Under the pieces are notes generated by a model, which worked only from the letters and a program-made list of their open reading frames with translations, searched no databases and was not told the origin of the DNA. From assembly GCA_025765615.1 (NCBI GenBank), contig JAIVFJ010000220.1:39302-103301 (forward strand): 64,000 bases of DNA, read 5' to 3'. Below, one piece after another: positions 1 to 64,000 of this stretch (position 1 is the first letter of the stretch; each line of letters begins with the position of its first letter). Position numbers and translations under genes: made by a program. This DNA is from Zopfochytrium polystomum. Lineage: Eukaryota > Chytridiomycota > Chytridiomycetes > Chytridiales > Chytridiaceae.

Positions 1-299
1 TGGGGAATCACAACAGTGCGGCGAATCCATAGGGTGCCGAGGGTGGGGCGGAGTAACCCGAGGTAGTGTTGCCGCCAGGCTAGGATGCCCTTGCGTGAGA
101 GGAGCCAGTCCGGAGGGCAATTGTTGTTGGAATGAAAGCGACCGCATGTGTTGCATTGAGGGGTGCGAGGCTGTCGCTGTCACCGGGCGGGAGGCTGATG
201 AGGAGGAGGGGATGCGGAGGGTCTGGGTGAGACCCGGGGAGTGGAAGGAAGGGAGGAGGGGGGAGTGGATGGTTGTGGAGAAGCGGGGGTTGCGGCAGG

Positions 300-1640
300 A
301 GGCAACGCAGGAGGTGGCGAAGGGGAGGAGGGTGGGGTGGGGGAACGGGGTGGACGCTGGTGGCGCTTGTCAGAAGGCGAGATGCCGTGGTCACGCTCCC
401 AGAGAATGGTCTCGTTGCAGCGAGGGCGCCAGATGAGCCGGTGGACGTCGAGCAGACAGTCGTGAAAAAATGCGCACTAGGGCAGTAACAACATCGGCAG
501 CGGGGAAAGACTCGTGGTGGTAGAGAGTGTCGTAAAAGGACTGAGGAATAATGCCACGAAGAAGGGTGAGGAAGTTGAGAGGTGCGTTGGCAGAGGAGGA
601 AAATTCTGGGAGAGTGAGCTAAAAGGGGGCGGTCAGGTGAGGGGTGGGTGGTCGGTCACTGGAAGGGGAGCAAGCCGCTAAAGCAGAGGCAAGAGAGTTT
701 TTAACAGCAAGGAGGGCGTCTTGAGCAACAGGGCAGAGGAAAATGTGGGAGAAGTTCTCTGTGTGAGTTGAACAACGGCGGCAAAACCCATCAGGGTAGA
801 CGTTTGGGTACCAAAGGTGAAGTCGGGATTGGGTGGGGAGGGATTCCGTAAAGAGTTGGAGGCGGAATTTGCGACGATGAGAAGCAGGAAGCGTGTCAAA
901 CAAGGAAGAAGGGCGAATGCCAGAGTGAAGGACAAGGAACGTGGATTCCCACTGAACAGAAGCAAAAGAGTCACGAAAAGGAGAAGTAAAGGAGTAATTG
1001 GAGAGGCTGTTGTGAAGTGTGTGCCTATGGAGGCGTCGGAGTTGGCGACGAAGGTGTCCTAGGACTGCTGTGTTGCCAATAAAGGCAGTGGTGGGTAGAA
1101 GTGTTTGCGAGGTAAACGGAATGTCAATGGGTGGTGTGGTGGCGTTTAGATGGGAAGCGAGGTGGTCAGCTGCTTCGTTGCCAGCGGAACCGGAGTGTCC
1201 ACGAATCCAGACAACTGACGGGGGGGGGGCCGATGCGAGTGGAGAGGGCCTGCCCAACGAGGGCCCACAGGGAGGCCAGAGGAGAGCGGAGAAGGGAGCG
1301 GAAGGAAACGGTAAGGGGATCAATGGGAGGAGGAGGGAGGGGTCTAAGGGTGGCAAGGGAAAAGGAAGGGATGGAGTTGGTGGGGTGGGAGAAGAGACGG
1401 TTATAGGTAGTGACAACGGAGCTGTTGTCAAGTTGAATGGTGAGGGGGGTTGGAAGATGACAGGTAGAAATCAAGGCAGAGAGGAGACCAACAAGCTCAG
1501 CAGTGGCAGAGGAGGAAGCGATGGGGGGAAGGGCAACGGCAAAGGAGAAGGGGGGTTCCAAGGAAACAACAGCAGCAGCCATGAAGCCAGTGTCACGAAG
1601 GGACCCGTCGGTATCGAGCGTGAGGGAAAGGGGGGGAATT
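300..1640 (-). pseudogene. LINE ORF2, RNase H domain and C-terminal zinc-knuckle-like motif
   Basis: The RNase H domain begins with LTLDTDGSL near 1,635, continues with AELVGLLSAL and LQLDNSSVV-like segments, crosses a frame break at a G10 run (1,220-1,229), and ends with HSGSAGNEAADHLA, the family's C-terminal His/Asp motif. About 130 residues later comes a Cys-x2-Cys...His...Cys motif (FCRRC...HIFLC, 735-800). An in-frame TAG lies at 619-621, and another frame change at an A6 run (465-470) restores a segment reading LIWRPRCNETILWERD, resembling the conserved C-terminal tail of fungal LINE proteins. The most 3' part is low-complexity Pro/Ser. Confidence 0.75.
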
Positions 1641-3522
1641 TGACGAGCAAAGGTCGGGATAGGGCTTGCGCAGGGAGAAGGAAGTATTGGAATTGGATAG
1701 AGGGGGTAATTGAAAGGGTTGGAAAGGCGGCGGCGGGGGGGGATATTGTAGAATTGTCGTGAACGGAGGGTGGGGAGGGTCTCAAAGTGGGGGAGAAGAG
1801 AAGTGTAAAGGTTACGGAGTCTGTGTTTGGTCCTGCTGCGGCCTCGGAATGCTTTGGGTCTGAACGAGGTGGTAAGGAGTTGTTCAAAAAAGAAGATGTG
1901 AGAGCGCTGAAGGTCAGGAAGGAGTTGAAGACGCGTGGGCCAAGGTATATCTGAGATAGGGTGAGCGCGAACCCGAAAAAGGGGAGGATGAGAGGAAGTA
2001 ATAGAGTAATTGTTAGCAAATAAGAGGGGGATAAGAGATGCGGTGAAGTGTTTAGGGGTGGAGGGGAGGGGAAAGGGATGTGTGAAGAGAGGAGTAGCCT
2101 GACAAAATGTCACTTGGAGGCGTTGGTAAAGAATACGGGTGATGGAGCCAATCAAGGAAGGGTTGTTAAGACGGAGCTGTAAATCAACAAACATATTGGA
2201 ACAATATTCAGTGTATAGGTCGGGAACATCGTATAGGAGGTGATGATGTATAATGGAGGAGGGGAAGGAAGAACAAAGGCCAACCAGTTTTTTGAAGGCT
2301 CGACGGAGACGAGCAGTTTCATTCAGAAGGAAAGTGCGAGGGAGGATAGCAGTTTTCCAAAGAAAGCGGATGCGAGGAAGTAAGACGTTACGAAGAATGT
2401 ATGAAGCAAGTTTGTCCCCCATCACCTCCCCCTGGATGGTGGTGAGGACATCAGAAATGGCAGCAGAGATCTGTTTTCGAGCAGAACTCGAACGACCATC
2501 GGCAGAGAAGAAATTCCCGAGGTGGCGGAAGGGAACAGAGTCGGGCTGGATGGGAATTGGGGTCTGACCCCACATAATCTGTCGAGGGCTGTTGGGAGGA
2601 AGGTTGGCGGCAGAAATGAAGATTTTGCGGGTGTTCGACTCGATGCTGTTGTGAGACTGGTATTCGTGGAGGATGTCAGCCTGGTGCTGTAGATCAAGGT
2701 AAGAGCAAGAGAGGGTGTTGGTGTCGTCGACCAGGGCAAAGCCAGAAACTGAGACTGGTCGAGTGGGTGAGAGGAGGGGGGCAGGCATGGATGGGGGGGG
2801 AATTAACAGAAAAAGTGATGCCGTGGGTGTGCTTGTCCAGCGCGCAAAGAACAGGGTCCCAAAAGATACGCCAGTCGAGAGGTCCTTCTAGCGAGCCTTG
2901 TTGTATCATAGTGCCAATAGGGAAGGTGGGGGAGGGACCGAAGGCTGTGATGACAAAGGAGCGGAAACGAGCTTGGGTGTTGACACGCATCCAGATGTAA
3001 GATTCGGGCAGTCGTATACGATACCAGGCTGAGAGCAGGCCGGCAACAGGGGCACTGTTGAAGGCTTTCTTGATATTGTTGAGGAGGAGGAAAAGCGGGG
3101 AAGAGTTTTCATGGCAGAAATCAAGGGCAGAGCGGACCAAGTGGAGAGGAGGATCAGGTGATGAGCCAGGAAGGGCGGAAAAGTTACAGCCGTGAAGGAT
3201 CTCGGGGGAAGCGGTGAGGATATGTGAAAGGCGACGAAGGTGGATGCCTTGAACTACTTTTGCTGCGAGTTCACAGAGGCTTATGGGCCAGAGGTTTGTG
3301 ACATCGCCCCCCCATGCATCTTTCTTTGGTATGGGGAAGATGGCAGTGAGGGTCCAAGAGGAGGGAACGTCAACGACGAGAAAGGTTCGTTGGACAAGGG
3401 AGAGGAAGAGGGAGATTGCATCAGGGCCTGATGAGAGAAGGAGTTCTCGAGAGAGTTGGGAGGGGCCAGGGGCTTTGTTAGGAGCAAGGGATTCAAGGAC
3501 CGAACGGCATTCTTCAAGAGAA
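1640..3522 (-). pseudogene. LINE ORF2, reverse transcriptase domain (frameshifted)
   Basis: Two frames give a recognisable non-LTR RT. The first, down to about 2,800, has the finger motif with PSSW, PIPKKDAW and NLWPISL, then motif A reading LNNIKKAFNS and a degenerate motif B (MIQQGSLEGPLDW). The frame changes at a G8 run (2,793-2,800). The second frame carries motif C as ALVDDTNT, the equivalent of YADD, followed by a thumb with FRHLG. In motif A the usual catalytic Asp (FLDIKKAFDS in the family) is Asn at 3,075-3,077, so the enzyme is predicted dead whatever the status of the frameshifts. Confidence 0.82.
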
Positions 3523-3528
3523 GGGGGG

Positions 3529-4953
3529 AAGCATAATGTGGGAGAAAGTGTGCGGAGGAATGTAAGGCCGGGGGTTCATTTCGTCGTGGAGAGGGGAGGT
3601 GGGGGGGAAGGGGTGAAGGTCCCAGGGGCGAAACCAATGTTCCACCTGCTCGCTGCAAAGACGTGGGACGTTGGCGGGGTCGTACTCAATTTCAGGACCC
3701 TCTGGGGTCTCCGCCAAGATGTGATCAATGCTGGAGTTAGACCGTTTGCGGTTGAGGATGTTGTTGAGGACGTTGCGGATCCTGCCGGTGGAGAACAAAT
3801 CCTGGCGACGGTCGATGGCAGTAGCAATGTCAGCACGTTTAAGTGAGGCTGCCGCAGAAAGCTGTGCACGGTAGACTGCTTTGCGAAGTCGTTGCAGGAG
3901 AGGGAGGGCGTCGTTGGTGAAGGAAGTAGCCGATGTAATGGAGCTGGTGAAGCGAGCAAAGAGAAGGCACAAATCATCACGAACAGGGGAGGCATTCCAC
4001 GAGGTGGGTAGGGGAGGAAGAGCGCCAAGAAAGGAGTGTAGAGGGAGGGTACCATGGTGTAGTTGTTTCCAAAGGTCCTCAAGTTTCTTCCGAGCCTCAA
4101 TGTAAGGGGCGAGGCGTTGGACAGTCTTTGCTGGAGTTGTGGACGAGCCGGAGCAAGGGAGACAGCGTCGGGCGGAGCTGGTGACGAGCTCATGGAGGGA
4201 GGAAGAAATGGTGTCCAGGGATTGGGTGTATAGGAAGGAGCGACCAATGGAGGGATATTCGAAGGGAAGGGAGGGTTGGGTAAGAAAGGTTTGTTCGGCG
4301 GGGGTAAGCGTGGAATCCAAGATGGCGAGGTCAGCTTGGAGAGGTGGGAGAGCGGCTGACACTGCGTTGATAAATTGGCGTTTCTGGTCCTCGGAGGCCT
4401 GTGAAGGGCAGGGAATGCGTCGCCGAATGGGGGTAAAGGAGAAAGTAGTGTATGGACAGAGGGCAAGGATGATGTAACAGGGAAGGTGGTCGGAGATGTC
4501 AGAGAGATGGGGGAAGTCAACGGGTGTAGCAATATGAGCAGAGGCAAGATGGTGGAGAAAAGTGTCGGATAGCCAAATGCTGTTGAGACGAGAGCAGTAA
4601 GGAGAGTTGGTGGAGGAGTGGGAGTAAACAGAGAGGTTGGGATGAATGGTGCAAAAGGTGTCAGAGAGGCCACAAGCAGAGAGAGTAGGTAGGAAACCAC
4701 GGCGAGAGGGGGGGATAGGAGCTGCTGTGTTATGGTCGAGGGTAGAAAGGAGTGCATTCCAGTCACCAAACCAATAAGCTGGGTGAGGTTGGGCGGAGTC
4801 ATGGTTGAGGAGGTTGGTGCACCACTCTTGAAGAGGAGCAGTTTCAGGGGACTGTCGCAAGGCAGGCCAGTAGATAGAACGAAGGAAAAGGCGGCGGCGA
4901 CGTGCCCTGGGCAGCAAACCGTAAGGACCATGTTTGTGGACAAAACTTCGCAT
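3529..4953 (-). pseudogene. LINE ORF2, APE-type endonuclease C-terminal half and start of RT
   Basis: The first frame opens at 4,953 and ends at a stop at 3,514. It carries the late endonuclease motifs: GDWN near residue 63, an SRLNSIWLS segment corresponding to the SRID-type motif, and SDHLP near residue 155, which normally holds the catalytic Asp-His pair. The endonuclease nicks target DNA to prime reverse transcription. Earlier endonuclease motifs are absent, so the domain is truncated. A linker with basic and Ser/Ala-rich sequence leads into the RT N-terminus. The reading frame breaks at a G6 run (3,523-3,528, C6 on the coding strand); the next frame continues the RT without loss of homology-like motifs. 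Confidence 0.8.
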
Positions 4954-5496
4954 CAGATCCTCTTTCCAAAAAAAAAAAAAAAAGGAAAAGAAGAAAGCTT
5001 CCTTTTCTTCTTCATTTTGTTTCCTTCCAACATGCCCTTATGTTATTAGCACACAGAGCTGAGTTCTGTTTGTTGCTGCCTGTTGTCTGCCATCACCTTG
5101 CTCCCCAGGCCTCGCGCTGTATGGAGCGTCTAGCAGGCCACAAACCTCAGCGGTTTGGAAATGGAAGACCAGGCAGTGTTTAAACCTTCCACAACTTGAG
5201 GAGGGCAACCTACAGTGCCATTGTGGCAGTCTGTGCCACTGTTTTTCCAAATTAGATAACAAAACCCTTTGGGAAAGTTGCATTTTGAGGTCAAAGGATT
5301 GAATCAAATTGAATCACATAGGAAATGCAGTCTTAAGGATCAGAGTGAGTCCTTATCCTTTCCAAGACGAGTTTTATGGAATGCAGGATATCTGGCAGTG
5401 GACAAGTCATGACAATCCATTGTGCATGATTTCCATGGAGTGTGACATGAGTATGACAAAAACGTAATAATTCAGATCTGGATTGGCCTATGTGTG
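4954..5496. other. Intergenic, includes an A16 run
   Basis: No supported gene. An A16 run (4,968-4,983) followed by a purine/pyrimidine-rich stretch sits next to the LINE truncation point. Small ORFs here show no recognisable domain. Confidence 0.6.
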
Positions 5497-5568
5497 GACT
5501 CCTTAGCTCAACGGTAGAGCATTCGACTCCAGATCGAAAGGTTGCGTGTTCAAATCACGTAGGGGTCA
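5497..5568 (+). tRNA. tRNA-Trp (CCA)
   Basis: Cloverleaf folds cleanly: acceptor GACTCCT pairs with AGGGGTC (one G-T), D arm GCTC/GAGC, anticodon stem TTCGA/TCGAA with loop CTCCAGA, so anticodon CCA. The T arm is GCGTG/CACGT-like with loop TTCAAAT. No intron. First gene of the tRNA cluster. Confidence 0.93.
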
Positions 5569-5824
5569 TTTAAAGACCTACACAGTCCATATATTTATTA
5601 TTGACAGTGTTTGAGTTACTCAGTTCCAGCTCCCTTTCCGCCGCTGGTGGAGGCAATGTCTGGAGCCCAAAGCATGGATTCAACTTGGTTTTGTGTGGCA
5701 ATCGAGAAAGATTTCCCCAACTGCAACAATGAGCCCTTCAACCCCAGGGAGAGTAAGGCTGTCTTCCGCTTATCTCTATTGGGTTTTTCTTTCCTTTTCT
5801 TATTTTATTTTATTATTTTCACTC
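5569..5824. other. Intergenic between tRNA-Trp and MITE
   Basis: No gene seen. T-rich sequence precedes the left terminal repeat of the foldback element. Confidence 0.5.
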
Positions 5825-6105
5825 ACTCCACCAAAAAAATTTTTAAAATCCTGCCAAAGTTGGCATAAAATACGCATTGGAGAACTCCATATTGTGTCCA
5901 AAATCCAAAGAAATTTGATTGAGAAAGTATCAGGAAAAGGCAAAGTATCCTAATTATCTGCTTCTTGTTGGATATTTCAGATGATCTTGGATATTTCTTG
6001 AGTTTTCCAAAAAATATGTTGGGTTTTATTGTAGGCACACAATGTGGTATTTCAGTGCCCATTTTATGCCAACTTTGGCCAGATTTTACGATTTTTTGGC
6101 GGAGT
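5825..6105. mobile_element. Foldback MITE with ~70-bp imperfect terminal inverted repeats
   Basis: The left end (ACTCCACCAAAAAAA..., 5,825-5,895) and the reverse complement of the right end (ACTCCGCCAAAAAAT..., 6,035-6,105) match over about 70 bp, including an exact shared core CCAAAGTTGGCATAAAAT and a shared CATTGTGT-like segment. There is no coding capacity in the 281 bp. The right flank begins TA; a matching TA is not present on the left, so a Tc1/mariner-type duplication cannot be confirmed. It is best read as a non-autonomous DNA transposon. Confidence 0.6.
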
Positions 6106-6746
6106 TAGTACTGCAAAGAAACCAATTTATCTGAGATAAGCAGACTGCAGCCTTTACAGGAGAGTGGAGACTTAGTTTGGGTGAGGCTGCCCTCTCTATT
6201 GGCACTGAGTCTTTGGGGCAACAGTTTGCAATCCTCTCAGGGTAACTGGACAAATAAACTAGCAGTCTTTTGACTTCTAGTACCACTGACCAGCGCCAGT
6301 TATGTTTCCAACAGGAAACTGGCCTCAGCTACTTGAAGGAGACCAAAAAGTGGGAAACAATTGCAACATAGAACACTGCCAAGCCCCAGTAGTTGTAAGA
6401 GTATTTGAGCTGTGCCCCATGCTGAAGCCTTTCTCCTGGGCAATGAAGGTTCAACCACAGACAAGCATGGGGACTGCTTGCTGATGCAAAAGAAGAGATT
6501 ATCAGCAGTTGGCACCACCACGCAAAAATTGCGTCACACGTGGAGGGCGTGTCAGTTGCAGGAGCTTGGAATGAACAAATGAGCATTCAGTGCTGAGTAT
6601 ATAGAGCAAACAACACAGGTGCGTAAACAAAGGCAAACTATGTGATCAGACACAATAATCACTGTCAGCACAGTAACGCCAACCTCATGAAGATCTTCAA
6701 AATCCAATTGCGAGCGCAATCAGTTAAAGCAACTTTGACTAACGAT
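6106..6746. other. Intergenic
   Basis: No gene or clear repeat recognised; ORFs under 90 codons have no domain signature. Confidence 0.5.
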
Positions 6747-6829
6747 TGCGCTGACCGGGAATTGAACCCGAGGCTGATGCTATCTCCCACGGGTGGAAGG
6801 CGTCTATTTTACCACTAAACTACCAGCCC
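6747..6829 (-). tRNA. tRNA-Gly (TCC) with 12-nt intron
   Basis: On the minus strand the D arm reads GTTTAGTGGTAAAAT, typical of eukaryotic Gly tRNAs, and the anticodon loop CTTCCA carries TCC. A 12-nt intron (6,782-6,793) follows position 37; without it the length is 71 nt, normal for Gly. T arm TCGGG/CCCGG with loop TTCAATT. There is one acceptor mismatch (position 2) and one C-A in the anticodon stem, so mild decay is possible. Confidence 0.78.
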
Positions 6830-7367
6830 CCTCTTCTACGTTACTTGGGGTTGTTGTTCCAGTACACATCCTGTTGCCAACCAACGCCAAGCATCACGTT
6901 CCTTCCAATGTTTGCCACCATTGGCAGCACTTTAGCCAGCCATCTCACCCATAGTTAGGAGCTCAAAAGCGCTTGTTCATACAGGTTTGACAAATGGCCA
7001 ATACCACCAGTGCCAAAGTCGTGCAAACAACAAACGGGAATCAACAGAAGGTCCTTGGAGGCAGAATGAGGAGCTCTACTGAGGATGGAGGTGGAGCAGC
7101 TCAGGTTCCAAAATCAATACAATTTCGCTATTTGTGACAAAAAGGGCCTTAACGGTGTTGAGTTGTGTAGTAGCTCAGTGGTGATGGCACAGCTGAATCT
7201 GTGTGCTGACCCAGAGCCCAGCAGAAGACCAGCAGTGTGAGCACCTCCCCTGTGCTCCCCAGTGTGCCTCACCAGGAGAACAATCTTCCTGCCATATGTC
7301 TGTACAGAATTGCCATTTCTCCTTTGAAGGAGAAAGTGCTCTGACCAGCCAGTGGAAGGGAATGGGG
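6830..7367. other. Intergenic
   Basis: No gene seen between tRNA-Gly and tRNA-Met. Confidence 0.5.
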
Positions 7368-7481
7368 TGCTCTGGGTGAGAGTCGAACTCACGACCTTCG
7401 GATGACTGTGTGGAGGAGCACCTGTGCAACCAGGTGTGTCATGTATGAGACCGACGCTTTAACCAACTAAGCCACCAGAGC
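7368..7481 (-). tRNA. tRNA-Met (CAT), elongator type, 40-nt intron
   Basis: Acceptor GCTCTGG pairs perfectly with CCAGAGC; T arm GTGAG/CTCAC is perfect. The anticodon loop CTCATA and the U-U closing pair of the stem are those of elongator Met. An intron of 40 nt (7,404-7,443) lies after position 37; the mature length is 74 nt. Confidence 0.92.
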
Positions 7482-7612
7482 CGTTGCACAAGTGGGTGCA
7501 CTGCATGTCTTGTCGTGTGCCTGCCATTTTCTCACTTGTTTAAGTGGAACATGGCGGGAGGATTCTCCTCATGCCACGCACTAATCATGCGAGTTTTGTT
7601 AGCTTTTGCTAT

Positions 7613-7684
7613 TCCCAGATCGTCTAACAGTCAAGATTCCGCCCTTTCACGGCGGCGATCGGGGTTCGATTCCCCGTCTGGGAG
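7613..7684 (+). tRNA. tRNA-Glu (TTC)
   Basis: Acceptor TCCCAGA/TCTGGGA, anticodon stem CCGCC/GGCGG with loop CTTTCAC (anticodon TTC), T arm CGGGG/CCCCG. 72 nt, no intron, all stems paired. Confidence 0.95.
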
Positions 7685-8617
7685 CCATCAGTTGGACTTC
7701 ACTTGCTGGACAGAGCTTCCACTTCCAGGCTCAGACTCCAGTCCTGGACTGGCTTGGCGTTCACTTGACTGCCACTGGCTGCTTTTTTTCTGCTAAGTCA
7801 CTTCAAATTGTTTCTGTGCTTTTTTCCTAGGATCTGATTTTGTTAGAAATTGAATACTCCATCACGCAAGCCAGTTGACGTGAATGAACAAACAGGAAAA
7901 GTGATTGTTGGTGCAAATTTCAGACCCTGTCCATCCCACTTCCACCTCTGCAGTATTTCACCAGGCACGCCCCATGGATCCTTACTCAGGTGCCTGCTTG
8001 AGAAGCAGGAAATGTAAAGCCACCTCTGAATCAGTCTCATCTGGACCTGTTGCATGCACTCTCTGGCATAGGTGTGAGAATCTCCTACTTCTCCTGGCAG
8101 ACCATGGAGCGTGGCACTCCAGGACAATCCCTCTGGAGAACAGGTTGAGACAAAGTGTGGGGCTTGACAGCTGGGCGTGAGGAAGCAGCACTGTGTGTGG
8201 CGGCAATCAAGCAGGATGCAATGGTGTTGTGGCAACTGCAATGGCAAAGCAGGAGTGATGCAGCAACAGAAATCCTCCTTGAGCTGACAGGGACGCTCTC
8301 TATGAGCTCAAATTTTTGGACGCCCCTTTCTCCTCTGCCACTTAAAAATTCCCAAACTGACAAAAAGCACAAGCACACTTAGGCAAGCTGGTGCTTTCCA
8401 ACTTGGCACCATTTCTTTTCATGAAAACAAACCAGGAGAATCACCTTTTTGGATGATTTAAATTTTGTGTTGGGCCATTGGCAAGCCAAAGCCAGGGACT
8501 GACGTTGTCTGTGGATCAGTGCAATATCAGGCTGCTGCTGCACATCCAGGTTTGGAGCTGCCTGCAAGTGGGACTGGTAAGTACCAATTGAAAGTGGCCT
8601 ATTGGACAGGAGGCACA
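7685..8617. other. Intergenic
   Basis: No gene recognised. ORFs of up to 134 codons occur on both strands but without domain signatures. Confidence 0.45.
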
Positions 8618-8699
8618 GACAACGTGGCCGAGTGGTTAAAGCGACAGACTAGAAATCTGTTACGGTTTCCGTGCGCAGGTTCGAGTCCTGCCGTTGTCG
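8618..8699 (+). tRNA. tRNA-Ser (AGA)
   Basis: Acceptor GACAACG/CGTTGTC, anticodon stem CAGA/TCTG with loop CTAGAAA (anticodon AGA), and a long variable arm (TTACGGTTTCCGTGC) typical of Ser. T arm GCAGG/CCTGC. 82 nt, no intron. Confidence 0.95.
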
Positions 8700-9001
8700 G
8701 ACAGAGTGTTGCATAACCAGCTTGCTCGGCTCCTCCGTGCAGTTATTGCCTTAGTTGCACATAAAGTGTGTGGGTGGCAGGTTAGATCTGCTCTTTTTGG
8801 ATGCAGCTAGTTGGGTGCAGTTAGCCCCAAAGCACCAGAATGCAACTGCCCTTGCAGATGTGGGAGGCCTGGCCAAAGTTAGCTTGTATGCCACGCGTGC
8901 AGCAATAAAACATACGTACTGGATATCCATTTTGCCTGGGAATCCACCCTTCACCAACCGGTGGGGCACTCACATCCTCTCCCTCAACGGCTCGACCCCT
9001 C
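8700..9001. other. Intergenic
   Basis: No gene seen; composition rises in GC toward the next feature. Confidence 0.45.
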
Positions 9002-9416
9002 ATGGATTCCCGGCGCCAGCCCACCCTGACCGCCTTCTTCCCTCGGTCTTCTGCCAAAAAGGGATCGGCTGCGTTGGCCCCGGCCCAATCCGCTGCGGCG
9101 GCGAACGGGGTCGCCTCGGCTGCAGGTCCACGCTCGGGACAGGCAAAAACGACCGTGGCGAAACTGGACGCGGCCACGAGGGAAACGATCGCGCGATACC
9201 TCCCCACCGATCGAGAGGCGCTCGCCACCAATCTCGGTTGCATCGTCGTCGGATTCTTCGGTCGCCGTGCCCATCACCTCCCCAAAAGCTGCCAAAGGAT
9301 CCACGAGTAGAAGCGGGGCTGTCAGTGGTGCCACGTCCAAAAAGGCTGGTGTCGATGCCGGTTTTCACGGCTTGGACGACTCTTCTCTGGACCTGATGCA
9401 GCAGGGGCTCTGTATT
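9002..9416 (+). pseudogene. GC-rich fragment of a PIP-box protein (possibly MSH6- or ligase-like N-terminus)
   Basis: The frame begins MDSRRQPTLTAFFPRSSAKK. QPTLTAFF fits the PCNA-interacting (PIP) box QxxLxxFF, and an N-terminal PIP box followed by a basic, Ala/Ser-rich tail is the layout of MSH6, DNA ligase I and similar replication factors. After about 60 residues a second frame continues in the same style (SPPIERRSPPIS, then SPKAAKGSTSRSG) to about 9,400, so there is one frame break. GC content is sharply higher than in the flanks, and no catalytic domain follows before tRNA-Arg. It is probably a transposed or decayed 5' exon; the identity of the parent gene is a guess. Confidence 0.42.
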
Positions 9417-9559
9417 TCATACTGCAGAAGATCTTGGGAATGGGATTGGGGTAACTGGGATTGCATTTTAGCGCTGAGAGGTTGATTTGACTTAAAGATT
9501 CATGCGTTTGGAAGTCCTAAGATAGCGATGGAAGCATGCAAGCCAAAAGGCGCTAATGT

Positions 9560-9632
9560 GGGTGTGTGGCTAAATGGTTACTGCGCTTGACTACGAATCA
9601 AGAGATTCCAGGTTTGACCCCTGGCACGCTCG
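9560..9632 (+). tRNA. tRNA-Arg (ACG)
   Basis: Acceptor GGGTGTG/CACGCTC (two G-T pairs), anticodon stem CTTGA/TCAAG with loop CTACGAA (anticodon ACG), T arm CCAGG/CCTGG. 73 nt, no intron. Confidence 0.93.
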
Positions 9633-10808
9633 TGTCACTCTGTCTGCAATGGGCAGATTGTGAGATTTTTCATGGCCTGTGGGTATGGTGTCAGCCTCAA
9701 TTGACAGTCAAGTACCCAGTTTCTAGGTTGCAGCGGAGTGTGGAATCTTGTCACTGTTGGTCAAAAGGTGTCTGCTTTCCCAAAGCAAGCAGCTAAGTGG
9801 CAGTTGTTCCTGGGCTTGTCTTATTCTTTCCACTAATTTTTGGACATTTTGAATTCATCCTGTGGCAAGGTTTTCCCCATAGAGCAGCACCAAATCAACA
9901 TGGAATTGCTGTTGCACTAGGTAATGTCCTCTCGCAATGAAGTGATCCAACAGTTGGGAGGGGGGGGTAGGGGGATTTTTGCATAGTTGGTCCAGACCCT
10001 TTCCCCAAATGCTTTTTCGTTTTCATTGGGAACGATTCATCGCCTTTCCCGTTTTACCATAAATTTGTACAGAAACAAAAAAAGTGTCTTCCTTTTTTTT
10101 TTCCTTTTTTCCTCTTTCTGGTCAGTTGCATGCAGCCTCCAAACTTTTCACCAACTTTTCAAGGTATCTTGAAACAGATAAATGCAGCCCCCATTTTACC
10201 ACCCTGTTGGGCGGTCTGACTCTGGTTTGTAGCAATGTTTTTCTTTCATTGCAACAATGACTTTTCAATGGAAACAGCAATATTCAACATTCCTACCAAT
10301 TGCAGTATTGTGCATTTTTGCACGAAACTGACTGACAACCACCCATATGCCAGCCAAAGTGTGCAACCACCCATATGCCAGCCAAAGTGTGCAAAATTTT
10401 GTCGTAAATAGAACCACACAGAATTTGTAAGTGTGACTAAGGTTTCAAACCCATACATATCATTGATAAATCACTTTTGAATATAGTAATTAAAGTTAAA
10501 GCTCCTTGTCCAAAAAAATTTAAAAAAGATTTTCAAAAAGAGAACCAGCCGCTTTGTAGATGCAGAGTTTGTTAAACAATTAATTAGAAAATATCACGAT
10601 ATGTATTAATTTGAAGTGTGACAAGGCACGTTCTTAATTGGAGGGAGGGGCCAGTGAGCAACCACGCCGCCTCAGCACCCTCTTCAATCAGAACACAGCT
10701 TTTCTGTGGTGTGGTTGAACCTGGGTGAAAAGCACAATGTTTTCAATATTCTGGCCAGAAAGGAAGCATAGCAGAGAGTGCTGATGGGTTCAAAGATGAA
10801 CAAGGGAG
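9633..10808. other. Intergenic, contains a 28-bp tandem duplication
   Basis: No gene recognised. At about 10,336-10,391 a 28-bp unit beginning CAACCACCCATATGCC is present twice in perfect tandem. The rest is AT-rich. Confidence 0.6.
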
Positions 10809-10906
10809 CGCCCGATGTGGGGGTCGAACCCACAGCCTTGTGATTGCAGAGACCCTATCTCGGGTTAGTTAAGAGTCACACGCTCTACTGATTGAGCTAA
10901 CCAGGC
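10809..10906 (-). tRNA. tRNA-Lys (CTT) with 25-nt intron
   Basis: Acceptor GCCTGGT/ATCGGGC with wobble pairs, anticodon stem TGTGA/TCACA, loop CTCTTA with anticodon CTT, T arm GTGGG/CCCAC. The intron is 10,845-10,869; the mature length is 73 nt. Confidence 0.92.
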
Positions 10907-11317
10907 TGTACCGGTTACAAGCCACAAGTAAATTTAAATCCACCACCTGCAGCAGGCCAGATTTCAGATCCCTTTTTTGCCAACGCTGACTAAAAGAAAA
11001 GCAGTTTTGAGTTTTAACTTTTTCGAGTGCCTATTTCTTAATATGGTGGCATATGCTGCTGAGCATTTGAGGATGTCTCCCCTGCAAACTGGGCAAACTT
11101 GCGCAGAAAATCATTGAAAGGAGAGAAAAAGTGCCAACTCTGCAATGCAACAGGGACCATGCACCTTGCCTGCTTGACAAGAGAAACAACAAGGGTCATT
11201 GCCAGTCTTGACAGCATCAGTTTTGGTCAGAGTCTGGAAATGAGCAATAAAGGGACATGGTGGCCCAATATGCAAGTCCTGATGCAGTTGACAAAACTTG
11301 CACAGCGATTTATAATG
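10907..11317. other. Intergenic
   Basis: No gene seen between tRNA-Lys and tRNA-Phe. Confidence 0.45.
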
Positions 11318-11426
11318 TGCTGTCTCCCGGGATTGAACCGGGTGCCTTAAGATAGCAGTGGGGCCACCGCACAGAACAGCAGGTGGCTTCTTCAGTCTTG
11401 CGCTCTCCCAGATGAGCTAAGACGGC
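11318..11426 (-). tRNA. tRNA-Phe (GAA) with 36-nt intron
   Basis: Anticodon loop CTGAAG gives GAA. Acceptor GCCGTCT/AGACAGC has one C-A mismatch at position 3; T arm CCCGG/CCGGG is good. The intron is 11,354-11,389; the mature length is 73 nt. Confidence 0.85.
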
Positions 11427-11735
11427 TATGAATCTTACTAACAAAAAAAGCATCCTCAACGTGAGTGCTGTGATCTTTCCATGTTTCTCCTTGGCCTCCC
11501 TGATACAGCTTCTGTTCAGCAGAATTTCCCCTGTTTCCCTCATTCTTGCTCAGCACTCTTTTAGTAGTGTCTAGTGATGGAGCAACCACAGCTGAACTCA
11601 ATATTAGGACTCCCACATTGTGACTAATACCTAAATGGTGCGGCGGCGCTCACGTAAGTAGGAGGAATGTGGCATCTCCTCTCTGCTCCACTGATCCACT
11701 GATCCATCCATCCCTCAGGTCAGGCTCTACGTCTA
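11427..11735. other. Intergenic
   Basis: Nothing recognised between tRNA-Phe and the first REP-A copy. Confidence 0.45.
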
Positions 11736-12147
11736 CTGTTAGGCGGAACTGACTGGTTAGCAGCAAGAGGCACAAGACAGATCCAAACCTATTGTGACTG
11801 TCAGTTATCGTCGTCACAATGCCCATGGGAGAGCGAGCCACCGCCAATGCAGACCTGGGCGCTGGCTTGCGCTGATGACAAAATACTCTGAGTATTAAGT
11901 GGAACAGAAACCCAGTGTCAACAGTTTTCCTCCTCCTCTGCTCAAGCAGATAATATAGGAGAGGTTTTTACCCTGTGCCAGTCATGCTTGCCTAGCAACT
12001 ATTACAGCGTGTATATCATCATCATGTATCAATAATTCATAACAGAGTTTTTTTCTCTTTCTCTCCAAGTTGGGGAGAAGGACCACCCACAAACACACAT
12101 CTCCACTTCATCCACTCCTTCCACTCACTCAGAGTAGACTGTTTACA
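11736..12147 (-). repeat. Dispersed repeat REP-A, copy 1
   Basis: About 410 bp matching 15,852-16,264 and 56,086-56,488 at high identity in the opposite orientation. The family starts TGTAAACAGTCTACTCTGAG and ends ...GGAACTGACTGG...CTAACAG; it holds no long conserved ORF. It is interspersed, non-coding and of unknown class. Confidence 0.8.
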
Positions 12148-13176
12148 TCTACATCCTTCCGTCTTACGAACGGGTGGCATTACGTAAATCTATTTATTTT
12201 CTTTCATCGATGGTCAAATTGTGGCTGGTATTTATTCATCATTATCGTCATCCATGCAAACAGAGCCAGAGGTAGATGGTTACTCTCCTGGGCGACACAG
12301 GTCTAACCACAAGCAGGACTGGCGTACCAGCTCCGCACAAGTGCAAAGAGTCCAACCCAATGACAGGCAGCTCAACTTGTGTTGTAGGAGGTTCAGAGGA
12401 GGCTCATTGGGTAGAACGGAAGGGGATTTCAGAAGAACACAATTGAATTTCTTAGAGATGGCATTTATTGAAGGGTGGGTTTGTAAAGTTGGGTGAGATT
12501 AATGAGGGTGCTCCCCCCAGGGCAGCTATTTATAGGGAGGGGGGGAATTAGGAAAGAAAGAAGAAAAAAAAAGCAGGAAGAAAGGAAGAAAACTGTTTGA
12601 AGTGCAAACAGTCCACTCTGAGTGAGGTAGTGGAAGGAGTGAATGAAGTGGAGATGTGTGTTTCTGAGAGAAAAATGAAATGATGGAAGAATTAAAAATT
12701 AATGACAAGGCGACACTGACAAGAAAGAAAAAATTATTGAAAAGAAGCATTTATAAGATTGTGTAAGCATAAAAACAAGGGGCACTCAAGTTACTCAGAC
12801 GCTAATTGTGACTCAAGAGCCAAAGGGAGCTCTTTACAGTCTGCTACACACCAAATGGAGATGGGCCTGCCCCAACTTGATTCAATGTTTTGGACCCAAA
12901 CACCAATTTTCTTGCTGTTGACAGACATTTGAATTTGACATATTGCTAATTTTACATCAAATTTTGCCAACTTTGAATAAAATACAAAATGTCTATTAAT
13001 GAAGTTGAATTGAATCGAATTCAAACATTGAACTATAAAATTTCCTCAAAGTCCAGCCTGATTCGGTCTGCGGCAGACCCTAGAGCTCTTCTCACTATCA
13101 AACATAGTGAAGTACAGAGGAGGGAAAAAAGTCTTCAGACACTCCGAATTTTCTGAATTCTCAGACAGAAGTCCAT
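12148..13176. other. Intergenic with a partial REP-A fragment
   Basis: At about 12,610-12,680 a plus-orientation fragment carries the REP-A start (ACAGTCCACTCTGAGTGAG...GTGTGTTT), then diverges. The remainder is AT-rich with no gene recognised. Confidence 0.5.
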
Positions 13177-13489
13177 TGTCAGGAACATGGTAGGACAAGG
13201 TAAGGCATGGCAGACAAGGAACTGAGAGGAGTGATGATTGTATTGGAAACAATAATTCACTTGAGGGATGGGACAGGTCCCCATCCCCCTTTTATACCTT
13301 TTGAGAGTGTTCCTTGTCAAGACTCAAAGAAAGTTCCAGAAAGAGCAATTAGTAATACAACGATACCAATGATACCAATGACAACAAGACAAGTCAGGAA
13401 AGCAAAGAAGGTTCCAGAAGGTTCCAGAAGGTTCCATGAAGGAATGTTCTAGAAGGTTCCAGAGGTTTCCAGAGGGTGATTCATTGGCA
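13177..13489 (-). repeat. Old solo LTR of the chromovirus family
   Basis: Reads, on the minus strand, as the same LTR as the array at 31.95-54.5 kb: HSE-type GAA/TTC array, TATAAAAGGGGG, the AAGTGAATTAT transcript start, and an end TGTTCCTGACA. It has the shorter HSE array and the 3' end CTGCCATGCC that only LTR 9 (54,191-54,503) shares, and several extra substitutions, so it is an older or distinct subfamily copy. No interior is present. No clear 5-bp target duplication was found. Confidence 0.88.
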
Positions 13490-15151
13490 GAGAACTCTGT
13501 CAGTTTCCAATATTTGTTAGGAGATTTTGTACACTGATAGGGCACTAGTAGTCAAATACATTAGAGAATTTTGATGAGACGTCTGCGGCTCATTCTCCTG
13601 ATAATAGGAATTTTACGTGAAAATTTTGGAAATGAACTGCCTGTCAATTTTCACTCTTCCTAATCTGATTTACGCACTTTGCACACTGCAAACCAGTTTT
13701 ACTGGTAAACAATCTGAAACAGATCACCACATACATAGCTTTGATATGATGAAATGGACTGTGGCATTTTCCAGCAGCTCCAGAAGTTGGAGAAGTCATT
13801 CACAGCAAAACTTGCAAACTTATTGCTTATTGGTTCAAAAAAACTTTTGATCACACGAAGCTTGCAACTTATTCACCAAAATGTTTCACAAGCGCCTATC
13901 TTCTTCAGCAGCGTCTCTAAAGAGGCTTCAAATGGGAAGGTATTTGAGTTTAGAAATTGCTTGTTTGCAAGTTATCTGGTTGCTCCAGCTTCTTTTGCTG
14001 CTGAAAATCACACAGTGCATTCAGGGTCACAATTGGTTTTTGAAAAATGATGCGCTATCAATCAGCTCCTGTTGAGGCATTTTCGTGCAAACTGCTCAAA
14101 GAGAGCAACTCAAGAGGGTCTGTCTATTCCCAGTGTTTTCCTATTTAATTGCTATTATCTGGGGACTGAGCTGCTGCAACTTCATAAAATTTTTTAGCAG
14201 CATATCACTCCACCAAATTCCTAATTGTGCTCAAAGTTTGGCATCAAAAGATTGAGAACTGGGACAGTTTTGTATATTGGGCTTCTGTGAAGGACGCTGG
14301 AACTTTTTGCATTTTTTTTTTTTTTTTTTCCCCCAACTGTACAATGGAATTAGAGCAGGAAGCTTGACAATTAGTCTGAATATTTAGTCTGCATAGTAGA
14401 AAATTTCTGAGTAAACTTAATAAGAAGCGCAGAGATTGGATATCTGTATCTGCTTCATGTCTGCAAGAAAACCAGGATAATGAGAAGCACATGTAAGGGG
14501 CTATCTGCTACCGCCTTTTTGGATGACAGCCTTAAATAGTCTGAGTATGTAGCCGTGGTTCTGAAAAATTAATTGTTTGGTGGGAAATGCCACATCAGAG
14601 TAATTTTTTTCGCAAAGGCCTCCAGAGGAAACAATGGCTGAAAGGCAAAAACAGTGGGTGGAAAGGAGGCTGCCCTCACCATAAGACCTTGTCAGTGATC
14701 TGTCCTTCTTAATTCATTCCCAATTGTTGTTCCAATTTTTCCAATAATTGAACTGGCTCCCTCTTCTGCCAAGCAGATGATTATGGGTTGGTTACGCTCT
14801 CCCAGTGACTGTTATTACAGCTTGGGTGTTTGGCTTACAAGGATTCACATTCCAATCATTCTGCTTGGAATTTTTCTGGTTAATGTGCATTAGAGGAAAC
14901 TTGAAAGCCACCAAAACGTTCTGACGAGGTTTTGCTTGATTCTGCAGGCTGTGCCCTCCTAAAACCAGCCTGTTAAGCAACAGTGAACCTGTTGGGTTAG
15001 CCAAACCCCCAAGCCTTAGCTATTATAGCATGCATATCATCATTATATTTCAATTACTCACAGCAGAGTTTTCCTGCTCTCCAAGAAGGACTCTTGACAA
15101 ACTGACAAACACACATGTCAATGAGTTCTGTATATACCGCCAACAGGACAT
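13490..15151. other. Intergenic
   Basis: AT-rich with a T run near 14,311-14,330. A diverged REP-A fragment lies at about 15,016-15,116 (minus orientation). No gene recognised. Confidence 0.45.
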
Positions 15152-15224
15152 GGGGAATTAGCTCAAATGGTAGAGCGCTCGCTTAGCATGCGAGAGGCAC
15201 GGGGATCGATACCCCGATTCTCCA
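15152..15224 (+). tRNA. tRNA-Ala (AGC)
   Basis: Acceptor GGGGAAT/ATTCTCC, anticodon stem CTCGC/GCGAG with loop TTAGCAT (anticodon AGC), T arm CGGGG/CCCCG with loop ATCGATA. 73 nt, no intron. Confidence 0.94.
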
Positions 15225-15851
15225 AAAAATGCGTAGCCAATTTCTGGGGTATGCCTCTCTGCCAGTGTGATGTTTTGAAGGCACAAAAGTTACTTGCTGC
15301 TTGGTCAGAGGATAGACCAAAGGACTGTGTTGGGTAGGGCTCAGCAGTCAGCCAGTTTTGACCCTGATCCTTATCCAAACTGGAATTTTTCTGCCTGACT
15401 TTTGAGGAATCCGCCTGAAAACTTGCGGGGACCCTGTGGATCTCCATAGACAGAGGGCTCTTTTTCGGGAACCACAAGGGCAGACGCAGAGCGTTTTCCT
15501 GGATTGTCCGCCCCAAGTCTGTACTGCACAGCCTTAAGAATGAATGGCTTTTTCCCAAACCAATAGGGTTTAACACAGGTTGGGCTGGATTTGCAATTTG
15601 ACTTGATTCAATTTGGGTTTCCACACTCAAATGACAATTTTTTGCAATATGCCAGACATTTGATTTGCCAAATTAGGCATTTTTAGGCGGAATCACCCCT
15701 AATAGGACAGACATTTGAAAAAATACTCATTAAAAAGCTTTGAATCAAACGCAAATGGCTGATTTTGGCAAACAATCATTTGATTTGTTTTGATTTGATT
15801 TTTTGAATCAGACCCAAATCAGGCCTTTTTTTCATACAATTCAATTCATGT
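15225..15851. other. Intergenic, AT-rich
   Basis: No gene seen. The 15,600-15,840 stretch repeats TTTGATTTG/CAAATCA-type words, low complexity. Confidence 0.45.
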
Positions 15852-16264
15852 TGTAAACAGTCTACTCTGAGTGAGTGAGTGGAAGGAGTGAATGAAGTGG
15901 AGATGTGTGTTTGTGGGTAGTCCTTCTCCCCAACGTGGAGAGAAATGAGAAAAACTCTGTTATGAATTATGGATACATGATGATGATATACACGCTGTAA
16001 TAGTTGCTAGGCAAGTGTGACCAGCACAGGGTAAAATCCCTCTCCTATATTATCTGCTTGAGCAGAGGAGGAGGAAAACTGTTGACACCAGGTTTCTGTT
16101 CCACTTAATACTTGGAGTATTTGTCATCAGCGCAAGCCAGCGCCCAGATCTGCATTGGCGGTGGCTCGCTCTCCCATGGGCATCGTGAGAACGATAACTG
16201 ACAGTCACAATAGGTTTGGGTCCGTCTTGTGCCTCTTGCTGCTAAAAAGTGAGTCCCGCCTAAC
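15852..16264 (+). repeat. Dispersed repeat REP-A, copy 2
   Basis: Plus orientation, begins TGTAAACAGTCTACTCTGAG and ends CCCGCCTAAC. Matches copies 1 and 3 nearly throughout, with scattered substitutions. Confidence 0.8.
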
Positions 16265-16596
16265 GCATATTAAACCCTACAAACCAAGCTGATGAGGTTG
16301 AAAGAGTTTCATAACCAGAGGTAAGGTTTACCACCAGTTTTACCAGGATTTTGCTGTTGTTTTTTTTTTCGGTTTCGAGACGGCAAGGGACGGCTTATAG
16401 CTTGCCTTATAACAGAGTGTATGGGGTATGTGTGCAGAGCAGAGTGCACAGCAAGCAACCATCTATTGTATGTTGCAATCAATGGTAATCGCTAAGGTTC
16501 CAAATCAACACACGACAGACGATAAATGATGCGACAAGGATAGGGCATTCCAGCATCAGTTTATGTGGTATCGCAGTACGTTATCGCGAAATTTAT
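16265..16596. other. Intergenic between REP-A and REP-B
   Basis: No gene recognised. Confidence 0.4.
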
Positions 16597-16918
16597 CACA
16601 TATGGATAACGTATAATTAGTGTATCGCAGGGAATCGAACCTGGAACCGGATAACGATGGGCAGCTTTGTACCATAACAATACGACGTCAAATGTCATGA
16701 GAATGTGTTGATTTGAAACCTTAGTAATTGCCTTGACTGGGCTGTAGACAGAGTTGCCACCAGGGTGGTCTCATAAACAGGCCATGGCATGGCAGGAACG
16801 ACTGCAGGGGACAGGTGAAGAGTGTGCTCCTGTCTCTCAGCCCACCAGCTGTGCTGCTGGCCCAGTTGAGGGGGATACCCTTAGGTGTGGCAGAGGATTT
16901 GTGAGTGACTGCCAGGGA
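16597..16918 (-). repeat. Dispersed repeat REP-B, copy 1
   Basis: About 320 bp matching 55,699-56,021 (plus). Both copies begin TCCCTGGCAGTCACTCAC and end ATCCATATGTG and carry a tRNA-like sequence near the 3' end. The minus-strand WD40 reading frame runs into this copy and stops within it at 16,721. Confidence 0.8.
16621..16683 (-). other. tRNA-like sequence in REP-B (SINE-type head or tRNA pseudogene)
   Basis: Seven-base ends GTATTGT and GCGATAC pair fully (with wobble), and GGTTCGATTCC fits a pol III B box. The D and anticodon arms cannot be folded normally and the length is only 63 nt. The same structure occurs at 55,934-55,997, so it belongs to the repeat and is not a functional tRNA. 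Confidence 0.55.
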
Positions 16919-19000
16919 CTCGAGACCAACTGAGGTATCCCAGATTCGGACTGCGTTGTCAAATCCACCAGACACTGCAAGTCGGCTATCAGGGCTGAAT
17001 GCAACGCAGATGACGCTTTTAGACTGTTCCCTCATCTCACGCAACTGCTGGCCATTGGACGCGTTCCAAATCCTGATTGCATCCCTCATGCTTCCAGTCA
17101 CAATCAACTGACCATCCAAACTGTAAGCAGCACAGCTGACATTCCCAGAGTGCCCTGCAACCCTCCAGATCCCAATGACGCCCTCATCTCTTGAAACAAC
17201 AAACTCCCCATCAGGGCTGAAAGCAGCAAAAGTGACGCTAGGGGATTGCTTGTCCAGCTTGAAAAGAATCTTTCCTTCCCCGGTCGACACATTCCAAATC
17301 CTCACTGTGTTTTCATAGCCTCTGCTTACAACAAGCTTTTTGTCTGGGCTCAGCACAGCAAAGATGATATGGCCAGAGTGAACATCTAGATCACGTTCAT
17401 CTGTGCTGCTGGAGCCATCAGGAACAATGGCTGTTTCAACATTATTTGTGGGCAGCACAAGAGGGGCAACATTCTCTCTTTCCTGCCTTATCAACCACTC
17501 GCTGTTGCCAGTGGGGGCACTCCAAATCCTGACAGTCTTGTCATCACATGCAGACACAATGAGCTTCCCACTCGGACTAAACGCAGCAGAACAAACGTAA
17601 CCAGAGTGTTCAAACTTCCAAAGCTCCTGTCCAGCGGCAACACTCCAAATTCTTGCCGCTTTGTCGCCTCCTGAGAGAACAAGGCGTCCGTTGGAGTTGA
17701 AAGCAACAGACTGGATGCCTGAATGTCCTCCAAGCGTCCAGAGCGCCTGTCCTGTGGAAACGTTCCAGATTCTGACAGTATCATCCATACCTCCAGATGC
17801 GACAAGGGTCATCCGACTGCTTGGCACGCTCGTTATCAGGCTTCTTCTCAAGATCTTCCTCAGAGTCCTCGTCTGAATCATCCCACCCACCAGAATCTTT
17901 TCAGAGTCCTCTTCAGAGCCCTCATCACCTCGAGACTGGGCACCAGACCGCAACCCCTCATCCTTTGCGTTTTCAGAGATGTCAGTTACAGAGAGTGCAC
18001 TGAGCTGATGCAGCTCCTGGCCAGTGGAGGCGTTCCAAATCCTGACAGTCCCATCCGCACTCCCAGTCGCAATCAGCCTTCCGTCTGGACTGAACTCCAC
18101 TGAGTTTACGCCTTTGGAATGTCCCTCCAGGCCAGTCAACGTGCTCCAAATGCTGACAGTGGTGTCGTCAGCTCCTGATACAACTAGCTCGCCGTCAGGG
18201 CTGAACACAGCAGAGTTGACCTCGTTAGAGTGCCCTTCCAGCACACTGATGCAAGAGGGCCAGGATTGTGGCTGCCCTTTGACCAGGACAGGGCAGGCAA
18301 CGTGGGGAGGTGATTTCCCAGCAAATCTCTTGAAGAATACAGAGTTGTATGGGAAGAAGGGGATTGCTGTGAAGTAAACCTGCAGAGCTGACGCGTTCAG
18401 TGGAACGAGGAAGCGTTGTATGGTTCTTTTGATGTCTTCGAGAAGCAAAGAGAAGGAATGGTCCCCAGCAGCCGCACTGTCAGCCTGAGCTACAAAGCCT
18501 GAAGCTTTTTCATCGCTGGAATCACCAGGCTCAAAGATTTAAGAAGGCTTGAAGCCTCCAAATAGTGAAGACCGTGTTGTTCAAAAACGTACTGCAGTTT
18601 CTTGAGTAGTCCAGGTTCAGCTGCTGCAGTAGCCTATTCTCCTGTTTGCAGAGCACCAGCCGCAAAATTGACATCTGATATCATTGCCACTGAAGACTCA
18701 TGGCAGTGCTCTCAAAAGTGCTTCACTGCGTATGTCACATGCTCAGGTAATCTACTCTTCACTCTTTCCCCAAAGTCTGCAATCTCAGAATGGAAGTATG
18801 AGAAAGGAAGCCCACACATATTGAACTTGAGATTTTCATTCAAAGCAGTCAAGCACAGCAAGGCCAGAGTAGTGCGCTGGGCTCTCCAGTCAATTTTGAG
18901 TGACTTGTGCTTTGACCTTGCTGGATCCATCAGGTAGTCTTTGACAGACTTGTGGAAAATTCTAATCTTCCTAGTTTTGAGTGGGGGGGTTGAGGAGCAT
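16721..19000 (-). pseudogene. STAND/NLR-like NACHT-WD40 protein, C-terminal part, degenerate
   Basis: The main frame (18,448-16,721) holds about nine WD40 repeats with typical FSPDG...SGS.D.TVRIW units. Upstream on the same strand, three frame segments restore the linker typical of fungal NACHT-WD40 proteins: HKSVKDYLMDPARSKHKS and LNENLKFNMCGLPFS (18,712-18,990), LLKKLQYVFEQHGLHYLEAS (near 18,600), and LQVYFTAIPFFPYNSVFF before the first WD repeat. Two in-frame stops (one replacing the Trp of the usual YWxxH motif) and a frameshift break it, and the NACHT ATPase is absent, so it is N-terminally truncated. In the family, the WD40 part senses ligand and the N-terminal effector triggers programmed cell death. 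The last ~65 residues come from repeat REP-B, not from a WD40 repeat. Confidence 0.85.
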
Positions 19001-19645
19001 CAGCCCCCCCAGAGGGGTCCCTGCCCCCTGACTCGAAAACAATTTTCCCTTATCCTTCTACATGGCCTGCCACTGCATTCATTGTGAACTGCCACACTCT
19101 TCAGTATCTTCTTTTTTTCTACTTTCTTTTTGGGGAAGGATTGCTTATAAGTCAACAGGCATCCCCTAGTTATTTGTATATTTTTTCATGTCCCGCACTG
19201 TATTTTTATTTGTTAAAAACATTTATGTAAAAGGGAATGAGAAGCTCTGTCTGTCGTCCAGTGCTTGTCCAAATAGTGGCCAGTCAGATAGACAAACAAC
19301 TAGAATTGAAAGGTTGAACCAATCAATATGACTGCTCAAGAATACTGCATAAATTCTGTGCAAATCTGGAAGGTTGGCTAGTCATGCTACTAACTTGAAC
19401 ATTTCTTTCTCCAAAGTTTTTGTTAAATTTCCTTTGTTTTCTTTTTCCCCATTTTGGTCTGTTTTGTCCCGCAAAAGACTGGCCAAGGCCGCCTGTCATG
19501 CCGTTTGTTGTCTTCGAGGGGCACACAGCCAATGACTGAATGTGTTATAGAAATATCAAAAAAGAAAGAAGAAGAAAAAGCGAGAAGGCGTTGCGCATCA
19601 ACCAACTTCCTCGCAGTTTATTGCATTTACTTCGCTCATCTTTCA
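19001..19645. other. Intergenic
   Basis: No gene recognised. A G/C-run palindrome-like segment lies at 18,965-19,030 at the 5' limit of the NACHT-WD40 remnant; the rest is AT-rich. Confidence 0.5.
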
Positions 19646-20494
19646 TCAATGTTTTGCGCCAAGCGCGTTCAAAAGCCCCACAACCTCCGCTCTCCCCGCG
19701 GCCCTCGCCCTTCCCAGTGGTGTCGCGCCGTCCGCGTCAAGGGCGTCCACGTGCATGCCGCACACGGAGACAAGGTAGTCAACCACTCGTGCGCTTCCGC
19801 ACTCGGCGGCGTAGTGGAGAATGGGCCCGCGGGCGAACGGATGAAAGAGCGACGCGGTCTCCCAGTTGTCGTCATCCGCGGTCGCTGCGACTCCGCACTC
19901 GCCGACCAGAAGCTCCAAGAACCACCGGCTGTCGCCGGCAGCCGCGTGGTACAGCAGGCCGGGTTCGGCGGGGTCTGCGCCGTTTGCGAGGAGCACCCGA
20001 GCAATGTCCGGGGGGTCGGCGGGGGTCTCGGGGCCGGCGGTGGGGGCGGTGGAAGTACGCGAGAAGAGCGATACTCGTGCGACGCGGGCAAACGGACTGG
20101 TGCAGTTGATCTCCGGGCAGTTGTTTGGGTCGACGTGGCGGTCTTCGAGGAGGAAGCGGATGAGCGGCAGGTCGCGGTAGTACACGGCCCAGCTAAGGCT
20201 GCCACCCAGCACGTCGAAGTCTGCGGTGCCAAAGCTGGCGGGGCAGAGTGGGTAGGCAGCAACGAGGCGATAGGCGTCGACGCCGGCGTTTAGGGCGGCG
20301 CACTCGACATCCCTCGAGATTACGGCGCGGCCGCGCTTGAGGATGAGGGCGACGGCGGCGGGGTTGTTGCACTGGAGGGCCTCCGCGAGGAGTGCGGTGT
20401 CGTCGTCGACGCCGTCCTTGCCGTCGTCCTGGTCCAGGCGGGTGGCAAGCGCCTTGAGGTCGCCGCGCCGAATGAGTTCGGCCTTGCTTTCCAT
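19646..20494 (-). CDS. Ankyrin-repeat protein
   Basis: 282 residues from an ATG at 20,494 to a stop at 19,646, uninterrupted and clearly more GC-rich than its surroundings. Ankyrin-type helices are visible: RRGDLKALATRL at the start, NPAAVALILKRG (residues ~45-56), DIARVLLANGADP (~165), LLYHAAAGDSRWFLELLVGECG, PILHYAAECGSARVVDYLVSVCG and DGATPLGRARAAGRAEVVGLLNALGA at the end. Such repeats mediate protein binding; no enzymatic domain, signal peptide or membrane segment is seen. The partner is unknown. It lies between the NACHT-WD40 pseudogene and a Harbinger element, and small ankyrin genes of this kind form large families in early-diverging fungi (knowledge, not shown here). Confidence 0.85.
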   Translation of the reverse strand: MESKAELIRRGDLKALATRLDQDDGKDGVDDDTALLAEALQCNNPAAVALILKRGRAVISRDVECAALNAGVDAYRLVAAYPLCPASFGTADFDVLGGSLSWAVYYRDLPLIRFLLEDRHVDPNNCPEINCTSPFARVARVSLFSRTSTAPTAGPETPADPPDIARVLLANGADPAEPGLLYHAAAGDSRWFLELLVGECGVAATADDDNWETASLFHPFARGPILHYAAECGSARVVDYLVSVCGMHVDALDADGATPLGRARAAGRAEVVGLLNALGAKH

Positions 20495-20863
20495 CAGGTT
20501 GGTTACAGGAATTCGAGCGGCCTGTAGAAATTTTATGTCCCTTGAGGAGGTAGGGTGGTCGTTCTCACCGTTGCCAAAGGTTATGAGAACAAGGGACGAA
20601 TCTAAATTCCATCCAAGTTACGTGGAGAGATGGTAAATATCAACGATGATTGCGAGATCAATTGGGGAAAGGTCGAGAACCGACGATCAACGAAGGTAAG
20701 TGTCAGTTTGGAAGAATCGATTGGCTTCAATAAAAGAGATCGAGAGGCGACAAAGCGTGCGATGTCTAAGGCAGATGGATCAAGACGCAACAAAGCGATG
20801 CGTACAGAATCGCCAGAGTTGAGATCGATGGTGCACAGATGGAATGGTCACAGGGATTGTTTA
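20495..20863. other. Intergenic, left flank of Harbinger element 1
   Basis: Presumed promoter region of the ankyrin gene; no TATA box stands out. The last three bases (TTA, 20,861-20,863) are the target duplication of the transposon. Confidence 0.5.
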
Positions 20864-21230
20864 GGGCCTGTTTGGCTGCGGGACGGTTTTTCACAGAAGC
20901 GCCAGAAATTTTTCCACAGGTGCCAGGCTGGCAACAACGATGACTGTTGCAACAAAATTGACAGTTCCAATTGGCGTTTGGCAAAACGAAAAACAGCAGA
21001 CAACACAAACAACACCATCACTCGCTGCCGCCACTTCTGCCGGCCACTGTCTCAGCCTCCTGCTCTGGTATGACACTACCTCCGATCCACAACGTTGAAT
21101 TTTCATCTCCTATGTTCCGCTGATGGTCCTTTCTATTTACCTTGCTGCTGCATACGTTTGACTGTCAACCCTCGTGGCAGTCAGCACAATCATCAGAGCA
21201 GCATCATCCAATAAGACGGATCTACGTAGG

Positions 21231-22593
21231 ATGGATCTACAGATCCCCACACACAGGAAGCGGATCGTGGCAGCAGCTGGTGCTATGATGATCTTTGATG
21301 CAGTGGCATCATACTGGGAAACTCTTGTCGAGAGCTTTCTTACCAAAGTGCCGATGCGAACAGCTGGTCTACCTGGCGAAGTGTATGTTCAGAATATTCT
21401 GAGCAGTCCCAACCTGCGTCTTGTGCTTGAGATTGTGCGCATGCCCCGGTCTGTTTTCTTGCGGTTTGCACAGATCCTTATGAGCAAGTGCCGTCTCAAG
21501 GGCTCGCGGCAAGCTTCTGTGGAGCACAAGCTATTCGTGTTTCTGTACATTGTTGGAGGTGGCAAGTCAAGTCGTGATGCCCAGGAGACTTTCCAGCATT
21601 CTGGAGAGACAGTCCATCGATATTTCCATGAGGTTCTCCGATCGTGCAGAAGGTTTGCAATGCTTCCAATGGTTATTCAACCACCTTCTGAAGAGATCGA
21701 GTTCCCGCGAGAGAGGAAACGTGATCGGCGATTCTTCCCCTACTTTAAGGACTGTATTGGAGCAATTGATGGCACGCACATTCCTGCACACGTACCAACC
21801 ACTACACACGGCCCATTTCGAAATCGGAAGGGATTTTTGAGCCAGAATGTCCTGTTGGCATGTACACTGGACAGCTGCTTGTTTCAGTTTGTTTTCCCAG
21901 GGTACGAAGGAAGTGCTGCTGACACAACAGTGCTCCGGAAGGCGCGGGAATCCGCGTTGTTTCCGTCTGTGCCAGGTAAATTCTTTCTAGCAGATGCTGG
22001 CTATCCACTGTCAATGGATGCACTTGTTCCATATCGGGGTGTCCGCTACCACTTGAAGGAATGGGGATCAGCAAATGTCGAGTGAGTAGTTGCTTCATGT
22101 TGTACTTTCTTTATTAAGTCCGGTCTCTCGTAGACCAGATGATCCAAAGGAGCTTTTCAACCTTCGGCACTCGCAGCTACGGAATGCCATTGAGCGAGCT
22201 ATCGGCATACTGAAGGGCCGCTTTCGAATTTTGCAGTCGCCACCTCAGTACGATTTTGAGAAAGTCCAAGTTCCCTTGGTTACTGTTACGTGCACCCTAC
22301 ACAATTTCAACAATCAATCGGCTGAGAGAAGATGATGACAATATTGCAGAATATTTGGCCGAGTTCCGCGATCGTCAGGTGCAGGAGGAATTGCAACAAA
22401 AACGGAACCGACGTCGTGAGCAGCGTGCTCGTGAGGCAGCAGCCGCAAATGAGGAAGCTAGAACCGGTTATTTAGCCGGTACCGTGAGGCTGCTGAATTT
22501 CGGGACAAGCTCGCAGAGAAGATGTGGGAGGACTATCAAACACGTCGAAAAGGCCATCGTCTGATTGACAGACGGGAGCTGATGTCTCAATGA
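21231..22593 (+). CDS. PIF/Harbinger transposase (DDE_Tnp_4 / HARBI1-like)
   Basis: The start is taken at ATG 21,231; the open frame extends a little upstream without an ATG. The catalytic triad is visible: first Asp in GAIDGTHIP (near 21,765), second Asp in FLADAGYPL (near 21,990), Glu in RNAIERAIGILKGRF in exon 2. An intron with GTGAGT...TCGTAG ends (22,082-22,133, 52 bp) splices the frame cleanly between NVE and PDDPKELF. Upstream is the usual helical region (RFAQIL, HSGETVHRYFHEVL). After LHNFNN two single-base frame changes are needed to reach the expected C-terminal helix (FRDKLAEKMWEDYQTRRK, stop 22,591-22,593), so the copy may be inactive, or further introns may be present. The protein cuts and joins DNA at the TIRs, with the Myb-like partner. 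Confidence 0.85.
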
Positions 22594-22639
22594 AAACTCG
22601 GGTTTATTTGATATTTTTGGGCCATTGGGTGTCTAGACA

Positions 22640-23999
22640 CTAATTAGCTGACTGGTTGAGCTCGCTCAACAGCCATGTAAGGCGAATAGAATGGTGAATA
22701 TTGTTGAAGAGGCGGGCTTTACAAGCATCACCCATAAGTAAAATAGAACCGCTAAGAAGCAGATTTTGGTCAACAGTGGCTGGGTCCTCATCAGCAAGGG
22801 TATTGAGGCTTCGAACTGCCATGACGCACTCATCATTGTCGGACAAAGCGAAGGTCGGCACAACCGGCTTTTCCATTCCAAGTGCGGCAACAAGTGAAGA
22901 TATACCCGCCTTAATGCCGTCGTTGATCACGTTGCTCGCTCGAACAACTGCTGATCTCTCCCGCACACGGATCGACTGCTGTCTCCCCTGCTCATCTGGC
23001 TCGCCAACAAAAGTATCGCTTTTGCTTGATGTTTTGGGCTTAGCATTGGTATCGGGAGAGTCTTCACGTCTTGGTGTGTATTTACCTGTTGCTCTGGTTC
23101 CTGTAAATCTCCGTTAACGGTTGACAAAGGTGAAGCTAACACCAACCCAAATCATACCTCCAACTAGACCATCTACAGTGTCATAGAACGGGAACTTCAG
23201 CTTTTTGAAACGCCTGCGGTTTCTCCCTGCCTTTCCAGATAGTGTTACAGATAATCAACAGTAAGAGCAAGCAAGACTAGCTACCTTGATCCATTCCTCC
23301 CAAACGACTTTGGTGGGCTGGACCAACATCCTTTCACATCATCCCATCCCCAGCCGGATCCACCATCGCTACTTCGCAATTTTTTCAATGTATCGAAGTC
23401 TGATGTGATCTGAGTGTTGAGTCAAACAGGCTGGTAGGGCATTTTCACACTCAACCTACTCTGTTCCACTTGCTGATTAGCTGCTTCACAGACGCATTCT
23501 GCCCACTTCCCTTGTTGAACGACGATTGCACAATTGTCCACTCGGATTTCTTCAGGTTGTTGTCAGCAGTACGGTTTGGAAGCTGATTATACGCCTCTAC
23601 AAGGGCGGATTCAAGATCGAGAGTCCACTTGAAGCGATCAGACTTGCTGGCAACCCCACTTCCAGAACTGGAATCGCTGTTGGAGTCACTGTCGGAGCTG
23701 CTGCTGCACTCTTCACTGCTGCTGCTGAGGCTTTGGGAGCAATCTCTTGAGGCTGTGGTACTGCTTGCAGCTGATGATGTTCCAACTGATGAGGCCTCAG
23801 GGATCCCAACAGCTGCTCGCCCTCCATTTTCCTCGGCCTGCGCTGCCTTCAGTGGGTTGACTCGTAGGCGCTTTCGGGTGTGCGAGCTGCTGCTCTTCTT
23901 CTTTGACTTCTTTGACTTGGAGGGTTTGCCTGATTTGCCCATTTTTTGTCGAAGTCCAAACTTGCGGAAACGAAAAACAGGGGAGAGGCTGTTTTGCAT
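22640..23999 (-). CDS. Harbinger Myb/SANT-like DNA-binding protein, four exons
   Basis: Exon 1 (ATG 23,999, or the internal ATG at 23,942, down to 23,460) has a basic Ser/Lys N-terminus, an acidic-Ser stretch and a Myb/SANT-like domain (WTLDLESALVEAYNQL...QLISKWN). Proposed introns: 23,410-23,459, 23,231-23,284 and 23,101-23,157, all GT-AG. Exon 2 reads SDFDTLKKLRSS...SGWGWDD then VVWEEWIK, and exon 3 KFPFYDTVDGLVG, the 'SGFGWD ... VWDEYIK ... PFPYFEDL' pattern of PIF ORF1 proteins. Exon 4 ends LTWLLSELNQSAN. One base is out of frame inside exon 2 (after GWDDVKG), an indel or sequence error. In the family this protein binds the TIR region and carries the transposase into the nucleus. Confidence 0.75.
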
Positions 24000-24209
24000 T
24001 TTCACAGGTTTTCATAGTAGCGAAAACTTTTTTTTTCTTGGGTTTTTTGGCCACCAAACAGGCCGCACCACAAAAAAGGGAACAACAAAATTGCTTGTGG
24101 ACAGCCAAACACCCACCTCCACAAGTTTGGGAAACACATGTCAGTCAACTTTTTTCAATTAGTGAAAACAAAAATTCGTGAAAATCGGCTGGCGCCAAAC
24201 AGTCCCTTA

Positions 24210-24439
24210 TTCTCTTTCTTTTTTTCCGATAAATGCATATTCTCTTTCTTTTTCTCTCTCTGTTTTTCATTCTCTGTCTCTTTTTTCTTTCTCTCACTCT
24301 CTTTTCAGGTTCTTCGTATTCTTTTCCTTCTTCTATGTTGTTACTGGTTCCCTCAACGGGTAACCCGCCTGTCGTCGGAGTTGCCTTACCCCTGGCCTGA
24401 CTCCCTTCATCACTTCATCAGGGAGCTTCTCCTGAGCAA
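24210..24439. other. Pyrimidine-rich low-complexity stretch
   Basis: TCTCTTTCTTTTT-type repeats from 24,210 to 24,310, then sequence without recognisable coding. It joins Harbinger 1 to the Helitron remnant. Confidence 0.5.
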
Positions 24440-24987
24440 TGACTGCCCAACACACACAACTACAACAGCCTTATGGCGTTTGCATCTGTTGGTGCAAACA
24501 TCAAGAGCCACAGCCAAGGTGTTCCAGTCTGCACCATCACCAGACAGCTTCACCACAGCATCTCCAACTTTTGCTATGACCCCAGGATCACCCTAAGTTC
24601 TCTCAGATGTACATTTATGATTCTGCCCAGCAGTTTAATGCCAGAATGACAGTCGCTGATGGAGGATTTGGCTCCTTACACCCAATGCTGGAAATAGTGG
24701 AGATGCTGCAGACTGAATTGCTGGAGGTACGTTCTCTCTCTTCTGTTTGTGGTTCTTCAATGGTCTGATGTTGACTTCCTTTTTTTTCTTCTTTGCTCAT
24801 TCCCCACCACAGTTCAAACCATATGCCAGGCTTTATCAGACAGCTGGAGAGTGTCTGCATTGCAATCCATCAAAAAGGTTTTGCATCCAGTTTTGCTCAC
24901 CCTCTGCTCAGACTGGAGTCATTACCAGGACAACCTACAATGCTCCAACTGGCAATGGCATTGCTGCAATCCTGCCTTCAGACCCTG
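24440..24987 (+). pseudogene. Helitron Rep-helicase protein, N-terminal fragment
   Basis: Frames read YNSLMAFASVGANI, then TRQLHHSISNF, then (after a one-base shift near 24,594) KFSQMYIYDSAQQFNARM, matching the conserved YNS-FA-S-GA, QLYHRIG and FAQLYIYD blocks that precede the Rep domain in Helitron proteins. A GT-AG intron (24,727-24,812, 86 bp, pyrimidine-rich 3' end) joins TELLE to FKPYARLYQTAGE, and the second exon ends TTYNAPTGNGIAAILPSDP, the conserved 'YNxPT..E.AA' block. It is interrupted at 24,985-24,987 by the nested element. Confidence 0.82.
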
Positions 24988-25028
24988 GAAGATGCAGTAA
25001 TGCGGAAAAAACTCTTTATTGAGCGATT

Positions 25029-25920
25029 TCATGCCAAGTGAAACAGGGGCTTGTAACGAAGGTAAATTTGAGTGATGCAAGCGCAAGCAAAAAAACAATC
25101 AGGGTGCTTGCTCCTGTCACCTCGAAAACACTGAGCAAGAACACCAAAATCCTTCAGCCGCTTATTGACGGTCTCATGATGGGCCCCCATGCGTTGAAGG
25201 AGCTTGTTGTGGAAATCAAATTCTTTGTTGCAATCGGGGTTGTCGATGGGGGTCCAGAAGCGACCATTCCCGACCTCCTCACGGTACCCCTTATCGCCAG
25301 CAACGCACTCATCCAGTGCCAACCTGGGCAAAAGAGAGTGGCGAGCCAGCTTCAGGTCTGGCCAGTCGCCACAAGGAACTCCGCCACCAATGTGGACAAT
25401 TTTTGAGACACCAAATGCAGTAGCAACTTCATAACGGATGCCGGCACGTTTGAATTTGTGGCTGAAATCGCTCTTGCTGATGGGTCGACGCTCCCAAACC
25501 TTGCAGTTGCTTCCGTCTACATAGCAGGTCGGGCCCCACATGTTCCAGTCATCCCATCGGTCCTCGAGATGGATCTTTGAGTCAGGTCAAACAAAATGGT
25601 TTCTTCAAAATTGCAAGGAACTGGCCATACCACATCCATAGTTGCGATCAGTTTCACAACAATTGAGACCCAGCGGTGGTAAGTCTTTTCCGTCGTACCA
25701 AAGTACCAGCTGCAACTGATTCTGTACGGTAGACTTTCAGGTGGTATAGAGCCCACAAGAGGTGAAAGTGCCGAATTCCGTTTTCAATGCACCGAACCCA
25801 AATGTCGACACAGACGTTCAACGTGGCACTGAAGTGCGATTTGAACTTTTGCTCCCAGGTGGGTGTGTCTGCACCCTCAGCTGGAGATTTCATTATGGCA
25901 GAGGCGAGAGTGATAAACAC
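25029..25920 (-). pseudogene. DDE transposase of nested element 2
   Basis: The C-terminal frame (25,541-25,029, 170 residues) carries a full DDE_Tnp_4-like core: Asp in CYVDGSNCKVWERRP, Asp in CVAGDKGYREE, Glu in HHETVNKRLKDFG, with GGVPCGDWPDLKLARH between. The N-terminal part is spread over two frames: HFHLLWALYHLKVYRT and then YFGTTEKTYHRWVSIVVKLI, the usual helix-turn-helix-like region before the core. At least two frame changes or introns lie between 25,541 and 25,760. The core resembles transposases common in oomycete, algal and fungal genomes more than the HARBI1-like one in element 1. Confidence 0.8.
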
Positions 25921-25965
25921 CTGAATGTTGTTGACGCAATTGTGTTTTCATTGATTTGAGCTGAC

Positions 25966-26930
25966 ATGCTGCTTCGAGGTGACGAGCAAACGGTCATGCT
26001 GTCCACTGCCACGCTCAAATATGAGACACGTGTTTGCCAAGAAGAGTGGATAAAACCGCGTAACACCACACTGTACTCAGCCTTTTCAGCTTGTTTGGCG
26101 TTGGCAAACGTGGATTTGCCGCATCTTCACATTTGCTCAACCGTAGGTGCAAGATCGTGGACAGGGCTTCCAACAGAAAAATTCATAGCACCTGCAGGAA
26201 TACTGTAAGTGCATTTGCCCGCTCTGTTGCTTTTCCTTTCTACAATCTTGTTTGGCTGAACACTCTGGTTCGTGATCAGCGTCTCACCCTTTCTCTCGCT
26301 TTAAAAGGCACCAAGGGTCGTTTGATCAACACTACCCCTCGACTGCTCACACCAACTCCTGCCCTTCGGCAAGCAGTCGGGAAAGAAAACGTTCCCCATC
26401 CACCCAGTAAGCGAAGCTGCGTCGATGAACGATCACCATCAGTCGAGTCGGACGAATCAGTGGTTGAGGTTCCCAGTTTCGCAGATCTCTGCCAGATCGG
26501 ATCCTACTCAACAGACAACAATGAGCGCCGCCTTGTTGTCCTGATCAGTCGGCTGTTTGACTACGATTGCAATGTTGAGGTCGTACGAGGGACACACCTT
26601 CGTGTTCGTTTCCAGCCAAAGGCCAATGACGCAAAGTATTGGATCGACCCATTTGTGGCCCCAGAAGACCTGCTGTCCCATCCCGAGTCCCAAATGCTCC
26701 TCCGGATGTTCCCGCCGATCGACCAAGAGCAGGCTGTGAAGAGCTTCACGTTCCGTGTGAAGTTGCCAGAGCCGGTCAGTGATGGAATTGTAAGCAAAAG
26801 AGGGGTGCAAAAGTCTGCAAAGCGGGCTGATGGCACAGTACTGAAAATTAGTTGTGCTATGGTAGTGACATTGAAAGCGCAAGAGGCCGTGGGGAGCTCT
26901 GTTGGTGACAACGCTTGGGTGATAGAGTGA
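25966..26930 (+). CDS. Unrecognised second protein of nested element 2
   Basis: Convergent with the transposase and inside the same TIRs. An intron with GTAAGT...GATCAG ends (26,205-26,279) joins RNT to RLTLSLALKG; the preceding exon begins near a CCTTTTCAG acceptor-like site at 26,083-26,091 or further upstream (an ATG is at 25,966 in another frame). The long 3' exon encodes a Pro/Ser-rich stretch, then SFADLCQIGSYSTDNNERR, a compact region with RLFDYDCNVEVVRGTHLRVRF and YWIDPFVAPEDLLSHPESQ, and ends DNAWVIE. It has no Myb/SANT, zinc or nuclease motif that I recognise. By position it is the accessory protein of the element, but its function is unknown. Confidence 0.55.
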
Positions 26931-26969
26931 ATTGGTCGTTTAATAAATTGAACAGTTTACCGCATCTTC

Positions 26970-28535
26970 CTGAAGTGGAGGAAGGTGCATATCAAAGCAT
27001 TGTTGTACGGGGGCGGGATGGCAAATTGGTTCACATTACTCCTGAACATCCCTGCTACCTTCCACTGGCCTACACTTTGATCTTTCCCTGTGGTGACCAA
27101 GGCTGGATGCTTGGCATTGCAAAAAAAAAAAGTGCGCTGTGGACTGGACAGGATCAGGAAAGGACAGGACAGGATATGGATAGGACTGGACAGAATCTGA
27201 ATGGGACTGGATCAGAGGATGGACTTGGTGCTCACACACCTGGCAGTGACAACAATGGTGACTCTGATGATGACGTTCCAGAGGATGCTTATGGTGGTGC
27301 AGCTGATAATCCAGATCTTGAGGAGGATTTTGATTTGGGGACAGATGGTGACAATGCCAGCGGCAATGGTGGTGAGCGAAGGGTTAGGAGGCAGACCACA
27401 AGCAACATGCTTCCTGGGCAGAGTGCTGTTGACAGGCCTGGCTTGGTGTCGTGTGTGTTCAACCTGAAGCTAAAGAGCCTGCTGGAGGATTTGAAAACCT
27501 GCTTTGGCAAGCAGGTTGCAGTGGTTTGGGTGGTTGAGTTTCAAAAGTGTGGCTTGCCCCATACCCACATCACCTCCTGGCTCGACCCCAGCCACACACC
27601 CCAGACCCCAGACGACTATGATTGATTTGTGAGTGCAGAGCTGCCTGACCCTCAGGAGGATCCAGAGCTTTACAGGATTGTCAAGGAGACCATGATTCAC
27701 TCTTGCTCAGACTGTTGCAAACCTGCTGGTGCAACCAAGTGCACAAAGGGGTTTCCCAAGCTGTGGGTCAATCAGAAAGCGGTGTCTCCTGAAGGTGGCG
27801 TCAAGTACTGGGGCAGAAATAAATGGATGGCACTTCACCCTCCCATGTGGGTTTGAAGTGGACAACCGGTGGGTATTCAACAGGTATCTGTCCAGAAGTA
27901 CCAGGTGCAGATCAGTGCGGAAATTTGCGCCACCATGAGGGCCATCAAATACCTCATGAAATAGTTGCACAAGGGCCATGACATGGCAAGGGTGACAGTG
28001 GGCTCTGGAGAGGTGGCTGTCAGCTTGGATGAGATCAATGAGTTCCTTGACGCCTGCTACATGTCTGCTCAGGAGGCCTGCTGGAGGGTCTTCCAGTTCC
28101 ACATGCAAGGCCAGATCCCCTCAGTCATGAGGTTGGTTGTGCAACTCCCTGATCAGCAAGCCAGTATACTCTGATGAGGATGCTGACCTTGAGGAAGTCG
28201 CTGCCCTTCAGAGAGACTCCAAGCTTCTTGCTTTCTTCAGACTGAATAGCGTGATGAAGATGCAAAGAGGCTGTTGTACTTTGAAGTTCCTGAGCACTAC
28301 ATGTGGAACCAGAGGCAGGCGAGGTGGACAAAGCGTCAGACGCAGCAGGCTGCAGCAACATTTGGCAGGATGTATGCAGCAAGCCCTCGGAACTCTGAGA
28401 GATATTTCCTCTGCGTTCTTCTGGCCAACATCTGAGGCCTACCTCTTTTGAGCACCTCCAGACTGTGGAAGGAACCACCTTTGGAATGTTTCAGGAAGCC
28501 TGTGTGCAACATGGGTTACTTGCATCTCTACAATT
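26970..28535 (+). pseudogene. Helitron Rep domain fragment with stop at a catalytic Tyr
   Basis: Reads HPCYLPLAYTLIFPCGDQGW, an acidic low-complexity linker of ~90 residues in place of the usual ~200-residue block, then MLPGQSAVDRPGLV and VVEFQKCGLPHTHI. HTH (His codons 27,560-27,562 and 27,566-27,568) is the HUH motif of the Rep nuclease. Further on, ICATMRAIKYLMK is followed by TAG (27,962-27,964) exactly where the family has the second catalytic Tyr of the YxxxY pair. The frame continues with HKGHDMARV, EACWRVFQFHMQGQIPSV, YFEVPEHYMWNQRQ and TSFEHLQTVEGTTFG, with several frameshifts. Dead copy. Confidence 0.85.
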
Positions 28536-30025
28536 ATTTCAAGCATGAGATGGTCCCTGGGTTAGCGTGCAGCTCAGCTGGAGCATGGGAGTCAGACACA
28601 GATTTTACATATGCACTGTTTTGATTTGAGAAGCAAGAATCCACAACTTTGCCGCCCTGAAAGCTGATTGTCTGTACTTCCAAGAGAATGTATGTCCTTT
28701 GCTCTCCAAATAGAGTTTGGATCCACTGGTTTCCATAAACTGTTGTGTCCATGCCACAGCTTTCTTTGTTTGTATTAAATGTCTCATACATGGAGGGTGA
28801 AAGTAGTCTGTTTGGCAATCAATGAGATGCAATAACTTGAAGTCTTCAGAAACCTACATTTCCTGCACAAGAGAGGTGAAAACAACGAGCTCCATAGTGT
28901 CTTTCACTTCATCCAGCTGATGCAGAGGTGCACTCGTAAACTTGAGGAATGTTCCAGTGGTCGTATGTGGGTTCATCCACAGCAGTGAGCTGAGATAGCT
29001 GACTGTTCACTCCTAGCTTCATGGTGTTACCCCCCATAAATTGGAGCACTTCCTCGACAGAAAGCCACACACCAATGAAATAGTGATTATTGGATGAATC
29101 AACATTTTCAGCTTCCCCAAAGGGTAGCAAGTTGAAGCAGTACTTCCACACAGACCAATCAAGTCCCTCAGACTGAAAGAATTCATGAGTTTTACAACAA
29201 CATCAAGGAGGGCCATGCTGATTGCGAAAGCAAACATTAGTTCCAAAAGCAAAAAAAAAGTGAACTTGCACAAACTCACCTGCTTTTTCCTTTCTGGTAC
29301 TCCAAGACTTGACCCCAAAGAACAGGATACGCTCTATCAAACAAATCGCCAGCTTGTCAAATTAATGGGCAAACTCTGCCACAGAGTCCAGCACCAACGT
29401 AGCTTGCAAGTTGAGCTGGCAACAATGACAGCGATTTTGCCACTTTTGTAAAGTCTGATATGTGTGTGAGTTTGCCTCCGAACCCTGCAGCATGGCCATC
29501 AGTGACACGCTGTTGGATGGTTTCAGTGGCAGCGGGAAGATCTGCAGTGTGGTGGCGTCCATCGTGCTGCTATTTGGTGGCGGTGGTAGGGGAGACGATG
29601 ATGGTACCATCGCAGCAGTAGCATTCAGGCTCGCTGTCCTGGCAATCAGCGACGTGATGTTGAATGGCATCAGCAGTGGTAGGGAGATCTGCAGCATGGC
29701 AGTGTCCATCGTGCTCTCTGGGGCTGAGTGCTGCTATTTAATGGCTGTGCGATCTGGGTTACCTGACATGTCTGCTAATGCCATTTCTCAACTTTTTTTT
29801 TTTGTTTTTTTTTTTGGTTTTTTTTTTTTTGGTTTTTTTTTTGGAATGGTCGTTGATGAGTTCCATGGTGTGGAACGTCGTTAACAACCACCCCAAAAAA
29901 GGAAAAAATTAAAGCAAGAACAAAAAACGCAAATTCAAATAAAGTACAACAAATTAAATAAAATATAATGAAAAAATCCCCTTAAAATACAGACAGACAG
30001 AGCAACCTCAGGTCAGTCCACAATG
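28536..30025. other. Unassigned, with T/G low-complexity tract
   Basis: Minus-strand frames at 28,534-28,832 and 28,909-29,318 are open but show no domain I can name. 29,791-29,843 is an almost pure T tract broken by GG and G. No RNA gene is seen. Confidence 0.45.
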
Positions 30026-30297
30026 GCGCGATCGCAAGAGGGATCGCTAGTTGCAATTGCAGAAGCAATCGCTGAAGCGGCGGCAGAAGCAATCGCTCGC
30101 TAGTTGCAACTGCAGAAGTGATCGCTGGAATGATTGCAAAAAACAGGGTGCAATTGCACAAGCGATCGCAAAAAATGATCACTGGTGCTATTGCTGGAGC
30201 GATCACTAGTTGCGATCGCAGAAGGAGCGATTGCAAAACACAATCGCTTGAGCTATCACAGGGGCGATTGCAGGAGCAATCGCAGAAAACGATCTCT
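30026..30297. repeat. Cluster of degenerate GCGATCGC palindromic octamers
   Basis: About sixteen copies of GCGATCGC or one-base variants (GCAATCGC, GCGATTGC, GCAATTGC, GGATCGCT) lie within 270 bp, spaced 8-20 bp, separated by AGAAG, AGTTG and similar words. It is a minisatellite-like cluster without coding function. Confidence 0.75.
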
Positions 30298-31394
30298 TAA
30301 CTGATCAAAATGACGAACTTGCTCTCTGACCCTCTCAGCGCGTTGCAAGGAATGAGAATCTGCAACAATGAATCTTCTGACCTTCTGCAAGTCAAAAGCC
30401 ACAGCTGTTGACTCCAAAGATCCTCATTCTTCTGAAAACAGTATAAATGGAAATGATTATTTGCGACGACTTTTCCTTTTCAACCCACTTATATCCCTCA
30501 GTCATGTGTTTCTGCCAAACCAGGTAGTCAATCAGCTGGCAAAGAATCATCCAAAGATACAAATGTGGTCAAAACTCTAACAACTTCTTGTGTGAGTTGA
30601 TAAATTTCCATTTGTAACCTTTTGCGAACCTAATTTGCAAACAACAATTTCTCTTGCAAGTGAAAGGCAAAACATTCAGTTCAAGTCCCAAAAGCAGAAG
30701 GGAGTACTCTGCCTCCGTGAGTTGTTTGCACACCTTTTTTTCCTAGTAACACAATAGTGGAATGATTTAAAATCAACTGCCAGACAATGTGACTTTCTAT
30801 TCGTTGATTACTGAACTTGGTGGCCAGAACTGCCTTCCATCTATGGAACTGCTGGGGCAACAAAAGTGCAGTTGCTCAGGTGGGTGGTATGCCTGGACTG
30901 ATGTGTTCTTGTCTCACAAAGTGGTTTGTTGTTCAGGCCTATCAGTCTTCAAATCAAGCAGAGGAAGTAAACCCAAAGCAATCAAAGGAAAAGTCCAAGT
31001 CTACTTCTGCAAGCAGGGTAAGAAGCGGTGCTGTCCAAATGTATCTAACTTTTGCAGTTGGTGAAAGCCGCAGAGCCAGTGCCAAAGTGGTCACTGCTTT
31101 TCCAAGAGTGTTTTGCATCTGCGAGCCATATGGGGAAGAGGACCCAGATGATGACAGGATCCCACAGTCTCAGCTCCAGCTTGATGAATCTCTGACTGTG
31201 GATAAGGATATGGATGTTGATGAATATTCTGAGGCAAGTTACTGGTGCCTGTGCTCATGGCAAGTTAATGCAAGACTGTGCTGCATCAAGAATGTGCAGG
31301 GTCAAAGGGTGTGGTTGGCAAAGAACCTGGAAAAAGGGGTGTCGCTAAATGCACAAATGATGAATACTGAGTATGCAGCTTCACAGAAACCAGG
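30298..31394. other. Unassigned, possibly 5' part of the copia element
   Basis: A 195-codon plus-strand frame (30,817-31,404) precedes the copia protease region. It has a Lys/Ser-rich stretch and an acidic stretch but no zinc knuckle or capsid signature that I can recognise, so Gag identity is only suggested by position. Confidence 0.35.
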
Positions 31395-31953
31395 TTGGAA
31401 GTGAAAAGGAAAGGCAAGGCTTCAACAGTCTTCTGGACCCTGAAGAAGTACGTTGATTTCATTTGTCACTCTCTGTGCACCCTTCAAGGCAACTTCTTTG
31501 TGAACACTGCAACAGTGAGCACATCACACACAGGCATAGCCTCTCTTCCATACATGATCGATTCTGGAGCTGTACTCACAATGATCCCACAACGGGAACA
31601 ATTCACTGAGTACCAACGCTTTGAAACCAAACACCATGCCTGCCTAGCAGATGACCATGAATGCCGCATCAAAGGAATTGGATCTGTCACTCTCACTTTT
31701 CCTGGTTTTGATGTGGTGCTCCGCAATGTGCTTCATGTCCCATCACTCAAGGAACCACTCCTCTCTGTGTTGCATGTCCTCCAAGACCCAACTGCTGGGA
31801 TGCTATTCACTCAAGATTCTGTCTTTCTTCTTGATCTTGCTACACTCGCATCACAACACGGCATCAAGATTGGCGAACGATGTGACAGCCTTTACTATCT
31901 CATCCCAGTCCAGCACCCAACTGCGCAGAGAAAAATTTCAGTTGAGCCCATTG
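31395..31953 (+). pseudogene. Ty1/copia Pol fragment: protease and start of GAG-pre-integrase region
   Basis: The frame contains the aspartic protease motif MIDSGAVLTM, then IKGIGSVTLTFPGFDVVLRNVLHVPSLKEPLLSV, which is the standard copia 'G.G.v.l....L.nVLyVPsl..NLLSV' block, and CDSLYYLIP, the 'r..gLY.L' block. It is interrupted at 31,949-31,953 (CATTG) by LTR 1. The same frame resumes after the LTR and one duplicated CATTG, confirming that the LTR was inserted into the copia. No matching RT or RNase H segment of this copia is in the window. Confidence 0.85.
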
Positions 31954-32306
31954 TGTTATGAATCACCCTCTGGAAACCTCTGGAACCTTCTAGAACATTC
32001 CTTCATGGAACCTTCTGGAACCTTCTGGAACCTTCTAGAACATTCCTTCATGGAACCTTGTGGAACCTTCTGGAACCTTCTTTGCTTTCCTGACTTGTCT
32101 TGTTGTCATTGGTATCATTGGTATCATTGTATTACTAATTGCTCTTTCTGGAACTTTCTTGGAGTCTTGACAAGGAACACTCTCAAAAGGTATAAAAGGG
32201 GGATGGGGGACCTGTCCCATCCCTCAAGTGAATTATTGTTTCCAATACAATCATCACTCCTCTCAGTTCCTTGTCTGCCTTGTCCTGTCCTGCCCTGTTC
32301 CTGACA
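31954..32306 (+). repeat. Chromovirus LTR 1 (solo, TSD CATTG), a-type
   Basis: 353 bp, TG...CA ends, flanked by CATTG on both sides (31,949-31,953 and 32,307-32,311), so at this site it behaves as a solo LTR. It has a-type diagnostic bases (T at 32,130, T at 32,283). HSE array 31,972-32,081, TATAAAA at 32,191-32,197, transcript start word AAGTGAATTAT at about 32,226. Confidence 0.92.
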
Positions 32307-32607
32307 CATTGCCTACGCATCACCAGCAACTGCACGCGACCTATGGCACCGACGTTTTGGCCACATCCACCAAGAGCAAGTACGTGACACTCTCAAGTCT
32401 GGTGATGTCGACGGTGCTCCTGCTCCACCACCAACAACACGCGAGCCTTGCCTCATTTGCGATATGGCAAAGATGCGCCGGCAACACCTCATGGCCAAAC
32501 CTCATTTTGATTTTGCCCTGCTGCAGATGCTGTGTACCGACCAAACTGGAAAGATCAGTACATGTTCTCTTGATGGTTCCAACTACTTTGAAGTTATTGT
32601 CGACTAT
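32307..32607 (+). pseudogene. Copia integrase N-terminal fragment, unit 1
   Basis: 301 bp encoding DLWHRRFGHIHQEQVRDTL, CLICDMAKMRRQHL and LCTDQTGKISTCSLDGSNYF, the zinc-binding HHCC module (GAG-pre-integrase/integrase start) and beginning of the integrase core. It continues the frame of 31,395-31,953. Bounded by CATTG on the left and ACTAT on the right. Repeated unchanged at 37,913-38,213 and 43,518-43,818. Confidence 0.85.
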
Positions 32608-32625
32608 TGTTATGAATCACCCTCT

Positions 32626-32735
32626 GGAAACCTCTGGAACCTTCTAGAACATTCCTTCATGGAACCTTCTGGAACCTTCTGGAACCTTCTAGAACATTCC
32701 TTCATGGAACCTTGTGGAACCTTCTGGAACCTTCT
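32626..32735. promoter_or_regulatory. Heat-shock-element array in the LTR U3
   Basis: Twenty-two consecutive 5-bp units in one register, of which 18 are nGAAn or nTTCn, alternating in orientation (gGAAc cTTCt aGAAc aTTCc ...). The exceptions are single units reading cCTCt, tTCAt (twice) and cTTGt. Three or more alternating nGAAn units are the binding site of trimeric heat shock factor. The array is present in all full-length LTRs (e.g. 31,972-32,081, 37,578-37,687, 38,232-38,341) and shortened in LTR 9 and the 13,177 solo LTR. Confidence 0.8.
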
Positions 32736-32799
32736 TTGCTTTCCTGACTTGTCTTGTTGTCATTGGTATCATTGGTATCATTGCATTACTAATTGCTCT

Positions 32800-32812
32800 T
32801 TCTGGAACTTTC
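32800..32812. promoter_or_regulatory. TATA-proximal heat shock element
   Basis: TTCTGGAACTTTC is a perfect three-unit HSE (TTCnnGAAnnTTC), 33 bp upstream of the TATA box. It is conserved in the older solo LTR at 13,177-13,489, where other parts of the LTR have changed. Confidence 0.78.
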
Positions 32813-32844
32813 TTGGAGTCTTGACAAGGAACACTCTCAAAAGG

Positions 32845-32890
32845 TATAAAAGGGGGATGGGGGACCTGTCCCATCCCTCAAGTGAATTAT
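32845..32890 (+). promoter_or_regulatory. LTR TATA box and predicted transcript start
   Basis: TATAAAA at 32,845-32,851, then 28 bp to AAGTGAATTAT (32,880-32,890). The distance of 35 bp from the first T of TATA fits a pol II start, and the start word is the exact complement of the primer-binding site, as expected for the mRNA 5' end of a self-priming element. Confidence 0.72.
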
Positions 32891-32962
32891 TGTTTCCAAT
32901 ACAATCATCACTCCTCTCAGTTCCTTGTCTGCCTTGCCCTGTCCTGCCCTGTTCCTGACATC

Positions 32963-32973
32963 ATAATTCACTT
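32963..32973 (+). promoter_or_regulatory. Primer-binding site, self-priming type
   Basis: ATAATTCACTT, two bases after the 5' LTR, is perfectly complementary over 11 nt to the predicted 5' end of the element's own RNA (AAGTGAATTAT, 32,880-32,890). No tRNA 3' end complement (TGG...) is present at this place. Same sites at 38,569-38,579 and 49,594-49,604; the copy 3 site is corrupted. Confidence 0.78.
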
Positions 32974-33000
32974 CACCCTCTCCCACTACTCTCTGCCATC

Positions 33001-33924
33001 ATGTCTGACCCAAACAACACCTTCCCTGATGCAACTGCCTTCCAAGCCTTGATGGACCAATTACAAGCCCTTTCAAGACAGACACACCAACTTCAAGAAC
33101 AAGTCCTTCACCAGCAGCACCAGCTTCAACAACAACTTCACCAACAAGAACATCAAGCTCTTCCCCTGCCTCAAGCCAACCAAGCAAGAGAGCCCAAGGT
33201 TCCCAGCCCTGACAAGTTCACTGGGCTGGCCAAAGACCTTAGGAACTTCATGGCCACTGTGGAGAATGTCATCCTTCTCCAACCTTCAAGATTTCCCAGT
33301 GAGCAAGTCAAGGTTCTTTTCACAAGCACCCTCCTGTCTGGTCAAGCTCAATCATGGTACAGATCTCTCCCAAGCACACCCACCACCCTGCAAGAGCTCT
33401 GGGAGGGGCTGGAAGCTACCTTTGGTGACCCCTACGCATCTTGGACAGCAAGATCCAAGCTCAAGCATATCAAGCAAGGAAAGCAATCTTGTGTGGCCTA
33501 CACCAACCAATTCAAGCAACTAGCCAGAGACTCTGGATACAATGATGCAGCTCTGATGGAGCTGTACCATGATGGTCTCCATGAGTCTATCCAAGACATG
33601 CTCTCCCAGTCTCTGCACATCCCTGAGACCTTGGAAGAGTACATTCTCCTTGCCATCAAGATTGACAACAGACTCTACTCCAAGAGGCTGAAGCAAAGAC
33701 AAGTAGGAACTACATCAAGACCTACCCCAGTTCCTCAAGCTCTTACAGTTCCTGAACCCATGCAAGTGGATGCAGTTGAGACACTTCCTAAGGGTCCTCT
33801 GAGCCAAGAGGAGAAAACAAGGAGGGCCCAGCAGGGACTGTGTTTTTACTGTGGCTCCAAGGAGCATGCTGTCAAGGACTGCCCAAGGAAGAAGCACCCA
33901 AACTCCCAGGTCCAGGCTCACTGA
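33001..33924 (+). CDS. gag: Gag, chromovirus copy 1
   Basis: 307 residues. A Gln/His-rich N-terminus (residues ~20-55) probably forms a coiled coil, followed by the retrotransposon Gag core (KFTGLAKDLRNFMATVENVI, GQAQSWYRSL, WEGLEATFGDPYASWTARSKLKHIKQG, YHDGLHESIQDML) and a nucleocapsid zinc knuckle CFYCGSKEHAVKDC (CX2CX4HX4C). It forms the virus-like particle and packages RNA. The ATG lies 40 nt after the LTR and is the first in the transcript leader after the primer-binding site. The end overlaps pol, with a -1 frameshift signal 21 nt before the stop. Confidence 0.95.
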   Translation: MSDPNNTFPDATAFQALMDQLQALSRQTHQLQEQVLHQQHQLQQQLHQQEHQALPLPQANQAREPKVPSPDKFTGLAKDLRNFMATVENVILLQPSRFPSEQVKVLFTSTLLSGQAQSWYRSLPSTPTTLQELWEGLEATFGDPYASWTARSKLKHIKQGKQSCVAYTNQFKQLARDSGYNDAALMELYHDGLHESIQDMLSQSLHIPETLEEYILLAIKIDNRLYSKRLKQRQVGTTSRPTPVPQALTVPEPMQVDAVETLPKGPLSQEEKTRRAQQGLCFYCGSKEHAVKDCPRKKHPNSQVQAH

Positions 33925-36900
33925 GGGGCAATTCCCTGGACCCTCCTCCAAGCTGCCCCTGTTTCATCACCACCACCAGCACCACAAACACCTCAGATTC
34001 CAAGCCCCACCAACTCACCATGGATGTCAAGATTCAACTCTCACCCAAGTCAACCATCACAACCAAGGCCCTTATAGACTCTGGATCATCCTGCAACATC
34101 ATTGATGCCACCCTTGCCAAGTCTTGTGCCATTCCTACGATCAAGAAATCCACACCCCTCAAGGTCCACTTTGCCAATCATGCTCTGTTCAAGGAAATCA
34201 GCCATGAAACCAAGCTAAACCTCCACATCCAAGACTTTCCACCATCCATGGTCAATCTGGAAGTATTGGATCTTGGCTCACCCACATTCTCTGTCATCCT
34301 GGGATTACCATGGCTGCAAACCCAGAACCCTGCCATTGATTGGGTCACTGGTCAAGTCCAACCTCCACCAATCGGAACAGTCACCCAAAACTCAAGTCAA
34401 GCCCCCAAGTCTCATGCTCTCAAGCCCTTGATTCAAGATTCACAGCCAGCCAAGACTCAAGTTCCACAGTTCACAGTTCACAGTCAAGATTCAAGTAGAG
34501 CTCATAGAGCTCACAGTCATGGCCATGACTCTTGTTCACAGAACCCACAGTCAAAGATTCAAGTACCACAGTTCACAGTCCACATTCAAGATTCAAGTTC
34601 CACAGCTCACAGTCTTTGCCAAGAACAGAACTCTCAGTCAAAGATTCAAGAATCACAGTTCCCAGTCAAGAATTCAAGCCCCACTGCTGAGGAGCACGAC
34701 AACCTGGACCCATCAGACCTTTTGCTGGCATCCAAGCTACCAAAAGAATATCTCCCTTATGCTGATGTGTTTTCCAAGACCAAGGCAGACCTGCTACCAG
34801 CTCAGAGGCCTTATGACTGTGAAATCCCACTCAAGGATGAAACTTGCAGCCCACCTTTCAAGCCACTGTACCACCTCTCTCCACCAGAAGCCAAGGCCCT
34901 CCAAGAATACATTGAAGAAATGCTGAACAAGGGATTCATCCAACCTTCCAAGTCACCAGCTGGAGCTCCCATCTTTTTTGTCAAGAAGAAGGATGGGGGA
35001 CTGAGACCCTGTGTGGACTACAGAGATCTCAATGAGATGACAGTCAAGAACCGCTATCCACTGCCTCTCATCTCTGAATTACTGGACAAACTGAGCCATG
35101 CAAGGATATTTTCCAAGATTGACCTCAGAGGTGCCTACAATTTGGTCAGAATTAAGCCCCAGGATCAATGGAAGACTGCCTTCAGATGCAAATACGGTCA
35201 CTTTGAGTACTTGGTCATGCCCTTTGGACTTACCAATGCTCCAGCTATTTTCCAAGGCATGATGAATGACATCTTCAGGGATATTCTGGACCTTTTTGTC
35301 ATTGTCTACCTGGATGATATCCTGGTATTTTCATCTGACACTGCAAGCCATATGGGACATGTCAAGACTGTCTTGGAGAGACTCAGACAGCATCACCTCT
35401 ATGCAAAGCTGGAGAAGTGTGAATTCCACAAGACCTCCATTGAGTTTTTGGGGTTCATTGTGTCTGACAAAGGGATCTCCATGGCACCAGACAAGATCCA
35501 AACTATTCTTGAATGGAAGGCTCCAAATTCCATCAAGGATGTTCAAAGCTTCCTTGGATTTTGCAACTTCTACAGAACCTTCATTGCCAACTATTCTGCC
35601 ATAGCCAAGCCTCTCACTGATCTCACCAAGAAGACCACCAAGTTTGAATGGACCCCAGCAGCAGAGCAAGCCTGGCTAGCTCTTAAGACAGCAACCACAA
35701 GTGCACCACTCCTTAAGCATGTGGATCCCTTGCTTCCCTTCACCTTGGAAACTGATGCCTCAGACTATGCCCTTGGCGCTGTTCTGTCCCAGCCAAGCTC
35801 TCAGGACCCCTCTGCTCCTCTGCATCCAGTGGCATATTACTCCAGGAAGCTGAACAGTGCTGAGTGTAACTACACAGTCCATGACAAGGAGTTGCTTGCA
35901 ATTGTGGAAGCATTCAAATTCTGGAGACACTACTTGGCTGGTTCTAAAGGCATCTCTGTCTATTCTGATCACAAGAACCTCACCTTCTTCAGGGCAAGGA
36001 GGTTGCTCAAGCAGAGGCATGCCAGGTGGGCTGAACTGCTCTCTGAGTATGACTTTAAGCTGTGCTATTCTCCTGGCCACCTTAACACTGTGGCTGATGC
36101 CCTGTCAAGAAGAACAGACCTTGCACCTGAAGGGGGAGATGGTTTCACCCCACCATCCAAGACACACCTTTCATTGCTTCCTGACAGTGTGTGGGCCCAT
36201 GCTATTTCCAAGGACCCCAAGCCTCACAAGATTCAAATCAGCCAAGAAGAGGAAAAACTTGAGATACTCAAGACAAGGCATGATGCAGCAACAGCTGGAC
36301 ACCCAGGAGAGCACAAGACATATGAGCTTGTTTCCAGAGACTTCTACTGGCCAGGCATGAGGAAGTACATCAAGAACTATGTCAGCAGCTGTGAAACCTG
36401 TCAAAGAAACAAATCCAGCAGACACAAGCCCTATGGACTTCTGGAGCCCCTCCCAATTGCCATCAGCCCTTGGTCATCAATATCCATGGACTTCATTGTG
36501 AAACTGCCCCCATCCCATGGATTTGACTCTATCCTTGTTGTCATCTGCAGAAGGACAAAGTTGGCCCATTTCATCCCCTGCACTGAGAATATAGATGCAC
36601 AAGGAACAGCAGACCTGTTTTTGCAGCACATATTCAGGCTCCATGGGCTGCCTCAGTCAATCGTCAGTGACAGAGGACCACAGTTCAGATCTCAATTTTG
36701 GAAAGCACTCACAGCAGCCCTTGGAATCAAGTCTCAACTGTCAACTGCTTATCACCCTCAGACTGATGGACAAACAGAAAGAACAAACCAGACTCTGGAG
36801 CAGTATTTGAGGTGCTATGTCAGCTATCAACAGGATGATTGGCCCACCCTCCTTCCACTGGCAGAATTTGCTCTCAACAATTCTCTCCACTCAAGCACCC

Positions 36901-37559
36901 AGCTATCTCCTTTCTTTGCAACCTATGGCTTCAATCCAAGAGGAGATCTTCTGGGACAAGAGACCCTATCCAATGTCCAAGCTCCTGCTGTGGCTTCACA
37001 CTTGCATAAGCTCAAGATCATCAGCACCTTCCTGGACTCCACCCTGAAGCAAGCCCAAGAAGATGCCTCAAGATTTGCCAACACTCACAGAATGGACCAT
37101 GACCTTGCTGTGGGTCAGCAAGTTTGGCTTCTGAGGAAGAACTTGCAGACCAAAAGACCAAGTCCCAAGCTAGACAACCTCAAGTTGGGACCTTTCAAGA
37201 TCTTGGAGCAAATCAATCCAGTCACCTTCAAGCTGGATCTCCCTGCATCCATGAAGATCCACCCAGTTTTCCATGTCAGCCTTTTAGAGAAGTTTGTGGC
37301 CAATTCCATTCCAGGCAGAGTTGTTCCTCCTCCTCCTCCAGTTGAGGTAGAAGGTGAAGAGGAATTTGAGGTTGAACAAATCTTGGATGCCAAGTGGTTT
37401 GGAAGAACACTCAAGTTCCTTGTTAAGTGGAAAGGTTACTCAGATGCTGACAACACCTGGGAACCTGAGTCGAACCTCACTCACTGCCAAGACCTTCTGC
37501 TCGAGTTCAAGACCAGGTACCCCACCAAGTTGCAGAAGAGGCCTAAAAGGGGGAGATGA
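33840..37559 (+). CDS. pol: Pol, chromovirus copy 1 (PR-RT-RNaseH-IN-chromodomain)
   Basis: Open for 1,239 codons in the -1 frame relative to gag; translation enters at the slip site 33,897-33,903, so the product is Gag-Pol. Visible in order: protease KALIDSGSSCNII (ORF residues ~76-88); reverse transcriptase with VDYRDLN, FSKIDLRGAYN, MPFGLTNAPAIFQ and VYLDDILVFS; RNase H with TLETDASDYALGAVL and YSDHKNLTFF; integrase zinc module H-H-C-C ending SCETCQRNK; integrase core with SMDFIVKLP, SDRGPQF and the Glu in QTERTNQTLE; and a C-terminal chromodomain EEFEVEQILDAKW...FLVKWKGYSDADNTWEP. The chromodomain places it in the chromoviruses and directs integration to modified chromatin. No defect is seen. 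Confidence 0.95.
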   Translation: MFLLWLQGACCQGLPKEEAPKLPGPGSLRGNSLDPPPSCPCFITTTSTTNTSDSKPHQLTMDVKIQLSPKSTITTKALIDSGSSCNIIDATLAKSCAIPTIKKSTPLKVHFANHALFKEISHETKLNLHIQDFPPSMVNLEVLDLGSPTFSVILGLPWLQTQNPAIDWVTGQVQPPPIGTVTQNSSQAPKSHALKPLIQDSQPAKTQVPQFTVHSQDSSRAHRAHSHGHDSCSQNPQSKIQVPQFTVHIQDSSSTAHSLCQEQNSQSKIQESQFPVKNSSPTAEEHDNLDPSDLLLASKLPKEYLPYADVFSKTKADLLPAQRPYDCEIPLKDETCSPPFKPLYHLSPPEAKALQEYIEEMLNKGFIQPSKSPAGAPIFFVKKKDGGLRPCVDYRDLNEMTVKNRYPLPLISELLDKLSHARIFSKIDLRGAYNLVRIKPQDQWKTAFRCKYGHFEYLVMPFGLTNAPAIFQGMMNDIFRDILDLFVIVYLDDILVFSSDTASHMGHVKTVLERLRQHHLYAKLEKCEFHKTSIEFLGFIVSDKGISMAPDKIQTILEWKAPNSIKDVQSFLGFCNFYRTFIANYSAIAKPLTDLTKKTTKFEWTPAAEQAWLALKTATTSAPLLKHVDPLLPFTLETDASDYALGAVLSQPSSQDPSAPLHPVAYYSRKLNSAECNYTVHDKELLAIVEAFKFWRHYLAGSKGISVYSDHKNLTFFRARRLLKQRHARWAELLSEYDFKLCYSPGHLNTVADALSRRTDLAPEGGDGFTPPSKTHLSLLPDSVWAHAISKDPKPHKIQISQEEEKLEILKTRHDAATAGHPGEHKTYELVSRDFYWPGMRKYIKNYVSSCETCQRNKSSRHKPYGLLEPLPIAISPWSSISMDFIVKLPPSHGFDSILVVICRRTKLAHFIPCTENIDAQGTADLFLQHIFRLHGLPQSIVSDRGPQFRSQFWKALTAALGIKSQLSTAYHPQTDGQTERTNQTLEQYLRCYVSYQQDDWPTLLPLAEFALNNSLHSSTQLSPFFATYGFNPRGDLLGQETLSNVQAPAVASHLHKLKIISTFLDSTLKQAQEDASRFANTHRMDHDLAVGQQVWLLRKNLQTKRPSPKLDNLKLGPFKILEQINPVTFKLDLPASMKIHPVFHVSLLEKFVANSIPGRVVPPPPPVEVEGEEEFEVEQILDAKWFGRTLKFLVKWKGYSDADNTWEPESNLTHCQDLLLEFKTRYPTKLQKRPKRGR
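33897..33960 (+). promoter_or_regulatory. -1 programmed frameshift signal: slippery heptamer and H-type pseudoknot
   Basis: C CCA AAC (33,897-33,903) is in the X XXY YYZ phase of gag. After a 5-nt spacer, stem 1 is GGTCCAGG (33,909-33,916) with CCTGGACC (33,935-33,942), 8 perfect pairs. The loop contains AGGGGCA (33,924-33,930), which pairs perfectly with TGCCCCT (33,954-33,960) as stem 2. A slip of -1 enters pol exactly (KLPGPGSLRG). Same in all copies: 39,503-39,566, 45,104-45,167, 50,528-50,591. Confidence 0.85.
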
Positions 37560-37912
37560 TGTTATGAATCACCCTCTGGAAACCTCTGGAACCTTCTAGA
37601 ACATTCCTTCATGGAACCTTCTGGAACCTTCTGGAACCTTCTAGAACATTCCTTCATGGAACCTTGTGGAACCTTCTGGAACCTTCTTTGCTTTCCTGAC
37701 TTGTCTTGTTGTCATTGGTATCATTGGTATCATTGTATTACTAATTGCTCTTTCTGGAACTTTCTTGGAGTCTTGACAAGGAACACTCTCAAAAGGTATA
37801 AAAGGGGGATGGGGGACCTGTCCCATCCCTCAAGTGAATTATTGTTTCCAATACAATCATCACTCCTCTCAGTTCCTTGTCTGCCTTGTCCTGTCCTGCC
37901 CTGTTCCTGACA
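37560..37912 (+). repeat. Chromovirus LTR 3, a-type
   Basis: 353 bp, directly after the pol stop; 3' LTR of copy 1. Same diagnostic bases as LTR 1 (a-type) and, like it, followed by CATTG and the copia fragment. Confidence 0.93.
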
Positions 37913-38213
37913 CATTGCCTACGCATCACCAGCAACTGCACGCGACCTATGGCACCGACGTTTTGGCCACATCCACCAAGAGCAAGTACGTGACACTCTC
38001 AAGTCTGGTGATGTCGACGGTGCTCCTGCTCCACCACCAACAACACGCGAGCCTTGCCTCATTTGCGATATGGCAAAGATGCGCCGGCAACACCTCATGG
38101 CCAAACCTCATTTTGATTTTGCCCTGCTGCAGATGCTGTGTACCGACCAAACTGGAAAGATCAGTACATGTTCTCTTGATGGTTCCAACTACTTTGAAGT
38201 TATTGTCGACTAT
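37913..38213 (+). pseudogene. Copia integrase fragment, unit 2
   Basis: Same 301 bp as 32,307-32,607, with no difference seen. Bounded by CATTG and ACTAT. Its presence between two LTRs shows that the duplicated unit includes flanking host (copia) DNA. Confidence 0.85.
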
Positions 38214-38566
38214 TGTTATGAATCACCCTCTGGAAACCTCTGGAACCTTCTAGAACATTCCTTCATGGAACCTTCTGGAACCTTCTGGAACCTTCTAGAA
38301 CATTCCTTCATGGAACCTTGTGGAACCTTCTGGAACCTTCTTTGCTTTCCTGACTTGTCTTGTTGTCATTGGTATCATTGGTATCATTGCATTACTAATT
38401 GCTCTTTCTGGAACTTTCTTGGAGTCTTGACAAGGAACACTCTCAAAAGGTATAAAAGGGGGATGGGGGACCTGTCCCATCCCTCAAGTGAATTATTGTT
38501 TCCAATACAATCATCACTCCTCTCAGTTCCTTGTCTGCCTTGCCCTGTCCTGCCCTGTTCCTGACA
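38214..38566 (+). repeat. Chromovirus LTR 4, b-type
   Basis: 353 bp, 5' LTR of copy 2; b-type diagnostic bases as in LTR 2. Confidence 0.93.
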
Positions 38567-38606
38567 TCATAATTCACTTCACCCTCTCCCACTACTCTCT
38601 GCCATC

Positions 38607-39530
38607 ATGTCTGACCCAAACAACACCTTCCCTGATGCAACTGCCTTCCAAGCCTTGATGGACCAATTACAAGCCCTTTCAAGACAGACACACCAACTTC
38701 AAGAACAAGTCCTTCACCAGCAGCACCAGCTTCAACAACAACTTCACCAACAAGAACATCAAGCTCTTCCCCTGCCTCAAGCCAACCAAGCAAGAGAGCC
38801 CAAGGTTCCCAGCCCTGACAAGTTCACTGGGCTGGCCAAAGACCTTAGGAACTTCATGGCCACTGTGGAGAATGTCATCCTTCTCCAACCTTCAAGATTT
38901 CCCAGTGAGCAAGTCAAGGTTCTTTTCACAAGCACCCTCCTGTCTGGTCAAGCTCAATCATGGTACAGATCTCTCCCAAGCACACCCACCACCCTGCAAG
39001 AGCTCTGGGAGGGGCTGGAAGCTACCTTTGGTGACCCCTACGCATCTTGGACAGCAAGATCCAAGCTCAAGCATATCAAGCAAGGAAAGCAATCTTGTGT
39101 GGCCTACACCAACCAATTCAAGCAACTAGCCAGAGACTCTGGATACAATGATGCAGCTCTGATGGAGCTGTACCATGATGGTCTCCATGAGTCTATCCAA
39201 GACATGCTCTCCCAGTCTCTGCACATCCCTGAGACCTTGGAAGAGTACATTCTCCTTGCCATCAAGATTGACAACAGACTCTACTCCAAGAGGCTGAAGC
39301 AAAGACAAGTAGGAACTACATCAAGACCTACCCCAGTTCCTCAAGCTCTTACAGTTCCTGAACCCATGCAAGTGGATGCAGTTGAGACACTTCCTAAGGG
39401 TCCTCTGAGCCAAGAGGAGAAAACAAGGAGGGCCCAGCAGGGACTGTGTTTTTACTGTGGCTCCAAGGAGCATGCTGTCAAGGACTGCCCAAGGAAGAAG
39501 CACCCAAACTCCCAGGTCCAGGCTCACTGA
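38607..39530 (+). CDS. gag: Gag, chromovirus copy 2
   Basis: Protein identical to the copy 1 Gag: 307 residues, coiled-coil-like N-terminus, capsid core, CX2CX4HX4C knuckle. Intact, with the same frameshift signal at 39,503-39,566. Confidence 0.95.
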   Translation: MSDPNNTFPDATAFQALMDQLQALSRQTHQLQEQVLHQQHQLQQQLHQQEHQALPLPQANQAREPKVPSPDKFTGLAKDLRNFMATVENVILLQPSRFPSEQVKVLFTSTLLSGQAQSWYRSLPSTPTTLQELWEGLEATFGDPYASWTARSKLKHIKQGKQSCVAYTNQFKQLARDSGYNDAALMELYHDGLHESIQDMLSQSLHIPETLEEYILLAIKIDNRLYSKRLKQRQVGTTSRPTPVPQALTVPEPMQVDAVETLPKGPLSQEEKTRRAQQGLCFYCGSKEHAVKDCPRKKHPNSQVQAH

Positions 39531-42500
39531 GGGGCAATTCCCTGGACCCTCCTCCAAGCTGCCCCTGTTTCATCACCACCACCAGCACCACAAACACCTC
39601 AGATTCCAAGCCCCACCAACTCACCATGGATGTCAAGATTCAACTCTCACCCAAGTCAACCATCACAACCAAGGCCCTTATAGACTCTGGATCATCCTGC
39701 AACATCATTGATGCCACCCTTGCCAAGTCTTGTGCCATTCCTACGATCAAGAAATCCACACCCCTCAAGGTCCACTTTGCCAATCATGCTCTGTTCAAGG
39801 AAATCAGCCATGAAACCAAGCTAAACCTCCACATCCAAGACTTTCCACCATCCATGGTCAATCTGGAAGTATTGGATCTTGGCTCACCCACATTCTCTGT
39901 CATCCTGGGATTACCATGGCTGCAAACCCAGAACCCTGCCATTGATTGGGTCACTGGTCAAGTCCAACCTCCACCAATCGGAACAGTCACCCAAAACTCA
40001 AGTCAAGCCCCCAAGTCTCATGCTCTCAAGCCCTTGATTCAAGATTCACAGCCAGCCAAGACTCAAGTTCCACAGTTCACAGTTCACAGTCAAGATTCAA
40101 GTAGAGCTCATAGAGCTCACAGTCATGGCCATGACTCTTGTTCACAGAACCCACAGTCAAAGATTCAAGTACCACAGTTCACAGTCCACATTCAAGATTC
40201 AAGTTCCACAGCTCACAGTCTTTGCCAAGAACAGAACTCTCAGTCAAAGATTCAAGAATCACAGTTCCCAGTCAAGAATTCAAGCCCCACTGCTGAGGAG
40301 CACGACAACCTGGACCCATCAGACCTTTTGCTGGCATCCAAGCTACCAAAAGAATATCTCCCTTATGCTGATGTGTTTTCCAAGACCAAGGCAGACCTGC
40401 TACCAGCTCAGAGGCCTTATGACTGTGAAATCCCACTCAAGGATGAAACTTGCAGCCCACCTTTCAAGCCACTGTACCACCTCTCTCCACCAGAAGCCAA
40501 GGCCCTCCAAGAATACATTGAAGAAATGCTGAACAAGGGATTCATCCAACCTTCCAAGTCACCAGCTGGAGCTCCCATCTTTTTTGTCAAGAAGAAGGAT
40601 GGGGGACTGAGACCCTGTGTGGACTACAGAGATCTCAATGAGATGACAGTCAAGAACCGCTATCCACTGCCTCTCATCTCTGAATTACTGGACAAACTGA
40701 GCCATGCAAGGATATTTTCCAAGATTGACCTCAGAGGTGCCTACAATTTGGTCAGAATTAAGCCCCAGGATCAATGGAAGACTGCCTTCAGATGCAAATA
40801 CGGTCACTTTGAGTACTTGGTCATGCCCTTTGGACTTACCAATGCTCCAGCTATTTTCCAAGGCATGATGAATGACATCTTCAGGGATATTCTGGACCTT
40901 TTTGTCATTGTCTACCTGGATGATATCCTGGTATTTTCATCTGACACTGCAAGCCATATGGGACATGTCAAGACTGTCTTGGAGAGACTCAGACAGCATC
41001 ACCTCTATGCAAAGCTGGAGAAGTGTGAATTCCACAAGACCTCCATTGAGTTTTTGGGGTTCATTGTGTCTGACAAAGGGATCTCCATGGCACCAGACAA
41101 GATCCAAACTATTCTTGAATGGAAGGCTCCAAATTCCATCAAGGATGTTCAAAGCTTCCTTGGATTTTGCAACTTCTACAGAACCTTCATTGCCAACTAT
41201 TCTGCCATAGCCAAGCCTCTCACTGATCTCACCAAGAAGACCACCAAGTTTGAATGGACCCCAGCAGCAGAGCAAGCCTGGCTAGCTCTTAAGACAGCAA
41301 CCACAAGTGCACCACTCCTTAAGCATGTGGATCCCTTGCTTCCCTTCACCTTGGAAACTGATGCCTCAGACTATGCCCTTGGCGCTGTTCTGTCCCAGCC
41401 AAGCTCTCAGGACCCCTCTGCTCCTCTGCATCCAGTGGCATATTACTCCAGGAAGCTGAACAGTGCTGAGTGTAACTACACAGTCCATGACAAGGAGTTG
41501 CTTGCAATTGTGGAAGCATTCAAATTCTGGAGACACTACTTGGCTGGTTCTAAAGGCATCTCTGTCTATTCTGATCACAAGAACCTCACCTTCTTCAGGG
41601 CAAGGAGGTTGCTCAAGCAGAGGCATGCCAGGTGGGCTGAACTGCTCTCTGAGTATGACTTTAAGCTGTGCTATTCTCCTGGCCACCTTAACACTGTGGC
41701 TGATGCCCTGTCAAGAAGAACAGACCTTGCACCTGAAGGGGGAGATGGTTTCACCCCACCATCCAAGACACACCTTTCATTGCTTCCTGACAGTGTGTGG
41801 GCCCATGCTATTTCCAAGGACCCCAAGCCTCACAAGATTCAAATCAGCCAAGAAGAGGAAAAACTTGAGATACTCAAGACAAGGCATGATGCAGCAACAG
41901 CTGGACACCCAGGAGAGCACAAGACATATGAGCTTGTTTCCAGAGACTTCTACTGGCCAGGCATGAGGAAGTACATCAAGAACTATGTCAGCAGCTGTGA
42001 AACCTGTCAAAGAAACAAATCCAGCAGACACAAGCCCTATGGACTTCTGGAGCCCCTCCCAATTGCCATCAGCCCTTGGTCATCAATATCCATGGACTTC
42101 ATTGTGAAACTGCCCCCATCCCATGGATTTGACTCTATCCTTGTTGTCATCTGCAGAAGGACAAAGTTGGCCCATTTCATCCCCTGCACTGAGAATATAG
42201 ATGCACAAGGAACAGCAGACCTGTTTTTGCAGCACATATTCAGGCTCCATGGGCTGCCTCAGTCAATCGTCAGTGACAGAGGACCACAGTTCAGATCTCA
42301 ATTTTGGAAAGCACTCACAGCAGCCCTTGGAATCAAGTCTCAACTGTCAACTGCTTATCACCCTCAGACTGATGGACAAACAGAAAGAACAAACCAGACT
42401 CTGGAGCAGTATTTGAGGTGCTATGTCAGCTATCAACAGGATGATTGGCCCACCCTCCTTCCACTGGCAGAATTTGCTCTCAACAATTCTCTCCACTCAA

Positions 42501-43165
42501 GCACCCAGCTATCTCCTTTCTTTGCAACCTATGGCTTCAATCCAAGAGGAGATCTTCTGGGACAAGAGACCCTATCCAATGTCCAAGCTCCTGCTGTGGC
42601 TTCACACTTGCATAAGCTCAAGATCATCAGCACCTTCCTGGACTCCACCCTGAAGCAAGCCCAAGAAGATGCCTCAAGATTTGCCAACACTCACAGAATG
42701 GACCATGACCTTGCTGTGGGTCAGCAAGTTTGGCTTCTGAGGAAGAACTTGCAGACCAAAAGACCAAGTCCCAAGCTAGACAACCTCAAGTTGGGACCTT
42801 TCAAGATCTTGGAGCAAATCAATCCAGTCACCTTCAAGCTGGATCTCCCTGCATCCATGAAGATCCACCCAGTTTTCCATGTCAGCCTTTTAGAGAAGTT
42901 TGTGGCCAATTCCATTCCAGGCAGAGTTGTTCCTCCTCCTCCTCCAGTTGAGGTAGAAGGTGAAGAGGAATTTGAGGTTGAACAAATCTTGGATGCCAAG
43001 TGGTTTGGAAGAACACTCAAGTTCCTTGTTAAGTGGAAAGGTTACTCAGATGCTGACAACACCTGGGAACCTGAGTCGAACCTCACTCACTGCCAAGACC
43101 TTCTGCTCGAGTTCAAGACCAGGTACCCCACCAAGTTGCAGAAGAGGCCTAAAAGGGGGAGATGA
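39446..43165 (+). CDS. pol: Pol, chromovirus copy 2
   Basis: Protein identical to the copy 1 Pol, with PR, RT (YLDD), RNase H, integrase (HHCC, D-D-E) and chromodomain all intact. The stop abuts LTR 5. Entered by -1 frameshift from gag. Confidence 0.95.
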   Translation: MFLLWLQGACCQGLPKEEAPKLPGPGSLRGNSLDPPPSCPCFITTTSTTNTSDSKPHQLTMDVKIQLSPKSTITTKALIDSGSSCNIIDATLAKSCAIPTIKKSTPLKVHFANHALFKEISHETKLNLHIQDFPPSMVNLEVLDLGSPTFSVILGLPWLQTQNPAIDWVTGQVQPPPIGTVTQNSSQAPKSHALKPLIQDSQPAKTQVPQFTVHSQDSSRAHRAHSHGHDSCSQNPQSKIQVPQFTVHIQDSSSTAHSLCQEQNSQSKIQESQFPVKNSSPTAEEHDNLDPSDLLLASKLPKEYLPYADVFSKTKADLLPAQRPYDCEIPLKDETCSPPFKPLYHLSPPEAKALQEYIEEMLNKGFIQPSKSPAGAPIFFVKKKDGGLRPCVDYRDLNEMTVKNRYPLPLISELLDKLSHARIFSKIDLRGAYNLVRIKPQDQWKTAFRCKYGHFEYLVMPFGLTNAPAIFQGMMNDIFRDILDLFVIVYLDDILVFSSDTASHMGHVKTVLERLRQHHLYAKLEKCEFHKTSIEFLGFIVSDKGISMAPDKIQTILEWKAPNSIKDVQSFLGFCNFYRTFIANYSAIAKPLTDLTKKTTKFEWTPAAEQAWLALKTATTSAPLLKHVDPLLPFTLETDASDYALGAVLSQPSSQDPSAPLHPVAYYSRKLNSAECNYTVHDKELLAIVEAFKFWRHYLAGSKGISVYSDHKNLTFFRARRLLKQRHARWAELLSEYDFKLCYSPGHLNTVADALSRRTDLAPEGGDGFTPPSKTHLSLLPDSVWAHAISKDPKPHKIQISQEEEKLEILKTRHDAATAGHPGEHKTYELVSRDFYWPGMRKYIKNYVSSCETCQRNKSSRHKPYGLLEPLPIAISPWSSISMDFIVKLPPSHGFDSILVVICRRTKLAHFIPCTENIDAQGTADLFLQHIFRLHGLPQSIVSDRGPQFRSQFWKALTAALGIKSQLSTAYHPQTDGQTERTNQTLEQYLRCYVSYQQDDWPTLLPLAEFALNNSLHSSTQLSPFFATYGFNPRGDLLGQETLSNVQAPAVASHLHKLKIISTFLDSTLKQAQEDASRFANTHRMDHDLAVGQQVWLLRKNLQTKRPSPKLDNLKLGPFKILEQINPVTFKLDLPASMKIHPVFHVSLLEKFVANSIPGRVVPPPPPVEVEGEEEFEVEQILDAKWFGRTLKFLVKWKGYSDADNTWEPESNLTHCQDLLLEFKTRYPTKLQKRPKRGR

Positions 43166-43517
43166 TGTTATGAATCACCCTCTGGAAACCTCTGGAACCT
43201 TCTAGAACATTCCTTCATGGAACCTTCTGGAACCTTCTGGAACCTTCTAGAACATTCCTTCATGGAACCTTGTGGAACCTTCTGGAACCTTCTTTGCTTT
43301 CCTGACTTGTCTTGTTGTCATTGGTATCATTGGTATCATTGTATTACTAATTGCTCTTTCTGGAACTTTCTTGGAGTCTTGACAAGGAACACTCTCAAAA
43401 GGTATAAAAGGGGGATGGGGGACCTGTCCCATCCCTCAAGTGAATTATTGTTTCCAATACAATCATCACTCCTTCAGTTCCTTGTCTGCCTTGTCCTGTC
43501 CTGCCCTGTTCCTGACA
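43166..43517 (+). repeat. Chromovirus LTR 5, a-type
   Basis: 352 bp; one base deleted in CACTCCTCTCAG near 43,472 relative to LTR 3. a-type diagnostic bases. Confidence 0.92.
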
Positions 43518-43818
43518 CATTGCCTACGCATCACCAGCAACTGCACGCGACCTATGGCACCGACGTTTTGGCCACATCCACCAAGAGCAAGTACGTGACA
43601 CTCTCAAGTCTGGTGATGTCGACGGTGCTCCTGCTCCACCACCAACAACACGCGAGCCTTGCCTCATTTGCGATATGGCAAAGATGCGCCGGCAACACCT
43701 CATGGCCAAACCTCATTTTGATTTTGCCCTGCTGCAGATGCTGTGTACCGACCAAACTGGAAAGATCAGTACATGTTCTCTTGATGGTTCCAACTACTTT
43801 GAAGTTATTGTCGACTAT
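43518..43818 (+). pseudogene. Copia integrase fragment, unit 3
   Basis: Third copy of the 301-bp copia segment between CATTG and ACTAT, same as units 1 and 2. Confidence 0.85.
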
Positions 43819-44167
43819 TGTTATGAATCACCCTCTGGAAACCTCTGGAACCTTCTAGAACATTCCTTCATGGAACCTTCTGGAACCTTCTGGAACCTTC
43901 TAGAACATTCCTTCATGGAACCTTGTGGAACCTTCTGGAACCTTCTTGCTTTATGACTTGTCTTGTTGTATTGAGTATCATTGGTATCATTGCATTATAC
44001 TAATTGCTCTTTCTGAACTTTCTGGAGTCTTGACAAGAACATCTCAAAAGGTAGTTAAAGGGGGATGGTGGGACCGTCCATCCCTTCAAAGCTGAATATT
44101 GTTTACAAACAATCATCACTCCTCTCAGTTTCATGTTGCCTTGCCCTGTCCTGCCATGTTCTGGACA
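43819..44167 (+). repeat. Chromovirus LTR 6, b-type, indel-rich 3' part
   Basis: Matches LTR 2 and 4 exactly through the HSE array, then from about 43,946 shows small insertions and deletions every 10-20 bp, including in the TATA region (GGTAGTTAAAGGGGG) and the transcript-start word. The pattern looks like unpolished sequence more than mutation. Confidence 0.85.
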
Positions 44168-44203
44168 TCATCATTCACTTACCCTCTCCAAATAATCTCG
44201 CCC

Positions 44204-45131
44204 ATGTCGACCCAAACAAACACATTACGCTGCAACTGCCTTCCAAGCCTTGATGGACCAATTAAAGCCCTTCAAAGGACAGACACACCAACTTCAAGAA
44301 ACAAAGTCCTTCACCAGGCAGCAATCCAGCTTCAACAACAACTTACACCAACAAGAACACAAGCTCTTCCCCTGCCTCAAGCCAACCAAGCAAGTAGAGC
44401 CCAAGGTTCCCAAGCCCTGACAGTTCACTGGGCTGGCCAAAGACCTTAGGAACTTCATGGCCACTGTGGAGAATGTCATCCTTCTCCAACCTTCAAGATT
44501 TCCCAGTGAGCAAGTCAAGGTTCTTTTCACAAGCACCCTCCTGTCTGGTCAAGCTCAATCATGGTACAGATCTCTCCCAAGCACACCCACCACCCTGCAA
44601 GAGCTCTGGGAGGGGCTGGAAGCTACCTTTGGTGACCCCTACGCATCTTGGACAGCAAGATCCAAGCTCAAGCATATCAAGCAAGGAAAGCAATCTTGTG
44701 TGGCCTACACCAACCAATTCAAGCAACTAGCCAGAGACTCTGGATACAATGATGCAGCTCTGATGGAGCTGTACCATGATGGTCTCCATGAGTCTATCCA
44801 AGACATGCTCTCCCAGTCTCTGCACATCCCTGAGACCTTGGAAGAGTACATTCTCCTTGCCATCAAGATTGACAACAGACTCTACTCCAAGAGGCTGAAG
44901 CAAAGACAAGTAGGAACTACATCAAGACCTACCCCAGTTCCTCAAGCTCTTACAGTTCCTGAACCCATGCAAGTGGATGCAGTTGAGACACTTCCTAAGG
45001 GTCCTCTGAGCCAAGAGGAGAAAACAAGGAGGGCCCAGCAGGGACTGTGTTTTTACTGTGGCTCCAAGGAGCATGCTGTCAAGGACTGCCCAAGGAAGAA
45101 GCACCCAAACTCCCAGGTCCAGGCTCACTGA
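44204..45131 (+). pseudogene. gag: Gag, chromovirus copy 3, N-terminal third corrupted
   Basis: From 44,425 onward, reading from ATG 44,457, the frame is the same as in other copies (224 residues, zinc knuckle intact). Before that, at least ten one- or two-base indels destroy the frame between the start region and about 44,421. Whether this is a real pseudogene or a local sequencing problem cannot be told from the sequence. Confidence 0.8.
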
Positions 45132-48100
45132 GGGGCAATTCCCTGGACCCTCCTCCAAGCTGCCCCTGTTTCATCACCACCACCAGCACCACAAACACCT
45201 CAGATTCCAAGCCCCACCAACTCACCATGGATGTCAAGATTCAACTCTCACCCAAGTCAACCATCACAACCAAGGCCCTTATAGACTCTGGATCATCCTG
45301 CAACATCATTGATGCCACCCTTGCCAAGTCTTGTGCCATTCCTACGATCAAGAAATCCACACCCCTCAAGGTCCACTTTGCCAATCATGCTCTGTTCAAG
45401 GAAATCAGCCATGAAACCAAGCTAAACCTCCACATCCAAGACTTTCCACCATCCATGGTCAATCTGGAAGTATTGGATCTTGGCTCACCCACATTCTCTG
45501 TCATCCTGGGATTACCATGGCTGCAAACCCAGAACCCTGCCATTGATTGGGTCACTGGTCAAGTCCAACCTCCACCAATCGGAACAGTCACCCAAAACTC
45601 AAGTCAAGCCCCCAAGTCTCATGCTCTCAAGCCCTTGATTCAAGATTCACAGCCAGCCAAGACTCAAGTTCCACAGTTCACAGTTCACAGTCAAGATTCA
45701 AGTAGAGCTCATAGAGCTCACAGTCATGGCCATGACTCTTGTTCACAGAACCCACAGTCAAAGATTCAAGTACCACAGTTCACAGTCCACATTCAAGATT
45801 CAAGTTCCACAGCTCACAGTCTTTGCCAAGAACAGAACTCTCAGTCAAAGATTCAAGAATCACAGTTCCCAGTCAAGAATTCAAGCCCCACTGCTGAGGA
45901 GCACGACAACCTGGACCCATCAGACCTTTTGCTGGCATCCAAGCTACCAAAAGAATATCTCCCTTATGCTGATGTGTTTTCCAAGACCAAGGCAGACCTG
46001 CTACCAGCTCAGAGGCCTTATGACTGTGAAATCCCACTCAAGGATGAAACTTGCAGCCCACCTTTCAAGCCACTGTACCACCTCTCTCCACCAGAAGCCA
46101 AGGCCCTCCAAGAATACATTGAAGAAATGCTGAACAAGGGATTCATCCAACCTTCCAAGTCACCAGCTGGAGCTCCCATCTTTTTTGTCAAGAAGAAGGA
46201 TGGGGGACTGAGACCCTGTGTGGACTACAGAGATCTCAATGAGATGACAGTCAAGAACCGCTATCCACTGCCTCTCATCTCTGAATTACTGGACAAACTG
46301 AGCCATGCAAGGATATTTTCCAAGATTGACCTCAGAGGTGCCTACAATTTGGTCAGAATTAAGCCCCAGGATCAATGGAAGACTGCCTTCAGATGCAAAT
46401 ACGGTCACTTTGAGTACTTGGTCATGCCCTTTGGACTTACCAATGCTCCAGCTATTTTCCAAGGCATGATGAATGACATCTTCAGGGATATTCTGGACCT
46501 TTTTGTCATTGTCTACCTGGATGATATCCTGGTATTTTCATCTGACACTGCAAGCCATATGGGACATGTCAAGACTGTCTTGGAGAGACTCAGACAGCAT
46601 CACCTCTATGCAAAGCTGGAGAAGTGTGAATTCCACAAGACCTCCATTGAGTTTTTGGGGTTCATTGTGTCTGACAAAGGGATCTCCATGGCACCAGACA
46701 AGATCCAAACTATTCTTGAATGGAAGGCTCCAAATTCCATCAAGGATGTTCAAAGCTTCCTTGGATTTTGCAACTTCTACAGAACCTTCATTGCCAACTA
46801 TTCTGCCATAGCCAAGCCTCTCACTGATCTCACCAAGAAGACCACCAAGTTTGAATGGACCCCAGCAGCAGAGCAAGCCTGGCTAGCTCTTAAGACAGCA
46901 ACCACAAGTGCACCACTCCTTAAGCATGTGGATCCCTTGCTTCCCTTCACCTTGGAAACTGATGCCTCAGACTATGCCCTTGGCGCTGTTCTGTCCCAGC
47001 CAAGCTCTCAGGACCCCTCTGCTCCTCTGCATCCAGTGGCATATTACTCCAGGAAGCTGAACAGTGCTGAGTGTAACTACACAGTCCATGACAAGGAGTT
47101 GCTTGCAATTGTGGAAGCATTCAAATTCTGGAGACACTACTTGGCTGGTTCTAAAGGCATCTCTGTCTATTCTGATCACAAGAACCTCACCTTCTTCAGG
47201 GCAAGGAGGTTGCTCAAGCAGAGGCATGCCAGGTGGGCTGAACTGCTCTCTGAGTATGACTTTAAGCTGTGCTATTCTCCTGGCCACCTTAACACTGTGG
47301 CTGATGCCCTGTCAAGAAGAACAGACCTTGCACCTGAAGGGGGAGATGGTTTCACCCCACCATCCAAGACACACCTTTCATTGCTTCCTGACAGTGTGTG
47401 GGCCCATGCTATTTCCAAGGACCCCAAGCCTCACAAGATTCAAATCAGCCAAGAAGAGGAAAAACTTGAGATACTCAAGACAAGGCATGATGCAGCAACA
47501 GCTGGACACCCAGGAGAGCACAAGACATATGAGCTTGTTTCCAGAGACTTCTACTGGCCAGGCATGAGGAAGTACATCAAGAACTATGTCAGCAGCTGTG
47601 AAACCTGTCAAAGAAACAAATCCAGCAGACACAAGCCCTATGGACTTCTGGAGCCCCTCCCAATTGCCATCAGCCCTTGGTCATCAATATCCATGGACTT
47701 CATTGTGAAACTGCCCCCATCCCATGGATTTGACTCTATCCTTGTTGTCATCTGCAGAAGGACAAAGTTGGCCCATTTCATCCCCTGCACTGAGAATATA
47801 GATGCACAAGGAACAGCAGACCTGTTTTTGCAGCACATATTCAGGCTCCATGGGCTGCCTCAGTCAATCGTCAGTGACAGAGGACCACAGTTCAGATCTC
47901 AATTTTGGAAAGCACTCACAGCAGCCCTTGGAATCAAGTCTCAACTGTCAACTGCTTATCACCCTCAGACTGATGGACAAACAGAAAGAACAAACCAGAC
48001 TCTGGAGCAGTATTTGAGGTGCTATGTCAGCTATCAACAGGATGATTGGCCCACCCTCCTTCCACTGGCAGAATTTGCTCTCAACAATTCTCTCCACTCA

Positions 48101-48754
48101 AGCACCCAGCTATCTCCTTTCTTTGCAACCTATGGCTTCAATCCAAGAGGAGATCTTCTGGGACAAGAGACCCTATCCAATGTCCAAGCTCCTGCTGTGG
48201 CTTCACACTTGCATAAGCTCAAGATCATCAGCACCTTCCTGGACTCCACCCTGAAGCAAGCCCAAGAAGATGCCTCAAGATTTGCCAACACTCACAGAAT
48301 GGACCATGACCTTGCTGTGGGTCAGCAAGTTTGGCTTCTGAGGAAGAACTTGCAGACCAAAAGACCAAGTCCCAAGCTAGACAACCTCAAGTTGGGACCT
48401 TTCAAGATCTTGGAGCAAATCAATCCAGTCACCTTCAAGCTGGATCTCCCTGCATCCATGAAGATCCACCCAGTTTTCCATGTCAGCCTTTTAGAGAAGT
48501 TTGTGGCCAATTCCATTCCAGGCAGAGTTGTTCCTCCTCCTCCTCCAGTTGAGGTAGAAGGTGAAGAGGAATTTGAGGTTGAACAAATCTTGGATGCCAA
48601 GTGGTTTGGAAGAACACTCAAGTTCCTTGTTAAGTGGAAAGGTTACTCAGATGCTGACAACACCTGGGAACCTGAGTCGAACCTCACTCACTGCCAAGAC
48701 CTTCTGCTCGAGTTCAAGACCAGGTACCCCCACCAAGTTGCAGAAGAGGCCTAA
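45047..48754 (+). CDS. pol: Pol, chromovirus copy 3
   Basis: 1,235 codons, the same as the other copies up to the chromodomain. An extra C in CCCCC near 48,730 shifts the last residues (…RYPHQVAEEA) and moves the stop from the LTR junction to 48,754. Only the extreme C-terminus after the chromodomain changes, so function should be unaffected if Gag were intact. Confidence 0.92.
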   Translation: MFLLWLQGACCQGLPKEEAPKLPGPGSLRGNSLDPPPSCPCFITTTSTTNTSDSKPHQLTMDVKIQLSPKSTITTKALIDSGSSCNIIDATLAKSCAIPTIKKSTPLKVHFANHALFKEISHETKLNLHIQDFPPSMVNLEVLDLGSPTFSVILGLPWLQTQNPAIDWVTGQVQPPPIGTVTQNSSQAPKSHALKPLIQDSQPAKTQVPQFTVHSQDSSRAHRAHSHGHDSCSQNPQSKIQVPQFTVHIQDSSSTAHSLCQEQNSQSKIQESQFPVKNSSPTAEEHDNLDPSDLLLASKLPKEYLPYADVFSKTKADLLPAQRPYDCEIPLKDETCSPPFKPLYHLSPPEAKALQEYIEEMLNKGFIQPSKSPAGAPIFFVKKKDGGLRPCVDYRDLNEMTVKNRYPLPLISELLDKLSHARIFSKIDLRGAYNLVRIKPQDQWKTAFRCKYGHFEYLVMPFGLTNAPAIFQGMMNDIFRDILDLFVIVYLDDILVFSSDTASHMGHVKTVLERLRQHHLYAKLEKCEFHKTSIEFLGFIVSDKGISMAPDKIQTILEWKAPNSIKDVQSFLGFCNFYRTFIANYSAIAKPLTDLTKKTTKFEWTPAAEQAWLALKTATTSAPLLKHVDPLLPFTLETDASDYALGAVLSQPSSQDPSAPLHPVAYYSRKLNSAECNYTVHDKELLAIVEAFKFWRHYLAGSKGISVYSDHKNLTFFRARRLLKQRHARWAELLSEYDFKLCYSPGHLNTVADALSRRTDLAPEGGDGFTPPSKTHLSLLPDSVWAHAISKDPKPHKIQISQEEEKLEILKTRHDAATAGHPGEHKTYELVSRDFYWPGMRKYIKNYVSSCETCQRNKSSRHKPYGLLEPLPIAISPWSSISMDFIVKLPPSHGFDSILVVICRRTKLAHFIPCTENIDAQGTADLFLQHIFRLHGLPQSIVSDRGPQFRSQFWKALTAALGIKSQLSTAYHPQTDGQTERTNQTLEQYLRCYVSYQQDDWPTLLPLAEFALNNSLHSSTQLSPFFATYGFNPRGDLLGQETLSNVQAPAVASHLHKLKIISTFLDSTLKQAQEDASRFANTHRMDHDLAVGQQVWLLRKNLQTKRPSPKLDNLKLGPFKILEQINPVTFKLDLPASMKIHPVFHVSLLEKFVANSIPGRVVPPPPPVEVEGEEEFEVEQILDAKWFGRTLKFLVKWKGYSDADNTWEPESNLTHCQDLLLEFKTRYPHQVAEEA

Positions 48755-48767
48755 AAGGGGGAGATGA

Positions 48768-49114
48768 TGTTATGAATCACCCTCTGGAAACCTCTGGAAC
48801 CTTCTAGAACATTCCTTCATGGAACCTTCTGGAACCTTCTGGAACCTTCTAGAACATTCCTTCATGGAACCTTGTGGAACCTTCTGGAACCTTCTTTGCT
48901 TTCCTGACTTGTCTTGTTGTCATTGGTATCATTGGTATCATTGTATTACTACATTGCTTCTTTATCTGGAAACTTTCTTGGAGTCTTGACAAGGAACACT
49001 CTCAAGGTATAAAAGGGGGATGGGGACCTGTCCCATCCCTCAAGTGAATTATTGTTTCCAATACAATCATCACTCCTCTCAGTCCTGTCTGCCTTGTCCT
49101 GTCTGCCCTGTTCC
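48768..49114 (+). repeat. Chromovirus LTR 7, a-type, 3' end degraded
   Basis: 3' LTR of copy 3. Same as LTR 3 to about 48,950, then indels, and the last five bases (TGACA) are missing before unrelated sequence begins at about 49,115. Confidence 0.85.
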
Positions 49115-49250
49115 GTATTTAATCAACCACCGAGCAAGCTGCCTTCAATGGTTGTCTGGCTCACCCCAACAACAACTCATTCTGCAAGAGCACCCTCTGC
49201 CAACAAGCCTCTCACCAACAAAGACAGGTCTCTCCAAAAAGGGACATTGG
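49115..49250. other. Unique 136-bp spacer replacing the copia fragment
   Basis: Where units 1-3 have the 301-bp copia piece, unit 4 has an unrelated 136-bp sequence without recognised coding. It abuts truncated ends of LTR 7 and LTR 8. Confidence 0.7.
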
Positions 49251-49591
49251 TCACCCTGAAACCTCTGGAACCTTCTAGAACATTCCTTCATGGAACCTTC
49301 TGGAACCTTCTGGAACCTTCTAGAACATTCCTTCATGGAACCTTGTGGAACCTTCTGGAACCTTCTTTGCTTTCCTGACTTGTCTTGTTGTCATTGGTAT
49401 CATTGGTATCATTGCATTACTAATTGCTCTTTCTGGAACTTTCTTGGAGTCTTGACAAGGAACACTCTCAAAAGGTATAAAAGGGGGATGGGGGACCTGT
49501 CCCATCCCTCAAGTGAATTATTGTTTCCAATACAATCATCACTCCTCTCAGTTCCTTGTCTGCCTTGCCCTGTCCTGCCCTGTTCCTGACA
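49251..49591 (+). repeat. Chromovirus LTR 8, b-type, 5' end truncated
   Basis: 5' LTR of copy 4; starts within the LTR at TCACCCT, lacking TGTTATGAA and two more bases. The remainder, including the HSE array, TATA box and b-type bases, matches LTR 2. Confidence 0.88.
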
Positions 49592-49631
49592 TCATAATTC
49601 ACTTCACCCTCTCCCACTACTCTCTGCCATC

Positions 49632-50555
49632 ATGTCTGACCCAAACAACACCTTCCCTGATGCAACTGCCTTCCAAGCCTTGATGGACCAATTACAAGCC
49701 CTTTCAAGACAGACACACCAACTTCAAGAACAAGTCCTTCACCAGCAGCACCAGCTTCAACAACAACTTCACCAACAAGAACATCAAGCTCTTCCCCTGC
49801 CTCAAGCCAACCAAGCAAGAGAGCCCAAGGTTCCCAGCCCTGACAAGTTCACTGGGCTGGCCAAAGACCTTAGGAACTTCATGGCCACTGTGGAGAATGT
49901 CATCCTTCTCCAACCTTCAAGATTTCCCAGTGAGCAAGTCAAGGTTCTTTTCACAAGCACCCTCCTGTCTGGTCAAGCTCAATCATGGTACAGATCTCTC
50001 CCAAGCACACCCACCACCCTGCAAGAGCTCTGGGAGGGGCTGGAAGCTACCTTTGGTGACCCCTACGCATCTTGGACAGCAAGATCCAAGCTCAAGCATA
50101 TCAAGCAAGGAAAGCAATCTTGTGTGGCCTACACCAACCAATTCAAGCAACTAGCCAGAGACTCTGGATACAATGATGCAGCTCTGATGGAGCTGTACCA
50201 TGATGGTCTCCATGAGTCTATCCAAGACATGCTCTCCCAGTCTCTGCACATCCCTGAGACCTTGGAAGAGTACATTCTCCTTGCCATCAAGATTGACAAC
50301 AGACTCTACTCCAAGAGGCTGAAGCAAAGACAAGTAGGAACTACATCAAGACCTACCCCAGTTCCTCAAGCTCTTACAGTTCCTGAACCCATGCAAGTGG
50401 ATGCAGTTGAGACACTTCCTAAGGGTCCTCTGAGCCAAGAGGAGAAAACAAGGAGGGCCCAGCAGGGACTGTGTTTTTACTGTGGCTCCAAGGAGCATGC
50501 TGTCAAGGACTGCCCAAGGAAGAAGCACCCAAACTCCCAGGTCCAGGCTCACTGA
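49632..50555 (+). CDS. gag: Gag, chromovirus copy 4
   Basis: 307 residues, identical to copies 1 and 2. Primer-binding site at 49,594-49,604 intact. Frameshift signal 50,528-50,591. Confidence 0.95.
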   Translation: MSDPNNTFPDATAFQALMDQLQALSRQTHQLQEQVLHQQHQLQQQLHQQEHQALPLPQANQAREPKVPSPDKFTGLAKDLRNFMATVENVILLQPSRFPSEQVKVLFTSTLLSGQAQSWYRSLPSTPTTLQELWEGLEATFGDPYASWTARSKLKHIKQGKQSCVAYTNQFKQLARDSGYNDAALMELYHDGLHESIQDMLSQSLHIPETLEEYILLAIKIDNRLYSKRLKQRQVGTTSRPTPVPQALTVPEPMQVDAVETLPKGPLSQEEKTRRAQQGLCFYCGSKEHAVKDCPRKKHPNSQVQAH

Positions 50556-53500
50556 GGGGCAATTCCCTGGACCCTCCTCCAAGCTGCCCCTGTTTCATCA
50601 CCACCACCAGCACCACAAACACCTCAGATTCCAAGCCCCACCAACTCACCATGGATGTCAAGATTCAACTCTCACCCAAGTCAACCATCACAACCAAGGC
50701 CCTTATAGACTCTGGATCATCCTGCAACATCATTGATGCCACCCTTGCCAAGTCTTGTGCCATTCCTACGATCAAGAAATCCACACCCCTCAAGGTCCAC
50801 TTTGCCAATCATGCTCTGTTCAAGGAAATCAGCCATGAAACCAAGCTAAACCTCCACATCCAAGACTTTCCACCATCCATGGTCAATCTGGAAGTATTGG
50901 ATCTTGGCTCACCCACATTCTCTGTCATCCTGGGATTACCATGGCTGCAAACCCAGAACCCTGCCATTGATTGGGTCACTGGTCAAGTCCAACCTCCACC
51001 AATCGGAACAGTCACCCAAAACTCAAGTCAAGCCCCCAAGTCTCATGCTCTCAAGCCCTTGATTCAAGATTCACAGCCAGCCAAGACTCAAGTTCCACAG
51101 TTCACAGTTCACAGTCAAGATTCAAGTAGAGCTCATAGAGCTCACAGTCATGGCCATGACTCTTGTTCACAGAACCCACAGTCAAAGATTCAAGTACCAC
51201 AGTTCACAGTCCACATTCAAGATTCAAGTTCCACAGCTCACAGTCTTTGCCAAGAACAGAACTCTCAGTCAAAGATTCAAGAATCACAGTTCCCAGTCAA
51301 GAATTCAAGCCCCACTGCTGAGGAGCACGACAACCTGGACCCATCAGACCTTTTGCTGGCATCCAAGCTACCAAAAGAATATCTCCCTTATGCTGATGTG
51401 TTTTCCAAGACCAAGGCAGACCTGCTACCAGCTCAGAGGCCTTATGACTGTGAAATCCCACTCAAGGATGAAACTTGCAGCCCACCTTTCAAGCCACTGT
51501 ACCACCTCTCTCCACCAGAAGCCAAGGCCCTCCAAGAATACATTGAAGAAATGCTGAACAAGGGATTCATCCAACCTTCCAAGTCACCAGCTGGAGCTCC
51601 CATCTTTTTTGTCAAGAAGAAGGATGGGGGACTGAGACCCTGTGTGGACTACAGAGATCTCAATGAGATGACAGTCAAGAACCGCTATCCACTGCCTCTC
51701 ATCTCTGAATTACTGGACAAACTGAGCCATGCAAGGATATTTTCCAAGATTGACCTCAGAGGTGCCTACAATTTGGTCAGAATTAAGCCCCAGGATCAAT
51801 GGAAGACTGCCTTCAGATGCAAATACGGTCACTTTGAGTACTTGGTCATGCCCTTTGGACTTACCAATGCTCCAGCTATTTTCCAAGGCATGATGAATGA
51901 CATCTTCAGGGATATTCTGGACCTTTTTGTCATTGTCTACCTGGATGATATCCTGGTATTTTCATCTGACACTGCAAGCCATATGGGACATGTCAAGACT
52001 GTCTTGGAGAGACTCAGACAGCATCACCTCTATGCAAAGCTGGAGAAGTGTGAATTCCACAAGACCTCCATTGAGTTTTTGGGGTTCATTGTGTCTGACA
52101 AAGGGATCTCCATGGCACCAGACAAGATCCAAACTATTCTTGAATGGAAGGCTCCAAATTCCATCAAGGATGTTCAAAGCTTCCTTGGATTTTGCAACTT
52201 CTACAGAACCTTCATTGCCAACTATTCTGCCATAGCCAAGCCTCTCACTGATCTCACCAAGAAGACCACCAAGTTTGAATGGACCCCAGCAGCAGAGCAA
52301 GCCTGGCTAGCTCTTAAGACAGCAACCACAAGTGCACCACTCCTTAAGCATGTGGATCCCTTGCTTCCCTTCACCTTGGAAACTGATGCCTCAGACTATG
52401 CCCTTGGCGCTGTTCTGTCCCAGCCAAGCTCTCAGGACCCCTCTGCTCCTCTGCATCCAGTGGCATATTACTCCAGGAAGCTGAACAGTGCTGAGTGTAA
52501 CTACACAGTCCATGACAAGGAGTTGCTTGCAATTGTGGAAGCATTCAAATTCTGGAGACACTACTTGGCTGGTTCTAAAGGCATCTCTGTCTATTCTGAT
52601 CACAAGAACCTCACCTTCTTCAGGGCAAGGAGGTTGCTCAAGCAGAGGCATGCCAGGTGGGCTGAACTGCTCTCTGAGTATGACTTTAAGCTGTGCTATT
52701 CTCCTGGCCACCTTAACACTGTGGCTGATGCCCTGTCAAGAAGAACAGACCTTGCACCTGAAGGGGGAGATGGTTTCACCCCACCATCCAAGACACACCT
52801 TTCATTGCTTCCTGACAGTGTGTGGGCCCATGCTATTTCCAAGGACCCCAAGCCTCACAAGATTCAAATCAGCCAAGAAGAGGAAAAACTTGAGATACTC
52901 AAGACAAGGCATGATGCAGCAACAGCTGGACACCCAGGAGAGCACAAGACATATGAGCTTGTTTCCAGAGACTTCTACTGGCCAGGCATGAGGAAGTACA
53001 TCAAGAACTATGTCAGCAGCTGTGAAACCTGTCAAAGAAACAAATCCAGCAGACACAAGCCCTATGGACTTCTGGAGCCCCTCCCAATTGCCATCAGCCC
53101 TTGGTCATCAATATCCATGGACTTCATTGTGAAACTGCCCCCATCCCATGGATTTGACTCTATCCTTGTTGTCATCTGCAGAAGGACAAAGTTGGCCCAT
53201 TTCATCCCCTGCACTGAGAATATAGATGCACAAGGAACAGCAGACCTGTTTTTGCAGCACATATTCAGGCTCCATGGGCTGCCTCAGTCAATCGTCAGTG
53301 ACAGAGGACCACAGTTCAGATCTCAATTTTGGAAAGCACTCACAGCAGCCCTTGGAATCAAGTCTCAACTGTCAACTGCTTATCACCCTCAGACTGATGG
53401 ACAAACAGAAAGAACAAACCAGACTCTGGAGCAGTATTTGAGGTGCTATGTCAGCTATCAACAGGATGATTGGCCCACCCTCCTTCCACTGGCAGAATTT

Positions 53501-54190
53501 GCTCTCAACAATTCTCTCCACTCAAGCACCCAGCTATCTCCTTTCTTTGCAACCTATGGCTTCAATCCAAGAGGAGATCTTCTGGGACAAGAGACCCTAT
53601 CCAATGTCCAAGCTCCTGCTGTGGCTTCACACTTGCATAAGCTCAAGATCATCAGCACCTTCCTGGACTCCACCCTGAAGCAAGCCCAAGAAGATGCCTC
53701 AAGATTTGCCAACACTCACAGAATGGACCATGACCTTGCTGTGGGTCAGCAAGTTTGGCTTCTGAGGAAGAACTTGCAGACCAAAAGACCAAGTCCCAAG
53801 CTAGACAACCTCAAGTTGGGACCTTTCAAGATCTTGGAGCAAATCAATCCAGTCACCTTCAAGCTGGATCTCCCTGCATCCATGAAGATCCACCCAGTTT
53901 TCCATGTCAGCCTTTTAGAGAAGTTTGTGGCCAATTCCATTCCAGGCAGAGTTGTTCCTCCTCCTCCTCCAGTTGAGGTAGAAGGTGAAGAGGAATTTGA
54001 GGTTGAACAAATCTTGGATGCCAAGTGGTTTGGAAGAACACTCAAGTTCCTTGTTAAGTGGAAAGGTTACTCAGATGCTGACAACACCTGGGAGCCTGAG
54101 TCAAACCTCACTCACTGCCAAGACCTTCTGCTCGAGTTCAAGACCAGGTACCCCACCAAGTTGCAGAAGAGGCCTAAAAGGGGGAGATGA
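50471..54190 (+). CDS. pol: Pol, chromovirus copy 4
   Basis: 1,239 codons with all domains intact, protein identical to copy 1. Two base changes distinguish it near 54,094-54,104, both synonymous in the pol frame (NTWEPESNLTH). The stop abuts LTR 9. Confidence 0.95.
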   Translation: MFLLWLQGACCQGLPKEEAPKLPGPGSLRGNSLDPPPSCPCFITTTSTTNTSDSKPHQLTMDVKIQLSPKSTITTKALIDSGSSCNIIDATLAKSCAIPTIKKSTPLKVHFANHALFKEISHETKLNLHIQDFPPSMVNLEVLDLGSPTFSVILGLPWLQTQNPAIDWVTGQVQPPPIGTVTQNSSQAPKSHALKPLIQDSQPAKTQVPQFTVHSQDSSRAHRAHSHGHDSCSQNPQSKIQVPQFTVHIQDSSSTAHSLCQEQNSQSKIQESQFPVKNSSPTAEEHDNLDPSDLLLASKLPKEYLPYADVFSKTKADLLPAQRPYDCEIPLKDETCSPPFKPLYHLSPPEAKALQEYIEEMLNKGFIQPSKSPAGAPIFFVKKKDGGLRPCVDYRDLNEMTVKNRYPLPLISELLDKLSHARIFSKIDLRGAYNLVRIKPQDQWKTAFRCKYGHFEYLVMPFGLTNAPAIFQGMMNDIFRDILDLFVIVYLDDILVFSSDTASHMGHVKTVLERLRQHHLYAKLEKCEFHKTSIEFLGFIVSDKGISMAPDKIQTILEWKAPNSIKDVQSFLGFCNFYRTFIANYSAIAKPLTDLTKKTTKFEWTPAAEQAWLALKTATTSAPLLKHVDPLLPFTLETDASDYALGAVLSQPSSQDPSAPLHPVAYYSRKLNSAECNYTVHDKELLAIVEAFKFWRHYLAGSKGISVYSDHKNLTFFRARRLLKQRHARWAELLSEYDFKLCYSPGHLNTVADALSRRTDLAPEGGDGFTPPSKTHLSLLPDSVWAHAISKDPKPHKIQISQEEEKLEILKTRHDAATAGHPGEHKTYELVSRDFYWPGMRKYIKNYVSSCETCQRNKSSRHKPYGLLEPLPIAISPWSSISMDFIVKLPPSHGFDSILVVICRRTKLAHFIPCTENIDAQGTADLFLQHIFRLHGLPQSIVSDRGPQFRSQFWKALTAALGIKSQLSTAYHPQTDGQTERTNQTLEQYLRCYVSYQQDDWPTLLPLAEFALNNSLHSSTQLSPFFATYGFNPRGDLLGQETLSNVQAPAVASHLHKLKIISTFLDSTLKQAQEDASRFANTHRMDHDLAVGQQVWLLRKNLQTKRPSPKLDNLKLGPFKILEQINPVTFKLDLPASMKIHPVFHVSLLEKFVANSIPGRVVPPPPPVEVEGEEEFEVEQILDAKWFGRTLKFLVKWKGYSDADNTWEPESNLTHCQDLLLEFKTRYPTKLQKRPKRGR

Positions 54191-54503
54191 TGTTATGAAT
54201 CACCCTCTGGAAACCTCTGGAACCTTCTAGAACATTCCTTCATGGAACCTTGTGGAACCTTCTGGAACCTTCTTTGCTTTCCTGACTTGTCTTGTTGTCA
54301 TTGGTATCATTGGTATCATTGTATTACTAATTGCTCTTTCTGGAACTTTCTTGGAGTCTTGACAAGGAACACTCTCAAAAGGTATAAAAGGGGGATGGGG
54401 GACCTGTCCCATCCCTCAAGTGAATTATTGTTTCCAATACAATCATCACTCCTCTCAGTTCCTTGTCTGCCATGCCTTGCCTTGTCCTGCCATGTTCCTG
54501 ACA
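54191..54503 (+). repeat. Chromovirus LTR 9, short hybrid type
   Basis: 313 bp: one block of the HSE array is missing, and the 3' end reads CTGCCATGCCTTGCC...CCATGTTCCTGACA like the old solo LTR at 13,177-13,489, not like LTRs 1-8. The right flank is TGCAG and a truncated tRNA-Ile. It looks like a pre-existing LTR of another subfamily joined to the array. Confidence 0.9.
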
Positions 54504-54591
54504 TGCAGGGATCAAACCTGTGACTTTAGCGTACCTCCAGTCACAAGAGGGCCTATTAGCACTACACTCTAACCAACTGAGTTAACAGAGC
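54504..54591 (-). pseudogene. tRNA-Ile (AAT) with 21-nt intron, 3' acceptor strand lost to LTR 9
   Basis: Acceptor 5' strand GCTCTGT, D arm ACTC/GAGT, anticodon stem TAGTG/CGCTA with loop CTAATA (anticodon AAT), intron 54,533-54,553, T arm CAGG/CCTG. The sequence that should be the 3' acceptor strand is replaced by the end of LTR 9 after a single acceptor base, so the gene is broken by the insertion or by later recombination. Confidence 0.82.
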
Positions 54592-54983
54592 TTCCCCATG
54601 AGGACAGCCTACTGCTATCTCACACCAGCAGAATTTTTTTCAAGGTGAGTGAGGGGGTGCAGGGCTTTCAAAAGGTTAATTGTGTAGTGTATAATGCAAT
54701 GTCAGAGCGATTGGTTGGGTGAGATTCTTGTAAGGAAACAATTCCTGAAAGGCCAAAAATTGTGTGTCAAAAGGTGCACAAGCCTGCAGCCATTGGACCT
54801 CATTGGCACTCTTCCCATTCCACAATTATTTCAATTGTTCTTCCAATTTTCCCTGAAATTTATTGGTGTGCTCAGCAATTGGGATATAGAAGTCTGATTA
54901 AATTCAATTGTCAAAACCTCTATGTGGGCCGAAAGGGCAGCACATCAAAGCTCAGGATTGAAAGGTGATCCTGGCAGTGTAAC
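54592..54983. other. Intergenic
   Basis: No gene recognised between tRNA-Ile and tRNA-Leu. Confidence 0.45.
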
Positions 54984-55066
54984 TGAGGAGAGTGGGATTC
55001 GAACCCACGCCTCCGGAGAGACCAGAGCCTTAATCTGGCGCCTTAGACCACCTCGGCCATCTGCCC
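54984..55066 (-). tRNA. tRNA-Leu (AAG)
   Basis: Anticodon stem CCAGA/TCTGG with loop TTAAGGC (anticodon AAG), long variable arm (TCTCTCCGGAGGC), T arm GTGGG/CCCAC, D arm GGCCGAGGTGGTCTAAGGC typical of Leu. One C-C mismatch in the acceptor. No intron. Confidence 0.9.
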
Positions 55067-55698
55067 TTCATATAGTCTAAACACATTCAGCAACCACAAA
55101 ATTTTTGCACAACTTCCTGGCACTATTGCTAAATTGAGGACTCTCAATTATCAGACAGGGTGCTCCAAAACCAGAACCCAATGTGCACAAACTGTTGATC
55201 TGAACAGGTTAGAGGGGCTTCCTACCTTACCCAACCTGCCAAAGCTGGATTTTACATGTTTTAGGTTTAAATCTGTTGTTGGCCAGAGCTGGTACTAAAA
55301 GCATAACACTGGCACTTAGCATGTACACCACCTACTACCAGTGTGCTACTGTGACTGTAGTAGTACTCAAATGGTCTGGACTATGATCAAATAGTACACT
55401 TTCTGTGCCTGCTCCATTTGTCTATGTGTTGTTTCTTAATTTGAATTTTGTCCTTTGTTGTCTGCCTAGACTAGTAGACTGTCTCTGACCCTGTCTGTTG
55501 TAGTCAATCCAAATTTTCTCTGCAAAGCTGCTTCCTCCTGCTAAAGTTGACTTGGTGAGGTAGGCCAAGAGGGTCTGAGTCCTGACAGGCAACATTCCCC
55601 TGACTGGAGCTGGGAACAGGACAGACACGCCTCCCCACCTCCTTTGTAGACAACTGCTCCACCTCCCATAGGTGCAGAGACAGATGGACAATTGTCTG
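55067..55698. other. Intergenic
   Basis: No gene recognised. Confidence 0.45.
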
Positions 55699-56021
55699 TC
55701 CCTGGCAGTCACTCACAAATCCTCTGCCACACCTAAGGGTATCCCCCTCAACTGGGCCAGCAGCACAGCTGGTGGGCTGAGAGACAGGAGCACACTCTTC
55801 ACCTGTCCCCTGCAGTCGTTCCTGTCACGCCATGGCCGGTTTATGAGACCACCCTGGTGGCAACTCTGTCTACAGCCCAGTCAAGGCAATTACTAAGGTT
55901 TCAAATCAACACATTCTCATGACATTTGACGTTGTATTGTTATGGTAACAAAGACGCCCATTGTTATCTGGTTCCAGGTTCAATTCCCTGCGATACACTA
56001 ATTATACGTCATCCATATGTG
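55699..56021 (+). repeat. Dispersed repeat REP-B, copy 2
   Basis: Matches 16,597-16,918 with few differences. It contains the same short frame (LAVTHKSSATPKGIPL ... PSQGNY, stop at 55,896) that forms the tail of the WD40 pseudogene, but no WD40 sequence precedes it here. The tRNA-like sequence is at 55,934-55,997. Confidence 0.8.
55934..55997 (+). other. tRNA-like sequence in REP-B copy 2
   Basis: GTATTGT/GCGATAC ends pair; GGTTCAATTCC is B-box-like. As in copy 1, the central arms do not fold normally. Confidence 0.5.
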
Positions 56022-56085
56022 TTTTTCCGAGCTATAATCTGTGGTTGATGCAGCCAGATAGCTGGCATGCTGATGTGTAAACACT

Positions 56086-56488
56086 CTACTCTGAGTGAGT
56101 GAGTGGAAGGAGTGAATGAAGTGGAGATGTGTGTTTGTGGGTGGTCCTTCTCCCCAACTTGGAGAGGATGGAGAAAAACTCTGTTATGAATTATTGATGC
56201 ATGATGATGATGTGCACGCTGTAATAGTTGCTAGGCAAGCGTGACTGGCACGGGGTAAAACCTCTCCTATATTATCTGCTTGAGCAGAGGAGGAGGAAAA
56301 CTGTTGACACCAGGTTTCCCTTCCACTTAATACTCAGAGTATTTGTCATCAGCGCAAGCCAGCGCCCAGGTCTGCATTGGTGGTGGCTTGCTCTCCCATG
56401 GGCATTGTGAGAACAAGAACTGACAGTCACAATAGGTTCGGGTCCGTCTTGTGCCTCTTGCTGCTAACCATTCAGTTCTGCCTAACAG
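56086..56488 (+). repeat. Dispersed repeat REP-A, copy 3
   Basis: Begins TGTAAACACTCTACTCTGAG, ends TTCTGCCTAACAG; matches copies 1 and 2 over the full length with scattered substitutions. Confidence 0.8.
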
Positions 56489-56602
56489 GTGCTAGTCGTG
56501 CTTGTGTACAACTCCTGCATTGCCTACCATTCAGAGATTAGCGCAGCATCGTCGTTATTCAGTCTCACAGGTGTCACACTATTCAGAAAATCCAAGAAGT
56601 GC

Positions 56603-58520
56603 TTATGGCGTGACTGCTGAGTCCAATGCTTCGCAGAATTGTCGTATCGTGTGAATGAAAGACCCATGATTCAGATAATTGTTTCCAATCGTCCACTCCT
56701 CAAGGCTTTGGCTGAGTAGAAGTTTTGCGTTGAACTGACTGCCTGTCTCTCCAATAGAAGTCCATTGTAAAAGAGTGCAATGTGGGATCAGCAGCTGCAA
56801 GTTTAAACTCATCTGGTCGAACTTCCACCCAACCAGTTGAGGTGACATGTGTCACCAACCGCTTGAGGAGATGATCAGGATTGATATTCGCAAAAATTTA
56901 GATTTGAATCGCGCGCATGGGTTGATGGGAGGGCAAGGCTGCTCAGAAATGCTTTAAACTCGCCCGAGATTGGGTAAATATCATATCTTGTGACCCACTC
57001 AATCAGCTCTGAGAATCGAATAGATTTCTTTCGAGTAGTAGCCACAATTGCTGTAACTGCCCTGAGAACACACGGCCAAACCTTGTCATTTTTGTCACAT
57101 AATTGAATACATGCCAATTCACCTGTTAAGCTGAGTTCATCAATCTCAGTGGTTTGTTAAGCGAAGAAGTTTGGCTTGAGCAAACCATCACGGAAAAGTT
57201 TTGCTGATTCAGCTGACAGTAATTGTTCAGATTAGATTTACAATGAGTCTTTTGACGTTCTCCAGATCACACAAACGTGCTATAGAACGAATGGAGAATG
57301 AATCCAGCGGGCATGAAATCCAGAATTTTGCAGATGACATTCCATAGTGAAAGTGAGCTACTATTGAGGCCAATGACTTCCATGAATTAGAGAGGTGGCA
57401 AATCAGCTGCTTCTTTGACCACTTCCTAACTTCCTCGAGTTTTCTCAGTAGCTACGCAGTGTGAGAAAGGTTTGAGAGAGCCAAAACATACCTCAGAAAA
57501 CGTTGGTCTTGTTTGATCCCAAACATCAGTAAGCTTCAGCTTATGTCATGCACCATCAACTGCCACATTGACTAACGCAACCACTTTGAGAAAGAATCCA
57601 AAAACATCCTCAAATAGTTGGCATCGTCGATCAGACTGGGGATAGACATAGTCATGTTGACAGAAAGCAAGGCAATTTTTCACTTGCGGACAGTTCCTCA
57701 AAACATCTTGAGCCTTTGCGCAGACCAGGGTATTGGATCAGCTGACAAGGAGTAATACTTTTTCCATTTCACAATCCAAGCAGGCTGAAAAGTACTCCCA
57801 TGTCTTTTAATGAAAGTATACCTCGTCAGCTGCACTTCGCAAAAGCTTATCCGTGCTGCCAGGTGGGAATTCAGCTTTTGCTGGGTCGCATTCGCTTGTT
57901 TCAAATCAAGTTAGAAAGTAGGGTAATTACACTCACGCACCCAAATATTTTGACAGACTCTTCTTTTTCTTTGGATGCTCTGAAATACCTTTCACTCACA
58001 TCATCCAAAAGTTGGCCCCACTTCAAGAGGTCAGCCAACATGGAAGTCGCGTAACTTTCTACTTCTTCACTGACTTCACCCACTTGAAACTCAATGGCCT
58101 CTTTGAATGACCGCAGATAGTCCATAGCAGTATAAGTTCTGTCTTCAGTTTGTTCAAGTATGTCCATAGGGGCGACTAAGCGAGCTGCGCTTATTGGTTA
58201 TTCGCCAGTAGCGGCCAAAGGAGTAAGCGGAGCGTCAGGAAGGCGAACTTGGTCATGAACAGCAACAGGAGCGGCAAAGAGTTCGATTGGAACATGAACA
58301 CGAGCTTGGGGAGCAGCGGTGGTAGGAACAGCGACGCCAGGAGTAACACAAACTGCGTTGGAAGCGCGTGTGTTGACCACAGCCGCTACGTTGTCTCGAA
58401 CAGCGATACTGGCTGGTGCGATTCGAACAGAGCCAGCGGTTCCAGGAATGGGGGTGGGAACAGTTCCAACTACTGTAGCTTGAGCAAGACGAGCAGAGTA
58501 GGGGGCGTCAGTGCAACAAC
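56603..58520 (-). pseudogene. Unrecognised decayed or multi-exon gene
   Basis: Several minus-strand frames line up: an Ala/Val/Pro-rich stretch (58,500-58,198), an in-frame TAA, then MDILEQTEDRTYTAMDYLRS...LLKWGQLLDDVSERYFRAS (58,167-57,950) ending at a GTGCGTGAG donor-like site. Further frames at 57,904-57,698, 57,117-56,875 and 56,848-56,603 follow. No domain is recognised. It may be a real spliced gene or a pseudogene; boundaries are uncertain. Confidence 0.3.
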
Positions 58521-59098
58521 ATAGCTCAACCCGCGGCTATGCTTGCGCTTCATTCCATCCCACTCCTTTCACATGATTGTTACCACATGTCACGGTTGTT
58601 GCACATTAACCAGCGTTGTGTGACCCATTCCAACGTTAACCTTCAACCTGAGCTAGTCGTGGAAGTGAGTGATTGGTGCCAAGGCGTGTGTTTTTGGTGG
58701 TCAGTAAAGGGGATGCCTCTCCACCACCATGCGGCCATAGACTGAGCCCTCGCCTCATCGCATCTCACCCGCCCAGCTGTGGCAGTCGCATTTGCCTTGA
58801 GATATCACAAAACGGAAGCGTTTCTTATCTGTGATGGGAGGTTGCGCAGCAGCCGAATCCTCACACAATCTGTGTCTGCTCTTCTGTTTGTGTTCGATTT
58901 TCGACGGAAAGGACAATATTTAGGAGCGGAGAGAACAGGCATCACCTCTTCGGCATTTTCCTAGATTCAAGAGGAGAGGAGACGCAATCGAACCTTGTAT
59001 TTATTTTTTCTTTTTGGTTCGCCTTCCACCCTCATCCAAGCAAGCGCCAAACCAGCCCGGAACCTGGTCAATGGCAAGTCTGACAGCGCCAGCGGGCG
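58521..59098. other. Intergenic
   Basis: No gene recognised; 3' flank of the F-box gene. Confidence 0.45.
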
Positions 59099-60646
59099 CT
59101 ACCGGAGCGGCTGAGGCCGCTGAGGCGGCTGCGGCGGCAAGTACCCGTCCGCCCGCTCGGCGCGAACGACGCGCTCCGCCACCAACCGAAACGCCACGTC
59201 CCCGTCGTTGCCGTGGTACTGGCCCTCCAGCACCCACGGGCGCGCAAACCGGTACGCCCAGTAGCAGTCGAGGTGGCAACCGCTCGCAAACAGGTGCGCC
59301 TCCAGCCGCTGCCGCCGCGACGCCGGCGCCAGACGCAGATCACCTTCCGACGCGGCCAGCGGCGACGCCCTCAGCGACGCCACGACAACCGTAGCCGCAG
59401 TGTCGTCGTCGCCCCGCGGGGATAGGAGGTACGCGACGACGCGCGGGTCGCCGTGGTATAGATCCGCGGCCGGTGCGCCGTTGGCAGCGGCGGCAGCGGC
59501 GGCCGCGTCCTGCAGCGCGCGGTGACGCGGGTCGTGCACAGCGTGCGCGAACCCGGACACGCCTGTGTCGCGGACGCCAACCACCGGCGGCGTGCGGAAC
59601 CCCGCCGCCAACCACTCGACGCTCACGGTCACCGCGTGCACTGTGACCCACACGGCGCCGCCGTCGCCGTACCCTGCGGCGTTGAGCGAGTCAGTGCCGC
59701 CTCCGCCTTCGCGGTGCAATGTGTAGGACACGATGGCGCCGGCGTCCCCTGCGTAGCGGAGTTCGGTGGTGGCGGCGGCGGTCGTGGAGGACGCCGTTGA
59801 TTCTGCGGGGCCAGCCGGCGCCGGCGGGAGGTCGACAAGGGGGATCGCGTGGAGCTGTGAGAGGAAGGGGCGGTAAAGTCCGCGGAGGTAGGTACGCGCC
59901 TTCGGGTTTGACAAGAGCGCGGCGAGGGTGTCCCGCCTCTGTTGAGCCGTGGCCGCGCCGCCTGCTGAGCTGGCAGCGGCCGGATCGGGGTCCTCGATGT
60001 TGAGCCAGCCGCAGAAGAGGGCGTTGAGCCCGACGGCAGGGAGGGTGGTGGGGAATGGGCCGACGGATGCACTTGGAAGGTCGGCGACGGGTGCAGTAGT
60101 AGATGAGGTCTGGCGGCACTCGAAGCGGATGTTACCTCCTCCGCTGTCGGGAAAGGATGTAAACGTCACCGGAACGAGGTGGATGGCGGTGACACAGTGG
60201 GCGTTGTCGGGCCGCGGGTGCTGGTGCGATACGACGACCGACGCAGGGGGCGCCGCCGGCGCAACGGCCGGCCGGCGAGCGACAGAGGCGGTATTTGCGA
60301 AGGCGGAGTCTGCCGTGCTGGCACTTGAGGAGGCTTCGGCGTCCACCTCGGCGGCGGCATTGTTGAGGCGCAGCAGGGCGAGAAAGGTGGCGTGCGGCGA
60401 GGCAAGACGGAACGCTCGGCAGACCTGGCGCAGCGCGTAGATGGAGTCGACGGGCAGGAGGGACAGGATCTGCGCGACGACCAGATCTGGCAGTGCCGCC
60501 AACGGTGAGGAATAGGCCGAGGAAGAAGCCGAGGAAGATGCCAAGGAGGAGGAGGTGCCTGTCGTTGTTGTCGTCGTCGTCGTCGTCGTCGTGGTCGCCG
60601 CGGCCGACTCGAAGGCTGTTGACGACAGCAAAGGAGGAGGAGACAT
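59099..60646 (-). CDS. F-box protein
   Basis: 515 residues, ATG at 60,646, intact and strongly GC-rich. After a Thr/Ser low-complexity N-terminus (a run of Thr encoded by a GTC/GAC-type microsatellite at 60,563-60,593) comes an F-box, LAALPDLVVAQILSLLPVDSIYALRQVCRAFRLAS (residues ~48-82). The rest has no recognised substrate-binding repeats: it alternates Ala-rich linkers with conserved-looking blocks (TAIHLVPVTFTSFPDSGG, NALFCGWLNIEDPD, CHLDCYWAYRFARPWVLEGQYHGND near the C-terminus). The F-box would bind Skp1 in an SCF ubiquitin ligase; the substrate is unknown. Confidence 0.85.
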   Translation of the reverse strand: MSPPPLLSSTAFESAAATTTTTTTTTTTTGTSSSLASSSASSSAYSSPLAALPDLVVAQILSLLPVDSIYALRQVCRAFRLASPHATFLALLRLNNAAAEVDAEASSSASTADSAFANTASVARRPAVAPAAPPASVVVSHQHPRPDNAHCVTAIHLVPVTFTSFPDSGGGNIRFECRQTSSTTAPVADLPSASVGPFPTTLPAVGLNALFCGWLNIEDPDPAAASSAGGAATAQQRRDTLAALLSNPKARTYLRGLYRPFLSQLHAIPLVDLPPAPAGPAESTASSTTAAATTELRYAGDAGAIVSYTLHREGGGGTDSLNAAGYGDGGAVWVTVHAVTVSVEWLAAGFRTPPVVGVRDTGVSGFAHAVHDPRHRALQDAAAAAAAANGAPAADLYHGDPRVVAYLLSPRGDDDTAATVVVASLRASPLAASEGDLRLAPASRRQRLEAHLFASGCHLDCYWAYRFARPWVLEGQYHGNDGDVAFRLVAERVVRAERADGYLPPQPPQRPQPLR

Positions 60647-61525
60647 TGTGTGATGTGTACAGTACGTGCGCCTGCGTGGGTCCGACGGGGGTCACCGAAG
60701 GATGTCGTGTTGTTACTGTTGCCCGATGTGTGGGGCCGACGAGGTTTTAATTTTTATTATTTCAGAGCGACCGCGAGACTGACGACTCTCCACATTCTCT
60801 GACGTGGAAGATGCATGGCTGCAAAGAGCCACTGTGAAAAGTCGGACTCCTGTAATGCTCGCCCAAAGGCGATGCAGTGCGTCTGCCTCTCCCATGGCAT
60901 GTTTGGCGCATTTCGAATTCACAGGTAGGGGCTTCTTGGCCCATGATCCATCATCTACTCTCTATCCCGATCAATGGAAGTGTGAGGACGACAGGCTGTT
61001 GAGCCTGCGACCTCCAATAAAGAGAGTATACCCCACCTTTTCAACTGATAACTTGCGAGGATTATCAATTTGACTCAACCAAACAGCACTCCACAAAAGT
61101 AATGTAACACAGTCAGGCACCGTTTCTGATTATTAGGATGATGCACTTCAGTGGGTAGAAGTACATAGTCCAGGTGTACACAGAGCTAACACAGAGCTGC
61201 TGCCCCTGATGTTCACTGAGCCACTGTTGCCCTTCTCAATCTTGACATGGGCTGTTGCCTAATCTGACTTATCCCAACTCTCTGATCTCTCACAGATGCT
61301 CCCCTCTCTTACACTGACCTCCTTCAGACTCACTTCTCTATTTTCTTGATTCTGTGTTTTCCCCTTCTCCTTTGATAATTGTGGCTTTATGTGCGGTGGA
61401 GATGACTGACGACCCTGTAATTCCGTAGCGCATGGGGTGGGTTTGCTGAGGTGATACCTGGACGTAGTCCATTGCAGTTCACCGTTGATGGCTCTTTCTC
61501 TTCCTGCCAGCCCCTCTGGGGCTGG
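60647..61525. other. Intergenic
   Basis: Presumed 5' region of the F-box gene; no other gene recognised. Confidence 0.45.

Positions 61526-61553
<28 letters not shown>
61526..61553 (+). repeat. A28 run
   Basis: Twenty-eight consecutive A, directly abutting a truncated REP-A fragment. Confidence 0.9.
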
Positions 61554-61558
<5 letters not shown>

Positions 61559-61666
61559 ACAGAGTTTTTCCCTTTCTCTCCAAGTTGGGGAGAAGGACCA
61601 CCCACAAACACACATCTCCACTTCATTCACTCCTTCCACTCACTCACTCAGAGGAGACTGTTTACA
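61552..61666 (-). repeat. REP-A, truncated copy 4
   Basis: Only the first ~115 bp of REP-A (minus orientation), cut at TTATGA next to the A28 run. Confidence 0.75.
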
Positions 61667-61679
61667 CTTTCTTCTGACG

Positions 61680-61835
61680 CCTACGCAGTCGCTGATGCAG
61701 ACCCTAATGCCAACACCAACGCCTACGCCCACGTCCATGCTGACAGTGACGCTGATGCCAATATTAACGCCAAGCCTGACACCAACCACGGCGCCAACTC
61801 CCGTCCCAACGCCAACGCCAATGCCACCGCCTTTT
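61680..61835. repeat. Degenerate GCCAACGCC-type minisatellite
   Basis: Irregular repeats of GCCAAC/GCTGAT/GCCTAC words with 6-9 bp periodicity. An open frame through it gives only Asn/Ala/Asp/Thr low complexity. Confidence 0.5.
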
Positions 61836-61837
61836 AA

Positions 61838-62434
61838 GTCAACTGCAGCACTGGCAACGGCTATGACAGAAGTTATGCATCTTTCAGTGTTAGGGTTAAG
61901 TTGGAGTGTTCAGGTGTTAAGGACAGGCTGGAGAGGCTGCATCCGGAGTTGATTCCCACTGCCGAGCAACAGGATTTGAACATTTCAGCAGTGGATTTGG
62001 GCCTAAGGTCGCTGGTCTTTTGGGCCCGCTACAGTGCCAAAGCTGAGGACAAGATCTCTAAGGAGACTCGCATTACATCAAAGAAGATGGGAATGAAGCT
62101 GGCCAGGATGATCATGCAGATGCGCATTGAGTGTGGAGGGCTTGCCAATTTCACTGATGCTTCGGAGACAACAGCGGCAGAGGAGGCAGAGGTCGTGGTG
62201 GATGCAGGTCGTGTGGACCGGCAGGATATGAGCATTCAGGAAAGGATGGCAGCAGCCAGGGTGCGCAAGCTTGCAAGGTCGGTCATCATCACCACCTATG
62301 ATCCAGTAAGGAACAAACAGTGGCGGGAGGCAAGGGAGAAGTGGAAGAAGAAGGAAACTGAGGGTGTTGAGGGGACAGTGGACGGCAACGGGCATGTGGG
62401 CTCTGATTCAGAGGAGGAGGTTGGAACTGGGTGA
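61838..62434 (+). CDS. Unrecognised plus-strand ORF
   Basis: Open from just after a TAA at 61,836 to a TGA at 62,432-62,434, without an early ATG, so it may be a 3' exon or a fragment. It encodes LHPELIPTAEQQDLNI, SLVFWARYSAKAEDKISK, a helical basic segment (KKMGMKLARMIMQMRIECGG), an acidic linker, MSIQERMAAARVRKLARSV and an acidic Glu/Asp C-terminus. No domain is recognised. Confidence 0.35.
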   Translation, partial: VNCSTGNGYDRSYASFSVRVKLECSGVKDRLERLHPELIPTAEQQDLNISAVDLGLRSLVFWARYSAKAEDKISKETRITSKKMGMKLARMIMQMRIECGGLANFTDASETTAAEEAEVVVDAGRVDRQDMSIQERMAAARVRKLARSVIITTYDPVRNKQWREAREKWKKKETEGVEGTVDGNGHVGSDSEEEVGTG

Positions 62435-62687
62435 CAGTTTGTGCAGTGTTTCAGGTGCAGTCCTTCGAACCTCATTTGTTATCTATTTGTTTTCTTGTTG
62501 TTAAATTTCATTCACCCTCTGTGGACCCTCTCCTCTTTTTCTTTTTGACCTAGTTGCTGTTCTTTGTTTTTCTCTTCTGCCTTCTGATTCTCTACTTGGC
62601 ACCTTTTTCTTGCCTCTGGACATGTTTCTCCTATTTCATATGTACGCACTTTTTAACTTTCAAAGTTGCAGATTCCTCACCCTTTCC
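62435..62687. other. Intergenic
   Basis: Pyrimidine-rich, no gene seen. Confidence 0.4.
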
Positions 62688-62738
62688 CTCGGGGGGGGGT
62701 TGGAGCGAATAAATCCCGTTGAAAAGTTAGGGTTAGGT
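62688..62738 (+). repeat. Short repeat with GTTAGGGTTAGG, copy 1
   Basis: CTCGGG(G)n GGTTGGAGCGAATAA ... TTGAAAAGTTAGGGTTAGG, shared with 62,854-62,900. The TTAGGGTTAGG part is telomere-like. Confidence 0.7.
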
Positions 62739-62853
62739 CTGCAGTGTTTGCAAGGAACAAGGCTGTCCTTCAGAATATGCTTGATGAAGTCCACAACTGG
62801 TCCCAGAGGCGGGGCATGACCTTTGCAGCACAGAAATGTGTTGTTGTTTCCAC

Positions 62854-62900
62854 CCTCGGGTTGGAGCGAATAATACACTATTGAAAAGTTAGGGTTAGGC
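62854..62900 (+). repeat. Short repeat with GTTAGGGTTAGG, copy 2
   Basis: Same 47-50 bp motif, ~165 bp downstream of copy 1, directly before the LINE ORF1-like frame. Confidence 0.7.
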
Positions 62901-63105
62901 CCGCCACCCGAAACACCGCACCCCTCCGTCGATCGACGCAACGGCAGCGAAGCGGGGCCGACCTGCATCGTGCGACCCCCCTGCACCCAGATCTGTGTCT
63001 TCTTCTCACCACAGCGACTCGGAGGAGTCCAACGATTGGGCGCCGCCCGACGCCGACCCTGCATCGCGCGACGCAATCCCTGCACCGCTCGACGCAGTCC
63101 CAGAT

Positions 63106-64000
63106 ATGTCCCATCGACCGACCCCATCACTAGCCTCACAAGCGTCATCACAAGCGATGCTGACAGGGTCCTCCTCCGATTCCACGTACACCCTCATCCC
63201 CCCGACCAACGAGGAATTGATCGGATTCATGGCCAGTCAACAACGTCGGTGGACAGAACAGGAGCGTCTTAACCAACAATCGCGAGACAAGGCCACGTAT
63301 TTTACGGAGACCCTCGATAAACTACGCGGAAAAATCACGGATTTGGAAAACACCATCATAGCAAAGGATGAGCGTATCCGCGCACTTGAGGAGGAGCTCG
63401 AACGAGTCCGAAGTGTGCGCCGGGAAAGGAGGGTCGATGACGACGACGACGACGACGTGGAGACTGATGGTGGACCGCAGGGGGACGGGGCGGAGCGACC
63501 AAAATCGCACAGAGAGGGGCAGCGCCCGCCCTCTCGAGTCTCACCTGGACACACCAATCCGAGAGGGGGTGGGGGTATCCCTACCCGCCGTTTCCCGCTA
63601 AGTTTTGCTGCCATTGCGGCAGCCAACGCACCGGAGCCGCTTTTTGCTAACAATTTCTGCAAGGGCATTAAGATGATCACCGACCCCAAAGTTGACACTG
63701 AGACCAAGCTCAAGCAGATTTTCAGACCCAGATCCTCCGTTGTCGAGGCGCGCCGCGCAGCGCCTGACTATGTCCCGCCTGCGTGGTCCCTTGAAGGAGC
63801 GAAGTATGTTCCAGTCTATGTTAGGCCCAATCTTTCAGATATTGGTCGGGCTGCGCCCCGCCACAGTTTGAGACTGCTATTCACTGCTGCAAATGGATTC
63901 CCCCGAGTTCCTGAGATTTCTGTGATTGGCAAGCATGCGTCGCTGATGGAATGCTGGGTTCTGGAATCTGAGAAGGCCAAGTTTGTGGCAGCTTGTAAAA
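63106..64000 (+). CDS. LINE ORF1-like protein, partial (runs off window)
   Basis: Open in one frame from upstream of 62,990 to the window end; the first ATG in the stretch that looks coding is at 63,106. Visible are a Ser/Pro-rich N-terminus, a strong coiled coil (QRRWTEQERLNQQSRDK ... DKLRGKITDLENTIIAKDERIRALEEELERVR), a basic/acidic linker, then a globular segment with RRFPLSFAAIAAANAPEPLF, YVPVYVRPNLSDIGR and LRLLFTAANGFPRVPEISVIG. Coiled coil plus a small RNA-binding-like C-terminal domain is the plan of LINE ORF1 proteins, and the last block resembles 'LR..L...G....I..IS.IG' of fungal LINE ORF1. An unrelated host protein is not excluded. Confidence 0.6.
   Translation, partial: MSHRPTPSLASQASSQAMLTGSSSDSTYTLIPPTNEELIGFMASQQRRWTEQERLNQQSRDKATYFTETLDKLRGKITDLENTIIAKDERIRALEEELERVRSVRRERRVDDDDDDDVETDGGPQGDGAERPKSHREGQRPPSRVSPGHTNPRGGGGIPTRRFPLSFAAIAAANAPEPLFANNFCKGIKMITDPKVDTETKLKQIFRPRSSVVEARRAAPDYVPPAWSLEGAKYVPVYVRPNLSDIGRAAPRHSLRLLFTAANGFPRVPEISVIGKHASLMECWVLESEKAKFVAACK

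Follow-up and report, generated by a model that had tools for sequence, protein, structure and literature searches.

The analysed window is a 64,000-nucleotide stretch of the Zopfochytrium polystomum genome that contains a Ty3 chromovirus, its long terminal repeats (LTRs) and further LTRs of the same family. The U3 region of these LTRs carries a repetitive array of heat-shock-element (HSE) units upstream of a TATA box. The features of the window are listed below with their coordinates and strand.

32608–32960, + strand: LTR of 353 bp, with boundaries from blastn; U3 is 32608–32879 and R-U5 is 32880–32960, as divided by the self-priming match
32626–32735, + strand: array of 22 HSE units, 18 of them GAA/TTC, with 10-bp and 45-bp periods
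32800–32812, + strand: proximal three-unit HSE, TTCTGGAACTTTC
32845–32851, + strand: TATA box, TATAAAA
32880–32890, + strand: inferred transcription start and self-primer, AAGTGAATTAT, an 11-nt exact complement of 32963–32973
32963–32973, + strand: primer-binding site, which pairs with the inferred 5' end of the RNA made from the element
33001–33924, + strand: gag open reading frame (Retrotrans_gag)
33840–37559, + strand: pol open reading frame with protease, RT, RNase H, integrase, SH3 and chromodomain, in the −1 frame relative to gag; the coordinate 33840 is merely the first GTG after a stop
37560–37912, + strand: 3' LTR of the element, with the same array
31954–32306, + strand: further LTR, same array
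38214–38566, + strand: further LTR, same array
43166–43517, + strand: further LTR, same array
43819–44161, + strand: further LTR, same array, with scattered gaps elsewhere and a broken proximal HSE
48768–49114, + strand: further LTR, same array, with a broken proximal HSE
49258–49591, + strand: further LTR without its first 19 bp, with the same array runs
54191–54503, + strand: LTR with a short array allele of 83 bp (10 units)
13177–13489, − strand: older solo LTR with a short array (11 units) and an intact proximal HSE at 13329–13341
59099–60643: F-box protein

The pol domains occur in the order RVT_1, RNase H, H2C2, rve, SH3_Tf2-1 and Chromo, which identifies the element as a Ty3 chromovirus. 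Its gag has 25 protein neighbours, the best with 68% identity over 79%, and no gag relatives were confirmed in viral and prokaryote contigs. The gag and pol frames overlap at 33840–33924 with pol in the −1 frame, which suggests programmed frameshifting. The primer-binding site starts at the third base past the LTR end and pairs exactly over 11 nt with 32880–32890 within the LTR. Self-priming, in which the 5' end of the element's RNA pairs with the primer-binding site, is the Tf1 arrangement, which characterizes one branch of Ty3 chromoviruses. This self-priming match makes 32880 the likely transcription start, which puts the beginning of the TATAAAA (32845) 35 bp upstream of it. Relative to this start, the array extends from −254 to −145 and the proximal HSE from −80 to −68.

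Between 31954 and 54503, an LTR, ~300 bp of other sequence, a second LTR and an internal region recur with a period of ~5606 bp; either a unit made of a solo LTR and an element has been amplified in tandem, or the repetition comes from the assembly. The LTRs at 43819–44161 and 48768–49114 have 20 and 11 gap positions, respectively, compared with nearly identical neighbours, and these gaps may resemble consensus or assembly errors more than age. Elsewhere in the window, a tRNA gene cluster occupies 5497–15225, within 10 kb, with eight genes recognized by Rfam and six by ARAGORN.

Positions 19–128 of the U3 (32626–32735) consist of 22 five-base units in a single register, and 18 of these have a GAA or TTC core, exactly as an earlier note on this DNA had described. 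The same note held that the units alternate in orientation, which is correct within blocks; the phase is switched at TTCAT units, so that alternation does not continue across them. Perfect alternating runs of 4, 8 and 4 units result, along with two isolated units. The array is tandemly repetitive with periods of 10 bp and 45 bp, and its 22 units appear to derive from 45-bp duplication. A separate perfect three-unit HSE, also recognized earlier, lies 32 bp before the TATAAAA. The U3 contains HSEs with at least three inverted nGAAn units, which is one of the features of the ONSEN-like mode of control.

Comparison with shuffled LTRs, which had been proposed as a check, places both the array and the proximal HSE far beyond shuffled sequences. 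In 2000 dinucleotide shuffles, the longest alternating run never exceeded 3 units (8 in the LTR) and in-register units never exceeded 7 (18 of 22 in the LTR), but tandem copies are not independent, so these whole-array figures overstate independence. When the array is collapsed to one 45-bp unit, 8 of 9 units still have the core, compared with at most 6 in 5000 shuffles. For the non-array part of the LTR, a run of at least three units arises in 0.3% of 5000 shuffles. Across the 64-kb window, all 36 runs of at least three units occur inside LTRs of this chromovirus family.

The pattern extends genome-wide. Counts were taken over the 80.2-Mb assembly of 761 contigs. The five-unit pattern TTCnnGAAnnTTCnnGAAnnTTC has 2,234 and 2,229 matches on the two strands (4,463 in total, overlapping within arrays), compared with 1 and 0 for the reversed control. 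A seven-unit pattern has 993 + 994 matches and its reversed control 0 + 0. One hundred listed five-unit matches represent 27 arrays on contigs C1–C5, and every one of the 27 lies within LTRs of this family, 19 assigned by sequence and eight by an adjoining zero-mismatch LTR segment. A 70-bp segment from the proximal HSE to the TATA box matches 1,409 times (689 + 720) with at most three mismatches. A 46-bp segment at the array start has 1,407 + 1,457 matches, a count that is not a copy number because the segment can match twice per 22-unit LTR at three mismatches. Among 1,271 LTR candidates, 40 were scored, all with at least 586 bits and shown as 100% identity, and six pairs are 4,952 bp apart; the scored copies are recent, although the scoring by design favours the most similar candidates. 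On contig C6, HSE arrays recur every 1725 bp at ~235460–240635, which perhaps represents a tandem array of a shortened unit that contains the LTR array.

The host encodes an HSF DNA-binding domain with the canonical recognition helix. Fourteen HSF-domain matches occur in the genome, which implies more than one HSF-type gene. In all 10 HSF loci examined, SFVRQLNMYGFHKV lies in an open frame, with SSFVRQ in seven and ASFVRQ in three (L068–L070); three others (L065–L067) have differing sequence after the domain. One HSF domain matches HSF1, HSF2 and HSF4 structures and also a PDB entry named 'putative transcription factor' with an HSF-type domain. The best named relatives of the HSF protein, among the best 120 of 1,730, are from Zopfochytrium polystomum (85%, covering 60% of the query) and Cladochytrium tenue (71%, covering 69%), a result that by this one gene places the host probably in or near the Chytridiomycota, to which Zopfochytrium belongs.

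Host small heat-shock-protein (small-HSP) promoters have a similar grammar. Of 33 HSP20 matches, some belong to a single gene as separate exons, and 20 loci were analysed over the 1 kb that leads up to the domain match. In 16 of these 20, this stretch contains a four-unit HSE that agrees at 11 of 12 core letters; the 16 fall in 6 of 9 promoter clusters defined at 80% identity. The loci are paralogues and not independent. Nine of the 16 sites have the form GAATTGTCCAGAA(A/G)CTTC, three have GAACCATCCAGAAACTTC, and four belong to a group with GAAATTTCTGGAA. The site lies ~15–80 bp before a TATAAA in 14 of the 16 promoters, as read by eye. No LTR-free 1-kb background tile reaches 11 of 12 (0/53; the maximum is 10, in 9 tiles), and neither does any of the 10 HSF loci. 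Three perfect units occur in only 4 of the 20 loci (L084–L087) and four perfect units in none, and single-locus shuffle p values for the 16 loci range from 0.02 to 0.10 with 40 shuffles each. The four-unit site at 11/12 is absent from the 1 kb upstream of L071, L073, L088 and L090. The L071 and L073 promoters lack an HSE that related loci keep and are possible natural loss-of-HSE alleles. Upstream of an HSP104-like gene (ClpB_D2 match, L105, with its start placed by eye), GAAGCAGCCAGAAGGTTC scores 10 of 12, a level that 9 of the 53 background tiles also reach; the same promoter contains CCAGAAGGTTC, an 11-mer of the minus strand of the LTR array. Neither of the two HSP90 loci has an HSE above shuffles upstream.

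The sites, their register, the promoter layout, the HSF domains and the matching small-HSP promoters are all legible in the DNA itself. Together they make it probable (about 0.68) that the LTR of this self-priming Ty3 chromovirus is an HSF-driven promoter of heat-shock type, through which gag-pol would be induced by heat or protein damage. Host HSF trimers would bind, presumably with cooperativity, along the U3 array and at the proximal HSE. Bound HSF would then bring transcription to the TATA box, which lies 35 bp upstream of the start, and gag-pol RNA would rise when heat or protein damage activates HSF. Growth of the array through 10- and 45-bp duplications may have strengthened the promoter in the recently multiplied copies.

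Control by HSF seems more certain than heat as the trigger, and a developmental trigger is the main rival to stress induction. HSF could bind the LTR in response to developmental or basal HSF activity, for example in sporulation or zoospore stages, rather than to heat. Such a trigger predicts sites and HSF genes identical to those expected under stress induction, and the multiplicity of HSF-type genes among the 14 domain matches would accommodate it. The grammar shared with small-HSP promoters points instead to a general stress regulon, and we regard a developmental trigger as unlikely.

Array length is variable. A survey of 28 distinct LTR sequences, weighted to young copies and with L101–L104 left out, gave array segments of 83 bp (n = 7), 128 bp (n = 13), 138 bp (n = 2), 148 bp (n = 1) and 173 bp (n = 1). 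The remaining rows are two of 127 bp, one partial copy and L094, which is listed as 106 bp since its alignment began late and which by hand belongs to the 83-bp class. The alleles seen have about 13, 22, 24, 26 and 31 units, and GAA/TTC units per allele range from 10 to 26 in the 28 sequences. The claim that every full-length LTR has the 22-unit array was consequently too strong: the LTR at 54191–54503 has 10 such units in its 83-bp segment. Three of the six most diverged copies (L094, L093 and the solo LTR at 13177–13489) have short alleles, as do several close ones.

With the window LTR as reference, array cores have 20 substitutions in 1,361 aligned sites (0.0147) and spacers 19 in 903 (0.0210); for distinct changes the difference gives p = 0.18, with rows for L094, the solo LTR 13405 and L096 counted despite array-length alignment artefacts. 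The proximal core, with 8 substitutions in 251 sites, is not below the rest of the LTR (166 in 6,163). Of the 28 distinct LTRs, 23 have an intact proximal three-unit HSE and five a broken one; these five are L094, L093, L099 and the LTRs that begin at 43819 and 48768. It had been argued that this HSE matters because it is preserved in an old copy. It is indeed intact in the solo LTR at 13177–13489, but among the six most diverged LTRs it is intact only there and in L100 and broken in the other four, so that the argument fails. The comparison of cores with spacers, which shows no significant difference, does not support conservation as proof of function. Most LTR copies are probably dead and free to decay, and conservation neither proves nor excludes function of the HSEs. 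The inference of HSF control made in the earlier note now draws its strength from the HSF domains, the small-HSP grammar and the placement within the promoter; its appeals to a constant array and a preserved HSE have fallen away.

These data also bear on whether the array could be a minisatellite that evolves neutrally, with a 10-bp unit that reads TTCnnGAA by accident and a promoter that does not depend on it. The strong tandem structure with 10-bp and 45-bp units, the variable unit number and the lack of significantly greater conservation in cores are all compatible with neutrality, as is the expectation that 0.27% of random 10-bp tandem units would read TTCnnGAA. Against neutrality stand the proximal HSE, a second site of three units within one promoter (0.3% of shuffles), the matching host small-HSP promoters and the presence of the array even in L094, the most diverged copy examined (86.8%). 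We consider neutrality improbable. Alternating registers of at least three units are the classical HSF-trimer site. That close forms of this site precede small-HSP genes makes it highly improbable that another HSF-domain family member, of which Skn7 and Sfl1 are named examples, acts on the array as activator or repressor with the classical heat response uninvolved, even though the genome has several HSF-domain genes, L065–L067 diverge after the domain and an HSF-type 'putative transcription factor' is among the PDB matches.

A second property of the family is its near-loss of CpG, which spans 32608–37559 and sister copies to 54503. The LTR contains no CpG compared with 16.7 expected, and the internal region has 10 compared with 262 expected, with gag and pol open. 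Under synonymous shuffling, codon-boundary CpG is 1 in gag (18.7 expected) and 6 in the pol part (93.8 expected), and only 1 of 60 arginine codons in the element is CGN. Values for TpG (1.53) and CpA (1.42) in the element compare with 1.14–1.30 and 1.22–1.37, respectively, in three host stretches, a pattern such as deamination of methylated CpG would leave. In 1-kb tiles outside the element cluster, the CpG comparison ranges from 0.2 to 1.25. The genome has 19 C5-methylase family matches, several with internal stops, and the LTR has 14 CHG sites. Should the host methylate CpG, a promoter that lacks CpG and is driven by HSF would presumably escape this modification. A tentative and rather doubtful extension is that the family escaped two host controls, being nearly free of CpG and so no target for CpG methylation, while having the longest HSF landing strip in an LTR that we know of.

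Retroelements with heat-responsive repeats have several precedents. Dictyostelium DIRS-1 reportedly has a heat-shock promoter inside its terminal repeats, in work by Zuker from 1983 and 1984 and by Cappello. It belongs to the tyrosine-recombinase DIRS class; judged by titles alone, the likeness is a heat-shock promoter in retroelement terminal repeats, and the differences are class, inverted terminal repeats and host. MAGGY of Magnaporthe, a Ty3 chromovirus, is said to be activated by heat shock according to Ikeda in 2001, and the likeness, from the title alone, is that of a fungal retrotransposon activated by heat shock. In Ty1/copia elements integrase precedes RT. Here it follows RT-RNase H, which is the Ty3 type and excludes membership in the ONSEN/COPIA78 family.

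The available text of PMC3978060, which cites Ikeda 2001 on MAGGY, has 0 occurrences of the term 'HSE'. HSFA2 binding and heat induction are established for ONSEN, whose LTR has a cluster of four nGAAn motifs according to the sections available (PMC3907296), and AlTERESTRA is likewise described with a cluster of six (PMC5059998). ONSEN/COPIA78 and TERESTRA of Brassicaceae share with the chytrid element an HSF site cluster in the LTR built of nTTCnnGAAn units. In the accounts available, they are plant copia elements with four and six motifs, whereas the present case is a fungal Ty3 chromovirus with 18 units, a proximal HSE and 14 CHG sites, known from its sequence. By analogy, the element may be able to work like ONSEN without being a member of that family. 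In Cryptococcus, the accessible part of one report gives one putative HSE in the TCN12 LTR and two in that of TCN3, along with measured movement at 37 °C, and states that heat-shock activation of transposable elements through host machinery 'remains undescribed in fungi' (PMC12810828). As described there, these are also fungal LTR retrotransposons with putative LTR HSEs; theirs number one or two with movement measured, and ours are read from DNA. Human satellite III, which is GGAAU-rich, is an HSF1 target in the portion of PMC9032817 available; it shares a tandem GAA array in 5-bp register linked to HSF1 and differs, on that account, in being a pericentric satellite of predominantly one orientation and not an LTR promoter. 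Caenorhabditis Helitrons carry HSEs to many genomic places, according to the available text of PMC6927752, and are similar as HSE-carrying transposons but differ as DNA transposons in another host.

Among the matches listed, in a search with most subscription journals outside its reach, no paper describes a chytrid LTR with an HSE array, and with the same coverage none was found that joins heat shock elements, gypsy and chromovirus. An HSF-activated LTR is already known as a kind; host group, element class and array length together set this case apart. The family is an unusually clean system, given its 18 HSF-type units in one LTR, its roughly 1,400 LTR copies and a natural range of 10–26 units among alleles. 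These alleles lend themselves to testing how output and copy success vary with HSE dose. If HSF control is confirmed, a chytrid Ty3 chromovirus would join a mode of regulation that is best known from copia elements.
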